Shown here in pieces: positions 1 through 64,000 of a stretch of DNA of 64,000 nucleotides; position 1 is the stretch's first letter, and the number at the start of each line of letters is the position of its first letter. Below the pieces are notes generated by a model. It did no database searches, had not been told where the DNA came from, and saw only the letters and a program-made list of their open reading frames with translations. The translations under genes were made by a program, and so were the position numbers. Source of the stretch: Burkholderia ambifaria AMMD (GTDB lineage Bacteria > Pseudomonadota > Gammaproteobacteria > Burkholderiales > Burkholderiaceae); NCBI RefSeq assembly GCF_000203915.1, contig NC_008391.1, positions 1,488,001-1,552,000 on the forward strand, written 5' to 3'.

Positions 1-15
1 TGGAGATTGGCCTCG

Positions 16-936
16 ATGAAACTCGCCCTGCCCGCCCGGATCCTGGGCCTCGCACTCGCCGCCGCCGTCGCGCCCGGTGCGCGTGCCGACACGCCCGTCG
101 TGGTGTCGTCGAAGATCGATACCGAAGGCAACCTGCTCGGCAACGTCATCGCGCAGGTGCTGAAGGCCCACGGCATCCCCGTCACCGAAAAGATCGCACT
201 CGGCACGACGCCGATCGTACGCAAGGCGCTGACCAGCGGCGAGATCGACATCTACCCCGAATACACGGGCAACGCCGCGTTCTTCTTCAACAAGGCCGAC
301 GATCCCGCGTGGAAGAACGCAAGCCAGGGCTACGACACCGCGAAGAAGCTCGACTACGCGGCGAACCATCTCGTCTGGCTCACGCCGGCGCCCGCGAACA
401 ATACGTGGGGCGTCGCCGTGCTCGCGCCCGTCGCGCAATCGCAGCACCTGAAGACCCTCTCCGATTTCGGCAAGTGGACCGTGGGCGGCGGCAAGGTGAA
501 GCTTGCCGCGTCGGCCGAGTTCGTGAACAGCCCATCCGCGCTGCCGTCGTTCGAGAAGGCATACGGCTTCAAGCTGAAACCCGACCAGCTCGTCGTGCTG
601 TCCGGCGGCGACACCGCCGCGACGATCAAGGCCGCCGCAAACCAGACCGACGGCGTGAACGCCGCGATGGTGTACGGCACCGATGGCGGCATCGCCTCGA
701 GCGGCCTCGTCGTGCTCGACGACGACAAGCACGTGCAGCCCGTCTATGCGCCGGCACCCGTGATTCGCGAAGCCGCGCTGAAGGCGCATCCGCAGATCGC
801 CGACTACCTGAAGCCCGTGTTCTCGAGCCTCGACCTGAAGACGCTGCAAGCACTGAATGCACGCATCCAGATCAATGGCGAACCGGCGGCCGGCGTGGCC
901 AAGAGCTATCTGAAATCGAAGGGCTTCGTCAAGTGA
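16..936 (+). CDS. osmF: OsmF/YehZ-type osmolyte ABC transporter substrate-binding protein
   Basis: Periplasmic binding protein of the OpuAC/OsmF family, 306 residues, expected to capture glycine betaine, choline or a related osmolyte for the permeases encoded next. The ATG at 16 has GGAG 10 bases upstream; an in-frame TTG at 7 is less likely. Residues 1-24 form a signal peptide with a hydrophobic core and an ARA cleavage site. The mature protein begins with a typical pattern (VVVSSKIDTEGNLLGNV), and the IDIYPEYTGNAAFFF stretch is characteristic of this family. The gene overlaps the following permease by four bases (GTGA), so the four genes form one operon. The family is clear; the ligand is inferred. 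Confidence 0.88.
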   Translation: MKLALPARILGLALAAAVAPGARADTPVVVSSKIDTEGNLLGNVIAQVLKAHGIPVTEKIALGTTPIVRKALTSGEIDIYPEYTGNAAFFFNKADDPAWKNASQGYDTAKKLDYAANHLVWLTPAPANNTWGVAVLAPVAQSQHLKTLSDFGKWTVGGGKVKLAASAEFVNSPSALPSFEKAYGFKLKPDQLVVLSGGDTAATIKAAANQTDGVNAAMVYGTDGGIASSGLVVLDDDKHVQPVYAPAPVIREAALKAHPQIADYLKPVFSSLDLKTLQALNARIQINGEPAAGVAKSYLKSKGFVK

Positions 937-2111
937 CGGATCGCGCCGTGGCGTCCGCGCGGCGCATCACGCTCGACAAGGTCGGCATTCTGATCGGTGT
1001 CCTGACGATCGTCGCGGTGGTCGGCATGCCGTTCATGGTACTGCGGCCGAACCGCATCGCGGCCGGCACGGGGCTGTCGGTATTCGCCGCGCTGCCGGCC
1101 GCGCAGGGCGCCGCGCTCGCTGCACTGTGGATCGTCGGCGCGCTGTGGGCGATGACGGCGAGCCGTCCCGGATGGCGGCTCGCGGCCGGCTCCACGTGGC
1201 TCGCGACGCTCGCGTATGCGGTCGGCGCGGCCGCGGCGCACGTCGTCGCGCCCGACGACATGCTCGCGCGCGTGTCGCCCGCGGCAGGCGTCTGGCTGCT
1301 GCTGTTCGCGTGGGCCGTGCTCGTCGCGGACGCGCTCGCGCGGCTCGCCTTCGGCCCGTGGCGGCGCCTCGTCGCGCTCGCCGTCGTAATCGCGGCGATA
1401 TCGGTGCCGCTCGCGAGCGGCTGGTGGGACGGCCTTTCCGTGATGCGCGAATATGCGGTGCGCACCGACGACTTCTGGCGCGAGGCCATCCGGCACGTGT
1501 CGCTCGCGGGCGGCTCGGTCGCGGCCGCGCTCGTCGCGGGCGTGCCGCTCGGCATCGCGTGCGCGCGGATCGCACCGGTACGCACCGTCGTGATGCCGGT
1601 GCTCAATATCGTGCAGACGATCCCGAGCATCGCGATGTACGGGCTGATGATGGCGCCGCTCGGCCTGCTCGCCGCGCACGTGCCGCTCGCGGCCGCGCTC
1701 GGCATCCGCGGGATCGGCGTCGCGCCGGCCGTGCTCGCGCTGTTTCTCTACTCGTTGCTGCCGATCGCATCGAGCGTCGTGGTCGGACTCGAGCAGGTGC
1801 CGCCGCATGTGACCGAAGCGGCACGCGCGATGGGCATGACGCGCGTGCAGCGGCTGCTCGGTGTCGACCTCGTGCTCGCGCTGCCGGTGATCCTGAGCGG
1901 CGTGCGCATCGTGCTGGTGCAGAACATCGGGCTGACCGCGGTCGCCGCATTGATTGGCGGCGGCGGATTCGGCACCTTCATCTTCCAAGGGATCGGACAA
2001 TCGGCCGCCGATCTCGTGCTGCTCGGCGCGATCCCGACGATCGCACTCGCGCTGGCAGCCGCCGTCGTGTTCGAAGCCGCGACCACGCTCGCGAAGGGAC
2101 GTACTGCATGA
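933..2111 (+). CDS. yehY: YehY-type osmolyte ABC transporter permease (long form)
   Basis: Integral membrane permease of about 392 residues, close to the length of Escherichia coli YehY. The first part (about residues 15-150) carries several hydrophobic segments. The second part is a BPD-type permease domain with the EAA-like loop around EAARAMGMTRVQRLLGVDL. The start chosen is a GTG at 933 that overlaps the substrate-binding protein stop; the frame stays open further upstream, but that part is the shadow of the preceding gene. It overlaps the ATPase start by four bases (ATGA). It should pair with the short permease at 3043. Confidence 0.85.
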   Translation: MTDRAVASARRITLDKVGILIGVLTIVAVVGMPFMVLRPNRIAAGTGLSVFAALPAAQGAALAALWIVGALWAMTASRPGWRLAAGSTWLATLAYAVGAAAAHVVAPDDMLARVSPAAGVWLLLFAWAVLVADALARLAFGPWRRLVALAVVIAAISVPLASGWWDGLSVMREYAVRTDDFWREAIRHVSLAGGSVAAALVAGVPLGIACARIAPVRTVVMPVLNIVQTIPSIAMYGLMMAPLGLLAAHVPLAAALGIRGIGVAPAVLALFLYSLLPIASSVVVGLEQVPPHVTEAARAMGMTRVQRLLGVDLVLALPVILSGVRIVLVQNIGLTAVAALIGGGGFGTFIFQGIGQSAADLVLLGAIPTIALALAAAVVFEAATTLAKGRTA

Positions 2112-3046
2112 TCGAGATCGAACGCCTCGGCAAACGCTTTGGCGACATCACCGCCGTCGACGACGTGTCGCTGACGATGAAGCAAGGCACGATCACCGCG
2201 CTCGTCGGCGCATCGGGCAGCGGCAAGTCGACGCTGCTGCGGATGATCAACCGGCTGATCGCGCCGACCAGCGGCACGATCCGCATCGACGGCGTCGACA
2301 CCGCGAGCGTTCCGCCCGAGCAGCTGCGGCGGCGCATCGGCTACGTGATCCAGGGGCACGGCCTGTTCCCGCACTGGAGCGTCGCGCGCAATATCGCGAC
2401 CGTGCCGCGCCTGCTCGGCTGGCCGGCCGCGCGCATCGACGCGCGCGTGCGCGAACTGCTCGAACTGTTTCACCTCGCGCCGTCCGAATTCGCGGACAAG
2501 CTGCCGCATGAACTGTCGGGCGGCCAGCAGCAGCGTGTCGGCGTCGCGCGCGCGCTCGCGGCCGAGCCCGCGATGCTGCTGATGGACGAGCCGTTCGGCG
2601 CGCTCGATCCGATCATCCGCAACAAGGCGCAGGACGACCTGTACGCGCTGCAGCGCCGCCTCGGCATCACGGTCGTGATCGTCACGCACGATATCGAGGA
2701 AGCGCTGAAGCTCGGCGACACGATCGCGGTGATGGACGGCGGCCGGCTGCTGCAGGTCGCGTCGCCGGCCGAGATTCTCGGCAAACCGGCGGCGGGCGTG
2801 GTCGAACAGCTCGTCGCGGGCGTCGACCGGCCGCTGCGCCTGCTCGCGCTGACGCCGATCGATGCGGTGGCCGAATCCGGTCACGCCGACGGCGAACCGA
2901 TCGCCGCGACGCGCACGCTGCGCGATGCGGTGTCCGAGCTGCTGTGGCGCGGCGTCGACGCATTGCCGGTCGACGACGGCAACGGGCGCGATGCGCGACG
3001 CATCACGCTCGGCGCGATCCGCGCGCACGCGAGGAAGCCCGCATGA
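2108..3046 (+). CDS. yehX: YehX-type osmolyte ABC transporter ATP-binding protein
   Basis: ATPase subunit of 312 residues that energises osmolyte import. The Walker A motif GASGSGKST lies at about residues 34-42, the signature LSGGQQQRV at about 136-144, and Walker B LLMDEP at about 157-162, followed by the switch histidine in VIVTHDIEEAL. A C-terminal extension after about residue 235 looks like a reduced CBS-like regulatory segment, as in osmoregulated OpuA/ProV ATPases. ATG overlaps the upstream stop and the stop overlaps the next start, so translation is probably coupled across the operon. Confidence 0.88.
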   Translation: MIEIERLGKRFGDITAVDDVSLTMKQGTITALVGASGSGKSTLLRMINRLIAPTSGTIRIDGVDTASVPPEQLRRRIGYVIQGHGLFPHWSVARNIATVPRLLGWPAARIDARVRELLELFHLAPSEFADKLPHELSGGQQQRVGVARALAAEPAMLLMDEPFGALDPIIRNKAQDDLYALQRRLGITVVIVTHDIEEALKLGDTIAVMDGGRLLQVASPAEILGKPAAGVVEQLVAGVDRPLRLLALTPIDAVAESGHADGEPIAATRTLRDAVSELLWRGVDALPVDDGNGRDARRITLGAIRAHARKPA

Positions 3047-3810
3047 CGCCGCGGCCCGCGCGTTCACCCGTGCCGCGGCGGCTGCCCGCGTACGTCGCGC
3101 GCGCGGCCGCGCTCGCGCTGTTGCTCGTGCTGCTGTTGCGTCCCGCGTGGCTGCAGGGCGTGTTCGCGCCGTTCGCGGACAACGGCGCGCCGGTCATCTA
3201 CGATCGCGCGAGCCTGCTCGACCTCACGCTCGCGCACCTCGGCACCGTCGCGCTGTCGAGCCTGATCGGCATGCTGATCGCGGTCGCGGCCGGCATCGCG
3301 GTCACGCGGCCCGCCGGCGCGGATTTCCTGCCGGTCGCGCGCAGCGTCGTCGACATCGGCCAGACCTTTCCGCCGGTCGCCGTGCTCGCGCTCGCGGTGC
3401 CAGCCGTCGGCTTCGGGTTGAAACCCGTGCTGATCGCGCTCGTTCTGTACGGGCTCCTGCCGATTTTCGAGAGCACGATCGCGGGGCTCGAGGACGTGCC
3501 GCGCGACGTCGTCGACGCCGCGCGCGGGATGGGGATGAGCGGCTGGCAACAACTGGTGTCGGTCGAGCTGCCGCTCGCGTTTCCGGTGATCGTGAACGGC
3601 ATCCGGCTCGCGGTCGTGATCAATCTCGGGACCGCGACGATCGGGTCGACGGTGGCCGCGCGCGGGCTCGGCGACGTCATCATCGCGGGCCTGCAGACCT
3701 CGAACACGGCGTTCGTGCTGCAGGGCGGCGTGATCGTCGGGCTGCTCGCCGTGCTGGTCAGCGATGCGATCGGCGCGCTGGCACGGGTGGCGAGTGCGCG
3801 GCGGCCGTAG
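3043..3810 (+). CDS. yehW: YehW-type osmolyte ABC transporter permease (short form)
   Basis: Second permease of the importer, 255 residues, matching the short YehW class. It has an N-terminal membrane segment (AALALLLVLLLRPAW) and a BPD permease domain whose EAA loop is visible in DAARGMGMSGWQQLVSVELP. The gene starts with ATG overlapping the ATPase stop. Order binding protein, long permease, ATPase, short permease is that of the osmF-yehYXW system. In enterobacteria this system has low affinity and depends on the general stress sigma factor; nothing in the visible sequence shows how it is controlled here, because the operon promoter lies before the window. Confidence 0.86.
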   Translation: MTPRPARSPVPRRLPAYVARAAALALLLVLLLRPAWLQGVFAPFADNGAPVIYDRASLLDLTLAHLGTVALSSLIGMLIAVAAGIAVTRPAGADFLPVARSVVDIGQTFPPVAVLALAVPAVGFGLKPVLIALVLYGLLPIFESTIAGLEDVPRDVVDAARGMGMSGWQQLVSVELPLAFPVIVNGIRLAVVINLGTATIGSTVAARGLGDVIIAGLQTSNTAFVLQGGVIVGLLAVLVSDAIGALARVASARRP

Positions 3811-4029
3811 CAAGCGCCTGGCGTCGCGGCGCTGCCCGCGAAAAAGACGGCGCGACAAAAAATCGGGGCGGGCTTGATCCGGACTCCGATGCGTGTTCGT
3901 GCAACGATCCCGTCTGCGCACGGCGCGCGTCGATACAAGCCTACAGCATGCTTTCATTCGAGCCCGTGCTCGAACGCGTCAGACGATTGGCCGATATACT
4001 ATGCGCCTCCCATTTCCCCGCACTACACC

Positions 4030-4704
4030 ATGCGACGACGGTTTTTCTGGCTGATCGTGCTTTCGCTCGGCATTGCGCAACAGGCTTCGGCGCAGCAGGC
4101 GCCCGCGCTGCCTGCGTCCGTGCCCGAAGCGGCCGCATCCGCGCCGGCCGCGGCATCTGCGCCGCTCGCCAACGCCAACGATCAGCCGAACGAAGCAAAC
4201 CGCCGCATCACCTCGTACCTGACGAAGAAATTCGGTCTCGCGAAGGAGCGCGCCGCGCGGCTCGCCGATATCGTGAGCGTCACTGCGACGAAATATTCGC
4301 TGCCTCCCGCACTCGTTTACGCGATTATCTCGATCGAATCGCGCTTCCAGGAAAAGGCACGCGGCCAGCATGGCGCGACCGGGCTGATGCAGGTCGTGCC
4401 GGCCGCTCACCGCGGCCTGCTGCGCAACGTGAAGGATCTGACCGAGCCGAATGCGAACGTCGAGGCCGGCTCCAAGATCCTGTCGGGCTATGTGCGGGCG
4501 GCCGGCGGCAACGTGCAGGCCGGGCTCAAGAGCTACGGCGGATCGAATGCGTATGCGGCGAAGGTGATGCAGCGGGTCGACGCGTTCAGGTTCGTGCTCG
4601 AACCTGAAGACGATGCGAAAGCCGCGAGCGACGGCAACGCGCACATGGTGCCGGTCAGCGATCCGTCGACGGCGGCGCCGGCCGCAAGTCGCGGCGCGAA
4701 GTAA
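4030..4704 (+). CDS. Secreted lytic transglycosylase (SLT/LtgA-type domain)
   Basis: Protein of 224 residues with a signal peptide (MRRRFFWLIVLSLGIAQQAS, cleavage near residue 21) followed by an Ala/Pro-rich linker to about residue 55. The catalytic domain has the diagnostic ISIESRF segment with probable catalytic Glu103, GATGLMQV at 115-122, and the AGLKSYGGSNAY motif near the end. The family cleaves peptidoglycan glycan strands with formation of anhydromuramic acid in the periplasm. The gene stands alone, 219 bases after the importer operon, and converges on hipA. Short SLT proteins of this kind are often accessory enzymes for envelope machines; no such machine is adjacent. Confidence 0.86.
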   Translation: MRRRFFWLIVLSLGIAQQASAQQAPALPASVPEAAASAPAAASAPLANANDQPNEANRRITSYLTKKFGLAKERAARLADIVSVTATKYSLPPALVYAIISIESRFQEKARGQHGATGLMQVVPAAHRGLLRNVKDLTEPNANVEAGSKILSGYVRAAGGNVQAGLKSYGGSNAYAAKVMQRVDAFRFVLEPEDDAKAASDGNAHMVPVSDPSTAAPAASRGAK

Positions 4705-4778
4705 GCACGCCGCACGGCACGCGCGTTCGTTCGTGCCTATCGTGACGCGTCAGAACGCATGACGGCATCCATCGCCCG

Positions 4779-4832
4779 TCACGCTCGCGCGAAATGCGTG
4801 CGCAGAAACTCGATGAAGACCTGCGTCTTTAA
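4779..4832 (-). pseudogene. Remnant of a LysR-family regulator C-terminus
   Basis: A minus-strand stretch of 17 codons reads KTQVFIEFLRTHFARA and then stop. This matches the common last residues of LysR regulators (a K-x-R-V-F-I-D-F-L type ending). Upstream on the same strand the frame is immediately lost and no LysR effector domain is seen before hipA. The simplest reading is that a LysR gene was truncated when the hipBA segment arrived or when DNA was deleted. The match is short, so this is an inference from pattern, not a firm homology. Confidence 0.45.
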
Positions 4833-4899
4833 TCGTCCTTAGGCGAGCAACGCCCCACGCACGATCGGGTCGCGGCAATTGCAGCCCAACCGCGCGAGC

Positions 4900-6252
4900 T
4901 CAGAGCAGTTCCACGTTGACCTTGGGCACCATGGGTGCAATGCGAAGCACCCGATCGGCCTGATCCCGAACGTACTCCGAAATACGGCGCACCCATGCCT
5001 GCTCGTCGCCCGCATAGATGTCCGATTGCGCCAGCTCGGAAGCCAGCTTCGCAGCCAGGGTTGCCATCCGCGTCATTTCGCGTGCAACGAGTGCCGGCCG
5101 GATCTGCGCACGATGTGCGAAGTCTGCGAGCGCGAAAGCGGTCAGCTCCTCGGTACGGAACACGTCTCCGTACGCCATCGCCATGTCTTGTACATAGGCG
5201 TCTCCGTACACGTTCACGCAGACCAGATCGTACAGCGGCGCCGGATCGAGCCCGCCGCTGCTGACGAAAAACGAAATGTTCTTGCCATGCGCGTCGCTGT
5301 TGCCGATCAGCAGTTGCAACAATGCCCAGCGCAGCATGGCCGAACGCGCGGCGGCCGGCGTCTCGAGCGACGGCGTCAACGAGAACAGTCGCTCGAAGCT
5401 CACGCCTTCACGGATATTGCGTACGTCCTCGTTGTTACCGAGATTGCGCTCGTACTTGAGCGTCGCCGGTAAATCGAGGGCCTGGCACCCATCGATGATA
5501 TGAAGTCGCCGCACCGCGCTCACGCGGTGCGGATCGGCCGGGTCGGTCGTCACGATCCGGTCGAATCGTTCGATCAGCAGAATCGGTTCGGGGATGCGCC
5601 GAATCTCGACATGCGCGACCGGCAGGCCCATGCGAGCCGCCAGCGTCATGCAGAAATGCTCGTTGGCGACCATGAACGGCGCATTCGGGCTACGCGACTC
5701 GGGCTTGAGAATATGCGAGCTGCTGAGCGCGCCATCGACGAGCGAGAACTGCTCGCCCTCGACGAGCACCTGCAGTTTGTCCTGATGACCGGCGATCGAC
5801 AGGCGCACCTGATCGTCCCAGACGGCAAACGGGATCGCATCGCGCTTGCGGATACGATCGGTCAGCTCTTCCACCGAAATCGGCCGACGCACAGGTTCGG
5901 GGCTTTCGGGCGCCCGCGCGGCCGAATCGTCGTCAGGAATGAAGCTCAACGCGCCGACCGGCTCCTTGCCGAGCATCCGGATCAGGCCGAAGACATTGTC
6001 CTTCGATATCTGATACATCGATGCGGCCACGTCGAGCGCGCGGCCCTCGGGCAGCAAGTTGCCTACGAAACGCTGGACCGCGCCCGCCGGCGGCTTGCCG
6101 CCATCGAGCGGAATGCACGGCGATAACGCGAACGCATCGCCACGCGCGAGCCACGCCGGGTCGTACGAAAAGCCGTAATCGTCGCGACCGGCGTCGTAGG
6201 TCAGTTGCCCGACGGGCGAGCCGTCGGTCGACACGCGCAGGCGATGGACCAT
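4900..6252 (-). CDS. hipA: HipA-family Ser/Thr kinase toxin
   Basis: Toxin kinase of 450 residues, the usual length of HipA. The N-terminal subdomain (about 1-100) matches the family couple_hipA region, and the core has SIAGHQDKLQVL (about 152-163) and HILKPE (180-185). The catalytic loop GNSDAHGKN puts the presumed catalytic Asp at residue 320, and a metal-binding YDLVC follows at 341-345. E. coli HipA phosphorylates glutamyl-tRNA synthetase and causes growth arrest; the target here is not known. The start overlaps the antitoxin stop by one base (TAATG), so the two are coupled. It converges on the lytic transglycosylase gene. Confidence 0.9.
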   Translation of the reverse strand: MVHRLRVSTDGSPVGQLTYDAGRDDYGFSYDPAWLARGDAFALSPCIPLDGGKPPAGAVQRFVGNLLPEGRALDVAASMYQISKDNVFGLIRMLGKEPVGALSFIPDDDSAARAPESPEPVRRPISVEELTDRIRKRDAIPFAVWDDQVRLSIAGHQDKLQVLVEGEQFSLVDGALSSSHILKPESRSPNAPFMVANEHFCMTLAARMGLPVAHVEIRRIPEPILLIERFDRIVTTDPADPHRVSAVRRLHIIDGCQALDLPATLKYERNLGNNEDVRNIREGVSFERLFSLTPSLETPAAARSAMLRWALLQLLIGNSDAHGKNISFFVSSGGLDPAPLYDLVCVNVYGDAYVQDMAMAYGDVFRTEELTAFALADFAHRAQIRPALVAREMTRMATLAAKLASELAQSDIYAGDEQAWVRRISEYVRDQADRVLRIAPMVPKVNVELL

Positions 6253-6578
6253 TACGCGCCCTCGTGCGAATCAGTTGACGCGGCACGCTTCTGCATATGC
6301 TCGCGCACTGCGTTGCGCGCCGCCGGTACGTCGCGTTTCGGCACGACGAGCAGATTGAGGCCGAGGCCATCCAGTACCTTGAACAGCTTGTCGACACTCA
6401 CGGCGCGGCCGTTCTCGAGCCGCGACAGCACGTCCTTGGAGACGCCGAGCATGTCGGCCGCATCATCGATCCGCATCTGGCTCTGCGCGCGTCGGTTGCG
6501 CACGAGCGCCCCCAGCGCTGCGAGATCCAGCGCGAGCGGGTCGGGGGCCGCGATCGGTCGCGGTAAGGTACGCGCCAT
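6252..6578 (-). CDS. hipB: HipB-like antitoxin, XRE-family DNA-binding protein
   Basis: Antitoxin of 108 residues with a helix-turn-helix at about residues 33-65 (MRIDDAADMLGVSKDVLSRL, then ENGRAVSVDKLFKVL), typical of HipB/XRE repressors. The C-terminal tail KRAASTDSHEGA may be flexible, as in other HipB proteins. It should bind HipA and repress the operon through the repeats at 6581-6745. The start at 6578 is only two bases from the nearest operator; a GGAA at 6581-6584 (minus strand) is the only ribosome-binding candidate, and it lies inside that operator. A start further inside the protein is possible. Confidence 0.85.
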   Translation of the reverse strand: MARTLPRPIAAPDPLALDLAALGALVRNRRAQSQMRIDDAADMLGVSKDVLSRLENGRAVSVDKLFKVLDGLGLNLLVVPKRDVPAARNAVREHMQKRAASTDSHEGA

Positions 6579-6580
6579 AA

Positions 6581-6745
6581 TTCCGGGATTTCAGGAACAA
6601 AGCGCTGGCGCCCCGTGCCCGATCACATAGTTACTAGAATATCGGAATTATAGTCGACCATAGGCCGAAAGCCCAATTATTCCGATATTTCAGGAACAAT
6701 GCCGCACACACCGGCTCATCACCCTTTGTTCCGATATTTCAGGAA
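6581..6745. promoter_or_regulatory. Four operator-like repeats upstream of hipBA
   Basis: Three near-identical 17-base elements, TTCCGATATTTCAGGAA, occur at 6581-6597 (with GG for AT in the middle), 6680-6696 and 6729-6745. A fourth, degenerate and in opposite orientation, is at 6631-6647. Each is a gapped inverted repeat, TTCC-N9-GGAA. Centres are at 6589, 6639, 6688 and 6737, so spacings are 50, 49 and 49 bases. E. coli HipB sites have the related form TATCC-N8-GGATA, so these are most likely HipB operators that control hipBA. Binding has not been shown. Confidence 0.65.
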
Positions 6746-6821
6746 TTAAAACGAGCGCGGCGACGCTTCCGCGCCGCCGCCCGAGCTGCGACCGAATCGC
6801 CCGCGACCGGGCATCACCCGC

Positions 6822-7268
6822 TCACAACTGCCCCGCCGCCCCCGTCCACCGCAGGTAATCCCCGCGCGTCCAGTCGAGCGACACGCCGACGCGCTTCGTC
6901 CCCGGCCGGATCTTCGGCTTGTACATCGACAGCGTCAGCGACTCCAGCGCGGGCCATTCGCGAAACGACAGCACCGCGAGATCGGCGACGAGCGTCTCGA
7001 GCAGCCGCGTATGCGGCTTGTGCGACAGGAACGAGGCGACACGCGCGCAGTAGCCGTCGTAGTCGATCCACTCGCCCTGCTCGCTCGGCTCGCAGCGATA
7101 CCCGAGCCGTGCATCGATCACGATCGGCTGCGGCGCCTCGTGCTCGTGCGCGTGGATGCCGATGCGCGCGGGCACCTTCAGTTCGTCGACGAACACGCTC
7201 CACCCGCGCCCGCGCCCGCGCAGGCGCGGCGCGTCGATCGCCACGAACGGTTCGTCGAACGGCTTCAT
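6822..7268 (-). CDS. folB: Dihydroneopterin aldolase-like protein in the sarcosine oxidase operon
   Basis: Protein of 148 residues from the FolB/dihydroneopterin aldolase-epimerase fold. Family features include VPARIGIHAHEHEAPQPIVI at about 32-51, a Tyr-rich middle, HTRLLETLVADLA, and the ending YKPKIRPGTKRVGVSLDW. An N-terminal extension of about 25 residues precedes the domain. ATG at 7268 overlaps the soxG stop by four bases. FolB proteins act in tetrahydrofolate synthesis; sarcosine oxidase transfers its one-carbon unit to tetrahydrofolate, so an operon-borne FolB paralogue may support the cofactor supply. Whether it is an active aldolase is not known. Confidence 0.78.
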   Translation of the reverse strand: MKPFDEPFVAIDAPRLRGRGRGWSVFVDELKVPARIGIHAHEHEAPQPIVIDARLGYRCEPSEQGEWIDYDGYCARVASFLSHKPHTRLLETLVADLAVLSFREWPALESLTLSMYKPKIRPGTKRVGVSLDWTRGDYLRWTGAAGQL

Positions 7269-7894
7269 GATGCGAGCGGCGCCGCGGCGTCGAGCATGAT
7301 GCGCACGAAATAGTCGGCGAAGCTGCGACGCAGGACGATCTCGAACGTATCGTCGCCGGTCGGGATCAGCGTGATCGGCGACTTGAAGTAGTGCGATTGC
7401 GCGCACTGGCCCGGCTTGAGCACGCGCGGATGCAGATCGAGCGGACAGCCGCGCGCGATCACGTCGCGCACGCGTTCGCCGCTGACCTCGACGACCGTGT
7501 AGCCGCTGCCGACGTCGACGGCCGCCGCATACGAACCCTGCACGGCCTCCGCGAGCTGCGCCTCGAGCACGCCCGCCTGGACGGGCCCGTTCGAGCGCAC
7601 GAGCCACTCGTCGGGACCGAGCCAGAGCACGTCGTACTCGACGGCACGCGCCACCGTGTTCGGCGCCGACGGCGGCCGGCAACCGACCACGCGCTCGAAC
7701 GCGCTGACGAATGCCGGGTCGCTCAGCTCGCCGCGCACGTTCACGAGATCGAGGAACGGCCGCTCGCGCAGCGTGAACTTCTTCGATGCGCGCGCCTGAT
7801 GCGGCTTCAGCACATCGGCCGAGCCGACGAGCGGCGATTCAAGCGTCACGCCCGCGCCTGCCACCGGCGTCTGATTTCTCGTTTCATTCCACAT
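7265..7894 (-). CDS. soxG: Sarcosine oxidase gamma subunit
   Basis: Gamma subunit of heterotetrameric sarcosine oxidase, 209 residues, the usual size. It is related to GcvT-type folate-binding domains; LWLGPDEWLV and the ending FEIVLRRSFADYFVRIML are typical of SoxG. The subunit is needed for assembly of the alpha-beta-gamma-delta enzyme, which oxidises sarcosine to glycine and delivers formaldehyde to tetrahydrofolate with hydrogen peroxide as by-product. Its start overlaps the end of soxA by 11 bases and its stop overlaps the folB-like start, so it is read from the same message. Confidence 0.9.
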   Translation of the reverse strand: MWNETRNQTPVAGAGVTLESPLVGSADVLKPHQARASKKFTLRERPFLDLVNVRGELSDPAFVSAFERVVGCRPPSAPNTVARAVEYDVLWLGPDEWLVRSNGPVQAGVLEAQLAEAVQGSYAAAVDVGSGYTVVEVSGERVRDVIARGCPLDLHPRVLKPGQCAQSHYFKSPITLIPTGDDTFEIVLRRSFADYFVRIMLDAAAPLAS

Positions 7895-10800
7895 GCTGGC
7901 GCACCCCTTCGGTATCGTAGAAAACCGGGCTCGAGATCTTCGCGGTGACGCGCTTGCCGTTGGCCAGCGGAATCACGACGCTCTCGCCCATCTTGTTCAG
8001 GCCGCCCTTCACCACCGCCAGCGCAATCGAGCGCTTCAGGATCGGGCTGTAATAACTCGACGTCACGTGGCCGATCATCGGCGTCGGATCGACCGTCGAC
8101 ACCTGCGTGTCCTTCGCGATGATCTGCGCGCCTTCAGGCAGCACGAACTGTTCGTCTTCGGTCAGCAGGCCGACGAACTGCTTGCGGCCTTCCTTCGACG
8201 TATCCGAGCGCGACAGCGAGCGCTTGCCGAGGCAGTCCTTCGACTTCGCGACGAGCCCGCCCATCCCGAGGTCGTACGGCGTAACCGAGCCGTCGGTGTC
8301 CTGGCCGACGATGATGTAGCCCTTCTCCGCGCGCAGCACGTGCATCGTCTCGGTGCCGTACGGCGTGATGTCGAACTCGGCACCGGCCGCCATCAGCGCT
8401 TCCCACACCGCGCGGCCTGCATTGGCCGGCACGTTCACTTCATACGCGAGCTCGCCGGAGAAGCTGATCCGCATCACGCGCGCCTTCGCGCCCGCGACGG
8501 TGCCGTTCCGGTAGCTCATGAACGGGAACGCGTCGTTGCCGAAATCGATGTCCTGGCACACCTTCTGCACGACCTTGCGGCTCTTCGGGCCGACCACCGC
8601 GAACGTCGCCCAGTGATCGGTGACGGACGCGAGCCGCACCTTCATGTCGGGCCATTCGGTCTGCAGCCAGCGCTCGAGCCACGTGAGCACGCGCGCCGCG
8701 CCGCCGGTGGTCGTCGTCATCATGAAATGCTGGTCGGCGAGGCGCACCGTCACGCCGTCGTCGAACACCATCCCGTTTTCGTCGAGCATCAGCCCGTAGC
8801 GGCACTTGCCGATCTCGAGCTTGTTCCACGGGTTCGTGTACATCCAGTTCAGCAGCTTCACCGCGTCCGGACCCTGGATGTCGATCTTGCCGAGCGTCGA
8901 CGCGTCGAGGATGCCGACACCGTTGCGCACCGCGAGGCATTCGCGCTTCACGGCCGCATGCAGGTCCTCGCCGTTCTTCGGGAAATACCACGGCCGCTTC
9001 CAGTTGCCGACGTCCTCGAACAGCGCGCCGTGCTCGACGTGCCATTCATGCACGGCCGTCTTGCGGATCGGGTCGAGGAAATCGCCGGTCTCGCGGCCCG
9101 CGAACGTACCGAACGACACCGGCGTGTAGTTCGGGCGGAACGTCGTCGTGCCCGTTTCGGGAATCGTCTTGCCGAGCGCTTGCGCGAGGATCGCCATCCC
9201 GTTGATGTTGCCGAGCTTGCCCTGGTCGGTGCCGAAGCCCATCGCGGTGTAGCGCTTCACGTGCTCGACCGACTCGAAGCCTTCGCGTGCGGCCAGCAGG
9301 ATGTCGGCGGCCGCCACGTCGTTCTGGAAGTCGACGAACTGCTTCGGCCCGCGTGCGGCGGCCTCGCGGCTGCCGACGAGCCACAACGGCTGCAGCGCGC
9401 CTTCGACGGTTTCGGCGACCTGCGGCGCGGCCACGCGCTGCGGCGCCGCGAAGCCGGCCGCCTTCGCCGCTTCGACGCCCGCGTCGAGTGCGAGCCGCAG
9501 CGCACGTGCGAGACCGAACTCGCCCGCGGCCGCACCGACGCTCGCCTCGGCCTGCACGGGCTTGCCCGGCAGGAAGCACGCCTTCTCATCGTTCCAGCAC
9601 GCCTTGCCGCCGGACTGCGCGAACAGGTGCAGCACCGGGCTGAAGCCGCCCGACATCGCGACGAGGTCGCACGGCAGCGACTGCAGCTTGCTGCCGGTCT
9701 GGCCGTTCGTGTAGGACGCGACGTCGACCGACGATACGCGCCACTTGCCCGAAGCGGCCGTCACCACGGCACCGCTCATCACCGTCACGCCCTGCCGCTT
9801 CGCGGCGGCAGGCAGCGCGCCGTTCGACGACGCACGCGAATCGACGACCGTCACCTTCGCACCGCACGCCTTCAGATCGAGCGCGGCCTGGTACGCACGG
9901 TCGTTGTTCGTGAACACGACCACGTTGCGGCCCGGCATCACGCCGTAGCGATGCACGTAGGTGGACACCGCGCCAGCGAGCATCACGCCCGGCAGGTCGT
10001 TGTTGCCGAATACAATCGGACGCTCGTGCGCGCCGGTCGCGAGGATCACGCGCTTCGCGCGGACCTTCCACAGCAGCTCGCGGGTACCCTTGCGCATCGA
10101 CACCGGCTGGTGATCGGTCAGGCGCTGCGTGATCGTCACGAGGTTGTGGTCCTGATAACCGAATGCGGTGCTGCGCGACAGGATCGTCACGTCAGGCAGC
10201 TTGCGCAGCTCGGCCTCGATCTTCTCGACCCATTGCTGCGCCGGCTTCCCGTCGATTTCCGCGCGGCACGACAGCAGGCTGCCGCCGAGCTCGCGCTGGT
10301 CGTCGACGAGGATCACGCGCGCGCCGGCCGTCGCGGCCGCATGCGCGGCGGCGAGGCCCGACGGGCCACCGCCGACCACGAGCACGTCGCAGTGCGCGTA
10401 GCATTTGTCGTAGCGATCGGCGTCGAGCACCTCGGGCGCCTTGCCGAGGCCAGCGGCCTCGCGGATCTTCTCTTCGTACTTCGGCCACATGTTGCGCGGC
10501 CACATGAAGGTCTTGTAGTAGAACCCGGCCGGCATGAAGCGCGAGAACTTCTGGTTGATCGCGTACTTGTCGTTCTCGAGCGACGGCTCGGCGTTCACGC
10601 TCGTCGCGACGAGGCCCTGGTACAGCTCGATTTCGGTCGCACGCGCGTTCGGCACCGTGTACGGGCCGGACTCGAGCTGCACGACGGCATTCGGTTCCGC
10701 GACGTCCGCCGTCACGATCCCGCGCGGACGGTGGTACTTGAAGCTGCGCGCGACGAAGTGCACGCCGTTCGCGAGCAGCGCGGACGCGAGCGTGTCGCCC

Positions 10801-10895
10801 TGGAAGCCCTGATACGTGCGGCCATTGAACGTGAACGTCAGCGGAATCGCGCGATTGATGCGGCCCCCGGTGCCGAGGCGGTCTTTCTGGCTCAT
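7884..10895 (-). CDS. soxA: Sarcosine oxidase alpha subunit
   Basis: Large subunit of 1003 residues, the standard length. It starts with a ferredoxin-like region (FNGRTYQGFQGDTLASALLA), followed by an NAD/FAD domain with GGGPSG at 175-180. The C-terminal third is a GcvT-like aminomethyltransferase domain that handles the folate-linked one-carbon unit (KIDIQGPDAVKLLNWMYTNP, then GELAYEVNVP). ATG at 10895 overlaps the soxD stop by four bases; the frame remains open further upstream only as a shadow of soxD. It forms the enzyme with SoxB, SoxD and SoxG in the cytoplasm. Confidence 0.95.
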   Translation of the reverse strand: MSQKDRLGTGGRINRAIPLTFTFNGRTYQGFQGDTLASALLANGVHFVARSFKYHRPRGIVTADVAEPNAVVQLESGPYTVPNARATEIELYQGLVATSVNAEPSLENDKYAINQKFSRFMPAGFYYKTFMWPRNMWPKYEEKIREAAGLGKAPEVLDADRYDKCYAHCDVLVVGGGPSGLAAAHAAATAGARVILVDDQRELGGSLLSCRAEIDGKPAQQWVEKIEAELRKLPDVTILSRSTAFGYQDHNLVTITQRLTDHQPVSMRKGTRELLWKVRAKRVILATGAHERPIVFGNNDLPGVMLAGAVSTYVHRYGVMPGRNVVVFTNNDRAYQAALDLKACGAKVTVVDSRASSNGALPAAAKRQGVTVMSGAVVTAASGKWRVSSVDVASYTNGQTGSKLQSLPCDLVAMSGGFSPVLHLFAQSGGKACWNDEKACFLPGKPVQAEASVGAAAGEFGLARALRLALDAGVEAAKAAGFAAPQRVAAPQVAETVEGALQPLWLVGSREAAARGPKQFVDFQNDVAAADILLAAREGFESVEHVKRYTAMGFGTDQGKLGNINGMAILAQALGKTIPETGTTTFRPNYTPVSFGTFAGRETGDFLDPIRKTAVHEWHVEHGALFEDVGNWKRPWYFPKNGEDLHAAVKRECLAVRNGVGILDASTLGKIDIQGPDAVKLLNWMYTNPWNKLEIGKCRYGLMLDENGMVFDDGVTVRLADQHFMMTTTTGGAARVLTWLERWLQTEWPDMKVRLASVTDHWATFAVVGPKSRKVVQKVCQDIDFGNDAFPFMSYRNGTVAGAKARVMRISFSGELAYEVNVPANAGRAVWEALMAAGAEFDITPYGTETMHVLRAEKGYIIVGQDTDGSVTPYDLGMGGLVAKSKDCLGKRSLSRSDTSKEGRKQFVGLLTEDEQFVLPEGAQIIAKDTQVSTVDPTPMIGHVTSSYYSPILKRSIALAVVKGGLNKMGESVVIPLANGKRVTAKISSPVFYDTEGVRQHVE

Positions 10896-11203
10896 TTGCT
10901 CGTGCCCTCTTCGTGTGCGTTGCCGGCAGCGGCGCCGTTGGCAGCCCCGCCGAACTTTTCGTAGCCCTTGATATCGTAGGTCACCGTGTCGCGCGTGACC
11001 TTGAACCAGCGGCGGCAGCCCTGCGTGTGCAGCCACTGCTCGCGGTGCAGCCCGCGCTTGTTCTCGCGCATGAACACGTATTCGCCCCATTCGCGGTCGG
11101 TCATGTTCTCGTTCGCCACCGGGCGCACGATGTCGGCTTCACCGCCGCACGTGAACTCGGATTCGGCGCGCGGCCCGCACCACGGACATTCGATCAGCAA
11201 CAT
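10892..11203 (-). CDS. soxD: Sarcosine oxidase delta subunit (zinc-binding)
   Basis: Small subunit of 103 residues. Cys6, Cys9, His59 and Cys63 are all present at the positions known to bind the structural zinc in crystallised heterotetrameric sarcosine oxidases (MLLIECPWCG at the N-terminus and LHTQGC later). The C-terminal tail is Ala/Gly-rich and probably disordered. The start at 11203 is preceded by GAAGGAGAAAG. It lies 25 bases after soxB and overlaps soxA, keeping the classical B-D-A-G order. Confidence 0.94.
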   Translation of the reverse strand: MLLIECPWCGPRAESEFTCGGEADIVRPVANENMTDREWGEYVFMRENKRGLHREQWLHTQGCRRWFKVTRDTVTYDIKGYEKFGGAANGAAAGNAHEEGTSK

Positions 11204-11228
11204 GTTTCTTTCTCCTTCAGTGCGGGGA

Positions 11229-12473
11229 TTAGTGCGCGACGGCGGCAGCGCCGTGCTCGTCGATCAGATGGCCGGTGTAGAAGCGGTCGAGTGCAAACGG
11301 TGCGTTCAGCGGATGCGGTTCGTCGCGGGCGATCGTGTGCGCGAACACCCATCCCGAGCCCGGCGTCGCCTTGAAGCCGCCGGTGCCCCAGCCGCAGTTG
11401 AAATACAGGCCCTTCACGTCGGTCTTGGTGATGATCGGGCACGCGTCCGGCGACACGTCGACGATGCCGCCCCACTGGCGGTTCATCCGCACGCGCGAGA
11501 ACACCGGGAACATCTCGACGATCGCCTGCAGCGTGCTTTCGATGATGTGGAAGCTGCCGCGCTGGCCGAAGCCCGTGTACTGGTCGATACCCGCGCCGAT
11601 CACGAGGTCGCCCTTGTCGGACTGGCTGATGTACGCATGCACCGCGTTCGACATGATCACCGAGTTGACCACCGGCTTGATCGGCTCGGACACCAGCGCC
11701 TGCAGCGGGTGGCTTTCGATCGGCAGGCGCACGCCGGCCATGTCGGCGAGCGTCGTCGTATTGCCGGCCGCGACCACCGCGACCTTCTTCGCCTTGATGA
11801 AGCCCTTCACCGTATCGACGCCGACCACTGCGCCGCCTTCGCGGCGAATGCCCGTCACCTGGCAGTTCTGGATGATGTCGACACCGGCGCGGTCCGCGCC
11901 GCGCGCGAAGCCCCAGGCCACCGCGTCGTGACGCGCGACGCCCGCACGGCGCTGGATCGATGCGCCGAGCACCGGGTAGCGGCTGTTCAGGTTGATCGTC
12001 GGCTCGATTTCCTTGATCTGCGCGGGCGTCAGGAATTCGGCGTCGACGCCGTTCAGCCGGTTCGCGTTCACGCGGCGCTCGGTGTCGCGCACGTCCTGCA
12101 GCGTGTGCGCGAGGTTCATCACGCCGCGCTGGCTGAACATCACGTTGTAGTTGAGATCCTGCGACAGCCCTTCCCACAGCTTCATCGCCTTCTCGTACAG
12201 CGCGGCCGATTCGTCCCACAGATAGTTCGAGCGCACGATCGTCGTGTTGCGCGCGGTGTTGCCGCCGCCGATCCAGCCCTTCTCGAGGATCGCGACGTTC
12301 GTGATGCCGTGCTCCTTCGCGAGGTAGTAGGCGGTCGCGAGGCCGTGGCCGCCGCCGCCGACGATCACGACGTCGTATTCCTTCTTCGGTTCCGGGCTCT
12401 TCCACTGCTTTTCCCAGTTCTCGTGATACGAGAGGCCGTTGCGGAACAGGCTGAATATCGAGTAGCGGCTCAT
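11229..12473 (-). CDS. soxB: Sarcosine oxidase beta subunit
   Basis: Catalytic flavin subunit of 414 residues. The FAD-binding motif [10 protein letters not shown] lies at about 35-44, and RHDAVAW at about 181-187 contains His182, equivalent to the histidine that carries covalent FMN in this family. The C-terminal [17 protein letters not shown] is the usual flavin-contact segment of DadA/sarcosine oxidase-type oxidoreductases. It demethylates sarcosine, the last step before glycine in betaine catabolism. It starts 15 bases after the sdaA stop, so serine deaminase and oxidase are co-transcribed. Confidence 0.95.
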
Positions 12474-12488
12474 GTTAGTGATCCTTCG

Positions 12489-13874
<1,386 letters not shown>

Positions 13875-14136
13875 CTGGCTTCCTCTGGGTGGGCGTACGT
13901 GAAATGTCGTTGGCATCAGTACATCAAAGCGTAAAATTGGCAGATAGAACAAAAACGGCATCGGCGTGGGATAGCGCCGCCAAGCCCCGCGCAAGGCAGC
14001 CGGAAAGTGCGTTTTGGCGATGGTTCGCGACGCAAAAGCACAAGTCGGCCGGCGCCTGCACCGCCCGGCAGACGTACCCCGCAAACCGAGTGAAACGAGT
14101 GAGACCTGCCTTTCCGGCGTGACGAGATTGACCGCG
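13875..14136. promoter_or_regulatory. Divergent promoter region between sdaA-sox operon and AraC-type regulator
   Basis: This 262-base region separates the two divergent transcripts and must hold both promoters. It is locally AT-richer around 13915-13955 (TACATCAAAGCGTAAAATTGGCAG). An imperfect inverted element, GCGTTTTGGCG followed by CGACGCAAAAGC, spans about 14009-14042 and could bind the neighbouring regulator, but I cannot match it to a known consensus. Confidence 0.45.
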
Positions 14137-15210
14137 ATGACACCCGACGTACCCGCTTCCCCCCTCGCCGAACCGGCGCCGCAGCGCATCCGCTTCGGCA
14201 TCGTGCTGCTGCCGAACTTCACGCTCACGGCCTTCTCGGGTTTCGTCGACATGCTGCGGCTGTCGGCCGACGACGGCGACTACAGCAAGCCCGTGCGCTG
14301 CGCGTGGAGCGTGATCGGCGAAACGCTGGCGCCGGTGCGCGCGAGTTGCGGGATCCAGATCACGCCGTGGGAAACCTTCGATGGGGCCGAACCATTCGAC
14401 TACGTGGTCGTGGTCGGCGGGCTGCTGCACTCGGGGCCGCAAGCCGGCCCCGAAACGCTCGAGTTCATCCGCCGCGCGGCGGGGGCCGGCGCGACGGTCG
14501 TCGGCATCTGCACGGGCGTGTTCACGCTGATGCGCGCGAAGGTGCTCGACGGCTATCGCACCTGCGTGAGCTGGTTCCACTACTGGGATTTCATCGAGCG
14601 CTTCCCGAGCGCCGATCCCGACCTGCTGATCGCCGACCGCCTGTTCGTGATCGACCAGCGCCGCATCACCTGCTCGGGCGGCCGCGCGTCGATCGACGTC
14701 GCCGCCGCGATCCTGCTGCGCCATTTCGACCATGCGACCGTGCAGAAGGCGCTGCGCATCCTGCTCGTCGGCGAGATGCAGAAAGGCAATGCGCCGCAGC
14801 CGCATCCGCCGGGCCTCGAACCGGCCACGCACCCGAAGGTCAAGCGGGCGATTCTTCTGATGGAACAGCATGTCGGGCGCTCGCTGCCGCTCGAGGAACT
14901 CGCGTGCAAGCTCGACATGTCGACGCGCCAGCTCGAGCGGCTGTTCAAGGCCGAGACGGGCAGGAGCCCGCAGGCGTTCGCGAAGCAGGTGCGGCTGCGC
15001 ACCGCCGCGTGGCTGCTGACCAGCTCCGACCGCACCGTCGCCGATATCGCGTCGAGTTGCGGGTTCGCCGACGCGTCGCACCTCGGGCGTGAGTTCCGCA
15101 AGCAGTTCGGCGTGCCGCCGGCCACCTATCGCGAGCGCGGCGGAGAGGTCGCGGAAGTCGCGGTGCCGGTTGCAACGGATGCCGATCCCGTCGAAGACAT
15201 CGCCGACTGA
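14137..15210 (+). CDS. GlxA-like AraC-family regulator (GbdR/SouR type)
   Basis: Transcription factor of 357 residues. The N-terminal DJ-1/PfpI-like sensor domain (about 20-200) has [10 protein letters not shown] and [12 protein letters not shown]; the C-terminal AraC helix-turn-helix pair (about 235-335) ends [21 protein letters not shown]. In Pseudomonas, GbdR senses glycine betaine or dimethylglycine and SouR senses sarcosine, and both activate soxBDAG. The divergent position next to sdaA-soxBDAG supports the same role here; the exact ligand is inferred. ATG at 14137 is preferred because the open frame before it overlaps the promoter region. Confidence 0.85.
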
Positions 15211-15294
15211 CGATCGCGCGCCGTCTCCGGCGCGCTCCCTTTCCTCCTCCGACTGCGCATCGAACCGCGCACGATCGCCGTACGTTCCCCCCTA

Positions 15295-15312
15295 ATTGGA
15301 ACCGGTTCCAAT
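15295..15312. promoter_or_regulatory. Perfect 18-base palindrome upstream of the threonate operon
   Basis: ATTGGAACCGGTTCCAAT is an exact inverted repeat centred on CG. That shape is typical of LacI-family operators. It lies 103 bases before the GntR regulator gene. No LacI-type regulator is encoded in the window, so if it is an operator its protein lies elsewhere. Confidence 0.5.
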
Positions 15313-15377
15313 CGACTTGCCCGACGTTCGCGGATCGTTGATTGAGGGTTATTCCGGATGCTGACGCTCGTCCAAAT

Positions 15378-15404
15378 TTGTATGATGACCACATCACCTT
15401 ACAA
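15378..15404. promoter_or_regulatory. Candidate GntR operator
   Basis: An imperfect inverted repeat with 11-base arms and a 5-base centre: TTGTATGATGA, CCACA, TCACCTTACAA. Nine of eleven arm positions pair. It ends 11 bases before the start codon of the GntR regulator, a position suited to autoregulation and control of the downstream catabolic genes. The assignment is positional inference. Confidence 0.5.
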
Positions 15405-15415
15405 ACCAGAGCGCC

Positions 15416-16120
15416 ATGTTCGAGAAAATTCCCGCCCGTGCGATGAGCGATCACGTCGCGCAGCAGCTGCTCAAGCAGATCGAAGCCGGCAGTTTCTCGG
15501 CCAGCGGCAAGTTGCCGACGGAAGCCGTGCTTGCGCAGGAATTCGGCGTGAGCCGCACCGTGATCCGCGAGGCGATCTCGCGGCTGAAGAACGAAGGCGT
15601 GGTCGAGCCGCGCCAGGGCAGCGGCGTGTACGTGAACCAGCACGGCGCGATCCGGCCGCTGCGGATCGACTACGCGGAAGCCGTCGAGGCCAGCTCGCTG
15701 CCGCACCTGCTCGCGGTGCGCCGCGCGATCGAGGCTGAAGTCGCGGCCGAAGCCGCGCTGCGCCACACCGCCGACGACATGGCCGACATCGACGACGCGC
15801 TGCGCAAGATCGACGCTGCGGCGGCCGAAGGGCGCGACGGCGTCGCGGAAGATGTCGCGTTCCACCGCACGATCGCGGCCGTCACCGGCAACCCGTATTT
15901 CCTGAAGACGCTGCAGTTCCTGAACCAGTACCTCGAGGCCGGCGTGAAGGTCACGCGGCGCAACGAAGCGACGCGCGAGGATTTCTCGCGGCAGGTGCGC
16001 GAGGAACACGCGGCGATCGCCGACGCGATCCGCGCGCGCGACCCGATGGCGGCGCGCAACGCGGCACGCACGCACATGTACAACGCCGCGCGCCGTCTCG
16101 CGGAAGCCGGCATCTGCTGA
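15416..16120 (+). CDS. GntR-family (FadR subfamily) regulator of the threonate/erythronate operon
   Basis: Regulator of 234 residues with an N-terminal winged helix (FSASGKLPTEAVLAQEFGVS, then RTVIREAISRLKNEGVVEPR) and a C-terminal all-helical FCD ligand-binding domain from about residue 80. The FCD metal-site pattern is present, including VAFHRTIAAVTGN and EEHAAIADAI. FadR-type regulators commonly sense sugar acids and repress the adjacent catabolic operon. It is 70 bases upstream of the dehydrogenase and on the same strand, so it is likely the local repressor. The ligand, threonate or a downstream intermediate, is inferred. Confidence 0.88.
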   Translation: MFEKIPARAMSDHVAQQLLKQIEAGSFSASGKLPTEAVLAQEFGVSRTVIREAISRLKNEGVVEPRQGSGVYVNQHGAIRPLRIDYAEAVEASSLPHLLAVRRAIEAEVAAEAALRHTADDMADIDDALRKIDAAAAEGRDGVAEDVAFHRTIAAVTGNPYFLKTLQFLNQYLEAGVKVTRRNEATREDFSRQVREEHAAIADAIRARDPMAARNAARTHMYNAARRLAEAGIC

Positions 16121-16190
16121 AGCCGGCGGCGGTGCCCGACCGGGCGCCGCCGCCGTCCCGAACCTCTTCCCGAATCGATCAAGGTTGACC

Positions 16191-17081
16191 ATGTCACGAA
16201 ATGTTGGAGTCATCGGCCTCGGCGCAATGGGCCTGGGCGTCGCCCGCTCGCTGCTGCGCGCGGGGTTCCGCGTGCACGCATGCGACGTGCGCGACACCGT
16301 ATTGCAGGCGTTCGCGGCCGAAGGCGGCGTGGCCTGCGCGAGCCCGGCCGAACTCGGCGCGCAGTGCGACGTCGTCGTCACGCTCGTCGTCAATGCCGCG
16401 CAGACCGAAACGGTGCTGTTCGGCGAGCACGGCGCGGTCGTGGCAATGAAGCCGGGCGGCGTCGTGATCGCGAGCGCGACCGTCGCGCCCGACTTCGCGG
16501 TCGCGCTCGGCGCGCGCATCGAGGCCGCGGGCTTGCAGATGCTCGACGCCCCGGTGTCCGGCGGCGCCGCGCGCGCGGCGTCGGGCGAGATGACGATGAT
16601 GACGTCGGGTCCGGCCGCCGCGTATGCAGGCTGCGACGACGTGCTCGCCGCGATGGCCGGCAAGGTGTATCGCCTCGGCGACGCGCACGGCATCGGCTCG
16701 AAGGTGAAGATCATCAACCAGCTGCTGGCCGGCGTGCATATCGCGGCGGCCGCGGAGGCGATGGCGCTCGGCCTGCGCGAAGGCGTCGACGCCGATGCGC
16801 TGTACGACGTGATCACGCACAGCGCCGGCAATTCGTGGATGTTCGAGAACCGTGTGCCGCACATCCTGAACGGCGACTACACGCCGCTGTCGGCCGTCGA
16901 CATCTTCGTGAAGGATCTCGGCCTCGTGCTCGATACCGCGCGTCGCAGCAAGTTCCCGCTGCCGCTGTCGGCCACCGCGCACCAGATGTTCATGAGCGCG
17001 TCGAGCGCCGGCCACGGCGGCGAGGACGATTCCGCCGTGATCAAGACTTTCCCCGGCATCACGCTGCCGCCCGCCCGCTGA
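16191..17081 (+). CDS. ltnD: L-threonate dehydrogenase
   Basis: NAD-dependent beta-hydroxyacid dehydrogenase of 296 residues. The Rossmann motif GLGAMG sits at 9-14, a substrate-binding DAPVSGGAARA at about 119-129, and GIGSKVKIIN at 167-176 with probable catalytic Lys173. In the pathway described for DUF1537 kinases, LtnD oxidises L-threonate to 2-oxo-tetronate. The ATG at 16191 has AAGG seven bases upstream; an in-frame TTG at 16185 is less likely. The assignment within this broad family rests on the adjacent otnK, otnC and otnI genes. Confidence 0.87.
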   Translation: MSRNVGVIGLGAMGLGVARSLLRAGFRVHACDVRDTVLQAFAAEGGVACASPAELGAQCDVVVTLVVNAAQTETVLFGEHGAVVAMKPGGVVIASATVAPDFAVALGARIEAAGLQMLDAPVSGGAARAASGEMTMMTSGPAAAYAGCDDVLAAMAGKVYRLGDAHGIGSKVKIINQLLAGVHIAAAAEAMALGLREGVDADALYDVITHSAGNSWMFENRVPHILNGDYTPLSAVDIFVKDLGLVLDTARRSKFPLPLSATAHQMFMSASSAGHGGEDDSAVIKTFPGITLPPAR

Positions 17082-17100
17082 TTCGAACGACGCTCCCGCC

Positions 17101-18399
17101 ATGACCGCTTCCGCTTCCCGTCCCCTGCTCGGCTGCATCGCCGACGATTTCACCGGCGCGACCGATCTCGCGAACATGCTCGTCAAGAGCGGCATGCGTA
17201 CCGTGCAGACGATCGGCGTGCCCGCCGACGGCGCCGCGCTCGATACCATGGTCGACGCCGATGCGATCGTCGTCGCGCTGAAGTCGCGCACGATTCCCGC
17301 CGCCGACGCCGTCGCGCAATCGCTCGCTGCTTACGCATGGCTGCGCGCGCAGGGCTGCCGACAATTCTTCTTCAAGTACTGCTCGACGTTCGACTCGACC
17401 GACGCGGGCAACATCGGGCCCGTCGCCGACGCGCTGCTCGATGCAGCCGGCGGCGATTTCGCGATCGCGTGCCCGGCGTTCCCCGAGAACGGCCGCACGA
17501 TCTTTCGCGGGCACCTGTTCGTCGGCGACGTGCCGCTGAACGAATCGGGCATGGAGCACCACCCGCTCACGCCGATGAAGGACGCCAACCTCGTGCGCGT
17601 GCTGCAGCGGCAGACGACGTCGAAGGTCGGACTGATCCGCTACGACACGATCGCGCAGGGCGCGGCCGCCGTGTGTGCGCGCATCGACGCGCTGCGCGCG
17701 GACGGCACGCGTTTCGCGATCGCCGACGCGCTGTCGGACCACGACCTCCACGTGCTCGGCGAAGCGTGCGCGAACCTGCCGCTCGTCACGGGCGGCTCGG
17801 GCGTCGCGCTCGGTCTGCCGGAGAATTTCCGCCGCGCGGGGCTGCTGCCCGAGCGCGACAACGCGGCGTCGCTGCCGCGCATCGACGGGTTGTCGGCCGT
17901 GCTCGCCGGCAGCGCGTCGAAGGCGACCAACGCGCAGGTCGCCGCGTGGCGCGAAAGCCGTCCGAGCTTCCGGATCGATCCGCTCGCGGCATCGCGCGGC
18001 GAACCCGTCGTCGACGACGCACTCGCATTCGCGCGCTCGCACCTGCCGCAACCCGTGCTGATTTATGCGACCACGTCGCCCGACGAAGTGAAGGCCGTCC
18101 AGCAGGCGCTCGGCGTCGAAGCAGCCGGCCATCTCGTCGAAAGCACGCTCGCGGCGATCGCCCGCGGCCTGCGCGAGCTCGGCGTGCGCAAGTTCGTCGT
18201 CGCCGGCGGCGAAACGTCCGGCGCGGTCGTGCAGGCGCTCGACGTGAAGTCGCTGCAGATCGGCGCGCAGATCGACCCCGGCGTGCCGGCCACCGCCACC
18301 ATCGACGCGCAGCCGCTCGGCCTCGCGCTGAAGTCCGGCAACTTCGGCACGGTGGACTTTTTCGACAAGGCGCTGCGCGCGCTCGACGGAGCCGCATGA
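17101..18399 (+). CDS. otnK: 3-oxo-tetronate 4-kinase (DUF1537 family)
   Basis: Kinase of 432 residues from the DUF1537/four-carbon acid sugar kinase family. It begins LGCIADDFTGATDLANMLV, the typical N-terminal DDFTGA motif. Its middle has YCSTFDSTDAGNIGPVADAL, and the C-terminal nucleotide-binding domain has VVAGGETSGAVV. It phosphorylates 3-oxo-tetronate at carbon 4, which allows OtnC to split it. The stop overlaps the otnC start by four bases (ATGA), indicating coupled translation. The gene starts 19 bases after ltnD. Confidence 0.92.
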   Translation: MTASASRPLLGCIADDFTGATDLANMLVKSGMRTVQTIGVPADGAALDTMVDADAIVVALKSRTIPAADAVAQSLAAYAWLRAQGCRQFFFKYCSTFDSTDAGNIGPVADALLDAAGGDFAIACPAFPENGRTIFRGHLFVGDVPLNESGMEHHPLTPMKDANLVRVLQRQTTSKVGLIRYDTIAQGAAAVCARIDALRADGTRFAIADALSDHDLHVLGEACANLPLVTGGSGVALGLPENFRRAGLLPERDNAASLPRIDGLSAVLAGSASKATNAQVAAWRESRPSFRIDPLAASRGEPVVDDALAFARSHLPQPVLIYATTSPDEVKAVQQALGVEAAGHLVESTLAAIARGLRELGVRKFVVAGGETSGAVVQALDVKSLQIGAQIDPGVPATATIDAQPLGLALKSGNFGTVDFFDKALRALDGAA

Positions 18400-19037
18400 T
18401 GCGCGACGAAACGAAACTGCGCGACGAGATCTGCGTCGTCGGCGCGAGCCTGTATGCGCGCGGCCATGCGGTCGGCAGCGCCGGCAACATCAGCGCGCGG
18501 CTTGCCGACGGCTGGCTGATCACGCCGACCGACGCGTGCCTCGGCCGGCTCGACCCGAACGACATCGCGAAGGTCGGCCTCGACGGCAAGCCGCTATCGG
18601 GCGGCAAGCCGTCGAAGACGCTCACGCTGCATCGCGGGATCTACGCGCGCAACGCGGAAGCGAACGGCATCGTCCACACGCATTCGACGCACCTCGTCGC
18701 GCTGACGCTCGCGGGCGTGTGGCGCGACACCGACGTGCTGCCGCCGATCACGCCGTACTACGTGATGAAGGTCGGCCACATTCCGCTGATCCGCTATCGC
18801 CGCCCCGGCGACCCGGCCGTCGCGGCCGAAGTCGCGGCGCTCGCCGACCAGGTGCGCGGCGTGCTGCTCGAGCGCCTCGGCCCGGTGATGTGGGGGCCGT
18901 CGGTGTCGCACGCGTCGTATGCGCTCGAGGAACTCGAGGAAACCGCGCGGCTGTGGCTGATGACAGATCCGAAGCCCGAGCCGCTGTCCGACGCCGCACT
19001 CGACGAACTGCGCCAGACCTTCGGCGCGCGCTGGTAG
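18396..19037 (+). CDS. otnC: 3-oxo-tetronate 4-phosphate decarboxylase (class II aldolase family)
   Basis: Class II aldolase/adducin-like protein of 213 residues. The zinc ligands appear as HTHSTH at about 94-99, and SAGNISARL is the usual phosphate-binding region. In the L-threonate/D-erythronate pathway the enzyme decarboxylates 3-oxo-tetronate 4-phosphate to dihydroxyacetone phosphate. The chosen ATG overlaps the otnK stop; a second ATG follows immediately and cannot be excluded. Confidence 0.9.
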   Translation: MMRDETKLRDEICVVGASLYARGHAVGSAGNISARLADGWLITPTDACLGRLDPNDIAKVGLDGKPLSGGKPSKTLTLHRGIYARNAEANGIVHTHSTHLVALTLAGVWRDTDVLPPITPYYVMKVGHIPLIRYRRPGDPAVAAEVAALADQVRGVLLERLGPVMWGPSVSHASYALEELEETARLWLMTDPKPEPLSDAALDELRQTFGARW

Positions 19038-19176
19038 CGCGACGCATCGCGCACAGGCCACGCGCAAACGACGTACCGATTCCCATGCCCGCCGTGTGCG
19101 CGGGCCCTTGCCTCAGCACACACACATGATCCGACGGCGTACGCGCCGCCGGCACACAACATCGATGGAGACGACG

Positions 19177-20502
19177 ATGACTGCTCTCGACGCGGCCGCA
19201 AGCCGCTCGCCCGCCGTGCCCGCCCAATCGGCCGAGCTCGACCGCACCTACAAGAAAGTGTTCTGGCGCATCGTGCCGTTCCTGATGCTCTGCTACGTGG
19301 TCGCGTATCTCGACCGCGTGAACGTCGGCTTCGCGAAGCTGCAGATGTCGCAGGACCTCGCGTTCAGCGAAACCGTGTTCGGCCTCGGCGCCGGCATCTT
19401 CTTCCTCGGCTACTTCCTGTTCGAGCTGCCGAGCAACCTGCTGATGCACCGCCTCGGCGCGCGCATCTGGATCGCGCGGATCATGATCACGTGGGGCCTG
19501 CTTTCGGCCGTGTTCGCGTTCGTCAGGACACCGACACAGTTCTACGTGCTGCGCTTTCTGCTCGGTCTCGCGGAAGCCGGCTTCTATCCGGGCGTGATCC
19601 TGTACCTCACGTACTGGTTCCCGTCGCATCGCCGCGCGAAGATCATCGCGGTGTTCATGTCGGCGATTCCGGTGTCGGGCATCTTCGGCAACCCGCTGTC
19701 GGGCTGGATCATGGAACGCTTTCACGGCGGCTCCGGCTTTCACGGCTGGCAGTGGATGTTCATGATCGAGGCCGTGCCGGCCGTGCTCGTCGGCATCGCG
19801 ACGATCCTGTATCTCGACAACAGCATCCGCGGCGCGAAGTGGCTCGACGAGCGCGAGAAGCAGCTGCTCGAGGATGAAATCGCCGCGCAGCCGCAGGAAC
19901 AGCACAAGCACGGCCATTCGCTGAAAGCCGTGTTCGCCGACCCGCGCATGTGGTGGATGTCGCTGATCTACTTCGCGTTCGTCACCGGCCAGTACGGCCT
20001 CACGTTCTGGATGCCGACGCTCGTCAAGTCGACCGGCATCACCGATACGCTGCAGATCGGCCTGCTGTCGGCGATTCCGTTCGTCGTCGCGATCGTCGTG
20101 ATGAACCTGTTCGGCCACAGCGCGGACAAGCACCGCGAACGCCGCTGGCACCTGATCGTGCCGGCGCTGATGGGCGCCGTCGGGTTTGCGGTCGCCGCGT
20201 CGTACTCGCACAATACGGCGGTGTCGATCGTGTTCCTGTCGCTCGCGGCGGGCGGCGTGCTGACCTGCGCACCGCTGTTCTGGTCGCTGCCGACCGCGTT
20301 CCTCGCCGGCTCCGCCGCTGCCGCCGGGATCGCGATCATCAACTCGGTCGGCAACCTCGCCGGGTTCGCGAGCCCGTACGTGATCGGCTACCTGAAGGAC
20401 CTCACGCACAGCACGTCGTCCGGCATGTACGTGCTCGCGTCAATGCTCGTGATCGGTGCGATCGCCGTGTGGCTCACGCCCGCGAAACTCGTGAACCGCT
20501 GA
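19177..20502 (+). CDS. MFS sugar-acid transporter (anion:cation symporter family)
   Basis: Major facilitator of 441 residues with about twelve membrane segments. The N-terminal signature [18 protein letters not shown] belongs to the anion:cation symporter group that carries organic and sugar acids. The ATG at 19177 has GGAG with six-base spacing; an in-frame ATG at 19165 lacks one. It sits between otnC and otnI, so it probably imports L-threonate and/or D-erythronate. The 139-base gap before it shows no clear terminator, so it is likely part of the operon. Confidence 0.88.
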
Positions 20503-20566
20503 GCCTGCCGCCATTCGACGCGGGGCGCCGTGCGCCCCGCTCCATTCATTCACAGGAACCGCTGCC

Positions 20567-21343
20567 ATGCCCCGCTTCGCCGCCAACCTCTCGATGATGT
20601 ATACCGAGCACGCGTTCCTCGAACGCTTCGCCGCTGCCGCTTCCGACGGCTTCAAGGCCGTCGAGTACCTGTTCCCGTACGACTTCGCCGCCGAGGACAT
20701 CCGTGCGCGGCTCGACGCGCACAACCTCGAGCAGGCGCTGTTCAACGCGCCGCCCGGCGACTGGGCCGCCGGCGAACGCGGGATCGCGTCGCTGCCGGGC
20801 CGCGAGGACGAGTTCCGGCGCGGCATCGACCAGGCGCTCGACTATGCGCGCGTGCTCGGCAACAAAAAGCTGCACGTGATGGCCGGGATGGTCGCGCCGC
20901 GTGCCGACCGCGCGCGCCATCGCGACACCTACCTGGCGAACCTGCGGCATGCGGCGCAGGCCGCGTTCGCGCACGGCATCACGATCCTGATCGAGCCGAT
21001 CAACCAGCGCGACATGCCCGGCTATTTCCTGAGCCGCCAGGACGATGCGCACGAGATCTGCGCGGAAGTCGGCGCGCCGAACCTGAAGGTGCAGTTCGAC
21101 TGCTACCACTGCCAGATCGTCGAAGGCGACCTCGCGATGAAGCTCAAGCGCGATTTCGCGGGCATCGGCCACATCCAGATCGCCGGCGTGCCCGAGCGCC
21201 ACGAGCCGGATATCGGCGAGCTCAACTACCCGTACCTGTTCGCGCTGATCGACGCGCTCGGCTACGACGGCTGGATCGGCTGCGAGTATCGCCCGAAGGC
21301 CGGCACGTCCGAAGGCCTCGGCTGGCTCAAGCCGTACCTGTAA
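20567..21343 (+). CDS. otnI: 2-oxo-tetronate isomerase (hydroxypyruvate isomerase-like)
   Basis: TIM-barrel protein of 258 residues related to hydroxypyruvate isomerase. Family motifs include [11 protein letters not shown] at the start, the metal-binding region [27 protein letters not shown], and [16 protein letters not shown] at the end. OtnI converts 2-oxo-tetronate to 3-oxo-tetronate, linking LtnD to OtnK. Hydroxypyruvate isomerase activity is the alternative for a lone gene, but the operon context favours OtnI. Confidence 0.88.
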
Positions 21344-21371
21344 TTCAAGCATTCCTAAGAGGGCAACGAAC

Positions 21372-22343
21372 ATGAAAGTACTGATCACCGGCGGCGCCGG
21401 CTTTCTCGGCCAGCGTCTTGCGCGCAAGCTGCTCGAGCGCGGCGAGCTGACCGGCCCCGACGGCCGGACCGGCAAGATCGACGAGCTGGTGCTGCTCGAC
21501 GTCGTCGAAGGCAGCGATTTCGGCGACGCGCGCGTGACGTCGATCGTCGGCGACATCGCCGATCGCTCGGTGCTCGAAAGCTCGATCGATACGCAGACGG
21601 GCGCGATCTTCCATCTCGCGGCGATCGTCAGCGGGCAGGCCGAAGCCGATTTCGATCTCGGCATGCGAATCAACCTCGACGCGTCGCGCACGCTGCTCGA
21701 GGTGTGCCGCGCGCGCGGCCATCGTCCGCGCGTCGTGTTCACGAGCTCGGTGGCCGTCTACGGCGGTGTGCTGCCCGACATCGTGCAGGACGACACCGCG
21801 CTGAATCCGCAATCGTCATACGGCGCGGAGAAGGCGATCGCCGAGCTGCTGCTGTGCGACTACGCGCGGCGCGGCTTCGTCGACGGCCGCGTGCTGCGGC
21901 TGCCGACCATCAGCGTGCGGCCGGGCCGCCCGAACGCGGCCGCGTCGTCGTTCGCGAGCGGCATCATCCGCGAGCCGCTGAACGGCGAGGAAAGCGTGTG
22001 CCCGGTGCCGGGTTCGACGCGGTTGTGGCTGCTGTCGCCGCGCGGCGCGATCGACGCGCTCGTCGCCGGTTGTGAAATCGACAGCGAGAAGCTCGGCAAC
22101 AAGCGCGTGATCAACCTGCCCGGCCTGTCGGTGTCGGTCGACGAGATGATCGCGGCGCTGCGCGAAGTCGCGGGCGACGACGTCGTGAAGCTGATCCGCC
22201 ATGCGCCGGACGAGCGCGTCGAGAAGATCGTCGGCAGCTGGCCGGGCCGCTGGGACACGACGCGCGCGGAAGCGCTCGGGCTGAAGGGTGATACGTCGTT
22301 CGCGGACGTGATCCGCAGCCATATCGCCGACGAACGGCGTTGA
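21372..22343 (+). CDS. denD: D-erythronate dehydrogenase (NAD-dependent epimerase family)
   Basis: Extended short-chain dehydrogenase of 323 residues. The NAD motif GGAGFLG is at about 7-13, and the catalytic Ser-Tyr-Lys set is visible in FTSSVAVYG and SSYGAEKA. DenD proteins oxidise D-erythronate to 3-oxo-tetronate in operons with OtnK and OtnC. It is preceded by AAGAGGGCAACGAAC and is the last gene of the cluster. With ltnD and otnI also present, the operon covers both stereochemical substrates. Confidence 0.87.
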   Translation: MKVLITGGAGFLGQRLARKLLERGELTGPDGRTGKIDELVLLDVVEGSDFGDARVTSIVGDIADRSVLESSIDTQTGAIFHLAAIVSGQAEADFDLGMRINLDASRTLLEVCRARGHRPRVVFTSSVAVYGGVLPDIVQDDTALNPQSSYGAEKAIAELLLCDYARRGFVDGRVLRLPTISVRPGRPNAAASSFASGIIREPLNGEESVCPVPGSTRLWLLSPRGAIDALVAGCEIDSEKLGNKRVINLPGLSVSVDEMIAALREVAGDDVVKLIRHAPDERVEKIVGSWPGRWDTTRAEALGLKGDTSFADVIRSHIADERR

Positions 22344-22568
22344 CGGTTGCGCCGCCGGGCGGGCAAGCGGCCGCCCGCGCGGCAGGGATCATCGGGCCGC
22401 ATCGGCGCGGCCTGGCGGATTCCCCGAAGCGCATCGATGCGCGGCCGCGGCGCGCAATCGACAGCATGGCCGTGCGTGCGGTTCGATCAGGTCGCGTGCC
22501 GCGCACCGCATGCGTAGTGCCACCACGCGAACACGACGGCCTGAAGAGACACACGTACATGTCGACGC

Positions 22569-22850
22569 CTAGTTGTCGAGCTGCGCCGGCATGACGGAGG
22601 CCGGCGCATCCGCAGCGGCCGCAGCCGCCATCCTCGCGCGATCCTGCTCGGCGAGCTTCGCCTGTGCGGCCTGAATGTCCGCGGGATATTCGCCGTCGTC
22701 GCCCCTCGACGGATCGTAACCCGCCGCTTCCAGACGAATCAGCTCGTCGCGAACCTGTGCGCGCGTGAGCGGCGCATTCGATTGCGCGAATGCGGACTGA
22801 CCGGAAATCGCGCCGATCATCATCAGTAGTGCGATACAAGTTTTCATCAT
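22569..22850 (-). CDS. Small secreted DUF4148 protein
   Basis: Protein of 93 residues with a signal peptide (MMKTCIALLMMIGAISGQSA) and the DUF4148 pattern LTRAQVRDELIRLEAAGYDP. The start at 22850 fits AAGGAG with three- to six-base spacing to either of two adjacent ATGs. The C-terminal half is Ala-rich. DUF4148 proteins are abundant periplasmic proteins of unknown function in Burkholderiales. A related gene is directly upstream on the same strand. Confidence 0.82.
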   Translation of the reverse strand: MMKTCIALLMMIGAISGQSAFAQSNAPLTRAQVRDELIRLEAAGYDPSRGDDGEYPADIQAAQAKLAEQDRARMAAAAAADAPASVMPAQLDN

Positions 22851-22918
22851 GAACTCCTTCAATGTTTCGTGCGGATCAAGCGTGGTGAATGTCGAACCCG
22901 GCGCAGCGGGCCTTCAGG

Positions 22919-23263
22919 TCAGCTGCCGAAATACGGCGTGCAGAAGCTCTCGGGCCCCACGCACGCGGCCGGGCGCGGACGGGGCGGCAGCGCCGCCGGC
23001 CTTCCCGCATCGGAAGCCGCAGCTGGATCGCTGCCGACCGCGCTCTCGGCCTGATGTTGCGGCAACTGTTCGGCCTGCTGCTGGAACAGCGGGCTCACCG
23101 CCGGATACGACGTGTCGGTCACGAAGCGCAACCCGTTGTTTTCGGCGTCGATCAGTTCCTGCCTGACCTGCGCGCGCGTCAGTTCCTGGGCCAACGCGGG
23201 CGTCGCGACACTCGCGACGGAAATCGCCGCCACCATGGCGGCCACCAGCCAATGCGTGTTCAT
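22919..23263 (-). CDS. Small secreted DUF4148-like protein, paralogue of the next gene
   Basis: Protein of 114 residues with a signal peptide ending near ATPALA and the same ELTRAQVRQELIDAENNGL motif as the protein at 22569. Between that motif and the C-terminus it is low-complexity, rich in Gln, Ala and Pro, and ends in a stretch with two cysteines (ACVGPESFC) that could form a disulfide. GAAGGAGTGGAGC precedes the ATG. Function unknown; it appears to be a tandem duplicate that has diverged in the second half. Confidence 0.75.
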   Translation of the reverse strand: MNTHWLVAAMVAAISVASVATPALAQELTRAQVRQELIDAENNGLRFVTDTSYPAVSPLFQQQAEQLPQHQAESAVGSDPAAASDAGRPAALPPRPRPAACVGPESFCTPYFGS

Positions 23264-23467
23264 GCTCCACTCCTTCGAAAGTCATCGAGACGACGTGCTA
23301 CATCCCGTATGACGACGGCCGGTGTGCGTTTATTCCCGGAATTCCTGGGCGCCTGTTACGAACGTTCACCGAACTGTCATTCTTTCGTCAGCCGGCGTAA
23401 CCTGACGTAATGCGGCCCCACCGCGCGTGGGGCAGACTGACGACACCTTGTGGATCGGTCCTCGATC

Positions 23468-24157
23468 ATGTCCGTTGCCTACGACTACGCAGCCGGCCTG
23501 CTTCGCACGCTGTACGACCGCCATATCGATAGTGGCGCGGTGCTCGACACGGCCGCGTTCCCCGATGCCGAGCGTTTCATCCGTGCATGGCCGGCGATCC
23601 GCACCGAAGCGCTCGACGTCGCGCGCGACCTGCCGCGCATCCCGCGCTTTCACGAGATCATGCGCGAGCAGCACGACATCTCGGCCAACGATGCGCGCGA
23701 CTGGCGAATGTTCATCATGCAGGCGTACGGCCAGCCGTTCCCGCGCAACCTGTCGCGCTGCCCGACCGTCGAATCGATCATCGCGGCGTCGCCCGACGTG
23801 CTGTCCGCGTCGCTGTCGTTCCTCTCGCCGGGCAAGCACATCCCGCCGCACCGCGGGCCGTTCCGCGGCATCCTGCGCGGCTATCTGGTGCTGTCGATGC
23901 CGAAGCGCGCGGACGGCACGCCGGCCGCCGTGCTGAAGGTCGACGGCCACGAATACCGGCTCGACGAAGGCCGCTTCCTGCTATGGGACGACACGTTCGT
24001 GCATGAGGTGTGGAACGACAGCGACGAAGTCCGGATCGTGCTGCTGCTCGATATCCGCCGGCGCGGCATGCCGCGCTTGCTGACGTGGCTGTCGAATGCG
24101 GTGATCGGCATCGTGCGGATCGGGATCCGGATACGCGGGCGATCGATTCCGGTCTAG
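23468..24157 (+). CDS. Aspartyl/asparaginyl beta-hydroxylase family dioxygenase
   Basis: Protein of 229 residues in the iron/2-oxoglutarate-dependent aspartyl/asparaginyl hydroxylase family. Probable iron ligands are His128 in GKHIPPHRGPF and His179 in DDTFVHEVWN, with the cosubstrate arginine probably in HRGPFRG or VRIVLLLD. This family includes enzymes that hydroxylate acyl chains of lipid A (LpxO) or ornithine lipids (OlsD) as well as protein residues. A short hydrophobic C-terminus (LTWLSNAVIGIVRIGI) could associate with the membrane and favours a lipid substrate, but this is inference. A GTG at 23450 is an alternative start. Confidence 0.8.
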   Translation: MSVAYDYAAGLLRTLYDRHIDSGAVLDTAAFPDAERFIRAWPAIRTEALDVARDLPRIPRFHEIMREQHDISANDARDWRMFIMQAYGQPFPRNLSRCPTVESIIAASPDVLSASLSFLSPGKHIPPHRGPFRGILRGYLVLSMPKRADGTPAAVLKVDGHEYRLDEGRFLLWDDTFVHEVWNDSDEVRIVLLLDIRRRGMPRLLTWLSNAVIGIVRIGIRIRGRSIPV

Positions 24158-24185
24158 CAAGGAGCCCGGCGCACGCGCGTTGCGA

Positions 24186-25127
24186 TCAATCCTCGCGCGC
24201 AAGACGCGCCATGACCTCCGTGAGCGCCTGAATCGCCGGTTGCGCGGCGCGTTGCACCGGGTAGACAAGGTAGTAGCCCAGACCGTTGCGCACCACCTCC
24301 GAAAACGGCGCGACCAGCGTTCCGGCTGCCAGCCGATCCGCCGCCATGCGCGGATCGCCGATCGCGACGCCGTGCGCCTGGGCCGCGGCCGTCAGTGTCA
24401 GTTCGAGCGTATCGAATACGAGCCCGGTGCGCGGGTCGATCTGCGTGGCGCCCACGGCGTCGAGCCAGCATCGCCATTCATCGCGATTGCGCGCGGGATG
24501 CAGCAGCGTCACCCGCGCGAGATCGGTGACCGACTGCAACGACGCGCCCACCTCACACGTACACATCGGCGTCAGGTATTCGTCGAATAGCGGGACCGCC
24601 ACCATGCCCGCCCAATTGCCGGTGCCACGCACGACGATCGCATCGAAATCGGCGTCGGTGAAATCCGGCGTGTCGTCCGCCGACGTGTGGATGCGCAATT
24701 CGGTCCGCGGCAATGCGTGATTGAGCGCGGACAGCCGCGGCAGCAGCCAGCGGATCGCAAACGTGGAAGGCAGCCGCAACGTCAGCGTCGACGCGGCATG
24801 CGCATGGGCGTGAGCGTGTCGCGCCAGTTGCGCGAGGACGTCGACGGCCACCGTCAGCAACGCGTCGCCTTCCGTGGTCAACGTCAATCCCGACGGATGA
24901 CGGACGAACAACGCACACCGGTAGTGCGCTTCCAGTTGCTGCACCTGACGGCTCACCGCGCCCTGGGTCCGGCACAGATGCTCGGCGGCCCGGTTGAAGC
25001 TGCCCAGTTCGGCGGCGGCGACAAACGCCTGGAACGCCGTCAGCGGCGGCAGCGCGCGCGTCAGATCCGCGAGCGGGTATGCGCGGGCGGCATGCCCGGG
25101 TTGCGGATTTTTCGATTGTTCGGTCAT
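24186..25127 (-). CDS. LysR-family transcriptional regulator
   Basis: Regulator of 313 residues. The helix-turn-helix is at about 30-85 (AFQAFVAAAELGSFNRAAEH, then LCRTQGAVSRQVQQLE), followed by a substrate-binding effector domain. It is similar in outline to GcvA-type regulators. The start at 25127 was chosen because the longer open frame enters the divergent promoter. It diverges from a SnoaL-like gene that starts 76 bases away, which is its most likely target. Confidence 0.86.
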   Translation of the reverse strand: MTEQSKNPQPGHAARAYPLADLTRALPPLTAFQAFVAAAELGSFNRAAEHLCRTQGAVSRQVQQLEAHYRCALFVRHPSGLTLTTEGDALLTVAVDVLAQLARHAHAHAHAASTLTLRLPSTFAIRWLLPRLSALNHALPRTELRIHTSADDTPDFTDADFDAIVVRGTGNWAGMVAVPLFDEYLTPMCTCEVGASLQSVTDLARVTLLHPARNRDEWRCWLDAVGATQIDPRTGLVFDTLELTLTAAAQAHGVAIGDPRMAADRLAAGTLVAPFSEVVRNGLGYYLVYPVQRAAQPAIQALTEVMARLARED

Positions 25128-25203
25128 CGCGGCATCGCTATCGTGGTTGCACCAGCGCGACGGCTGTCGCGAACGGCTCGTCAACACTCAGCGGAGAAAT
25201 AGC

Positions 25204-25602
25204 ATGGTTTCGTCGTCCGACGCACTTTACACGCGACAGGTCGATACCTACCTGAAGACACTCGAGCGCGGCGACGTCGCCGCGATCTGTGCATTGTTCA
25301 CACCGGACGCGCGGATATTCTCGCCGTTTCTCGGCTGGATGGCGCCGCAACCCTTCTTCGAAAAAGTCGCGGCGGCATCCGGACAAAGCCGGATCACGCC
25401 GATCGACATCTGCGTCAGCGCGACGGGCGCGCGCCGGGCAACCGGCTATTTCACCTACGATTGGGGACTGAAAGACGGCTCCGCGGTGCAATTCGAGTGC
25501 GTCGACGTATTCGAATTCGACGACGACGCGCGCATCGAGCGCATGATCATCGTCTATGACACGCATCCGATCCGAAGCACGGTCGGCGACAAGTACGCGT
25601 AG
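25204..25602 (+). CDS. SnoaL-like (NTF2-fold) protein
   Basis: Small protein of 132 residues with the NTF2/SnoaL-like pattern: an N-terminal helix (QVDTYLKTLERGDVAAICAL), FTPDARIFSPF, then beta strands ending with FDDDARIERMIIVYDTHP. GGAG lies nine bases before the ATG at 25204 (GCGGAGAAATAGC). Such proteins are polyketide cyclases, isomerases or simple ligand-binding proteins; no substrate can be given. It is probably controlled by the divergent LysR regulator. Confidence 0.75.
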   Translation: MVSSSDALYTRQVDTYLKTLERGDVAAICALFTPDARIFSPFLGWMAPQPFFEKVAAASGQSRITPIDICVSATGARRATGYFTYDWGLKDGSAVQFECVDVFEFDDDARIERMIIVYDTHPIRSTVGDKYA

Positions 25603-25743
25603 CAGGGCAGGCGCGTGCACGTGCCATTGCGCGACGCAGCAACGGCTGCCTGAGCCGCCGACCGCACGGCGATGTCGCTGCCGAGCCGATCGATCGCCTA
25701 AACTACAGACCGTCCCCCTGCGCGGCTCCTGCCAGCCCCTGCC

Positions 25744-26013
25744 ATGGCCCACCTCTTCTTCGCGGCGTCGATCCAGCGGCATATCGACACGCCCGAGCGC
25801 GACGTCGACGCACGTACGCTCGGCGAAGCGCTTGAAACCGTCTTCGGCGAACAGCCGCGGCTGCGCGGCTACATCGTCGACGACCAGGGTGCGCTGAGAA
25901 AGCATCTGTCGGTGTTCATCGACGGCCAGCCGGTGCGCGACCGGCAACACCTGTCGGACGCGCTCGGCGACGCGAGCCGCGTCTATGTCGTGCAGGCGTT
26001 GTCCGGCGGATAA
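25744..26013 (+). CDS. MoaD/ThiS-family ubiquitin-like protein
   Basis: Protein of 89 residues with a beta-grasp pattern and the C-terminal SGG diglycine typical of MoaD/ThiS sulfur carriers. VFIDGQPVRDRQHLSDALGD followed by a VYVVQALSGG ending is characteristic. It could be thiocarboxylated by a MoeB-type enzyme and act as a sulfur donor or protein tag. No MoaE, ThiG or MoeB is near; the only close partner is the beta-propeller gene 53 bases downstream. Confidence 0.75.
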   Translation: MAHLFFAASIQRHIDTPERDVDARTLGEALETVFGEQPRLRGYIVDDQGALRKHLSVFIDGQPVRDRQHLSDALGDASRVYVVQALSGG

Positions 26014-26066
26014 AGGGACGCATCTCATCGAAGCAAGCGCCCGATCGCGCACAGGAGACACCCGAC

Positions 26067-27215
26067 ATGAACGATCGACTGCTCGTCGCGACCCGCAAGG
26101 GCCTGTTCGTGCTGCACGCCGACGGCAACGGCGGCTGGTCGCTCGGCGAGCCGCACTTCATCGGCGAACCGGTCAGCATGGCGCTGGCCGATCCGCGCCA
26201 CGGCACGCTGTATGCGGCGCTCAACCTCGGCCATTTCGGTGTCAAACTGCATCGCCGCCGCTCGGGCGCGGCCGACTGGGAAGAATGCGCGGTTCCGGTA
26301 TATCCGCCGCAGCCCGCCGACGCGCTGCGCGCAAACGTCGGCGCACATGCCGGCGACGCCGACACGGACGACGAAGCGCCCGCCCCGCCCCGGCCACCGT
26401 GGACACTTCAGCAGATCTGGTCGCTCGAAGCCGGCGGCGCCGACGAGCCGGGCGTACTGTGGGCCGGCACGATACCGGGCGGACTGTTCCGCTCCGGCGA
26501 TGGCGGCGATTCGTGGGAGCTCAACCGCGCATTGTGGGACCGCCCGGAGCGCCCCGAATGGTTCGGCGGCGGCTACGACGCGCCGGGCATCCATTCGGTG
26601 ATGGTCGATCCGCGCGACAGCCGGCACGTGACGATCGGCATCTCGTGCGGCGGCGTGTGGCAGACCTTCGACGGTGGCGCGAGCTGGCGCGTGAGCGCCG
26701 ACGGGATGGAAGCCGATTACATGCCGCCGGAGCGGCGCGGCGAGCCCAACGTGCAGGACCCGCATCGCGTCGTGCAGTGCGCGGCCAATCCCGATGTGCT
26801 GTGGACCCAGCATCATTGCGCGATCTTCCGCTCGACCGACGGCGCCGCGCACTGGCAGCGCATCGAAGCGCAGCCGTCGAGCTTCGGCTTCGCGGTCGCC
26901 GTGCATCCGGCCGACCCCGACACCGCGTGGTTCGTCCCCGCCGCGAAGGATGCGTGCCGGATTCCGGTGAACGGCCGGTTCGTCGTCACGCGCACGCGCG
27001 ACGGCGGCCGTAGTTTCGAGAGCCTGTCGAACGGGTTGCCGCCTGCACCGGCCTACGACTTGGTATATCGGCACGGCCTCGCGGTGGATGACACCGGCAC
27101 GCGTCTCGCAATAGCGTCGACGACGGGCGGGTTATGGACTTCCGCTGACGGCGGCGAGAACTGGCGGCAAGTTTCCGCGCATTTGCCGCCGGTGTATTGC
27201 GTGCGGTTCGGGTAA
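26067..27215 (+). CDS. BNR/sortilin-like beta-propeller protein
   Basis: Cytoplasmic protein of 382 residues with no signal peptide. Repeated BNR-type turns are visible: SGDGGDSWE, TFDGGASWRV, RSTDGAAHWQRI, TRDGGRSFES and SADGGENWRQ, spread along the protein, which suggest a five- to seven-bladed propeller. Annotated relatives are called exo-alpha-sialidases or WD40-like proteins, but the sialidase catalytic residues are not evident. It follows the MoaD-like gene by 53 bases and the two are probably co-transcribed. Biochemical role unknown. Confidence 0.8.
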   Translation: MNDRLLVATRKGLFVLHADGNGGWSLGEPHFIGEPVSMALADPRHGTLYAALNLGHFGVKLHRRRSGAADWEECAVPVYPPQPADALRANVGAHAGDADTDDEAPAPPRPPWTLQQIWSLEAGGADEPGVLWAGTIPGGLFRSGDGGDSWELNRALWDRPERPEWFGGGYDAPGIHSVMVDPRDSRHVTIGISCGGVWQTFDGGASWRVSADGMEADYMPPERRGEPNVQDPHRVVQCAANPDVLWTQHHCAIFRSTDGAAHWQRIEAQPSSFGFAVAVHPADPDTAWFVPAAKDACRIPVNGRFVVTRTRDGGRSFESLSNGLPPAPAYDLVYRHGLAVDDTGTRLAIASTTGGLWTSADGGENWRQVSAHLPPVYCVRFG

Positions 27216-27316
27216 CGACGCGGCTCAAGCGGCCGGGCCGTGGAAGCAGCCCGCTCGCGGCCGGCATCGAGACGACACTGCCTCGATGCCGGCGCGGAAC
27301 GTCGATGCCCTGCCGC

Positions 27317-28264
27317 TCAATGCACGCCGAGATAAGCCTTCACCGCCGGCAGCCCCGGCTTGCCGTCGAGCGTCGTCACGCCGGCCAGCCACTTCTCGAG
27401 CGATTGCGGGTTCGCCTTCAGCCACGCGGCGGCGGCCTTGTTCGGGTCTTCCTTGTTCATGATCGGCACCATCACGTGGTTCTCGATCGCCGTCGTGAAC
27501 TGCAGGTTCGACACGAACTTCGCGACGTTCGGGCAGCGCTGCGCGTAGTCGGGCGGCGTGGCCGTCAGCACCTTCGCCTCACCGTAGTTCGGGCCGAACA
27601 CGTCGTCGCCGCCGGTCAGGTAATCGATCTTCATCTGCACGTTCATCGGATGCGGTTCCCATCCCAGAAACACGATCCACTGTTTGTCGCGGGCCGCGCG
27701 ATTCACCTCGATCAGCATGCCGGCTTCGCTCGACTCGACCAGCTTGAACTTGCCGAGGCCAAACTGATTGGTGTCGATCATCTTCTTGATGAGCGCATTG
27801 CCGTCGTTGCCCGGCTCGATCCCGTAGATCTTGCCGTTGAGCTTGTCCGCGTACTTCTGGATGTCGGCGAACGACTTCAGGCCGCCCTGATACACGTAGT
27901 CGGGCACCGCGAGCGTGTATTTCGCACCGGTCAGGTTGGGCGTGGCGAGCACCTTGATCGTGCCGGCCTTCGTGAACGGCTGGATGATCGGGTCCATCGT
28001 CGGCGACCAGTAGCCGAGGAACACGTCGATCTGCTTGCTCTTGATGCCGGCGAACGTGATCGGCACCGACGCGATCGTCTTGGTCGGCGCGTAGCCGAGC
28101 CCCTGCAGCATCGTCGACGCGAGGCCGGTGGTGGCCGCGATGTCGGACCAGCCGACGTCCGCGAAGCGCACGTTCTTGCACACGGGCGGGTCGGCCGCAT
28201 ACACCGCCGACATCGGCGCGGCGATCCCGATCCCGCATACCGTTGCGATCAATAGGCGCTTCAT
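27317..28264 (-). CDS. choX: Choline ABC transporter substrate-binding protein
   Basis: Periplasmic binding protein of 315 residues with a signal peptide cleaved near residue 23 (SAVYA). Family motifs include FADVGWSDIAATTGL, IDVFLGYWSPTMDP and WIVFLGWEPHPMN; the conserved aromatic residues form the cage for the trimethylammonium group in ChoX. The start has AGGAGAAGAC upstream. It is separated from choV and choW by a GbdR-like regulator gene, unlike the usual contiguous order. Confidence 0.92.
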   Translation of the reverse strand: MKRLLIATVCGIGIAAPMSAVYAADPPVCKNVRFADVGWSDIAATTGLASTMLQGLGYAPTKTIASVPITFAGIKSKQIDVFLGYWSPTMDPIIQPFTKAGTIKVLATPNLTGAKYTLAVPDYVYQGGLKSFADIQKYADKLNGKIYGIEPGNDGNALIKKMIDTNQFGLGKFKLVESSEAGMLIEVNRAARDKQWIVFLGWEPHPMNVQMKIDYLTGGDDVFGPNYGEAKVLTATPPDYAQRCPNVAKFVSNLQFTTAIENHVMVPIMNKEDPNKAAAAWLKANPQSLEKWLAGVTTLDGKPGLPAVKAYLGVH

Positions 28265-28374
28265 CTGTCTTCTCCTCAAAGTGACGTCGTTTTTCATGGT
28301 TGCGGGATCGATGGTTGAAGCCGCGCGCCGCGATCCCGGCGGCGTCGCGGACCGAACGGCTCGCGCGGGCCGCG

Positions 28375-29373
28375 TCAACGCCCCGGCAGCCGCCGTTCGT
28401 AACTCGGTGCGTGACCGAACTGCGCGCGATACGCCTTGCTGAAGTGACACGGCGAATGGAATCCGCACGTCGTCGTCACGCGCGCGATCGACGCGTCGGT
28501 CGTGCGCAGCAGGTCGCGCGCGCGCTTGAGCCGCAGCGTCAGGTAATAGTGGGTCGGCGATACGTTCAGGTACACCTTGAACATACGCTGCAAGTGCCGC
28601 TGCGACAGCCGCACGAGCCGCGCGAGCTCCTCGAGCGACAGCGGCTCCTCAATGTTCGCCTCCATCAGGCGCACGACCTCGATCAGCTCCGCGCGCGAGA
28701 AGCCGACGCGCGCATCGACCGGAATCGGCTGCGTGTCGGTCGAGCTGCGGATGCGCTCGAGGATGAACTGTTCGGACACCTGCGCGGCGAGCTGCTGGCC
28801 GAAGCGCATGCCGACGAGGTTCAACATCAGGTCGAGCGGCGCGGTGCCGCCGGTGCAGGTGAGCCGGTCGCGATCGACGACGAACAGCTCGTCGGCGAAC
28901 CCCACCTGCGGAAACTCCGCATGCAGCGCGGACAGGTTCTCCCAGTGCACGGTGCAGCGATAACCGTCGAGTAGCCCGCCGGACATCAATGCATACGCGC
29001 CGGTGCAGATGCCGCCCAGCGGCAACCCGCGTTCGGCGAGCGCCGCGAGCGTATCGCGCGCGCCGTCGTCGACCACGTCGCGGATGCGAATCCCGCCGCA
29101 TACGATCATCACGTCGGGCAGGTTCGTGTAGTCGAGCGCCTGGGTCGGCCGCACCGCGATGCCGTTGCTGGCATGCACGGGGGCGCCGTCGAGCGAATAG
29201 ATCGACCACTGGTAATGGTCGGCACGCCCGACATAGTTCGCCATCCGAAGCACTTCGACCGCGCTCGAGAACGCGATCATCGAGAAATTCGGCAGCGTAA
29301 GAAAGCCGAAATGGGCGAGGGACGAAACCGGTGAAACGCAAGCGGCGGGCACGGCGGCAGCGGCGGACGTCAC
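28375..29373 (-). CDS. gbdR: GlxA-like AraC-family regulator, GbdR type
   Basis: Regulator of 332 residues with a DJ-1/PfpI-like domain (FGFLTLPNFSMIAFSSAVEV; LGGICTGAYALMSGGLLDGY) and an AraC helix-turn-helix domain at about 225-325, ending FSKAYRAQFGHAPSYERRL. In Pseudomonas GbdR activates choline, betaine and carnitine catabolic genes in response to glycine betaine or dimethylglycine. Its place between choW and choX supports control of choline uptake here. It is the second protein of this class in the window, so the naming is by similarity and context; CdhR-like function cannot be excluded. Confidence 0.8.
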   Translation of the reverse strand: MTSAAAAVPAACVSPVSSLAHFGFLTLPNFSMIAFSSAVEVLRMANYVGRADHYQWSIYSLDGAPVHASNGIAVRPTQALDYTNLPDVMIVCGGIRIRDVVDDGARDTLAALAERGLPLGGICTGAYALMSGGLLDGYRCTVHWENLSALHAEFPQVGFADELFVVDRDRLTCTGGTAPLDLMLNLVGMRFGQQLAAQVSEQFILERIRSSTDTQPIPVDARVGFSRAELIEVVRLMEANIEEPLSLEELARLVRLSQRHLQRMFKVYLNVSPTHYYLTLRLKRARDLLRTTDASIARVTTTCGFHSPCHFSKAYRAQFGHAPSYERRLPGR

Positions 29374-29491
29374 ATCGGGCTCCTGGCGAACGGTTGAGCA
29401 GGTTGCAGGACGCCAGTTCCGCGGCGCACGCCGCGGAAAACCGGAGTCGAATCGGAGAAGGCGGCCGGAAGACGCACCGGCCGCCGGTGGC

Positions 29492-30388
29492 TCAGGCTTG
29501 AGCGGGAGCGCCCTTCGCGCGGAACACCTGCTTCAGGCCCGAGAAGAGCGGTGCTTTCACGGTGCCCGGCGCGCGGCCGAAGCTTTCGGTGATGCGGTCG
29601 AGAATGATCGCGAGCAGCACGACCGACAGACCGCTTTCGAAACCGAGGCCGATGTCGAGGCGCTGGATACTCGCGAGCACATCGTTGCCGAGGCCGCCCG
29701 CGCCGACCATCGATGCGATGATGACCATCGACAGCGCCATCATGATCGTCTGGTTCACGCCCTGCATGATCGACGGCAGCGCATTCGGGAACTGCACCTT
29801 GTACAGCAGCTGCCACGGCGTGCAGCCGAATGCCTGGCCGGCTTCGACGATCTCGCGGTTCACGTGACGGATGCCGAGGCTCGTCAGGCGCACGGCCGGC
29901 GGCATCGCGAAGATCACCGTCGACAGGATCCCCGGCACGCGGCCGAGACCGAACAGCATCGCGGCCGGAATCAGGTAGACGAACGCAGGCATCGTCTGCA
30001 TCAGGTCGAGGATCGGACGCACGATCGCGGCGACCAGCTTGCTCTTCGCGGCCCAGATGCCGAGCGGAATGCCGAGCACGAGGCTGATGATCGTCGACGA
30101 CAGCGTGAGACCGAGCGTGATGACCGTCTGATCCCAGAAGCCCGTCGCGAAGATCAGCAGCAGCGACAAGGTGGTGAACAGCGCGAAGCGCCAGCCCACG
30201 CGCCACAGTCCGACGCCGATGAAGATCGCCATCATCAGCCACATCGGGATCGCCTGCAGTCCGTGCTCGACGAACGCGGCGAGGCCCTCGATCGCGCGGC
30301 CGATCGCATCGAACGTTGCCGCGTCATGGTCGAGCAGGTAGTGAACGGACCGGTCGACCCAGGTACCGAGCGGAATCATTTCAGACAT
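29492..30388 (-). CDS. choW: Choline ABC transporter permease
   Basis: Permease of 298 residues with about six membrane segments. The BPD domain contains the EAA-like loop VEAGQAFGCTPWQLLYKVQF and GAGGLGNDVLASIQRLDIG, typical of ProW/ChoW proteins. The first eight bases overlap the end of choV. It forms the membrane channel for choline imported with ChoX and ChoV. A 118-base gap separates it from the regulator downstream. Confidence 0.9.
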   Translation of the reverse strand: MSEMIPLGTWVDRSVHYLLDHDAATFDAIGRAIEGLAAFVEHGLQAIPMWLMMAIFIGVGLWRVGWRFALFTTLSLLLIFATGFWDQTVITLGLTLSSTIISLVLGIPLGIWAAKSKLVAAIVRPILDLMQTMPAFVYLIPAAMLFGLGRVPGILSTVIFAMPPAVRLTSLGIRHVNREIVEAGQAFGCTPWQLLYKVQFPNALPSIMQGVNQTIMMALSMVIIASMVGAGGLGNDVLASIQRLDIGLGFESGLSVVLLAIILDRITESFGRAPGTVKAPLFSGLKQVFRAKGAPAQA

Positions 30389-31550
30389 GGGAACCTCGCG
30401 AACGCGTGATGGCTTTCAGGATGAGTGCGCGGTCGACCGAACCGCAGTAACAGCCGTCGTCGTCGACGACGGGCAGTGCATTCGGGCTGGCGACCACGCG
30501 CGCGACGACATGATCGAGCGTCGCGTCGCGCCGGATGCTTTCGATCGGCCGCACGGACGGCGTGTCCTGACCGAGCGCATCGCGCGTGACGAAGCCGCGG
30601 ATCTTGCGTGCGGCGTCGAGCACGAACGCGTATTCGGCGCTGCCGTTCAGCGTCGCCGCGACGTTCGCTGCATCGAACTTCGACATGGTCGGCACGGCAC
30701 CCGTCTGCATCAGGTCGCCGGCGGTGAGGTAGCGGCTGGTGTCGATGCCGTCGAAGAACGCGCGCACGTAGTCGTCGGCCGGGTTCGCGATGATGTCCTG
30801 CGGCGTGCCGACCTGCACGAGCCGGCCGCCTTCCATGATCGCGATGCGGTTGCCGATGCGCAGCGCCTCTTCCAGATCGTGCGACACGAACATGATCGTG
30901 CGGCGCTGTTCCTTCTGCAGTTGCAGCAGCACGTCCTGCATTTCGCGGCGCTTGAGCGGATCGAGCGCGGAGAACGCCTCGTCCATGATCATCAGCGACG
31001 GGTTCACGGCGAGCGCGCGGGCCAGGCCGACGCGCTGCTGCATCCCGCCCGACAGCTCGGACGGCAGCTTGTGCGCGAACGGTGCGAGACCGACCTGCTC
31101 GAGCACGTCCATGGCCCGGCGTTCGCGCTCCTTCTTGCCGACGCCGCCGACCTCGAGGCCGAACGCGGCGTTCGACACCACGGTGCGATGCGGCATCAGC
31201 GCGAACGACTGGAACACCATGCTCATGTCCTTGCGGCGCAGCGCGGTCAACTCCGAGCGGCGTGCCGACGCAACGTCGAGCCCGTCGATCAGCACCTTGC
31301 CGGCGCTGGGATCGACCAGCCGGTTCACGAGGCGGATCAACGTGGATTTGCCGGAGCCGGACAGGCCCATCAGCACGAATATTTCGCCTTCCTGCACGTC
31401 GAACGATACGTTGTGCACGCCGACGACCTGACCGGTACGCTTGAGCACATCGTCTTTCGTTGCACCGGCGGCGAGCATGTCGAGCGCCTGCTGCGGGTTA
31501 CTTCCAAATACCTTGCACAGACCTTCGACCACGACCTTGGGGGCATCCAT
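30381..31550 (-). CDS. choV: Choline ABC transporter ATP-binding protein
   Basis: ATPase of 389 residues. Walker A GLSGSGKST is at 62-70; the signature LSGGMQQRVGLARAL and Walker B LMIMDEAFSALD follow. The first 45 residues carry the usual ProV-type extension (MLAAGATKDDVLKRTGQVVG) that contacts the permease. The C-terminal 110 residues are a CBS-like pair, as in ProV and OpuA. The start at 31550 is preceded by GAGGAGAAGGT. It heads the choVW operon. Confidence 0.92.
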   Translation of the reverse strand: MDAPKVVVEGLCKVFGSNPQQALDMLAAGATKDDVLKRTGQVVGVHNVSFDVQEGEIFVLMGLSGSGKSTLIRLVNRLVDPSAGKVLIDGLDVASARRSELTALRRKDMSMVFQSFALMPHRTVVSNAAFGLEVGGVGKKERERRAMDVLEQVGLAPFAHKLPSELSGGMQQRVGLARALAVNPSLMIMDEAFSALDPLKRREMQDVLLQLQKEQRRTIMFVSHDLEEALRIGNRIAIMEGGRLVQVGTPQDIIANPADDYVRAFFDGIDTSRYLTAGDLMQTGAVPTMSKFDAANVAATLNGSAEYAFVLDAARKIRGFVTRDALGQDTPSVRPIESIRRDATLDHVVARVVASPNALPVVDDDGCYCGSVDRALILKAITRSRGSHV

Positions 31551-32163
31551 TGAAACCTTCTCCTCGTGTAGCGGGGACTAACGCGTCGCATAGCGTGCCT
31601 ACATAGTTGCCAGAAAAAACCCCGACCTGCCGACGAATTACGACAAACGCTTGCGCAAATACGACACGGCCTCCAGCCCCGCCCGGCGGGCCGCAGCGCG
31701 CGGCGGCACCCGTTTGCGGCGACGCAATACGCGCACAGCCAGCACTGGCGGGCATCGGGTGTCGGACTTGTGCGCAGCAGCGCGGTGTGCATCGCATGGC
31801 GTTTTGCGCCAATTCGCGTCGAGGGGCGCGTCGTTTTACGACAATTTCACGTCCGTTCCGGGGGCGCTCTGCTCAGACGAAAGAAAACACTGCTTTCACC
31901 CGAAAAAGCATGACCGTGCAAAAGGCCGCGCGGCGACACCGAACGGCGCACGCCGTGATACCGCGCCAACCCTGAAAATCCGCGACGAGCGCTGTGATAC
32001 ATTCCCCGCAAACACGCTGAGCGCGACGTTGCCGCGGGCCGTTTACCGATGGTACGCCGATGGTGCGCGCGTGCCGGTTCGCCTGCCGGCCATACCGAAA
32101 CAGCCTCGATCAGGCCGCGCGATGATCGAAGGACGATAACGAAATGAGAGAGGGAGCAAGGCG
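31551..32163. promoter_or_regulatory. Intergenic region with choV promoter and TACGACA repeats
   Basis: This 613-base region holds no convincing gene; reading frames in it lack plausible starts and family features. Next to choV the motif TACGACA occurs at 31639-31645 and 31660-31666, exactly 21 bases apart and in the same orientation, and again at 31837-31843. Direct repeats two helical turns apart are the usual layout for AraC-family sites, so these may bind GbdR. The right end has a poor match to a ribosome site (GAGAGGGAGCAAGGCG) for the next gene. Confidence 0.45.
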
Positions 32164-35100
32164 ATGAATTGGGCCTTTGCCGCAATCGGCTTCATCGCGG
32201 GCGGTATCGCCGCATTATTCGGGGATTTCTCGGTCGCCAACGGCTCGCTGCTGGGTGCGGTGGCCGGGTTCTGCATCGGCCACGCGCTGCGGCAACGCAA
32301 GCGCAACGGCGGCGACACGCCGCCCGGCGCGTTCGCGATGTCCGCACCGCCTGCAACACCGCAACCCCCACCCGTTCTGCTCGCCGATCGCGTCGCGCGC
32401 CTCGAAGCGACGGTCGAGACGCTGACGCGCGAGCTCGATGTGCTGCGCGGCCAGCTCGCCGGCGCGAAAGCCGGTGCTGCCGCGACCGGCACCGCCACGC
32501 ACGCGCCGTCGGCCACGCCCGCCACCGTCCCGCCGCCTGCCCCGCTTCCGCCACGGTCCGCCGTGCGGCCCGCCGCCGCGAGCGCCGGCACGCCAGCGTC
32601 GACGTCCATGCCGACTCCCGCGCCGACGCCCGCACCGACGCCCGCACCGACTCCCGCACCGACTCCCGCGCCGGCAGTCGCCGCGCGGACGAGCGACGCG
32701 CCGGCCGCCGCCGCTGCACCGACGAATGCACCCGCAGCCGCAGCCCGCCCGATCCCGCCCGCGCCACGCGAACCCGGCATCGCCGACCGCGCATTCCGCG
32801 CCGCGCGCGACTGGCTGCTCGGTGGCAACACGGTCGTGCGCGTCGGCATCATCGTGCTGTTCTTCGGCGTCGCGTTCCTGCTCAAGTACGCGGCCGACAA
32901 CAGCATGCTGCCGATCGAATTCCGTCTCGCCGGCACGGCGCTCGCCGCGGCCGCGCTGCTCGCGATCGGCTGGCGCGTGCGTGCGCGCCGCGCCGCGTAT
33001 GGCCTCGTGCTGCAGGGCGGCGGCATCGGCATCCTGTACCTGACGATCTTCGCCGCGACCAAGCTCTACGCGCTGCTGCCGGTCGGCGCCGCGTTCCCGC
33101 TGATGGTCGCGGTGTGCGCGCTGAGCGCGTTCCTCGCGGTGAAGCAGAACGCGTTGCCGCTCGCGTTCATGGGCAGCGCGGGCGGCTTTCTCGCGCCGGT
33201 GCTGCTGTCGACCGGCCAGGGTAACCATGTCGCGCTGTTCAGTTACTACGCATTACTGAATGCGGGCATCTTCGCGATCGCGTGGTTCAAGGCCTGGCGT
33301 CCGCTGAACCTGCTCGGCTTCGTGTTCACGTTCACGATCGGCTCGGCGTGGGGCGTGACGGCCTACCGCCCCGCGCTGTTCGCGAGCACCGAGCCGTTCC
33401 TGATCCTGTTCTTCCTGATGTATGTCGGCATCGCGCTGCTGTATGCGGTGAAGCGCGAACTGGCGTTGCGGCACTACGTGGACGGCACGCTCGTGTTCGG
33501 CACACCGATCGTCGCGACCGCGCTGCAGGCGGCGCTCGTGAAGGACATCCCGTTCGGGCTCGCGTGGAGCGCCGTCGCGCTGTCGGCCTTCTACGTCGCG
33601 CTGGCCGCGTGGCTCACGCGGCGCCGCGAGCGCCTCGCGCTGCTGTTCGAATCCACGCTCGCGCTCGCGGTGATCTTCGCGACGCTCGCGGTGCCGCTCG
33701 CGTTCTCGGGCCCGACGACCAGCGCCGCATGGGCGATCGAAGGCGCGGCCGTCGTCTGGCTCGGCGTGCGCGAGAAACGCCTGCTGCGGTTCGGCTTCGG
33801 GCTGCTGATGCAGGTCGCCGCGGCCGGCGCATTCTTCACGAGCCTGCTCGGGCCGGCCGACACCACCGCGCTGCCCGTGCTCAACGGCCCGACCATCGCG
33901 ATGCTGCTGATCGCGCTCGCCGGCCTGTTCACCGGCTGGTGGCTGCACGGACGCGACGAAGCGCGCGCGTGGCATGCATGGATGCCGGAGGTCGGCGCCG
34001 CGGCCGCGGCGTGGGGGCTGCTGTGGTGGGTCGGCGGCGGGCTGCATGAAATCCTCGTCTACGCGAGCCGTCACGTCGATCTGCATGCCGACCGCTTCGT
34101 CGTCGACGCGACCGCGCTGTTCGCGGCCGGCACCGCGTGGCTGGCACACGTCGCGCGCCGCAAGCTCGCGTGGCCGATCGCAGAATGGCCGGCGCTCGCG
34201 CTGACGCCGGTGCTCGCGCTGCTCGCGTGGCGCGCGTTCGATTCGCACGAAGCGCCGCTGTCGGGCATGGGCGCGTTCGCGTGGCCGATCGCCGTCATCG
34301 CGTGCTATGCGCTGCTGCTGCGACAGTCGCGGCGCACGACGGCCGCGGGGGCGACGGACAGGTCGGCCGTGGGGGCGCTCCCCGCCCCCGTGCTCGCACC
34401 GCTGCACACGCTGATGTTCTGGACGTTGTGCGGGCTGTTCTCGCTCGAAGGCTTCTGGCGCCTGCGCGCGTTCGTACCCGAAGGCGCGTGGAGCTGGAGC
34501 GCGTGGGCCTACGGCTTCGGCGCGCTGCTCCTGCTGGTGGCGGGCCCCGGCTCGCGGCTGCGCTGGCCGGTTGCCGCGTTCCCGCGTGCGTATCAGGTAT
34601 GGGGTGCCGCGCCGCTCGCCGCGCTGCTGGGGCTGTGGAGCATCGCCAGCGTGACGAGCGACGGCGACGCGTCGCCGCTGTTCTGGCTGCCGCTGCTCAA
34701 TCCGCTCGACGTCGCGCAACTGCTGATCTTCGTCGCGCTCGCCACCTGGCTGCGCCGCCTGAAGACGCTCGGCATCACGTGGCATCCGCTTGCGGCCGAC
34801 CTCGCGGCGCTCGCGACCGTGTTCCTGTGGTTCAACGCGCTGCTGCTGCGCACGCTGCATCACCGTTTCCACCTGGCCTACGACATCGATACCGTGCTGT
34901 CGTCGTTCGGCATCCAGCAGGTGTTCATGGTCGGCTGGAGCCTGTTCGCGTTCGCCGGCATGTGGCTCACGCGCCGTGACGGCATCGCGCGCGTATGCGC
35001 GCTCGCGTCGCTGCCGCTGATCGTCGTGATGTGGGTCTGGACCTTCTATGCGAACTTCACGCAGGATGGTGGCAGCTGGGCGCGCATCCCGCTGCTCAAT

Positions 35101-35583
35101 CCGCTCGATCTCGTGCTCGTGGTGGTCTATGCGCTCGCCGCGTCGTGGTTCGTGCGCGCGCGCAAGCTCGGGTGGTCGTTCGACAACTATCGCGTCGAAC
35201 TGCTGAGCGGAGCGGGCGCGACCGCGTTCCTCTGGCTGAACGCGATCCTGCTGCGCACCCTGCATCACTGGGCCGGCGTGCCGTACGAATTCGGCGCAAT
35301 GGCCGAATCGACGCTCGTGCAGGCTTCGGTGTCCGTGTACTGGACGCTCTGCGCGCTCGCGATCACGATCTGGGCCACGCGCCGCGGACTGCGTCCGCTG
35401 TGGTTCGTCGGCGCCGCGCTGCTCGCGCTCACGGTGATCAAGCTGTTCCTGTTCGACCTGTCGCACGTGACCGGCATCGAGCGCATCGTGTCGTTCATCG
35501 GCATCGGCGTGCTGCTGCTGTTGATCGGCTATTTCTCGCCGCTGCCGCCGAAGGCCGCGCTCCAACCGGACGACGCACGATGA
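32164..35583 (+). CDS. Large polytopic membrane protein of the DUF2339 family
   Basis: Protein of 1139 residues. An N-terminal membrane segment (WAFAAIGFIAGGIAALFGDF) is followed by a coiled-coil-like stretch (LADRVARLEATVETLTREL) and a long Pro/Ala/Thr linker with a TPAP repeat. From about residue 220 there are more than twenty hydrophobic segments to the C-terminus. DUF2339 proteins are widespread, of unknown function, and are often encoded with DUF3999 proteins, as here. GGGAG and AAGG precede the ATG. The stop overlaps the next start by four bases. Confidence 0.85.
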   Translation: MNWAFAAIGFIAGGIAALFGDFSVANGSLLGAVAGFCIGHALRQRKRNGGDTPPGAFAMSAPPATPQPPPVLLADRVARLEATVETLTRELDVLRGQLAGAKAGAAATGTATHAPSATPATVPPPAPLPPRSAVRPAAASAGTPASTSMPTPAPTPAPTPAPTPAPTPAPAVAARTSDAPAAAAAPTNAPAAAARPIPPAPREPGIADRAFRAARDWLLGGNTVVRVGIIVLFFGVAFLLKYAADNSMLPIEFRLAGTALAAAALLAIGWRVRARRAAYGLVLQGGGIGILYLTIFAATKLYALLPVGAAFPLMVAVCALSAFLAVKQNALPLAFMGSAGGFLAPVLLSTGQGNHVALFSYYALLNAGIFAIAWFKAWRPLNLLGFVFTFTIGSAWGVTAYRPALFASTEPFLILFFLMYVGIALLYAVKRELALRHYVDGTLVFGTPIVATALQAALVKDIPFGLAWSAVALSAFYVALAAWLTRRRERLALLFESTLALAVIFATLAVPLAFSGPTTSAAWAIEGAAVVWLGVREKRLLRFGFGLLMQVAAAGAFFTSLLGPADTTALPVLNGPTIAMLLIALAGLFTGWWLHGRDEARAWHAWMPEVGAAAAAWGLLWWVGGGLHEILVYASRHVDLHADRFVVDATALFAAGTAWLAHVARRKLAWPIAEWPALALTPVLALLAWRAFDSHEAPLSGMGAFAWPIAVIACYALLLRQSRRTTAAGATDRSAVGALPAPVLAPLHTLMFWTLCGLFSLEGFWRLRAFVPEGAWSWSAWAYGFGALLLLVAGPGSRLRWPVAAFPRAYQVWGAAPLAALLGLWSIASVTSDGDASPLFWLPLLNPLDVAQLLIFVALATWLRRLKTLGITWHPLAADLAALATVFLWFNALLLRTLHHRFHLAYDIDTVLSSFGIQQVFMVGWSLFAFAGMWLTRRDGIARVCALASLPLIVVMWVWTFYANFTQDGGSWARIPLLNPLDLVLVVVYALAASWFVRARKLGWSFDNYRVELLSGAGATAFLWLNAILLRTLHHWAGVPYEFGAMAESTLVQASVSVYWTLCALAITIWATRRGLRPLWFVGAALLALTVIKLFLFDLSHVTGIERIVSFIGIGVLLLLIGYFSPLPPKAALQPDDAR
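32611..32673 (+). repeat. 12-base tandem repeat encoding a TPAP linker
   Basis: About five imperfect copies of a 12-base unit (CCGACTCCCGCG / CCGACGCCCGCA) encode the Thr-Pro-Ala-Pro linker of the DUF2339 protein. The unit is a multiple of three, so slippage would change linker length without breaking the frame. Confidence 0.7.
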
Positions 35584-36917
35584 AGCGACTCGCAGCCCTG
35601 CTCGGCCTGAGCCTGCTGACATCGTTCGCGGCGGCCGACGCCACGCCGGGCGCCGAACGCGTCGCCCGACGCTTCTCGCTCGATCTCGACGGCAGCGCCG
35701 CGTATTACCAGCTCACCGTGCCGCAAGCCGTGTACGCGGCGAGCCGGCGCGACGATCTCGGCGACGTGCGCATCTTCAACGGCGCCGGCGAGCCCGTGCC
35801 GTATTCGCTCGAGGCGCCCGCGGCGGCGGCCGTGCCGCCGTCGCGCACGCCAGTGCACTGGTTCCCGCTGCCGCCGTCCCGCACCGACGACGGCCGCGCG
35901 CCGCTCGGCGTGTCGGTCGCGCCGGACGGCTCGCTGCGCGCGGCCGTTACCGCACCGGCTCGCATGAAGCACGCGGCGGATCTCGTCGACCTGTCGCATG
36001 CCGACGGTGAGGTCGACGCGGTGCTCGTGCACGTGAGCGACGACAGCTATCAGGGACGCGTCGCCGTCGAAGCAAGCGACGACCTGCGCAGCTGGCGCTC
36101 GCTCGGCAGCACGCAACTGCTGAAGGTCGGACGCGGCGACGACATGCTGGTGCAGGAACGCATCGCCCTCGAAGGCGCGGGGTCGCGCTACCTGCGGCTC
36201 GACTGGCTCGACGGTGCGCCCGCGATCGGGTCGATCGAGATCGAAACACAACCGCACGATGCGCGCACGGCGGACGCCGCGGCCGTGCCGCGCCAATGGC
36301 GCGATGCCGTGCACGTGCGGGCCGGCGGCGCGCCCGGCGAATATCTGTTCGACACCGACGGCACGTATCCGGTCGACCGCGTGCGCATCGACCTGCCGCA
36401 GCCGAATACGGTTGCGCGCGCAACCTTGCAGAGTCGCGCGGACGCGCAGGCGCCGTGGCGCGACGTCGCCGGCGCCGTGCTGTTCCGGCTGCAGGGCAAA
36501 GGCGCCGAACAGCGCAACCCGCCGCTGGCGTTCGCGCCGAATCCGGATCGCGCGTGGCGGATCGTCGTCGACATGCGCAACGGCGGCCTCGGCGGCGGTC
36601 AACCGGCCGTCGCGGTCGGCTGGCATCCGGCCGCGCTGACCTTCGTCGCGCGCGGCACGCCGCCGTTCACGCTCGGCGTCGGCAACGCATCGCTGCCGTC
36701 GTCAGCCGTGAGCCGCGATGCGCTGCTGGTTGGCATGGCGCCGGAAGTGCGGCCCGCGCGCGTCGGCGCGGCATTGCCGGCCCCGGCGGTCGAGCCTGAG
36801 CGCGCCGCCGATACGGATGCGACGCGCCGTTACGTGCTGTGGGGCGCGCTGGTCGTTGCGGTCGGTGTGCTCGGTACGATCGCATGGCGCCTCGCGAAAG
36901 GCGGCCGCGACGAGTAA
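35580..36917 (+). CDS. DUF3999 family envelope protein
   Basis: Protein of 445 residues with a signal peptide (MKRLAALLGLSLLTSFAAAD), a long beta-rich periplasmic region and a single C-terminal membrane segment (YVLWGALVVAVGVLGTIAWR) followed by a short basic tail. RYLRLDWLDG and VDRVRIDLPQPNTVA are typical of DUF3999. The ATG overlaps the DUF2339 stop, so the two are translationally coupled and likely work together at the inner membrane. Function unknown. Confidence 0.84.
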   Translation: MKRLAALLGLSLLTSFAAADATPGAERVARRFSLDLDGSAAYYQLTVPQAVYAASRRDDLGDVRIFNGAGEPVPYSLEAPAAAAVPPSRTPVHWFPLPPSRTDDGRAPLGVSVAPDGSLRAAVTAPARMKHAADLVDLSHADGEVDAVLVHVSDDSYQGRVAVEASDDLRSWRSLGSTQLLKVGRGDDMLVQERIALEGAGSRYLRLDWLDGAPAIGSIEIETQPHDARTADAAAVPRQWRDAVHVRAGGAPGEYLFDTDGTYPVDRVRIDLPQPNTVARATLQSRADAQAPWRDVAGAVLFRLQGKGAEQRNPPLAFAPNPDRAWRIVVDMRNGGLGGGQPAVAVGWHPAALTFVARGTPPFTLGVGNASLPSSAVSRDALLVGMAPEVRPARVGAALPAPAVEPERAADTDATRRYVLWGALVVAVGVLGTIAWRLAKGGRDE

Positions 36918-37074
36918 CGTCGCCCCGCATTCGTGTCCTTCTTGATGCGCCGTTTACCGCACGCACCTGGTTTTATCGACAATCGCAACGCGCGATCGCG
37001 TACGATCGTCGCGAGAATTCGTCGGCCGGGCCTCTCTCGGTACTGGCATGCGCGCCACGCAATCAGGCTCGCCG

Positions 37075-37863
37075 TTATCGGCCCACGAAGCGCCCATGCT
37101 GGCGCGGCCGCCACGGCGACGAGCGGCAGCTCGCGGCGCCCGCCGCACGCCGTGCCGCCCATCCGGTGACACGGCGCACGTGCGGGTCGCGCCGGGCCAT
37201 CGCGGCCACGCGCGACGGCAACGCATACGCGAGACGCCGCACGGCCGCCGCGCGCGCAGCCAGCCGCGACGCCGGCGACACGCGGCGCGCGAAGCGCGCG
37301 ACGGGCCGCTTGCAGAGGATCGCGCTGTCGTAGCGCTTGCCGGCGAAGCGCATCGTGTCGACGACCTCGAAACCCTGCGCGCCGTAGAACGCCAGCAGGT
37401 GCGAAGCGAGATGCGGCGTATCGAGCGCGAGCAGCGCATAGCCGCGCAACGCGGCCCACTGCTCGGCGAACGACAGCAGCAATGCGCCGATCCCGCGGCT
37501 CTGGCAGTCGGGATCGACGGCCACCTGCCGCACGCTCGCGACGCCTTCGCACCGGTACAGCGAACAGGCCGACGACGGATCAGTCGCATACAGCGTGGCC
37601 GTGCCGATCACACGTCCGCCGCACACGGCGACGTAGCACTCGCCTGCTTGCGCGCGGCGGCGCGTGACGTCTTCGTCCTGGTCGACGCACGTGCAGTTCA
37701 GCCCCATCGCGCCGAGCCGCGCGAATGCGCGATGCAGCATCGGCGTGAGTTGCGCATAGCTGTCTGATGCCGGATCGAAACGCCGGACGATCACCCGATC
37801 GGCGCACACGGAAGGCAGCGCGCCAGCGGACCGTTCGGCGATCGCGTTCCAGGGTATCGACAT
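37075..37863 (-). CDS. GNAT-family acetyltransferase with basic C-terminal extension
   Basis: Protein of 262 residues. A GNAT domain covers about 25-190: VRQVAVDPDCQSRGIGALLL is the acetyl-CoA-binding motif A, followed by LALDTPHLASHLLAFYGAQG and FEVVDTMRF. The last 70 residues are unusually rich in Arg and Ala and do not look like part of the fold; they could be a nucleic-acid-binding tail or read-through after loss of an earlier stop. The substrate is unknown. It converges on the DUF3999 gene. Confidence 0.75.
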   Translation of the reverse strand: MSIPWNAIAERSAGALPSVCADRVIVRRFDPASDSYAQLTPMLHRAFARLGAMGLNCTCVDQDEDVTRRRAQAGECYVAVCGGRVIGTATLYATDPSSACSLYRCEGVASVRQVAVDPDCQSRGIGALLLSFAEQWAALRGYALLALDTPHLASHLLAFYGAQGFEVVDTMRFAGKRYDSAILCKRPVARFARRVSPASRLAARAAAVRRLAYALPSRVAAMARRDPHVRRVTGWAARRAAGAASCRSSPWRPRQHGRFVGR

Positions 37864-38121
37864 TGCAATACTCCGTGGTTGGGATGCCCGAAGTCTATGA
37901 GCGCGCCGGCCGCCGTCACAAGAAAAAATGTCGTAAAAGTTTGGGGAAACGCGCGCGGGCGAGACGGTTGCGACGGTGCGTGCCGCGGCTTTCGCGTGGG
38001 GCTTCGAGAACGCATGAACGAACGCCGATCGTTGTTCGCGCAAGCAACGTCGCGTGCGTCGTTGACACGTGCGACGACTCCATCCAGACTCGCTGCTCCC
38101 CCCACCGTACCGAGCGCGCTC

Positions 38122-38427
38122 ATGATCACCTGCTTCCTTCGCTACGTCATCGATCCGTACAAGCTCGAGCAGTTCGAAACCTACGGCAAGATGTGGATCC
38201 CGCTCGTCGAGCAATTCGGCGGCACGCATCACGGCTACTTCCTGCCATCCGAAGGCGCCAACAACATCGCGCTCGCGATGTTCTCGTTCCCGAGCCTCGC
38301 CGAGTACGAGCGCTATCGCGAACGCTCGATGGACGATCCGGCCTGCCAGGCCGCGTTCCGCTACGCGGAGGAAACGCGCTGCATCGTCAGCTACGAGCGC
38401 AGCTTCTTCCGGCCGGTGTTCGAGTAA
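38122..38427 (+). CDS. NIPSNAP-family protein
   Basis: Protein of 101 residues with the NIPSNAP/dimeric alpha-beta barrel pattern: ITCFLRYVIDPYKLEQFETY at the start, then HHGYFLPSEGANNIALAMFSF and YERYRERSMDDPACQAA. Members form small dimers and have no agreed biochemical role in bacteria. The ATG at 38122 was preferred over longer in-frame starts, which would add a segment of low-quality sequence. It stands alone between two promoters. Confidence 0.8.
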   Translation: MITCFLRYVIDPYKLEQFETYGKMWIPLVEQFGGTHHGYFLPSEGANNIALAMFSFPSLAEYERYRERSMDDPACQAAFRYAEETRCIVSYERSFFRPVFE

Positions 38428-38460
38428 TCGCCTTGCATCGCGCCCCCTTTCCGGCGGCGG

Positions 38461-38497
38461 ACGAAAAAAAGCCCCGCCAGCATCCGCGCGGCGGGGC
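38461..38497. terminator. Candidate transcription terminator hairpin
   Basis: GCCCCGCC at 38471-38478 pairs exactly with GGCGGGGC at 38490-38497 around an 11-base loop, preceded by AAAAAAA. It lies 43 bases after the NIPSNAP stop. The T tract is on the minus strand only, so the hairpin is a classical terminator in that direction and a weaker one for the plus-strand gene. Confidence 0.55.
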
Positions 38498-38727
38498 CAA
38501 CCCATGTCAGTAGAGACATCATGGAGGAGACGGGCCCATCTTATCGGGGGCCGCGCGCCGTCCCAACCAAGCATTTCTGCTATCCATCTGCGTCGCCGCG
38601 CGCACGCTCGACCCGCGTGCAACGCATATCGATAGAACGAAAAGTCGTTTTCAGAGTGGCGGCGGGGTCGTTACCATCTGGTTTTAAGCCTGTGCTTAGC
38701 CGGGCAAGCCATCCCAAGGAGCGCCCC

Positions 38728-39378
38728 TTGACTGCATTCGATCAACACCGCCGCCCGTTCGTGGTCGGCATCGGCGGCACCACCCGCGCCGCGTCGTCGA
38801 CCGAGCGCGCGCTGTCGTTCGCGCTGCGCGGCGCACAAGCCGCCGGCGCACGCACGCGCCTGTTCGATGGCCCGTTCCTGCATACGCTGCCGCACTACGC
38901 CCCCGAACACAAGACGCTGACCGACGCGCAGCGAGAACTGATCGACACCGTGCGCGAAGCCGATGCGATCGTCATCGCGACGCCCGGCTATCACGGCGGC
39001 GTGTCCGGCCTCGTCAAGAACGCGCTCGACACGCTCGAGGAACTGCGCGCCGATGAGCGCCCGTATCTCGACGGCCGCGCGGTCGGCCTGATCGTCACCG
39101 CCTACGGCTGGCAGGCCGCCGGCACCGTGCTGACGTCGCTGCGTTCGATCGTCCACGCACTGCGCGGCTGGCCGACCCCGTTCGGCGCGACCGTGAACAC
39201 GCTCGAAACGCGTTTCGACAGCGCCGACAGTTGTTCGGATCCGAAGGTCGTCGCGCAGCTCGAGACCGTCGGCGCGCAAGCAGCGGAATTCGCGCTCGCG
39301 TTCGCGTCGCATCGCGCGGCCTCGCATGCCGCATCGGTCGACGTGCTCGCCCCCGTGCTGAAGATCGCCAACCACTGA
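38728..39378 (+). CDS. NADPH-dependent FMN reductase family protein
   Basis: Flavodoxin-fold protein of 216 residues. VVGIGGTTRAASSTERAL is the phosphate-binding loop for FMN, and IVIATPGYHGGVSGLVKNALD is the diagnostic second flavin contact. Related proteins are NADPH:FMN or quinone reductases, sometimes serving two-component monooxygenases. The start is a TTG at 38728 with AAGGAG six bases before it; there is no ATG at the right place, and the longer open frame upstream has no domain content. No partner monooxygenase is adjacent. Confidence 0.82.
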   Translation: MTAFDQHRRPFVVGIGGTTRAASSTERALSFALRGAQAAGARTRLFDGPFLHTLPHYAPEHKTLTDAQRELIDTVREADAIVIATPGYHGGVSGLVKNALDTLEELRADERPYLDGRAVGLIVTAYGWQAAGTVLTSLRSIVHALRGWPTPFGATVNTLETRFDSADSCSDPKVVAQLETVGAQAAEFALAFASHRAASHAASVDVLAPVLKIANH

Positions 39379-39600
39379 CCGCAGTCTTCCCGCCGCCCGC
39401 GCCCGGCCGACGACGTTCGCCGCGCGCGGGCGATGCGCGTCCGAAGCGCCGGCCGCACCGCGCCGACGCCTCTGCTCCGTACCGGCTCCCCGCCCCGATA
39501 ATGATTCGGCCCGCCACGTGATTTGCATTGGCCGAAAGATTGGTTCACGTGGGCGGCGGGTTTTCGTACGCTGAAAGCCCGAATCCTCCACGCGTACGCC

Positions 39601-39819
39601 ATGAATCGCACGATCCGCTACAAGGGCTACGAAGTCGCCCCCGCCGCCGCCCGGCTGCCGAATGGGCTGTTCGCCGCGAACCTGACGATCGAGAAGGCAA
39701 GCGGCGGCCCGTCGCCGCGCGCCGTGTCGTTCGACGCGATCGATTTCTTCTTCGAAGAGGAACACGCGCTCGCGTATGCGTCCCGCTGGGGACGCCTCTG
39801 GGTCGACACGCAGGCCTGA
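39601..39819 (+). CDS. Small conserved-looking hypothetical protein
   Basis: Protein of 72 residues beginning MNRTIRYKGYEVAPAAARL. The predicted pattern is short beta strands followed by AIDFFFEEEHALAYASRWGR, a helix with both acidic and aromatic residues. Composition and codon use resemble real genes here, and no competing frame is better. I do not recognise a family. It lies between the FMN reductase and the ferritin-like gene on the same strand. Confidence 0.6.
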   Translation: MNRTIRYKGYEVAPAAARLPNGLFAANLTIEKASGGPSPRAVSFDAIDFFFEEEHALAYASRWGRLWVDTQA

Positions 39820-39910
39820 GCGCAGCGCCCGCAGCGAGGGTTCGCACGAAAATACGCGATGACGGAAGCTATGCAAGAATCTTTCGTCTTGTAATCGCAT
39901 AACAACAGCC

Positions 39911-40813
39911 ATGTCCGACACGCTGCAGGACGAGCATGTAGCGGCAGATTACGCCATGCGCAACTGGACCTTCGAGCGTCAGGGTCCGGTCAGGATCGGT
40001 TCCGATGCGCACCGGCAGATGTTCTGCCACATGCTGCTCGATACACACAACCCGTACAAACCGGCCGTCATCGACTGGCCCCCGCTCAAGCCCGACGAAC
40101 TGAAGCGGCTCACGTCGCTGCCAATCTGGGACATCGCCGTCCAAACCGAGGGCCGCGCGTCGATCCGCGTGGCGACCTACGCCGCGACGGTCGACGATCC
40201 GCTGCTGCGCCGCGCACTCGAGATGGACGGCGGCGAGGAGGCCCGCCACAAGGTCGTGCTGTCGAAGCTCGTCGAAGCATACGGCATCCGGCTCGCGCCG
40301 GAGCCGCCCTACCCGGCGCCGACGGATCCCGAGTGGTCATGGATGATGACGGGCTTCAGCGAGTGCATCGACAGCTTCTTCGCGTTCGGCCTGTTCCGCT
40401 CCGCGCAGCGCTCGGGTTATTTCCCGCCCGAACTCGTCGACACCTTCGAGCCCGTGATCCAGGAGGAAGGCCGCCACATCCTGTTCTTCGTGAACTGGTA
40501 CGCGTGGTACTGGCGCAATTTGCCGTGGTGGCGCCGGCCGTGGTTCTTCGCGCGCGTCGCGGCCGTGTGGGTGCATCTGGTCCGCGACCGCATCGGCATC
40601 GCCCGCGGAATCGACGCCGACGGCGTCGCGCGCGATGCGAACTTCCCGGCGACGAGCACCGCCGACATCGGCGAAACGCTGAACCCGCGCGAGCTGATCG
40701 AGCTGTGCCTGACCGAGAACGACCGGCGGATGGCCGGGTACGACAAGCGACTGCTGCGCCCGATGTTCGTCCCGCGCATGGCGCGCCTCGCGCTGCGGTT
40801 TCTGCGGAAGTAA
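39911..40813 (+). CDS. Ferritin-like diiron protein
   Basis: Protein of 300 residues, mainly helical. Two ExxH-type motifs, GGEEARHKVV and QEEGRHILFF, together with Glu residues in QTEGRASIRV and FSECIDSFFA, give the four-helix ligand set of a carboxylate-bridged diiron site. A Trp-rich membrane-like stretch (WYAWYWRNLPWWRRPWFF) follows the second motif. Relatives are uncharacterised ferritin-like proteins; hydroxylase or oxidase activity on a lipid or aromatic substrate is possible but unproven. The start at 39911 lies in ACAGCCATG without a clear ribosome site. Confidence 0.7.
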   Translation: MSDTLQDEHVAADYAMRNWTFERQGPVRIGSDAHRQMFCHMLLDTHNPYKPAVIDWPPLKPDELKRLTSLPIWDIAVQTEGRASIRVATYAATVDDPLLRRALEMDGGEEARHKVVLSKLVEAYGIRLAPEPPYPAPTDPEWSWMMTGFSECIDSFFAFGLFRSAQRSGYFPPELVDTFEPVIQEEGRHILFFVNWYAWYWRNLPWWRRPWFFARVAAVWVHLVRDRIGIARGIDADGVARDANFPATSTADIGETLNPRELIELCLTENDRRMAGYDKRLLRPMFVPRMARLALRFLRK

Positions 40814-41225
40814 CGCTGCGGCGCACGGCGGCGCGTTGCTGGCGGCGCGGATTGGCGCGCGCGGCGGCCTGTCGGCGCCTTCTCCTGGACGGTGTGCCGC
40901 TTCGGCCGGGCGGGGCGTTGCAATCCGACTCGCCGGGGCGCGGTTGCCGGCCACGCGTCTGCTTCCCGCCTACGAAAACGAACACACTGGGGCCCGGATT
41001 CGTTGCGCAACGCGCGACGTGACGTTGGCTTCCTCCCTCCAACTGACGGCGCGGATCGGCCGCATTCGCACGTCACCTCTCCTCCCGCGGGACGCCTTCC
41101 CCGGAAACAGGACCAAGTCGTTGTGGCGACGATCCGACATTTCCCGCTCGCTGAATCTGGTCCTGCAAGGGGGCGCGGTTCCAAGCGCGCCCAGACAGGC
41201 GATCTGACACCCGTCCAATCGTCCC
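40814..41225. other. GC-rich intergenic stretch without a recognised gene
   Basis: About 410 bases after the ferritin-like gene. Reading frames in it are rich in Arg and Pro and look like non-coding shadows. No hairpin with a T tract, tRNA-like fold or operator could be recognised. It abuts a sharp change to AT-rich DNA at about 41226. Confidence 0.5.
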
Positions 41226-41889
41226 CTCAATAGAACAAATTCGAAACGACGTTTCAATTACCGCGCGCGATGGGTCCGTAGCACTTTTTTACAACTTTGT
41301 GACACCGACCGCCGTGGAATGCCCGTCCCACGGGCGCGCGCGGCCCGCGCGATGCGCAAATCAGCATATGCGCAAGCTCCTGTTTTTTATGTTTTCCCGA
41401 ATTTAAAGAGACTGGCCCAATACAATTGAAAATCACAACAAAACCTTGAATTAATAAATTAACAAGCCATACAGATGCACGCGAGTTAGCATCCGTCACA
41501 ACATTACAAACCAGAAAGAATTACCTCCATCGCAAACGTTTGCGGTTTCATTCTTGTTACACATAGAGTCGGACGAAGTGTTACCTGCCGCGCAAATCAA
41601 GTATATCTCGTTGATTTTTATACGATATTTCCTCCGCACCGGATTCAGCAACAGTCATACACGAAGCATTCCACGTACTTTCAAATACATTACTTTCGAA
41701 TGCATCAAAACACGATCCATTAACCATCTTTTAACTTTTCAAACGCCCCATTTTTCACTGTTTGTCAATCTCCAAATATCACCTCAAATAAACTCCGCCC
41801 ATCAATTTTGAGATCTCGCGCGATCGCACGGCATATTCATCTAACGAAAGAGACCGGTGTGTGGCGTGATTATTTGGAGGTAGCAGGGA
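41226..41889 (+). promoter_or_regulatory. AT-rich promoter island of the trimeric autotransporter
   Basis: About 660 bases with markedly lower GC than all neighbouring DNA, with many TTTT, AATT and AAAT runs (for example at 41395-41465 and 41600-41810). No convincing gene is present; the frames here are short and lack good starts. Such AT-rich upstream islands are typical targets of H-NS-like silencers in Burkholderia. The region ends with GGAGGT at 41876-41881, eight bases before the adhesin ATG. A perfect palindrome lies at 41531-41544. Confidence 0.6.
41531..41544. promoter_or_regulatory. Perfect 14-base LacI/PurR-type palindrome
   Basis: CGCAAACGTTTGCG is an exact inverted repeat centred on CG and matches the PurR/LacI-family operator pattern (GCAAACGTTTGC core). 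It is 346 bases upstream of the adhesin start. No LacI-family regulator is encoded in the window. Function as an operator is inferred from form only. Confidence 0.5.
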
Positions 41890-44800
41890 ATGAACCGCAC
41901 ATACCGCTCGATCTGGAACGAAGCCCTTGGCGCCTGGGTCGCGGCATCCGAACACGATTCGGCACGGGGTAAGCCGAACAAGTCGGCCGTTGTGGTCGCC
42001 GCAGTCGCGGCACTGACGATCGGGCTGCCCGGCTTCGCCGAGGCCAATACGCTCAACACACAGCAGACCTGCTTTACGGGCAGCAACAGCGCGGTCGGCC
42101 GCGTGAATCCGGGCGGCACGCAAAACCAGGCCGGCGACGGCTCCGGCACGTATTCGGTCGTGGCCGGGTGTAACTCCAACGGCAACGGCTGGACCGGCGT
42201 TACGGTTTATGGCTCGTTCGCACAGGCGACCGGCAACGGCGCGGTCGCCACCGGCATGCAGTCGTCGGCGGGCCTGTGGGGCGTCGCGGCCGGCCTCGAA
42301 ACCACCGCCAGCGGCACCGGTGCGACCGCCCTCGGCTTCGGCTCGACGGCGAGCGCGCTGAACTCGGTCGCGATCGGCGGCGCGGGCGGCAACGGTACGA
42401 CGCCGCTCTCGCAGGCAAACTCGACGCTCGCGTCGGGCGCAGGCGCGATCGCAATCGGCAGCAACGCAACGAAGGGCGCGCAGTCGGCCGCCTCCGACGG
42501 CATCGCGATCGGCGGACAGTCGTCCGTCGCATCGACCGCCACGTCGGGTATCGCCATCGGCCGCGGCGCGACCGTCAATGGGGCGTATGGCATCGCACAA
42601 GGTGACGGCGTCATCTCGGGCGCGACGGGCCAGAACGTGGCGATCGGTTCGTCCGGCACGACCGCGAACAGCGCCACGGCTACCGGCGGCGCGGTCGCAA
42701 TCGGCAGAGGCCAGGTTGCAAGCGGCGACGGCGCCGTTGCGATCGGCGATCCGAACAGCGCGACCGGCACGGGCGCACTGGCGATCGGCGCGAACAACAC
42801 GTCGAGCGGTTCGGGCGCCCTCGCGCTCGGCAATGGCAACTCGGCGAGCGGCACGGGCGCCGTCGCGCTGGGCAACAGCAGCACGGCGACCAACAGCTCG
42901 GTTGCCATCGGCAACGCCGCGACCTCGAACGTCGCGAATTCGGTCGCACTCGGCGGCGGTTCGGTGACGACCAGCGCCGCATCGGCGACGACGGGCGGCA
43001 CGACGACCGTCAGCAACACAACGATCGGTGGCCAGACGTTCGGCAACTACGCGGGCGCGGGATCGGCAGGCGGCGTCGTCAGCGTCGGTCAGCCGAATGC
43101 GGAACGCCGGATCCAGAACGTCGCGGCGGGCCTCGTCAGCGCGACGAGCACAGACGCGATCAACGGCAGCCAGCTCTTCGCCGTGGCAAGCACCACGACG
43201 TCGAGCATTACGAGCTTGTCGACTTCCGCGTCGACTGGTTTGTCGTCGGCGAATAGCTCGATCTCGTCACTGTCGACTTCCACTTCGACCGGGATCAACT
43301 CGTTGTCTACCGGCCTGAGCTCGACCAATAGCTCGGTTACGTCGCTTTCGTCGTCAACGTCCACCGGGCTGTCGTCGGCTAACAGCTCGATCGGCTCGCT
43401 CTCCACGTCGACCTCGACGGGCATCAACTCGCTGTCGACCGGCCTCAGCTCCACCAATAGCTCGGTTACGTCGCTTTCGTCGTCCGCGTCCACCGGACTC
43501 TCGTCGGCTAATAGCTCGATTGGCTCGCTCTCCACGTCGACCTCGACCGGCATCAACTCGCTGTCGACCGGCCTCAGCTCCACCAATAGCTCGGTTACGT
43601 CGCTTTCGTCGTCAACGTCCACCGGACTGTCGTCGGCTAACAGCTCGATCGGTTCGCTCTCCACCTCGACCTCGACGGGCATCAACTCGCTGTCGACCGG
43701 CCTCAGCTCGACCAATAGCTCGGTTACGTCGCTTTCGTCGTCCACGTCGACCGGTCTCTCGTCGGCTAATAGCTCGATCGGCTCGCTCTCGACTGGCCTG
43801 AGCTCGACCAACAGCTCGGTTACGTCGCTCTCGTCGTCCACGTCCACCGGACTCTCGTCGGCTAATAGCTCGATCGGCTCGCTCTCCACGTCGACCTCGA
43901 CGGGCATCAACTCGCTGTCGACCGGCCTCAGCTCCACCAATAGCTCGGTTACGTCGCTTTCGTCGTCAACGTCCAGCGGACTCTCGTCGGCTAATAGCTC
44001 CATCGGTTCGCTCTCGACCGGCCTCAGCTCGACCAACAGCTCCGTTACTTCGCTGTCGTCGTCGACCTCGACGGGGCTTTCGTCGGCAAACAGCTCGATC
44101 TCGTCGCTGTCTACCTCCACTTCGACGGTTCTCAGCTCCACGAACAGCTCGGTTACTTCACTTTCGTCGTCGACATCGACGGGTCTTTCGTCGGCAAACA
44201 GTTCGATCGGCTCGCTCTCGACTTCCACTTCGACGGGTCTCAGCTCGACCAATAGCTCCGTTGCTTCACTGTCGACTTCCACCTCGACCGGCATCAATTC
44301 CTTATCCACGGGCCTGAGCTCGACCAACAGCTCAGTTACGTCGCTCTCGTCGTCGACCTCGACGGGTCTTTCGTCGGCAAACAGCTCGATCGGCTCGCTC
44401 TCGACTTCCACTTCGACGGGTCTCAGCGCGACCAATAGCTCCGTTGCTTCACTGTCGACTTCCACCTCGACCGGAATCAACTCCTTGTCCACGGGACTGA
44501 GCTCCACCAACAGCTCCGTCACTTCACTTTCGAGCTCCACGTCGACGGGTCTGTCTTCGGCTAACAGCTCGATCTCGTCGCTGTCGACTTCCACCTCGAC
44601 AGGTCTCAGTTCGACAAACAGCTCCGTTGCTTCGCTGTCGACTTCCACCTCGACCGGCATCAACTCGTTGTCCACGGGCCTGAGCTCCACCAACAGCTCC
44701 GTCGTTTCGCTGTCGACCTCCACGTCGACCGGCCTCTCGTCGGCAAACAGCTCGATCGGTTCGCTGTCGACGGGCCTCAGCACGGTCACGACCAAAACCG

Positions 44801-47800
44801 ACAATCTCGGCAACAGCACCGCCGCGGCCCTCGGCGGCGGCGCGAGCTACAACCCGGCGACCGGCTCGGTTTCCGCTCCGTCGTACACCACGTACAACGC
44901 GAATGGGACGACGTCGACCGCCAACAGTGTCGGCTCGGCAATCGACAGCATCAACAACCAGGGCATCAAGTACTTCCACGCGAATTCGACGGGCACGGAC
45001 AGCCAGGCGCTCGGCACCGACTCGGTCGCGATCGGTCCGCACGCCATCGCCAACCACACCGGCGACGTCGCGCTCGGCAGCGGCTCCGTCACCGGCACCC
45101 CGAACGCAACGCCGACCGGTACCGTCGGCGGCGTGACGAGCACGTTCGCGGGCGGCAATCCGACCAGCGTCGTGAGCGTCGGCGACGCGAGCACGGGCAC
45201 CACGCGTCAGATCACCAATGTCGCGGCAGGTCAAATCACGGCGACCAGCACCGACGCGATCAACGGCTCCCAGCTCTTCGCGACCAATTCGGCCGTGGAT
45301 TCGCTGTCGACGACGGTGTCGTCATCCAGCAACGCAATCGCGTCGCTGTCGACCGGCATCACTTCGTTGTCGACAGGCCTCAGCTCGACTAACAGCTCGG
45401 TTACGTCGCTCTCGTCGTCCGCGTCGACCGGCCTCTCGTCGGCTAATAGCTCGATCACATCGCTCTCCACGTCGACTTCGACCGGTATCAACTCGCTGTC
45501 GACTGGCCTGAGCTCGACCAACAGTTCGGTTACCTCACTGTCGACCTCCACGTCGACGGGTCTCTCGTCGGCTAATAGCTCGATCACGTCGCTCTCCACG
45601 TCGACCTCAACCGGTATTAACTCGTTGTCGACCGGTCTGAGCTCCACCGATAGCTCGGTCGCCTCACTGTCGACCTCGACGTCGACCGGCCTGTCGTCGG
45701 CGAATAGCTCGATCTCGTCGCTCTCCACGTCGACCTCAACCGGTATTAACTCGTTGTCGACTGGCCTGAGCTCGACCAACAGTTCGGTTACCTCACTGTC
45801 GACCTCCACGTCGACGGGTCTCTCGTCGGCTAATAGCTCGATCACGTCGCTCTCCACGTCGACTTCGACCGGTATCAACTCGCTGTCGACTGGCCTGAGC
45901 TCGACCGACAGCTCGGTGGCGTCGCTGTCGACTTCGACGTCGACCGGCCTGTCGTCGGCGACGAGCTCGATCGGTTCGCTGTCTACGTCGACTTCGACGG
46001 GCATCAACTCGCTGTCCACGGGCCTCAGCTCCACCGACAGCTCGGTGGCTTCGCTGTCGACCTCCACGTCGACCGGCATCTCGTCGGCAACCAGCTCGAT
46101 CGGTTCGCTGTCCACGTCGACTTCGACGGGCATCAATTCGCTGTCCACTGGCCTCAGCTCGACCAATAGCTCGGTGGCTTCGCTGTCGACTTCCACGTCG
46201 ACCGGCCTCTCGTCGGCGACGAGCTCCATCGGTTCGCTGTCGACGGGCCTGAGCTCGACCGATAGCTCCGTCGCTTCGCTGTCGACTTCAACGTCGACGG
46301 GTCTGTCGTCGGCGACGAGCTCAATCAGTTCGCTGTCCACGGGCCTCAGCTCCACCGACAGCTCGGTGGCGTCGCTGTCGACTTCCACGTCGACTGGCCT
46401 CTCGTCGGCCACAAGCTCGATCGGTTCGCTGTCCACGTCGACCTCGACGGGCATCAACTCGTTGTCGACGGGTCTGAGCTCCACGGATAGCTCGGTCGCT
46501 TCGTTGTCGACCTCGACGTCGACCGGCCTCTCGTCGGCGACCAGCTCGATAGGTTCGCTGTCCACGTCGACTTCGACCGGTATCAACTCGTTGTCGACTG
46601 GCCTCAGCGCGACCGACAGCTCGGTTGCTTCGCTGTCGACTTCCACGTCGACGGGCCTCTCGTCGGCCACAAGCTCGATCGGTTCGCTGTCCACGTCGAC
46701 CTCGACGGGCATCAACTCGTTGTCGACGGGTCTGAGCTCCACGGATAGCTCGGTCGCTTCGTTGTCGACCTCGACGTCGACCGGCCTCTCGTCGGCGACC
46801 AGCTCGATAGGTTCGCTGTCCACGTCGACTTCGACCGGTATCAACTCGTTGTCGACTGGCCTCAGCGCGACCGACAGCTCGGTTGCTTCGCTGTCGACTT
46901 CCACGTCGACGGGCCTCTCGTCGGCCACAAGCTCGATCGGCTCGCTGTCCACCTCGACGTCGACGGGCATCAACTCGCTGTCGACTGGCCTGAGCTCGAC
47001 TGACAGCACAGTAACGTCGCTCTCGACCTCCACGTCGACGGGCCTGTCGTCGGCCACAAGCTCGATCGGCTCGCTGTCCACGTCGACCTCGACGGGTATC
47101 AACTCGCTGTCCACGGGCCTCAGCTCCACCGACAGCTCGCTCACGTCGCTCTCGACCTCCACGTCGACCGGGCTGTCGTCGGCAACCAGCTCGATCGGCT
47201 CGCTGTCCACGTCGACTTCTACCGGCATCAACTCGTTGTCGACGGGCCTCAGCTCGACCGATAGCTCGCTCACGTCGCTCTCGACTTCAACGTCGACGGG
47301 TCTCTCGTCGGCGACCAGCTCGATCAGCTCACTGTCCACCTCGACCTCGACTGGCCTCTCGTCGGCCACCAGCTCGATCGGCTCACTGTCCACCGGCCTC
47401 AGCTCGACCAACAGTTCGCTGACGTCGTTGTCCACGTCGACCTCCACCGGCATCAACTCCTTGTCGACGGGCCTGAGCTCCACGAACAGCTCTGTCGCAT
47501 CGCTGTCGACCTCGACGTCGACCGGCCTCTCGTCGGCGACAAGCTCGATCAGCTCGCTGTCCACCTCGACGTCGACCGGCCTCTCATCCGCAACCAGCGC
47601 GATCGGTTCGCTGTCCACCGGCCTGAGCTCGACCGACAGCACGGTAACGTCGCTGTCCACCTCCACGTCGACGGGTCTGTCGACGGCCACCAGCTCGATC
47701 ACGTCGCTGTCCACCTCGACGTCGACCGCGATCGACGCCGCGAAAACGCACTACTACAGCGTCAACGACAACGGCACGCAGCAAGCCAACTACGCCAACG

Positions 47801-49371
47801 ACGGCGCAACGGGCATCAACTCGCTCGCAGCCGGCGTGAACGCGAGCGCCGCAGGCGCCAGCAGCGTCGCGGTCGGCGACGGCTCGAACGCGCAGACGGC
47901 GGGTGCAGTCGCGATCGGCCAGAACGCGTCGGCCACCGGCGGCAAGGCGGTGTCGATCGGCTCCGGCAACACCGCGAGCGGCGACGGCGCGGTCGCGATC
48001 GGCGACCCGAGCGTCGCAACGGGCACCGGCGCAGTGGCGATGGGCGCGAACGACACGGCGACCGGCGACGGCGCAGTGGCGCTCGGCAACGCGAACACCG
48101 CAACCGGCAACAGCGCGCTCGCCCTCGGCAGCTCGAGCCAGGCCACCGCGGACAACACGATCGCGCTCGGCAACAAGGCAGTCGCCAGCGCCATCGGCGC
48201 CCAGGCCTACGGCTCGGCTGCATCGGCCACCGCGGCGGATGCGCTCGCCTTCGGCACGAACGCCACGGCGAACGTCGCGAACTCGATCGCCCTCGGTGCG
48301 AACTCGGTCACGAGCGCGGCAGTCGGCACCTCGAGCGCCACGATCGGCGGCGTCTCGTACCTGTTCGCGGGCAGCTCGCCGGTGGGCGTGGTGAGCGTCG
48401 GCCAGCCGGGGCAGGAACGCCAGATCACGAACGTCGCGGCAGGCCGGATCTCGCCCACCAGCACGGACGCGATCAACGGCAGCCAGCTCAACGCGACGAA
48501 CCAGGCAGTCAGCAGCCTGTCCACGTCGACCGCGTCGAACATCTCGTCGCTGTCGACCGGCATCGGTTCGCTGTCCACGGGCCTCAGCTCGACCAACAGC
48601 TCGGTGACGTCGCTGTCCACGTCGACGTCGACGGCGATCAGCTCGCTGTCGACGGGCCTCAGCTCGACGAACAGCAATCTGACGTCGCTGTCCACGTCGA
48701 CCTCGACCGGCATCGGCTCGCTGTCGACCGGCCTGAGCACGACGAACAGCACGGTGGCGTCGCTGTCGACGGGCGTGACGAACCTGGGCGATCAGGTATC
48801 CCAACTGTCGACGACGATCAACAACAACACGACGCGCTCGTTGAGCAACAACGGTGTCGCGGTCGACATGAACGGCACAGGCAACGATCGGCCGACCGTC
48901 ACCGCCGGCACGAACTCGGTGGCGATCGGCGCGAATTCGAATGACGGCGGTCGTTCGAACGTGGTGTCGGTCGGCAGCGACACGCAGCAGCGCCAGATCA
49001 CGAACGTCGCGCCGGGCACGCAAGGCACCGATGCGGTGAACGTGAACCAGCTGACGCAGGTGCAGACGACGCTGTCGACGGCACTGTCGGGCCAGCAGAC
49101 GCAGATCAACTCGCTGGGTTCGCAACTGCAGCAGACCGACCAGATGGCGAAGCAGGGTATCGCGGCCGTCGGCGCGATGGCGTCGATCCCGCAGCTCGAT
49201 CGCGACGCCAACTTCGGGATGGGTGTGGGCACATCGACCTTCCTCGGCCAGAAAGCGATGGCGGTCAACATGCAGGCGCGGATCACCGAGAACCTGAAGG
49301 CGTCGATCAACGGCGGCTTCAGCGGCGGTCAGAAGGTGATCGGCGCGGGCATGCTGTATCAGTGGAAGTAA
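41890..49371 (+). CDS. Giant trimeric autotransporter adhesin (YadA/Hia family)
   Basis: Outer-membrane adhesin of 2493 residues, type Vc secretion. The N-terminus is an extended signal peptide (MNRTYRSIWNEALGAWVAAS, then a hydrophobic core, cleavage near residue 52). Head modules with YadA-like AIGxxAxAxG repeats cover about residues 55-395, a smaller one about 970-1110, and another about 1955-2175. Each ends in a neck of the form RQITNVAAG...TDAINGSQL. Long Ser/Thr/Leu repeat stalks join them. The last roughly 100 residues are the YadA membrane anchor, ending GMLYQWK. Adhesins of this type in the Burkholderia cepacia complex mediate host-cell binding and serum resistance; the receptor here is unknown. 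Confidence 0.95.
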   Translation: MNRTYRSIWNEALGAWVAASEHDSARGKPNKSAVVVAAVAALTIGLPGFAEANTLNTQQTCFTGSNSAVGRVNPGGTQNQAGDGSGTYSVVAGCNSNGNGWTGVTVYGSFAQATGNGAVATGMQSSAGLWGVAAGLETTASGTGATALGFGSTASALNSVAIGGAGGNGTTPLSQANSTLASGAGAIAIGSNATKGAQSAASDGIAIGGQSSVASTATSGIAIGRGATVNGAYGIAQGDGVISGATGQNVAIGSSGTTANSATATGGAVAIGRGQVASGDGAVAIGDPNSATGTGALAIGANNTSSGSGALALGNGNSASGTGAVALGNSSTATNSSVAIGNAATSNVANSVALGGGSVTTSAASATTGGTTTVSNTTIGGQTFGNYAGAGSAGGVVSVGQPNAERRIQNVAAGLVSATSTDAINGSQLFAVASTTTSSITSLSTSASTGLSSANSSISSLSTSTSTGINSLSTGLSSTNSSVTSLSSSTSTGLSSANSSIGSLSTSTSTGINSLSTGLSSTNSSVTSLSSSASTGLSSANSSIGSLSTSTSTGINSLSTGLSSTNSSVTSLSSSTSTGLSSANSSIGSLSTSTSTGINSLSTGLSSTNSSVTSLSSSTSTGLSSANSSIGSLSTGLSSTNSSVTSLSSSTSTGLSSANSSIGSLSTSTSTGINSLSTGLSSTNSSVTSLSSSTSSGLSSANSSIGSLSTGLSSTNSSVTSLSSSTSTGLSSANSSISSLSTSTSTVLSSTNSSVTSLSSSTSTGLSSANSSIGSLSTSTSTGLSSTNSSVASLSTSTSTGINSLSTGLSSTNSSVTSLSSSTSTGLSSANSSIGSLSTSTSTGLSATNSSVASLSTSTSTGINSLSTGLSSTNSSVTSLSSSTSTGLSSANSSISSLSTSTSTGLSSTNSSVASLSTSTSTGINSLSTGLSSTNSSVVSLSTSTSTGLSSANSSIGSLSTGLSTVTTKTDNLGNSTAAALGGGASYNPATGSVSAPSYTTYNANGTTSTANSVGSAIDSINNQGIKYFHANSTGTDSQALGTDSVAIGPHAIANHTGDVALGSGSVTGTPNATPTGTVGGVTSTFAGGNPTSVVSVGDASTGTTRQITNVAAGQITATSTDAINGSQLFATNSAVDSLSTTVSSSSNAIASLSTGITSLSTGLSSTNSSVTSLSSSASTGLSSANSSITSLSTSTSTGINSLSTGLSSTNSSVTSLSTSTSTGLSSANSSITSLSTSTSTGINSLSTGLSSTDSSVASLSTSTSTGLSSANSSISSLSTSTSTGINSLSTGLSSTNSSVTSLSTSTSTGLSSANSSITSLSTSTSTGINSLSTGLSSTDSSVASLSTSTSTGLSSATSSIGSLSTSTSTGINSLSTGLSSTDSSVASLSTSTSTGISSATSSIGSLSTSTSTGINSLSTGLSSTNSSVASLSTSTSTGLSSATSSIGSLSTGLSSTDSSVASLSTSTSTGLSSATSSISSLSTGLSSTDSSVASLSTSTSTGLSSATSSIGSLSTSTSTGINSLSTGLSSTDSSVASLSTSTSTGLSSATSSIGSLSTSTSTGINSLSTGLSATDSSVASLSTSTSTGLSSATSSIGSLSTSTSTGINSLSTGLSSTDSSVASLSTSTSTGLSSATSSIGSLSTSTSTGINSLSTGLSATDSSVASLSTSTSTGLSSATSSIGSLSTSTSTGINSLSTGLSSTDSTVTSLSTSTSTGLSSATSSIGSLSTSTSTGINSLSTGLSSTDSSLTSLSTSTSTGLSSATSSIGSLSTSTSTGINSLSTGLSSTDSSLTSLSTSTSTGLSSATSSISSLSTSTSTGLSSATSSIGSLSTGLSSTNSSLTSLSTSTSTGINSLSTGLSSTNSSVASLSTSTSTGLSSATSSISSLSTSTSTGLSSATSAIGSLSTGLSSTDSTVTSLSTSTSTGLSTATSSITSLSTSTSTAIDAAKTHYYSVNDNGTQQANYANDGATGINSLAAGVNASAAGASSVAVGDGSNAQTAGAVAIGQNASATGGKAVSIGSGNTASGDGAVAIGDPSVATGTGAVAMGANDTATGDGAVALGNANTATGNSALALGSSSQATADNTIALGNKAVASAIGAQAYGSAASATAADALAFGTNATANVANSIALGANSVTSAAVGTSSATIGGVSYLFAGSSPVGVVSVGQPGQERQITNVAAGRISPTSTDAINGSQLNATNQAVSSLSTSTASNISSLSTGIGSLSTGLSSTNSSVTSLSTSTSTAISSLSTGLSSTNSNLTSLSTSTSTGIGSLSTGLSTTNSTVASLSTGVTNLGDQVSQLSTTINNNTTRSLSNNGVAVDMNGTGNDRPTVTAGTNSVAIGANSNDGGRSNVVSVGSDTQQRQITNVAPGTQGTDAVNVNQLTQVQTTLSTALSGQQTQINSLGSQLQQTDQMAKQGIAAVGAMASIPQLDRDANFGMGVGTSTFLGQKAMAVNMQARITENLKASINGGFSGGQKVIGAGMLYQWK
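43204..44780 (+). repeat. First stalk repeat block, 129-base unit
   Basis: The repeat TCGGTTACGTCGCTTTCG recurs at 43333, 43462, 43591 and 43720, exactly 129 bases (43 residues) apart. The unit reads SVTSLSSSTSTGLSSANS, SIGSLSTSTSTGIN, SLSTGLSSTNS. Some units lack 11 residues (STSTSTGINSL), giving 32-residue variants, and others replace blocks by similar ones. Serine and threonine make up more than half of the residues. Confidence 0.9.
45300..47740 (+). repeat. Second stalk repeat block, 129-base unit variant
   Basis: The same 43-residue pattern continues after the second head, with SSATSSIGSL and GLSSTDSSVASL in place of SSANSS and GLSSTNSSVTSL. Neighbouring units are nearly identical over long stretches (for example around 46435-46620 and 46680-46865), pointing to recent duplication or gene conversion. 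A short third block follows at about 48505-48790. Confidence 0.88.
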
Positions 49372-49391
49372 CGCGTCGCGCCGCCACGCCG

Positions 49392-49407
49392 CCGGCTCGC
49401 GAGCCGG
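49392..49407 (+). terminator. Hairpin after the adhesin gene
   Basis: CCGGCTCGCGAGCCGG is a perfect 16-base palindrome 20 bases after the adhesin stop. There is no following T run, so it may be an RNA-stabilising hairpin or a weak terminator between the adhesin and the OmpA-like gene. Confidence 0.35.
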
Positions 49408-49494
49408 ACGGCGCGCGGCGGCCGCGACGGCACGACGAGCCCGCCGCGCAACCCGCGGCGGGCCTCGGTCAATCCAAGCTTTGAGGACGTAACC

Positions 49495-50169
49495 GTGAAC
49501 AAACTCGCTCTTGCGCTCGCACTTTCCGCAACGGCTCTCGCCGCGTGCTCGACCGCATCCGGCCCGACCTTCAGTGCATCCGAACTGCAGCCGCGCGATG
49601 GCGTGCGCACTTTCCAGGTGGACTGCCACGGCCTGTTGTCGGGCCCGCAGACCTGCATGAAAGCCGCCCGCAAGATCTGCGGCGACCAGCCGGTGCGCAC
49701 TGTCGACTCGGCCCGCGCGCTGCGCGACGGCTCGGATCCCGCGACGCTGGTATTCCAGTGCGGCGCCGCGCCGGCCGAAGCGGCGTCGGCTGCCGAGCCC
49801 ACACCCGCGCCCGCGCCGGCCGCGGTCGAACATGTGAACCTCGCGGGCGACGCACTGTTCGCGACGGGCCTCGCCACGCTCACGCCGGCCGCGCGCGCAT
49901 CGCTCGACAAGTTGTTGAGCGAGCGCGAAGACCGTACGTATACACAGGTCACGGTCACCGGCCATACGGATTCGGTCGGCAACGACGCCGCCAATCTCGC
50001 GCTGTCGAAGCGCCGCGCGGAAACCGTCGCGGGCTACCTGAAGGCGCACGGGCTGAACGCGCAAACCGTGTCGGTCTCGGGCCGCGGCAGCGCGGATCCG
50101 GTCGCGTCCAACGCGACGGCCGAAGGCCGCGCGAGCAACCGCCGCGTCGACATCTCGCTGCAACGCTGA
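49495..50169 (+). CDS. OmpA-family outer-membrane lipoprotein
   Basis: Lipoprotein of 224 residues starting with GTG. The lipobox ALAAC puts the lipidated Cys at residue 18. A middle domain with several cysteines (VDCHGLLSGPQTCMKAARKI) precedes an Ala/Pro linker. An OmpA C-terminal peptidoglycan-binding domain runs from about 115 (VTVTGHTDSVGNDAANLALS, then KRRAETVAGYL). It starts 123 bases after the trimeric autotransporter. OmpA-like genes often follow such adhesin genes in Burkholderia and may help anchor or assemble the trimer. Confidence 0.9.
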   Translation: MNKLALALALSATALAACSTASGPTFSASELQPRDGVRTFQVDCHGLLSGPQTCMKAARKICGDQPVRTVDSARALRDGSDPATLVFQCGAAPAEAASAAEPTPAPAPAAVEHVNLAGDALFATGLATLTPAARASLDKLLSEREDRTYTQVTVTGHTDSVGNDAANLALSKRRAETVAGYLKAHGLNAQTVSVSGRGSADPVASNATAEGRASNRRVDISLQR

Positions 50170-50529
50170 GCCACCGGCCGTCGCACCTTCACGCGGCGGC
50201 CCTGACCCGCAGCATCCACCGCGCCGACGGCCCTTGATCAGGGCGCCGGCGGCTATGTCAAAGTTCGTCAGCCCCCTCCACAAACCGCTGACTTCCGTGC
50301 CACAATCGCCGCAAACAGCTGCCGGGGCATTCCGCCCGCGTCGCGCGCCGTGCCAGTCCCGCCCGACGACACATCGGAATCCGCCGGCCGCCCCGCGATC
50401 CGCATCGCGCGACTCGTTGTCGAGCGCGCGCCGGCGCGAACGCAACGACGACAATCCACGGCGCGCCGATACGCGGCCTGGCGCTCGATGCCACGGCCGA
50501 ACGCACGACGCCGCAGAGGAAACCAACCG
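50170..50529 (+). other. Intergenic stretch before the DUF2827 pair
   Basis: 360 bases without a supported gene. The DUF2827 frame is open through its second half, but no family similarity starts before 50530. No clear promoter or terminator could be read; the DNA is GC-rich. The DUF2827 genes could be transcribed from here or together with the OmpA-like gene. Confidence 0.4.
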
Positions 50530-51675
50530 GTGACGGACATCAATCAAGCCGCCTCGCGCGGCGCCCGCAAGCAACGGCCGGCTGTCGGCATCTCGCTGTT
50601 TGCGCGGGACGGCCAGGCGATCTGGGAAAACGGCATTCACCAGAACATCGCGTACCTCGCGATGATGCTCAAACGCTCGGACCGCGTCGGCCCCGTCTAT
50701 TTCCTGAACGGCGGCGACGCGAACGCATTGCCGCTCGGACTCGAACTCGATGGCCTCGACGTGCCGCTGGTGAGGCCCACCGACGTCACGCACGAGCTCG
50801 ACGTCGTGATCGAGATGGGCGCGCAGCTACCGCTCGAATGGCTCAGGCACGTGAAGGCGCTCGGCACGAAGCTCGTCGCGTGCTACGTCGGCCACACCTA
50901 CAGCGGTCTCGCCGAAACACCGATCTTCGAAAAGCCGTCGGGGCACATCTTCAACGGCACGCAGTTCGACGAAGTGTGGGTGCTCGAGAAGTCGCAGAAG
51001 ATCGACGTGCCGCTCTTGCGCACGCTCACGCGCGCGCCGGTTCATACGATTCCGCATCTGTGGTCGCCGTACTTCCTCGATCGCCGCATCGCCGCGCTGG
51101 CGAGCGAAGGCGTCACGTTCGGCTATCGGCCCGGCCGCCGTCCGTGGCATCTCGCCACGCTCGAGCCGAACATCTCGGTCGTGAAGTCCTGCCATTACCC
51201 GATGCTCGTGTGCGACGAGTTCTACCGCGCGCATCCGGATGCCGTGCAGCATCTGTTCGTCGTCAACGCGATGCACATGAAGGCGCATCGGACCTTCGTG
51301 CACTTCGCGAACAGCCTCGACCTCGTGCGCCAGCACAAGGCGACGTTCGAGCCGCGCATCGACCTGCCGGGCTTCATGGCGCGCCATGCGGATGCCGTCG
51401 TGTCGCACCACTGGGAAAATCCGCAGAACTATCTGTACTACGACGTGCTGTACGGCGGCTATCCGCTGATCCACAACTCGACGCTGCTCGGCGACGCCGG
51501 CTATTACTACCCGGATTTCGATTCCGTCGCGGGCAGCCACGCGCTGCGCGATGCATGGCTGCATCACGACGAGCGGCTCGACGACTATCGCGCGAAAGCC
51601 GACCGGCTGCTGCAGTCGGTCTCGATCGACAACCCCGCGAACCTGGACGCGTTCGTCACGCGCCTGGTCGCCTGA
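50530..51675 (+). CDS. DUF2827 protein, putative glycosyltransferase (copy 1)
   Basis: Protein of 381 residues. DUF2827 family members look like two-domain GT-B glycosyltransferases. Segments shared with the other two copies in the window are IWENGIHQN near the N-terminus, DVVIEMGAQ, KPSGHIFNGTQFDEVW, EPNISVVKSCHYPMLV, and the C-terminal VVSHHWENPQNYLYYDVLYG with YPLIHNSTLLG. The GTG at 50530 has AGAGGA nine bases before it. No signal peptide, so it acts in the cytoplasm. Given its place behind a Ser/Thr-rich adhesin, modification of that adhesin is a reasonable hypothesis. Confidence 0.8.
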   Translation: MTDINQAASRGARKQRPAVGISLFARDGQAIWENGIHQNIAYLAMMLKRSDRVGPVYFLNGGDANALPLGLELDGLDVPLVRPTDVTHELDVVIEMGAQLPLEWLRHVKALGTKLVACYVGHTYSGLAETPIFEKPSGHIFNGTQFDEVWVLEKSQKIDVPLLRTLTRAPVHTIPHLWSPYFLDRRIAALASEGVTFGYRPGRRPWHLATLEPNISVVKSCHYPMLVCDEFYRAHPDAVQHLFVVNAMHMKAHRTFVHFANSLDLVRQHKATFEPRIDLPGFMARHADAVVSHHWENPQNYLYYDVLYGGYPLIHNSTLLGDAGYYYPDFDSVAGSHALRDAWLHHDERLDDYRAKADRLLQSVSIDNPANLDAFVTRLVA

Positions 51676-51689
51676 ACCGGAGCATACGC

Positions 51690-52844
51690 ATGTCGGACTC
51701 CAATGCCCGTCAAGCGCCCGGCGAGGGCAAGCGTCTCGTCGTCGGCGTGTCGCTGTTCGTGCGCGGCGCCGGCCAGTCGCTGTGGGAAAACGGCATCTTC
51801 CAGAACTGCCTACTGCTGATCCTGCTGCTGCGTCAGTCGCCGCACATCGCTCAAGCGGTGATGGTGAACGGCGGCGAACAGCTCGCCGATCCGCAGTTGA
51901 TGCTCGGCGAATGGGACGTGCCGCTGCTGTCGATGGACGAAGCGCTGCAGCGCTGCGACGTGTTGATCGAAATGAGCGCGCAGTTCAGCGCCGATTACCT
52001 GCGCGCGTTCCGCGACCGCGGCGGCAAGGTCATCACGATGCGGGTCGGCAACGACTACGTGATCGACATCGAGCGCGCGATGTTCGACAAGCCATCGGGC
52101 TTCCTGTTCTCGGGCGCGCCGTACGACGCGGTGTGGACGATTCCGGAATTCGAGCGCTCGTGCCTGCACTATTACCAGACGGGCCTGCGCGCGCCGGTGA
52201 CGATCGTTCCGCACATCTGGCATCCGATGCTGTTCGACAAGGCGCGTGCGACGCTCGGCGCCGGCCTGTCGTTCGGTTATCAGGCCGGCAAACCGCGCTG
52301 GCGCGTGACGATGTTCGAGCCGAACATCTGCATGGTGAAGACGAGCATCATCCCGATGCTGGTGACTGAAGAGGCGTATCGCGCGAAGCCCGAATTCCTC
52401 GAGTTCGTGCGCGTGTGCAACACGCTGCACCTGAAGGAACATGCGACGTTCGTCCACTTCGCGAAGAGCCTCGACATCGTGAACCACGGGATCACGACGT
52501 TCGAAAGCCGCTACGCGGTGTACGAGTTCATGGCGGCCTACGGCGACGCAGTGGTGTCGCACACGTGGGAAAACGCGCAGAACTACCTGTACTACGAACT
52601 GCTGTACGGCGACTATCCGCTGATCCACAACTCGCCGTTCCTCGGCAAGGCCGGGTATTTCTATCCGGACTTCGATTGCCAGGCTGGCGGCCGGGCGCTG
52701 CTGCAGGCGTTCGACGAACACGACGCGAACCTCGAAGCGTATCGCGAGCAATCGAAGCACGTACTCGACTCGGTCAGCATCTACAACCCCGACAACGTCG
52801 CCGCGTATTCCGACGCGATCGCGTCACTCTATCGCGACGCATGA
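51690..52844 (+). CDS. DUF2827 protein, putative glycosyltransferase (copy 2)
   Basis: Protein of 384 residues and paralogue of the preceding gene, 14 bases downstream. LWENGIFQN, DVLIEMSAQFS, KPSGFLFSGAPYDAVW, VPHIWHPMLF, EPNICMVKTSIIPMLV and VVSHTWENAQNYLYYELLYG follow the same order as in copy 1. The duplication is old, since much of the remaining sequence differs, so the two may act in different steps or as a heterodimer. Its end overlaps a possible upstream start of the DUF4019 gene. Confidence 0.8.
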   Translation: MSDSNARQAPGEGKRLVVGVSLFVRGAGQSLWENGIFQNCLLLILLLRQSPHIAQAVMVNGGEQLADPQLMLGEWDVPLLSMDEALQRCDVLIEMSAQFSADYLRAFRDRGGKVITMRVGNDYVIDIERAMFDKPSGFLFSGAPYDAVWTIPEFERSCLHYYQTGLRAPVTIVPHIWHPMLFDKARATLGAGLSFGYQAGKPRWRVTMFEPNICMVKTSIIPMLVTEEAYRAKPEFLEFVRVCNTLHLKEHATFVHFAKSLDIVNHGITTFESRYAVYEFMAAYGDAVVSHTWENAQNYLYYELLYGDYPLIHNSPFLGKAGYFYPDFDCQAGGRALLQAFDEHDANLEAYREQSKHVLDSVSIYNPDNVAAYSDAIASLYRDA

Positions 52845-52876
52845 CGCGCCGCCCTCTCCCCGCTTCGGACTCCGAC

Positions 52877-53344
52877 ATGAACGCATACCGGCCCCTCTCC
52901 CGCGCGAAATGGTTGATCGGCTGCGCCGTCGCGCCGCTCGCGATCGGCGCGCACGCGCAATCCGGCGGCGAATCGGCCGATGCACTGCTGCGCGACGCCG
53001 ACGCGGTGTTCAAGCAACTCGATGCCGGCCAGTACGGCGCGGTATGGACCGATTCCGCCGCGTTCGTGAAGGCACGCATCAAGCAGGACCAGTTCGCGGC
53101 GGACATGCAGCGCGCGCGCCAGTCGGTCGGCACGGTCCGCCATCGCGGCTGGGCGCAGGTCACGCGCATCCGCTACACGAACGCGCCGGCAATGCCCGAC
53201 GGGCTTTACGCGAACATCGACTACGCGACGACGCTCACGACCGGCACGACCGTGTACGAAAAGCTGAGCTTTCGACTCGACGACGACGGTCGCTGGCACC
53301 TGACCGGCTATGTGCCGCGCCAGGGGCAGGATTTCACGCCGTAA
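52877..53344 (+). CDS. Secreted DUF4019 protein
   Basis: Protein of 155 residues with a signal peptide (LIGCAVAPLAIGAHA). The mature part has the DUF4019 pattern: AVFKQLDAGQYGAVWTDSAA, then a central helix and a C-terminal strand pair LSFRLDDDGRWHLTGYVPRQ. Proteins of this family are small periplasmic or surface proteins without known role. An in-frame ATG at 52841 overlaps the DUF2827 stop (ATGA) and would extend the N-terminus by 12 residues; either start keeps the operon link. Confidence 0.75.
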   Translation: MNAYRPLSRAKWLIGCAVAPLAIGAHAQSGGESADALLRDADAVFKQLDAGQYGAVWTDSAAFVKARIKQDQFAADMQRARQSVGTVRHRGWAQVTRIRYTNAPAMPDGLYANIDYATTLTTGTTVYEKLSFRLDDDGRWHLTGYVPRQGQDFTP

Positions 53345-53548
53345 GCTGCACGGCGTCCCGAGCGGGCGATGAAAATCATCGTCGCGATTACGATCAACGT
53401 GCAGCGCGACGCTGCGCAGTCACAGATGATGGACACGTTCATCGAACCATCGCACACGAAAGGCGATGCGCGCCGGGAATCCGGAGATTCCGCCAAGAAC
53501 CGACGCGGTGCGCTTGCCCGGCAAGCGCATACCCGCGATCGGTGAGCG

Positions 53549-53995
53549 TCAAGCGCGGCGCGCAAGCGGCCGCGACGCTTGCACGCCGCCGTCTGCGCGC
53601 CGTGCGGCAAACGCGCGGCCATGCCGGCGTCCGATCCGTGCCAACCTCATGAAACATCGGAGTGCGGCGCCGCTGACCTGCCCGGCGCGCCTCGCGAGGC
53701 TACCCGATACACCGCACGCGATCGCCGAATCCTCGCCGCAGGCGCCCGCAAACACGCCGGCGTAGTAGTGCCGTGCCGCGAGTTCGCGGCCGTCGGCGTC
53801 GAGCGGCTGCATCCGGTGAATGCGGTGCGCGACGACTTGCAGGCCGTCGAGATACGGCGCGACGTCGATCGGCGTATCGGTCGATTCGGCGCCGAGCTGC
53901 CACACCATGTCGGCCAGTTCGGCGATCGCGACGAGTTCGCGCGGATCGGCCGCCTGCGTGCCCATTCCGTGTCCGATCTTGTTCGTCGCCGCCAT
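53549..53995 (-). CDS. Hypothetical protein following the EAL gene
   Basis: Predicted protein of 148 residues beginning MAATNKIGHGMGTQAADPRE. The first 95 residues look like a compact helical domain (LVAIAELADMVWQLGAESTD; PYLDGLQVVAHRIHRM). The remainder is rich in Arg and Ala and may be read-through into non-conserved sequence. AAGGGG precedes the ATG. The gene is 62 bases downstream of the EAL-domain gene on the same strand, so the two are likely one transcript. I do not recognise a family. Confidence 0.55.
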   Translation of the reverse strand: MAATNKIGHGMGTQAADPRELVAIAELADMVWQLGAESTDTPIDVAPYLDGLQVVAHRIHRMQPLDADGRELAARHYYAGVFAGACGEDSAIACGVSGSLARRAGQVSGAALRCFMRLARIGRRHGRAFAARRADGGVQASRPLARRA

Positions 53996-54057
53996 GCCCA
54001 CGCCCCTTTGCGATCCATCGTTACCCGATACGTGCGCCCGGCGCCCGCGCTGCTGCG

Positions 54058-54861
54058 TCATGCGGCGGCCGGCGACCGCCAGCTGAAGCGAACGCCCTGC
54101 GCCCACGCGACGCCGGAATCCAGGATGATCTGCCGATCGGTCTCGTTCTCCACGCCTTCGACGACGACATGCCGCGCGCTTTCGTGCGCAAACGCGATCA
54201 GCCGGCGAAACTGGTAGCGCCCGATCGCATTGCGCTTGATCAGCGACAGCACCGACTTGTCGAGCTTCACGATATCGGGGTTGCCGACCACCAGGTTGTT
54301 CAGCGCGCTGAAGCCGACGCCGAAATCGTCGATCGCGACGCGGCATCCGGCCTGGCGGAACCGATTCACGAACGACCGGCCCGCGACGGGGTTCAGCGGC
54401 CCAGTCTCGGTGATCTCGACGACCAGCCGCGCCGCGACCGACGGCTCGCGCTCGAGCCGCCTGAAGATGGCCAGCCACGCGTCGTCCACCGCCGCGCTCG
54501 CCGCCGCGACGTTGCAGCCATACACGGCCTGCGGATCGGCACGCAGCGCGTCGATCGTCCGGCCCACCACGAGCCGGTCGAACCAGCGCATCAGCCCGAG
54601 CGACTCGAGGCGCGGCAGGAACGCGAGCGGCGGCAACGCGTCGCGCGAGCCCCAGCGCAACCGCGCGAGACATTCGTGATACAGCACGCCGCCCGACAGG
54701 TCGGCGCGGCAGACCGGCTCGCGCGCGAACCCGAGCCGGCATTCGACGAAACTGCGTACCGACGCAAGGTCGGGGTGATCGTCAGGCGCGCCGAACACGA
54801 GATCGATTTCGTCCCGATTCGCTACGCTGTTCGCCTCCAGGCGAGGTTCGACCGCATTCAT
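54058..54861 (-). CDS. EAL-domain protein (cyclic-di-GMP phosphodiesterase-like)
   Basis: Protein of 267 residues consisting almost only of an EAL domain. The signature motif reads ECLARL instead of EALLR, keeping the Glu. Other ligand positions are present: Asn in GCNVAAAS, Glu in VEITE, the Asp pair in IDDFG, Lys in IVKLDKS, Glu in VVEGVEN and Gln in WAQGVRF. Enzyme activity is therefore plausible. The start at 54861 has GGAG six bases upstream. Lying beside an adhesin locus, it could adjust cyclic-di-GMP for adhesion. Confidence 0.82.
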   Translation of the reverse strand: MNAVEPRLEANSVANRDEIDLVFGAPDDHPDLASVRSFVECRLGFAREPVCRADLSGGVLYHECLARLRWGSRDALPPLAFLPRLESLGLMRWFDRLVVGRTIDALRADPQAVYGCNVAAASAAVDDAWLAIFRRLEREPSVAARLVVEITETGPLNPVAGRSFVNRFRQAGCRVAIDDFGVGFSALNNLVVGNPDIVKLDKSVLSLIKRNAIGRYQFRRLIAFAHESARHVVVEGVENETDRQIILDSGVAWAQGVRFSWRSPAAA

Positions 54862-55431
54862 CCGGCGCTCCGGCAATTGTCGGGCCGCCGATGACGGCCC
54901 GCGCTCTCGATACATGTGGCGCGCGCCGACCACGACACGCGCCACCGCCTACCCGGCCCATCCTCTTGTTTCGATCTTTTCAGGGAGCGTACTTTTCATT
55001 TCGGCGCACCGTCAAATCAGATATTGTCAACGATATTCAAATACTAGAAATACACCACGCATGCACGTCGCCGACAGTGCGGCAGGCCACACAAAACCAT
55101 CGACGATATTGCGCGCCCAAACGCATTTGGCAAAAATCGATTTATCGATGGTCTCGCTTCAAAATCAGGCGACCGTTATTTCGTATGATTAATATCCGGC
55201 AGCGAAGCCGTATCCGGACATGTCGCCCGCATTCGCCGCGAGGCCGTGCTGGCCGCGCCACCAGCCGGAACCCATCGGGCATTCGGTCCTCGGAGCATTT
55301 AATTTTGTCGTTTCAAACGATATTGAAAATGACCAAACGATAGTCTGCCGAAATAAAATGACGCCATTGGTCCGAGCAATACGGCATTTGTCGATTGAAA
55401 GATTTTTAACGATCTTTTCGATTTGTTAACC
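54862..55431. promoter_or_regulatory. AT-rich intergenic region upstream of the EAL gene
   Basis: About 570 bases, AT-rich from roughly 54960 on, with no convincing gene. Related elements CAACGATATTCAAATA (about 55028) and AACGATATTGAAAATG (about 55315) occur in the same orientation and could be protein sites. The composition resembles the adhesin promoter island, suggesting joint silencing by an H-NS-like protein. The EAL-gene promoter must be in the left part. Confidence 0.4.
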
Positions 55432-55524
55432 TATAAAATGATTTCTGACGGTCTTCCCTCGGAGCCGTCAATTTCGTGCCTTCAAAAACCGTCGGATCTT
55501 GCCCGGTTCGGCGGTTTCTTTTTT
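55432..55524 (+). ncRNA. Candidate small RNA with terminator
   Basis: A -10-like TATAAAAT starts at 55432; no good -35 box is seen. The following 80 bases form a hairpin TGACGG...CCGTCA (55446-55470), an unpaired stretch, and an intrinsic terminator, AAACCGTCG pairing with CGGCGGTTT (55486-55517), ending CTTTTTT. No open frame precedes it on the plus strand. The terminator also has a T run in the opposite direction and may simply end the minus-strand DUF2827 transcript, so the RNA gene is tentative. Confidence 0.35.
55486..55524. terminator. Intrinsic, probably bidirectional terminator
   Basis: Stem AAACCGTCG/CGGCGGTTT with TTTTTT after it on the plus strand and AAAAA before it, which becomes TTTTT on the minus strand. 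It is 70 bases beyond the stop of the minus-strand DUF2827 gene. Confidence 0.75.
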
Positions 55525-55593
55525 ACGGCATGATTTTCATCAGACATTAAGGTGGGGGCCGCCGGCTGCGGCAGGCGGCACACAAACTCAAAC

Positions 55594-56736
55594 TCAAGCA
55601 GCCGCCGCGCCGATCAGGTTCGCGAGCAGCGCGTCGTATTCGCCGACGAGCGCGGGGTTCGCCGACGTATAGCGGCCGAGGATCTCGCGCTGGCGCCGCG
55701 TGTACCCTTGCCAGTCGTCGTCGTGCGTGTGCAGCGCTTGCAGCAGCGCCTGCGCACCCTGCTGCACGTCGTTGTCCGGATAGTAGTAGCCGAGATCGGG
55801 CGCGAGGCTCGCGTTGTGCACGAGCGGATAGCCCTGCCAGCACACGTCGAAATAGAAGTAGTTGAGCGGGTTCGACCATTGATGCGACACGACGATGTCG
55901 GTCAGGTCGGCCAGGAACAGCGGCGTGTCGAAGCGCCCGACGAAGCTCGCCTTGCCCGCGCGCACGATGTCCAGATAGTTCATCAGCATCACGAATTCGG
56001 GGCTGTCGTGCGCGAGACGATCGGCGTTCGTCACGTGCGTGAAGCAGATCGCATCGGGGTCACTGCGATACGCTTCGTCGATGATCAGCATCGGGTACAC
56101 GCAGAACTTCACGACGTTGTGGTTCGGCTCCATCACCGTGAGCCGCTTGCCCGGCTCGCTGCGCGGCCGGTATTCGCCGTGCTCGGGCAGCGATGCCGCA
56201 CGCGCGCTCAGGAACATCGGATCCCATACGAACGGCACGACGCGCCCCGGGCAGCGACGCAGCGACTGCAGGAACGGCAGCGACGACGGCGCGATCTGCG
56301 GAATCGCCCACACCTCGTCGTAGCCGCGGTTGATGAAGAGCGAATCCCACAACCGGCGACCGAACAGCATCGACTCCATCGCGTTGATGTACTCGACGCC
56401 GCAGCAATAGCTGACGATCTTCGCGCCGCGCGCCTTCAGGTAGTCCGTCTGCGCGGCGTCGATCTGGCCGCCGAGCTCGATCACCACGTCGAGCGCATCC
56501 TTCATGTCGGCGAATGCGCGCGTGTCGAACACGGTGTGATCCCACGGCAGCGCGTCGGTGAGCGGCACGTCGGTCGTGTTGACCAGCGTCACGCGATAGC
56601 CATGCGGCGACGCCATCAACAGCTTCGCGAGAAACAGCGCGTTCTGCTTGATGCCATTGATCCACAGGCTTTCGTCGGGGGCGCGCAGACCGATCGTGAT
56701 ACCGATGCGCAGGCCGTTCAGGACAGGAGACGTCAT
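55594..56736 (-). CDS. DUF2827 protein, putative glycosyltransferase (copy 3)
   Basis: Protein of 380 residues. It is the most divergent of the three copies but keeps the order of landmarks: LWINGIKQN, DVVIELGGQID, EPNHNVVKFCVYPMLIIDEA, VVSHQWSNPLNYFYFDVCWQ and GYPLVHNASLAPDLGYYYPD. The start at 56736 has AGGAGAC just upstream. It is transcribed towards the EAL region from its own promoter. As with the other copies, a cytoplasmic sugar-transfer role is inferred from family and context. Confidence 0.78.
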   Translation of the reverse strand: MTSPVLNGLRIGITIGLRAPDESLWINGIKQNALFLAKLLMASPHGYRVTLVNTTDVPLTDALPWDHTVFDTRAFADMKDALDVVIELGGQIDAAQTDYLKARGAKIVSYCCGVEYINAMESMLFGRRLWDSLFINRGYDEVWAIPQIAPSSLPFLQSLRRCPGRVVPFVWDPMFLSARAASLPEHGEYRPRSEPGKRLTVMEPNHNVVKFCVYPMLIIDEAYRSDPDAICFTHVTNADRLAHDSPEFVMLMNYLDIVRAGKASFVGRFDTPLFLADLTDIVVSHQWSNPLNYFYFDVCWQGYPLVHNASLAPDLGYYYPDNDVQQGAQALLQALHTHDDDWQGYTRRQREILGRYTSANPALVGEYDALLANLIGAAAA

Positions 56737-56886
56737 CGTCGGCGGGACGGGAAATTGAATGGACACGATGTGGCGCGCATGGCGGCGCACCCCGGGAACA
56801 ACGGGTCATTCTAGCGGACTGTCGACCGCAGGACTGTCATGGATGGTCAGCGATGGACGGGTTACGGCGCGCCCTTTGCCGAGCTG

Positions 56887-57225
56887 TCACATCTCCCATC
56901 GTCCGGCTTCGATTGCCGCCTCCATCATCCGGATGGTCAGCGGACGCTCCAGGATTTTGTCCCTGGCGCCGCTGCTGAACGGCGACTTGAACACTTCCAC
57001 CAGAAATCGACCGAAACCCAATTTTCTGGAGGGGTAGTAATAATCCACATCGAAAGCAGAAATATCGACACCGAACGATTCCGAAAATCTCCGCATCAAT
57101 CTCAACATGGCTCTGTCGGAAAGCTCAAGATCAATGCAGAGATCCGTTTCCGGGGTAATTTCAAGCTCACCCCACAACGGCGAATCAGCCTCCTCCCGCA
57201 CCATCTCGATCAGACGAGCGTCCAT
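56887..57225 (-). CDS. DUF1493-like small protein
   Basis: Protein of 112 residues with the DUF1493 pattern: acidic N-terminal helix, LEITPETDLCIDLELSDRAM, then FSESFGVDISAFDVDYYYPS. The family is similar in size and acidity to acyl carrier proteins, but no function is established. CGGAGGA precedes the ATG at 57225, which overlaps the stop of the upstream gene (TGATG). Codon use and GC are lower than in neighbours, suggesting acquisition by transfer. Confidence 0.7.
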   Translation of the reverse strand: MDARLIEMVREEADSPLWGELEITPETDLCIDLELSDRAMLRLMRRFSESFGVDISAFDVDYYYPSRKLGFGRFLVEVFKSPFSSGARDKILERPLTIRMMEAAIEAGRWEM

Positions 57226-57656
57226 CAAAAACGATCCTCCGGCTTGACCAGGCGATTGTACGCGACTGCAGAGCGATACATTATGATCGATACGTCGGCA
57301 GCTGTAATGATCCATCCGGCCACCGGCACCGCCCGTCCGACAAATACGCCGAGCTCCCTGGTAAATTTCACCTTGAGAAGCACGAGACTCTTGAATGAAG
57401 TTACCGTTGGAAGAATTTTGTGCTTGATTTCATAGGGGAGCAACCTCCGTGAAACCCTTGATGCGACCGATGTCCCCTTAACCGCTCCGTGGAATTTTCC
57501 TCGGGTAGGCACAAACCTTTGCCCCAATAAAATCATTGCGATCCCGACAGCATCATCGATGCCCAATTCATCACAGGCGACGTCGATCACGATCAGGCAA
57601 AACAATTCCGGCGGCGTCAGATCTCCGTGGCCCCCGTAATCATATTTGTTCGCCAT
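57225..57656 (-). CDS. Small protein with hydrophobic segment, partner of DUF1493 gene
   Basis: Protein of 143 residues. The N-terminal part (TPPELFCLIVIDVACDELGI) is followed by a basic region and a hydrophobic segment LGVFVGRAVPVAGWIITAAD, so it may be membrane-associated. It resembles STM2239-like proteins that accompany DUF1493 genes in enterobacteria, but I recognise no function. GGAGAG lies eight bases before the ATG. Translation of the next gene is coupled to its stop. GC content is low for this replicon. Confidence 0.65.
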   Translation of the reverse strand: MANKYDYGGHGDLTPPELFCLIVIDVACDELGIDDAVGIAMILLGQRFVPTRGKFHGAVKGTSVASRVSRRLLPYEIKHKILPTVTSFKSLVLLKVKFTRELGVFVGRAVPVAGWIITAADVSIIMYRSAVAYNRLVKPEDRF

Positions 57657-58048
57657 TTTTATTTTCTCTCCACTCGCTCTTTTGATCATTGCGCAATGCA
57701 CCGGACTGCGCATCCCGATCGTCACGGTAGCGCTGCCCATCGAGCGTGAGCAGAAAGATGCGGTGGCTTCGCTCATCCAGCGTGACATCCGGAAAGCGAT
57801 CGCTGTCATTCCGTGCCTTGCTCCACGGGGGATCAGGCGAATTCGCGTTGCCGATGAAGCGGAGGAGAAGCCGTTTTCGATCTGTTAACGAGTGTTGCAA
57901 CAGCCGAATCGACGAGAAACGGCGCATGTTGCGCCGCTGATCAACGGCCGGGATCGGTTGATGGCCCAGAAACCATGAAAACGTTGCACGCGCATCTTTT
58001 ATTTTTTGTATGCGATCGAGGATTCGCGAGCGGACGCCCGCGCTATCC
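57657..58048 (-). other. Low-GC stretch, possible gene remnant
   Basis: About 390 bases between the DUF1493 pair and the liu operon. A minus-strand frame (stop at 57640, possible ATG at 57927) encodes a polar sequence containing RFIGNANSPDPPWSKARNDS and LTLDGQRYRDDRDAQ. It overlaps the next gene start by 17 bases and lacks a ribosome site, so it could be the decayed 3' end of a larger gene. I see no other feature. Confidence 0.3.
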
Positions 58049-58072
58049 GTGAGGGCCGGCAAGGGCCCTCAC
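58049..58072 (-). terminator. Hairpin after liuD
   Basis: GTGAGGGCC and GGCCCTCAC form a perfect nine-base stem around GGCAAG, beginning 11 bases after the liuD stop. No T tract follows, so it is a likely but not classical end of the liu transcript. Confidence 0.5.
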
Positions 58073-58083
58073 GCACACTCCGA

Positions 58084-60084
58084 TCAGTCTTCCGCCATCA
58101 CCAGCAACTGCGCGCCATCCGCGACCTGATCGCCGACGCCGTACAGCACTTCCGCGACGACGCCCGCGCCCGGCGCGCCGATCGTGTGCTCCATCTTCAT
58201 CGCTTCCATCACGATCAGCGGTGTGCCGGCCTCGACCTTCTGGCCCGGCTCGACCAGCACCGCGATCACCTTGCCGGGCATCGGCGCGGTCAGGCGGCCG
58301 CCACCATGCTCGGCATCGCCCGCGTGCGCGAGCACGTTGCGCCATTCGAACGTCTCGGCGACACCCTGCGTGAACACGTGGAAACTGTCGCCGTCCGCAT
58401 ACACGCGGCCGCTGCTGCGCACGCCGTCGAGCGTCACGTCGAAGTCGAGCGGCGTCGCGCCGCGCGTCCATGCAAACGGCTGCGCGGCCGCGTCGCCGGT
58501 GGCGAGGCTCGCGTGGCCGCCATTGTCATCGTAGGTGACCGTCACGTCCGCTTCGCGATCGGGCGCATGCCATTCGAGCGTGCGGCGATAGCCGCCGTTC
58601 AGCCGCCAGTCCGGCAGCGCATGCCACGGCGACACGCCCTGCTGCGCGGCCGCCCCCCGCTCGCGCGCGAGCAGCGCCGCGCAGGCCAGCGCTAGCGTCG
58701 CACGCGGCGACGGTTGCGGCGCGAACAGCGCATCGTGGTTGCGCTCGATCAGGCCCGTGTCGAGATTGGCGGTCGCGAACGGCTCGCTCGCGACGATCCG
58801 CTGCAGAAACGCGGCGTTCGTGTGCAGGCCGACCACTTCGCAAGCCCGCAGCGCGCGCAGCATCCTGCCGAGCGCTTCCGCGCGGTCCGCGCCGTGCACG
58901 ATCAGCTTCGCGATCATCGGATCGTAGAACGGCGTGATCGCGTCGCCTTCGCGCACGCCGCTGTCGACGCGCACCGGCGCGCCGATCGCGAACTCGATGC
59001 CTTCCGGCAGCCGCAGATGCTTCAGTGTGCCGGTGGATGGCAGGAAGCCGCGCGCCGGGTTCTCCGCGTAGAGCCGTGCCTCGATCGCATGGCCGTGCAC
59101 GCGCAGTTGGTCCTGCGTCAGCGGCAGCGGCTCGCCCGCTGCGACGCGCAGTTGCCACTCGACGAGATCGAGCCCGGTGACCATCTCGGTGACCGGATGC
59201 TCGACCTGCAGGCGCGTGTTCATTTCCATGAAGTAGAACGCGTCGGCCGTCATGATGAATTCGACGGTGCCCGCCCCGACGTAATGCACCGCGCGCGCGG
59301 CCGCGACGGCCGCTTCGCCCATCGCGCGACGCAGGTCGTCAGGCAGGCCCGGCGCCGGCGCTTCCTCGAGCACCTTCTGGTGACGGCGCTGCACCGAGCA
59401 GTCGCGATCGAACAGGTAGACGGTGTTGCCGTGCGTGTCGCCGAACACCTGCACTTCGACGTGACGCGGGCGCGTCAGGTATTTCTCGATCAGCACGCGG
59501 GCGTTGCCGAAGCTGCTCGCGGCCTCGCGCTGGCACGACGCGAGCGCCGCCCGGAAGTCCTCGGAGCGCTCGACCACGCGCATCCCCTTGCCGCCGCCGC
59601 CCGCGCTCGCCTTCAGCAGCACCGGGTAGCCGATCTCGTCGGCTTCGCGATGCAGGTTGGCCGTGTCCTGGTCGTCGCCGTGATAGCCGGGCACGAGCGG
59701 CACCGCGGCCGCGTGCATCAGCGCCTTCGCGGCCGCCTTCGAGCCCATCGCCGCGATCGCGTCGACCGGCGGTCCGATGAACACGATGCCGGCCGCTTCG
59801 CATGCGTGCGCGAAATCTTCGTTCTCCGACAGAAATCCATAGCCGGGGTGGATGGCCTGCGCGCCGGTCGCGCGCGCGGCCTCGATGATGCGCAAGCCGC
59901 GCAGGTAGCTGTCCGCGGCCGCCGCGCCGCCGATATGCACGGCTTCGTCGCATGCGGCGACGTGCTTCGCGTTCGCGTCCGCGTCGGAATAGACGGCGAC
60001 GCTCGCGATCCCGAGACGTTTGCACGTCGCGGCGACGCGGCAGGCGATTTCGCCGCGGTTGGCGATCAGAATCTTGTCGAACAT
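58084..60084 (-). CDS. liuD: 3-methylcrotonyl-CoA carboxylase, biotin-carrying alpha subunit
   Basis: Protein of 666 residues. The biotin carboxylase domain opens with MFDKILIANRGEIACRVAAT and has the ATP-grasp loop KASAGGGGKGMRVV and MEMNTRLQVEHPVTE. The C-terminal biotinyl domain carries MEAMKMEH with biotin-accepting Lys630. With LiuB it carboxylates 3-methylcrotonyl-CoA in leucine breakdown. It is the last gene of the operon, 36 bases after liuC. Propionyl-CoA or geranyl-CoA carboxylase are alternatives for the family, but the neighbours fix the assignment. Confidence 0.93.
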   Translation of the reverse strand: MFDKILIANRGEIACRVAATCKRLGIASVAVYSDADANAKHVAACDEAVHIGGAAAADSYLRGLRIIEAARATGAQAIHPGYGFLSENEDFAHACEAAGIVFIGPPVDAIAAMGSKAAAKALMHAAAVPLVPGYHGDDQDTANLHREADEIGYPVLLKASAGGGGKGMRVVERSEDFRAALASCQREAASSFGNARVLIEKYLTRPRHVEVQVFGDTHGNTVYLFDRDCSVQRRHQKVLEEAPAPGLPDDLRRAMGEAAVAAARAVHYVGAGTVEFIMTADAFYFMEMNTRLQVEHPVTEMVTGLDLVEWQLRVAAGEPLPLTQDQLRVHGHAIEARLYAENPARGFLPSTGTLKHLRLPEGIEFAIGAPVRVDSGVREGDAITPFYDPMIAKLIVHGADRAEALGRMLRALRACEVVGLHTNAAFLQRIVASEPFATANLDTGLIERNHDALFAPQPSPRATLALACAALLARERGAAAQQGVSPWHALPDWRLNGGYRRTLEWHAPDREADVTVTYDDNGGHASLATGDAAAQPFAWTRGATPLDFDVTLDGVRSSGRVYADGDSFHVFTQGVAETFEWRNVLAHAGDAEHGGGRLTAPMPGKVIAVLVEPGQKVEAGTPLIVMEAMKMEHTIGAPGAGVVAEVLYGVGDQVADGAQLLVMAED

Positions 60085-60120
60085 GGCTTCGGTGTCGTCC
60101 GGAAAGTTATTGGCACGCCG

Positions 60121-60906
60121 TCATTCACGCCACGAAGGCGTGCGCTTCTCGAGGAACGACGCGATCCCTTCGCGTGCTTCGGCGCCGGCGCGGGTGCGCG
60201 CAATCCAGTCGGCGGTCTGCTCGATCAGCGTCGCGTCGAGCGGCCGCCCGGCCACGTCGGCGACGAGCTGCTTGCACGCCCGCACCGCGTCGGGGCCGTT
60301 CGCGACGAGCGCCGCGGCCAGCTTCGCGACCGTTTCGTCGAGCGCGTCGGCCGGCACCGCGTCGTGAATGAAGCCGAGCGACGCGGCGCGCGCGCTGTCG
60401 AACACTTCGGCCGTCGTGAAGTAGCGGCGCGCCGCGCGCTCGCCCATCGCGCGCACGACGTACGGCGCGATCGTCGCGGGAATCAGCCCGAGCCGCGCTT
60501 CGGACAGGCAGAACTTCGCGCCATCGACGGCGATCGCGATGTCGGCCGCAGCCACCAGCCCCACGCCGCCCGCATAGGCGTCGCCGTGCACGCGCGCGAT
60601 CACCGGCTTGCCGCAGCGATGGATCGCCTCGAGCATCCGCGCGAGCTTGCGCGCGTCGGCACGGTTCTCGTCGTCCGAGTAACCGGCCATCTTCTTCATC
60701 CAGTTCAGGTCCGCGCCCGCGCAGAACGCGGCGCCTTCCGCCGCGAGCACGATCGCGCGCACCCCCTCGTGCGCGTCGAGCCACTCGAACGCGGTGGTCA
60801 GCTCGGCGATCGTCGTCTCGTCGAACGCGTTGCGCACGGCCGGGCGCGCGAGCGTGACGGTCGCCACGCGGTCGGCCTCGTGTACCTTGATCGTTTCGTA
60901 TCGCAT
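60121..60906 (-). CDS. liuC: Methylglutaconyl-CoA hydratase (enoyl-CoA hydratase family)
   Basis: Crotonase-fold protein of 261 residues. AAEGAAFCAGADLNWMKKMA is the first oxyanion-hole segment and ARVHGDAYAGGVGLVAAADI the second, with LSEARLGLIPATIAPYV following. In the leucine pathway it hydrates 3-methylglutaconyl-CoA to HMG-CoA. It lies 19 bases after liuB and 36 before liuD. The HMG-CoA lyase gene (liuE) that would finish the pathway is not present in the window. Confidence 0.9.
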   Translation of the reverse strand: MRYETIKVHEADRVATVTLARPAVRNAFDETTIAELTTAFEWLDAHEGVRAIVLAAEGAAFCAGADLNWMKKMAGYSDDENRADARKLARMLEAIHRCGKPVIARVHGDAYAGGVGLVAAADIAIAVDGAKFCLSEARLGLIPATIAPYVVRAMGERAARRYFTTAEVFDSARAASLGFIHDAVPADALDETVAKLAAALVANGPDAVRACKQLVADVAGRPLDATLIEQTADWIARTRAGAEAREGIASFLEKRTPSWRE

Positions 60907-60925
60907 CGGTCAGCCCTCCCGGCCG

Positions 60926-62533
60926 TTACATGCGGAACACGCCGAAGCGCGTGTCCTCGATCGGCGCGTTCATCGACGCGGCAAGGCCGAGCCCGAGCAC
61001 GTCGCGCGTCTGCGCGGGGTCGATCACGCCGTCGTCCCACAGCCGCGCGCTCGCGTAGTACGGATGCCCCTGGCGCTCGTACTGGTCGCGGATCGGCTGC
61101 TTGAACGCATCCTCTTCCTCGGCCGACCACGCGCCGCCCTTCGCCTCGATGCCGTCGCGGCGCACGGTGGCGAGCACCGACGCGGCCTGCTCGCCGCCCA
61201 TCACCGAAATCCGCGCGTTGGGCCACATCCACAGGAAGCGCGGGCCGAACGCGCGGCCGCACATCCCGTAGTTGCCCGCGCCGAATGAGCCGCCGATGAT
61301 CACCGTGAACTTCGGCACCTTCGCGTTCGACACGGCCGTCACCATCTTCGCGCCGTGGCGCGCAATGCCTTCGTTCTCGTACTTGCGGCCGACCATGAAG
61401 CCCGTGATGTTCTGCAGGAACACGAGCGGGATCTTGCGCTGGCAGCACAGCTCGATGAAATGCGCGCCCTTCACGGCCGATTCGGAAAACAGGATGCCGT
61501 TGTTCGCGATGATCCCGACCGGATGGCCCCAGATATGCGCGAAGCCCGTGACGAGCGTCGTGCCGAAGCGCGCCTTGAATTCGTCGAACTCCGAATCATC
61601 GACGATGCGCGCGATCACCTCGCGCACGTCGAACGGCTTGCGCGTGTCGACCGGAATCACGCCGTACAGGCTCTTCGCGTCGTAGCGCGGCGGCTTCGGC
61701 TCGCGCAGCGCGAGCGGCGACGCGATCTTCGGCGCGAGATGACCGACGATGTTGCGCGCGATCGACAGCGCATGCGCGTCGTTCTGCGCGAGATGATCGA
61801 CCACGCCCGACAGGCGCGTGTGTACGTCGCCGCCGCCGAGATCCTCGGCGCTCACTTCCTCGCCGGTCGCGGCCTTTACGAGCGGGGGGCCGCCGAGGAA
61901 AATCGTGCCCTGGTTCTTCACGATGATCGACTCGTCGCTCATCGCCGGCACGTACGCGCCGCCCGCCGTGCACGAGCCCATCACGACCGCGATCTGCGCG
62001 ATCCCCGCGGCGGACATCGTCGCCTGGTTGAAGAAGATGCGGCCGAAGTGGTCGCGATCGGGAAACACGTCGTCCTGGTTCGGCAGATTCGCGCCGCCCG
62101 AGTCGACGAGGTACACGCACGGCAGCCGGTTTTCCGCGGCGATTTCCTGTGCGCGCACGTGCTTCTTCACGGTGATCGGGTAGTAGGTGCCCCCCTTGAC
62201 CGTCGCGTCGTTGCACACGATCACGCACTCGCGGCCCGCGATCCGGCCGATGCCGGTGATCACGCCCGCGCCGGGCGCGTCGTCGTTGTACATGCCGTTC
62301 GCCGCGAGCTGCGAGAACTCGAGGAACGGTGCGCCGGGATCGAGCAGTTGCGCGATCCGGTCGCGCGGCAGCAGCTTGCCGCGTGACAGGTGCTTGTCGC
62401 GCGCGGCCTGGCCGCCGCCTTGCGCGAGCTGTTCGATCTTCGCGCGCAGGTCGGCGACGACCGCCTCCAGCGCCGCGGCGTTCGTGCGGAATTCTTCCGA
62501 ACGCGGGTTCAGTTTCGATTCGATGATCGGCAT
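60926..62533 (-). CDS. liuB: 3-methylcrotonyl-CoA carboxylase, carboxyltransferase beta subunit
   Basis: Carboxyltransferase of 535 residues, the usual length of LiuB/MccB. N-terminal and C-terminal crotonase-like halves are visible: [20 protein letters not shown] with [17 protein letters not shown] in the first, and [20 protein letters not shown] with [16 protein letters not shown] in the second. It transfers the carboxyl group from biotin on LiuD to methylcrotonyl-CoA. It begins 31 bases after liuA. Confidence 0.94.
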
Positions 62534-62564
62534 CGACGGGGCTCCGTTCGCGTGACGTGGGGCG

Positions 62565-63746
62565 TTACATCGTTTCCGCGAACAGCTCGCGGCCGATCAG
62601 CATCCGGCGGATCTCGCTCGTGCCGGCGCCGATCTCGTACAGCTTCGCATCGCGCCACAGACGACCGACCGGGTATTCGTTGATATAGCCGTTGCCGCCG
62701 AGGATCTGGATCGCCTCGCCGGCCATCCACGTGGCCTTCTCGGCCGTATAGAGGATCACGCCCGCGCAGTCCTTGCGCACCTGGCGAATATGGTCGCTGC
62801 CCGCCGAGTCGAGATGGCGGCCGACCGCGTACAGGTAGGCGCGGCATGCCTGGAACGTCGTGTACATGTCGGCGACCTTGCCCTGGATCAGCTGGAACTC
62901 GCCGATCGACCGGCCGAACTGCTTGCGGTCGTGGATATACGGGACCACCGCGTCGAGACACGCGGCCATGATGCCCGTCGGGCCGCCCGACAGCACCGCG
63001 CGCTCGTAGTCGAGGCCGCTCATCAGCACCTTCACGCCGCCGTTGAGCTGGCCGAGGATGTTCTCCTCCGGCACCTCGACGTCCTGGAACACGAGCTCGC
63101 CCGTGTGGGACCCGCGCATGCCGAGCTTGTCGAGTTTCTGCGCGACCGAGAAGCCCTTCATCCCCTTCTCGACGATGAAGGCGGTGATGCCGCGCGGGCC
63201 GGCGTCGAGGTCCGTCTTCGCGTAGACGACGAGCGTGTCGCAATCGGGGCCGTTAGTGATCCACATCTTCGTGCCGTTGAGCACGTAGCGGTCGCCGCGT
63301 TTGTCGGCGCGCAGCTTCATGCTGACGACGTCGGAGCCCGCGTTCGGCTCGCTCATCGCGAGCGCGCCGATGTGTTCGCCCGACACGAGCTTGGGCAGGT
63401 ACTTCTGCTTTTGCGCGTCGGTGCCGTTGCGGTGGATCTGGTTCACGCACAGGTTCGAGTGCGCGCCGTACGACAGGCCGATCGACGCCGATGCGCGCGA
63501 GATCTCCTCCATCGCGACCATGTGCGCGGTGTAGCCCATGTTCGCGCCGCCGTATTCCTCGGCCACTGTCATGCCGAGGACGCCGAGATCGCCGAACTTC
63601 TTCCACAGATCCATCGGAAACTGGTCGGTGCGGTCGACCTCCGCCGCGCGCGGCGTGATTTCCTTCGCCGCAAACGTCGCGACGGCGTCGCGCAGCATCT
63701 CGATGTCTTCACCGAGCATGAATTGCACGCCGGGCAGGTTGATCAT
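62565..63746 (-). CDS. liuA: Isovaleryl-CoA dehydrogenase
   Basis: Acyl-CoA dehydrogenase of 393 residues. Motifs include [39 protein letters not shown], and [20 protein letters not shown] followed by [19 protein letters not shown]. It catalyses the first step of isovalerate oxidation and passes electrons to ETF. The ATG at 63746 has GGAGGAG upstream; the longer open frame enters the promoter region with its palindromes. It heads the liuABCD operon. Confidence 0.94.
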
Positions 63747-63787
63747 GTCTCCTCCGTCTCCAGAAAGTGGGTCGCACGCGCCGATTT

Positions 63788-63903
63788 CTGAGTTTCGCTC
63801 AAATCGGATCAATGCGTCGATTCATTAAGCCAATACAGCGGAAATTTTGCACAGTTTCGCGCCTCGTCCGGCTTGGCGTCAATAGTTTTTTGAGTGATAC
63901 TCA
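63788..63903. promoter_or_regulatory. Paired palindromes in the liu divergent promoter
   Basis: TGAGTTTCGCTCA at 63788-63800 and TGAGTGATACTCA at 63891-63903 fit one pattern, TGAGT-NNN-RCTCA. The first is 41 bases upstream of liuA and the second 14 bases upstream of the divergent gene, so one regulator could control both directions. A TetR-type factor (LiuQ) is known to control liu genes in beta-proteobacteria; the link here is inferred. Confidence 0.6.
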
Positions 63904-63917
63904 GATATCATCGCAGC

Positions 63918-64000
63918 ATGACAGCCGCTCCCGCCGACACCATGACCGCAACTGCCAGACCCGACCGCGCCGACCCGTCGCGCGCACCCGCCGGGCGCAA
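63918..64000 (+). CDS. 5' end of a divergent gene, probably the liu regulator (partial)
   Basis: Only the first 27 codons are in the window, reading MTAAPADTMTATARPDRADP; a second in-frame ATG is at 63942. The position, divergent from liuA with shared palindromes, suggests a TetR- or MerR-type liu regulator. The disordered, Ala/Pro/Arg-rich N-terminus shows no domain yet, so the assignment is by context only. Confidence 0.45.
   Translation, partial: MTAAPADTMTATARPDRADPSRAPAGR

What the first reader, a model, noticed from the sequence alone, without database searches (positions are those of the whole stretch)
41226..56736. Ser/Thr-rich giant adhesin locus with three DUF2827 proteins: possible dedicated adhesin glycosylation system
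The sequence shows a 2493-residue trimeric autotransporter whose stalk is more than half Ser and Thr. It is followed by an OmpA-like lipoprotein, two tandem DUF2827 genes and a DUF4019 protein, with a third DUF2827 gene about 2.7 kb further on. DUF2827 proteins look like cytoplasmic GT-B-type glycosyltransferases, and all three copies share ordered motifs (LWENGI-QN, DVVIEMGAQ, VSHxWENxQNYLYY). Other autotransporters are O-glycosylated in the cytoplasm by neighbouring enzymes (for example TibC with TibA). I infer that these DUF2827 enzymes decorate the stalk, which has a regular array of candidate acceptor sites.
Basis: partly seen in the sequence, partly recalled or inferred. Interest (0 to 1): 0.78.

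Follow-up and report, generated by a model that had tools for sequence, protein, structure and literature searches.

The report
Adhesin paired with own sugar-adding enzymes
A giant bacterial surface adhesin whose stalk is almost two-thirds serine and threonine sits beside three unstudied proteins that look like sugar transferases, and across many genomes such stalks and these proteins go together, which suggests that they sugar-coat the stalk.

The parts
41890..49371 (+). Trimeric autotransporter adhesin, 2493 aa; ESPR signal peptide, YadA-type head repeats, Ser/Thr-rich stalk, YadA anchor
43192..44781 (+). Ser/Thr-rich stalk block 1 (aa 435-964, S+T 0.63, no K/R), candidate acceptor array of SLSTSTSTG-type repeats
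45310..47730 (+). Ser/Thr-rich stalk block 2 (aa 1141-1947, S+T 0.64, no K/R)
48523..48777 (+). Ser/Thr-rich stalk block 3 (aa 2212-2296, S+T 0.60, no K/R)
49495..50169 (+). OmpA-like lipoprotein (PF00691, lipobox LAAC), possibly a peptidoglycan-binding partner of the TAA (inference)
   Evidence: lipobox read by eye
50530..51675 (+). DUF2827 subfamily A, predicted GT-B glycosyltransferase, 381 aa (GTG start)
51690..52844 (+). DUF2827 subfamily B, 384 aa, 14 bp after A (not modelled)
52877..53344 (+). DUF4019 protein, 155 aa, 32 bp after B; role unknown
55594..56790 (-). DUF2827 subfamily C, predicted GT-B glycosyltransferase, 398 aa (or 380 aa from the ATG at 56736)

Best explanation
The DUF2827 proteins are cytoplasmic GT-B glycosyltransferases that O-glycosylate the Ser/Thr-rich coiled-coil stalk of this adhesin (and of other Ser/Thr-rich TAAs in the same cell) before it is exported through Sec and the autotransporter pathway. 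The core spacing of the stalk (7, 11, 18 and 25 residues) leaves most Ser/Thr on the outside, so the product would be a sugar-coated, mucin-like rod. Subfamilies A, B and C usually occur as a set, so they probably act in sequence or as a complex: one adds the first sugar to Ser/Thr and the others extend it. Shown: linkage, co-occurrence, GT-B fold of A and C, conserved positions. Inferred: catalysis, O-linkage, cell compartment, order of action, sugar.
Against: No glycan has been shown on any such TAA. A GT-B fold is not proof of transfer: a pseudo-glycosyltransferase (VldE) and an epimerase (WecB) are among the fold matches, and BimC, a BAHT homologue beside the Burkholderia autotransporter BimA, is reported to lack transferase activity (PMC6439308, passages). 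11 of 33 clusters in the further genomes have no anchor in reach, though one of these is cut by a contig end inside a Ser/Thr-rich frame (L103). In two Verrucomicrobiota MAG contigs DUF2827 lies by T1SS or RTX genes instead. 6 of 18 linked TAAs of the further genomes lack a 200-aa stretch of 0.5 S+T: five are frames of 431-670 aa, but the Ramlibacter albus TAA is 1907 aa long, is that genome's only anchor match and has only 0.29. The only listed TAA of Collimonas OK607 has 0.30. Linked TAAs are partly orthologous, so the p-values overstate independence. Unlinked TAAs with a rich stretch exist (32 of 123 in DUF2827-bearing genomes), which fits action in trans but also plain repeat expansion.
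Confidence: 0.68

Rival explanations
1. The DUF2827 enzymes glycosylate asparagine in the stalk (N-x-S/T), working like HMW1C-type NGTs, rather than Ser/Thr.
For: An OGT homologue (GT41 by recall) is the top Foldseek match of A. The window stalk holds 40 sequons. Sequons exceed the number expected from composition in 11 of 27 linked rich stalks (most in L169: 46 vs 29.6). NGTs do modify TAAs (PMC8151025, passages).
Against: Sequons are below expectation in 16 of 27 linked rich stalks, the window's included (40 vs 41.2), and in some far below (14 vs 43.3, 21 vs 60.4, 4 vs 13.9), so they are not the shared feature; Ser/Thr is. No GT41 Pfam match in 52 members.
Confidence: 0.12
2. DUF2827 makes or modifies another surface glycan (LPS, capsule, lipid-linked sugar), and the adhesin binds or is co-regulated with that glycan.
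For: Enzymes of the same fold class make LPS and small glycosides; in Hydromonas L081 DUF2827 sits with other glycosyltransferase-like and methyltransferase-like genes, and in MAG L097 with GT2, GT4 and GT11 genes.
Against: Among the ten window proteins scanned none is a flippase, polymerase or ligase. By clustering of the 80 loci, no neighbour other than the TAA recurs as widely. It would not explain the Ser/Thr contrast.
Confidence: 0.08
3. DUF2827 proteins are catalytically dead GT-B proteins that chaperone the long low-complexity stalk to the secretion machinery.
For: BimC precedent in Burkholderia (PMC6439308, passages); HMW1C was proposed to act also as a chaperone (PMC8151025, passages); VldE-type pseudo-transferases match the fold.
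Against: Eight identical positions and one Asp/Glu position, which look like a donor site, are kept in 246 of 246 copies of four subfamilies, more than mere binding of a varied stalk would ask.
Confidence: 0.07
4. Linkage is real but the Ser/Thr richness is a by-product of repeat expansion; the enzymes modify the head or another neighbour such as the OmpA-like lipoprotein.
For: The stalk DNA is a nest of 54-, 96-, 129- and 225-bp tandem repeats; the linked Ramlibacter TAA is not Ser/Thr-rich.
Against: In the clustering of the 80 loci only DUF2827 and the TAA recur in many genera, apart from one group that I read as antisense shadow frames; TAAs of 2500-4400 aa in genomes without DUF2827 have S+T of only 0.16-0.24.
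Confidence: 0.05

Closest known systems
BAHT family (AAH, TibC) with AIDA-I, TibA and Ag43
   Same: Dedicated cytoplasmic glycosyltransferase, often encoded next to its autotransporter, modifying Ser/Thr (PMC4358343 and PMC8151025, passages)
   Different: TibC has an N-terminal beta-barrel, a hairpin thumb and a four-Cys iron finger; no Cys is among the positions conserved across DUF2827, the models resemble GT4 enzymes, and DUF2827 usually comes as three paralogues. The BAHT targets described in those passages are beta-helix passengers, not coiled-coil stalks.
HMW1C-like NGT (GT41) with HMW1A and some TAAs
   Same: Cytoplasmic, acts on type V adhesins including TAAs (PMC8151025, passages); GT-B by recall
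   Different: N-linked at NX(S/T), which is not consistently enriched here (above expectation in 11 of 27 linked rich stalks); no GT41 sequence match.
Gram-positive SRRP and Sdr systems (GtfA/GtfB and further Gtfs; SdgA/SdgB)
   Same: Several glycosyltransferases encoded with long Ser-rich adhesins (recalled); SdgB is among the fold matches of A and C
   Different: Gram-positive surface proteins; the SdgB chains listed are 485-502 residues against 381-398 aa here; the PDB profile search found no sequence similarity.
B. cenocepacia BCAM2418
   Same: Ser-rich TAA; its published RT-PCR primers match exactly inside the 2775-aa TAA of L059, which is followed by DUF2827 genes; Pimenta 2020 suggested O-glycosylation of its repeats (PMC7142374, passages)
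   Different: No enzyme was named in the passages I saw; DUF2827 occurs in one paper of the library, a database listing.

Membership tests
Trimeric autotransporter adhesins (type Vc) | ESPR or signal peptide, YadA head and stalk repeats, C-terminal YadA anchor | tested here: met
   and (anchor E 3.4e-16 at G000:C3:1537189)
GT-B glycosyltransferase fold | Two Rossmann-like domains, whole-chain match to GT-B enzymes | tested here: met
   A; C; B was not modelled
GT4 (BshA-type retaining transferases) | Recognisable Glycos_transf_1 or Glyco_transf_4 sequence domain | tested here: not met
   0 of 52 members match any GT Pfam family at E <= 1, though the nearest folds are GT4-type
GT4 (BshA-type retaining transferases) | EX7E-type acidic pair and Lys of the phosphate-binding loop (recalled) | tested here: inconclusive
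   K219 and Asp/Glu305 kept in 246 of 246, but position 296 varies (E, Q, G, S and others); the correspondence to GT4 is my reading
BAHT (TibC/AAH) | Four-Cys iron finger | tested here: not met
   No Cys among positions conserved in all four subfamilies; feature from PMC4358343 passages
NGT/HMW1C (GT41) | GT41 sequence domain | tested here: not met
   no match in 52 members
NGT/HMW1C (GT41) | Transfer to Asn of NX(S/T) | tested here: inconclusive
   sequons above expectation in 11 and below in 16 of 27 linked rich stalks; transfer itself not testable
Dedicated adhesin glycosylation system (functional kind) | Transferase genes genetically tied to the adhesin | tested here: met
Dedicated adhesin glycosylation system (functional kind) | Glycan on the adhesin, lost when the transferase is removed | not testable with these tools
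   needs bench work

The most novel reading that the evidence does not exclude
DUF2827 is a third class of cytoplasmic glycosyltransferase for type V secretion. Its A-B-C set builds a defined short oligosaccharide on hundreds of Ser/Thr along a trimeric coiled coil, acting in trans on every Ser/Thr-rich TAA in the cell, so that the stalks become bottle-brush, mucin-like rods. The Ser/Thr-rich stalk and the enzyme set have spread and multiplied together through Burkholderiales and beyond, and in some Verrucomicrobiota the same enzymes may serve type I-secreted RTX giants.
Probability: 0.35. Interest if true: 0.85.

Novelty: new variant of a known kind. Interest (0 to 1): 0.72.

Why it matters
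It would give a function to a Pfam family of unknown function found in nearly every Burkholderia genome sampled (57 of 61, plus one with a short weak match) and in a dozen or so other named genera, and would add a third enzyme class to the two (NGT, BAHT) that a 2021 review lists for cytoplasmic glycosylation of type V secreted proteins (PMC8151025, passages). It would also explain why some TAA stalks are nearly two-thirds Ser and Thr, and would mean that protein-only work on BCAM2418-type adhesins misses their glycan surface.

Tried and rejected
Sequence searches of DUF2827 against the PDB found nothing credible (best E 0.061, a PDH kinase, 9 rows; with a profile: best E 3.5), so the GT-B assignment rests on predicted structure. 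Rfam found nothing in 36000-62000. Promoter and terminator scans gave no more than shuffles (2 vs 1.7; 12 vs 11.4), so operon structure is judged only from spacing. A first Ser/Thr count took the longest open frame and read at least two TAAs in a wrong frame; it was redone by the anchor's frame, which I use. A first class-level reading ignored strand and was redone; it covers at most about the last 560 residues of each TAA (the window's own TAA reaches only 0.42 there), so it is weak evidence. A test outside the class and a search for Ser/Thr-rich TAAs by motif in all genomes were not run. TibC and HMW1C were not in the fold rows shown, which does not exclude them.

Choices and dropped rows: the 20 Burkholderia genomes are 20 of the 25 in the 61-genome sample with four contigs or fewer, picked by hand; 12 of those 20 were picked for the Ser/Thr count, after their DUF2827 places were known and before any composition was seen. 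3 of 79 Burkholderia frames were under 300 aa and dropped. In the further genomes, 17 of 100 anchors had open frames under 300 aa and were not fetched, and 3 of the 83 fetched belong to G042 and are counted apart. 'Linked' means within 15 kb of a listed DUF2827. For the 10 order-level genomes with anchors and no DUF2827, 16 of 31 anchors in 7 genomes were read, mostly the longest frames. The DUF2827 table was cut by the tool, so the 55 copies are those listed plus the third copy of G000. In one search I entered 20 of 33 clusters at an assumed 3% rate; that p-value is not used. The four subfamilies were called by a motif near the N-terminus.

Full report
What is there. The window carries a 2493-residue trimeric autotransporter adhesin gene (41890-49371 +; ESPR, YadA_head, YadA_stalk; anchor). 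Behind it on the same strand follow an OmpA-like lipoprotein gene (49495-50169), DUF2827-A (50530-51675), DUF2827-B (51690-52844, 14 bp later) and a DUF4019 gene (52877-53344). An EAL-domain gene (54058-54945) and DUF2827-C (55594-56790) lie on the other strand. Three blocks of the stalk, 1422 residues in all, are 63, 64 and 60% Ser+Thr and hold no Lys or Arg. Their hydrophobic residues recur at 7, 11, 18 and 25 residues, as in a heptad/hendecad coiled coil, so most Ser and Thr should face outwards (the last step is inference). The DNA is a nest of tandem repeats, with periods such as 54, 96, 129 and 225 bp. The three DUF2827 genes are the only ones found in the genome.

Linkage with the adhesin. 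In 61 Burkholderia genomes DUF2827 is matched in 58, one of them by a short weak match (G039, E 2.2e-6), and YadA stalks in 58. Counting G039 as lacking DUF2827, 57 have both, one (G042) has stalks only, and three have neither (Fisher p 1e-4; related genomes, so not independent). G039 holds only a short piece of each: a DUF2827 piece and a 95-aa anchor frame. In 20 of these genomes all 55 listed copies lie within 10.2 kb of a YadA anchor; 22 of 22 clusters do, against 1.8% of the genome on average within 10 kb of an anchor, and only 22 of 134 anchors are so placed. In 24 further genomes (reached through DUF2827, not through adhesins; nine other named genera and one genome named Burkholderia sp. 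8Y), 22 of 33 clusters lie within 11.2 kb of an anchor, 20 of them within 10 kb, with about 1.5% expected. Paraburkholderia kururiensis has four cassettes, each beside an anchor, one of these on a 263-aa frame. Eleven clusters have no anchor in reach: Collimonas (3), Hydromonas (2), one each in Variovorax J22R133, Variovorax dokdonensis, Caballeronia jiangsuensis, Burkholderia sp. 8Y and Caballeronia GAFFF1, and one fragment in P. kururiensis. The Caballeronia jiangsuensis cluster is followed by a 784-aa Ser/Thr-rich frame that the contig end cuts off (L103). In 150 genomes of the order, this one included, DUF2827 occurs in 3 and anchors in 13; the 3 are among the 13 (p 5e-4). In 369 genomes of the class, this one included, only this genome has DUF2827 over the cut-off, and 17 have anchors.

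The linked adhesins are the Ser/Thr-rich ones, with exceptions. In 12 Burkholderia genomes, 15 linked TAAs have median S+T 0.47 (0.41-0.53) and 61 unlinked 0.20 (0.15-0.54), p 1e-8. In the further genomes, 18 linked have 0.39 (0.23-0.49) and 62 unlinked 0.20 (0.08-0.54), p 6e-6. The linked TAA is the richest of its genome in 22 of 27 genomes. A 200-residue stretch of at least 0.5 is present in 15 of 15 and 12 of 18 linked TAAs, and in 17 of 61 and 15 of 62 unlinked ones. Of the six linked TAAs without such a stretch, five are frames of 431-670 aa, some cut by contig ends; for one (Variovorax CAN15) a 2429-aa frame with S+T 0.37 overlaps the short anchor frame (L091). The sixth, of Ramlibacter albus, is 1907 aa long with 0.29: a real exception.

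Evidence for action in trans. Where no DUF2827 cluster is next to an anchor, a rich TAA was found elsewhere in 3 of 4 genomes that could be read: Collimonas silvisoli's only listed TAA (3689 aa) has 0.54; six Hydromonas duriensis TAAs have 0.34-0.50; and G091, with DUF2827 about 170 kb from the nearest listed anchor, has two at 0.52 and 0.42 among three of seven read. The exception is Collimonas OK607, whose only listed TAA (549 aa) has 0.30. The Hydromonas MAG was not read (frames under 300 aa), and Variovorax dokdonensis has no anchor. The same words (SLSTSTS, STSTSTG, SLSTGLS) are among the commonest in many linked and unlinked rich stalks of several genera, though not in all. In eight genomes with TAAs but no DUF2827, 0 of 19 whole TAA frames have a stretch of 0.5 (16, highest 0.32; three of G042, highest 0.33), even at lengths of 2500-4400 aa. 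In 16 further genomes of the class the last part of 26 TAAs was read (highest 0.39); this is weak, as the window's own TAA shows only 0.42 in that part.

O- or N-linked. NX(S/T) sequons are below the number expected from composition in 16 of 27 linked rich stalks (window 40 vs 41.2; two Caballeronia 14 vs 43.3 and 21 vs 60.4) and above it in 11 (most in L169, 46 vs 29.6). They are thus not the shared feature, while Ser/Thr is; this favours Ser/Thr as acceptor without excluding Asn.

Mechanism. I infer that A, B and C act in the cytoplasm (no apparent signal peptide; highest 19-residue hydropathy 0.8-1.5) on the unexported stalk, one priming Ser/Thr and the others extending, before Sec export and autotransport. 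Known cytoplasmic glycosylation of type V proteins is by NGTs or BAHTs (PMC8151025, passages). DUF2827 fails the sequence test of GT41 and the iron-finger test of BAHTs, but would work like them.

What was known. The search for DUF2827 returned one paper, a database table that lists it under 'Uronic acid pathway'. The B. cenocepacia adhesin BCAM2418 belongs to this locus type: its published primers (seen) match exactly inside the 2775-aa TAA of L059, and DUF2827 genes follow it. One paper gives 2775 aa as its length (PMC11054960), another 2750 (PMC7970998), and a table in a third 558 (PMC10303873). Pimenta 2020 (PMC7142374, passages) proposed that its Ser/Thr repeats may be O-glycosylated. The locus-tag search returned eight papers. 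In the five I looked into with 'find', four main texts hold no word beginning with the glycosyltransferase term or stem searched, and the one hit in the fifth (PMC7970998) speaks of host glycoproteins.

Limits. All evidence is comparative or predicted. The closest Burkholderia precedent, BimC beside BimA, is reported to lack transferase activity (PMC6439308, passages), so a bench test is needed.

Noticed in passing
window 41226-41889: AT-rich leader (51% GC in the bin 41000-41999 against 69% and 72% in the neighbouring bins) of some 660 bp before the adhesin start; no Rfam match, no promoter signal above chance.
   Followed up: partly
window 54058-54945 (-): EAL-domain (c-di-GMP phosphodiesterase-type) gene between DUF2827-B/DUF4019 and DUF2827-C.
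   Followed up: no
window 49495-50169: OmpA-like lipoprotein with weak similarity to TpgA, the peptidoglycan partner of a TAA (39 bits, far under the 350-bit cut-off); may anchor the adhesin.
   Followed up: no
L081 12269-21106, L083 7977-15834: In Hydromonas and a Burkholderiaceae MAG the DUF2827 set is embedded with a GT34-like protein and proteins of 200-520 aa, two of which (of L081) match methyltransferase families; perhaps a richer glycan.
   Followed up: partly
L097 and L086: Verrucomicrobiota MAG contigs with DUF2827 (A+B, or A) near HlyD and GT2/GT4/GT11 genes, or an RTX repeat protein end, instead of a TAA.
   Followed up: partly
L076, L079 (Collimonas) 6700-8770: A MORN-repeat protein and a 215-234-aa secreted-looking protein (relatives in five Variovorax loci) precede the C-A-B set where no TAA is linked.
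   Followed up: partly
subfamily D, 27 Burkholderia loci: A fourth DUF2827 subfamily (YNGANQ motif), a clade with support 100, absent from the window's genome.
   Followed up: partly
G081 (Variovorax dokdonensis), L108: No YadA anchor found in the genome, and a DUF2827 fragment beside its two full copies: a possible case of joint decay.
   Followed up: no
BFVD A0A7L9AXF5 (Pyramimonas orientalis virus 01B): An uncharacterised giant-virus protein is the best structural match of DUF2827-A in the viral library (E 8e-22, TM 0.80 over the query, 18% identity), with a much lower E-value than any PDB entry listed.
   Followed up: no
window 56887-57809 (-): DUF1493 and STM2901-family genes next to DUF2827-C.
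   Followed up: no
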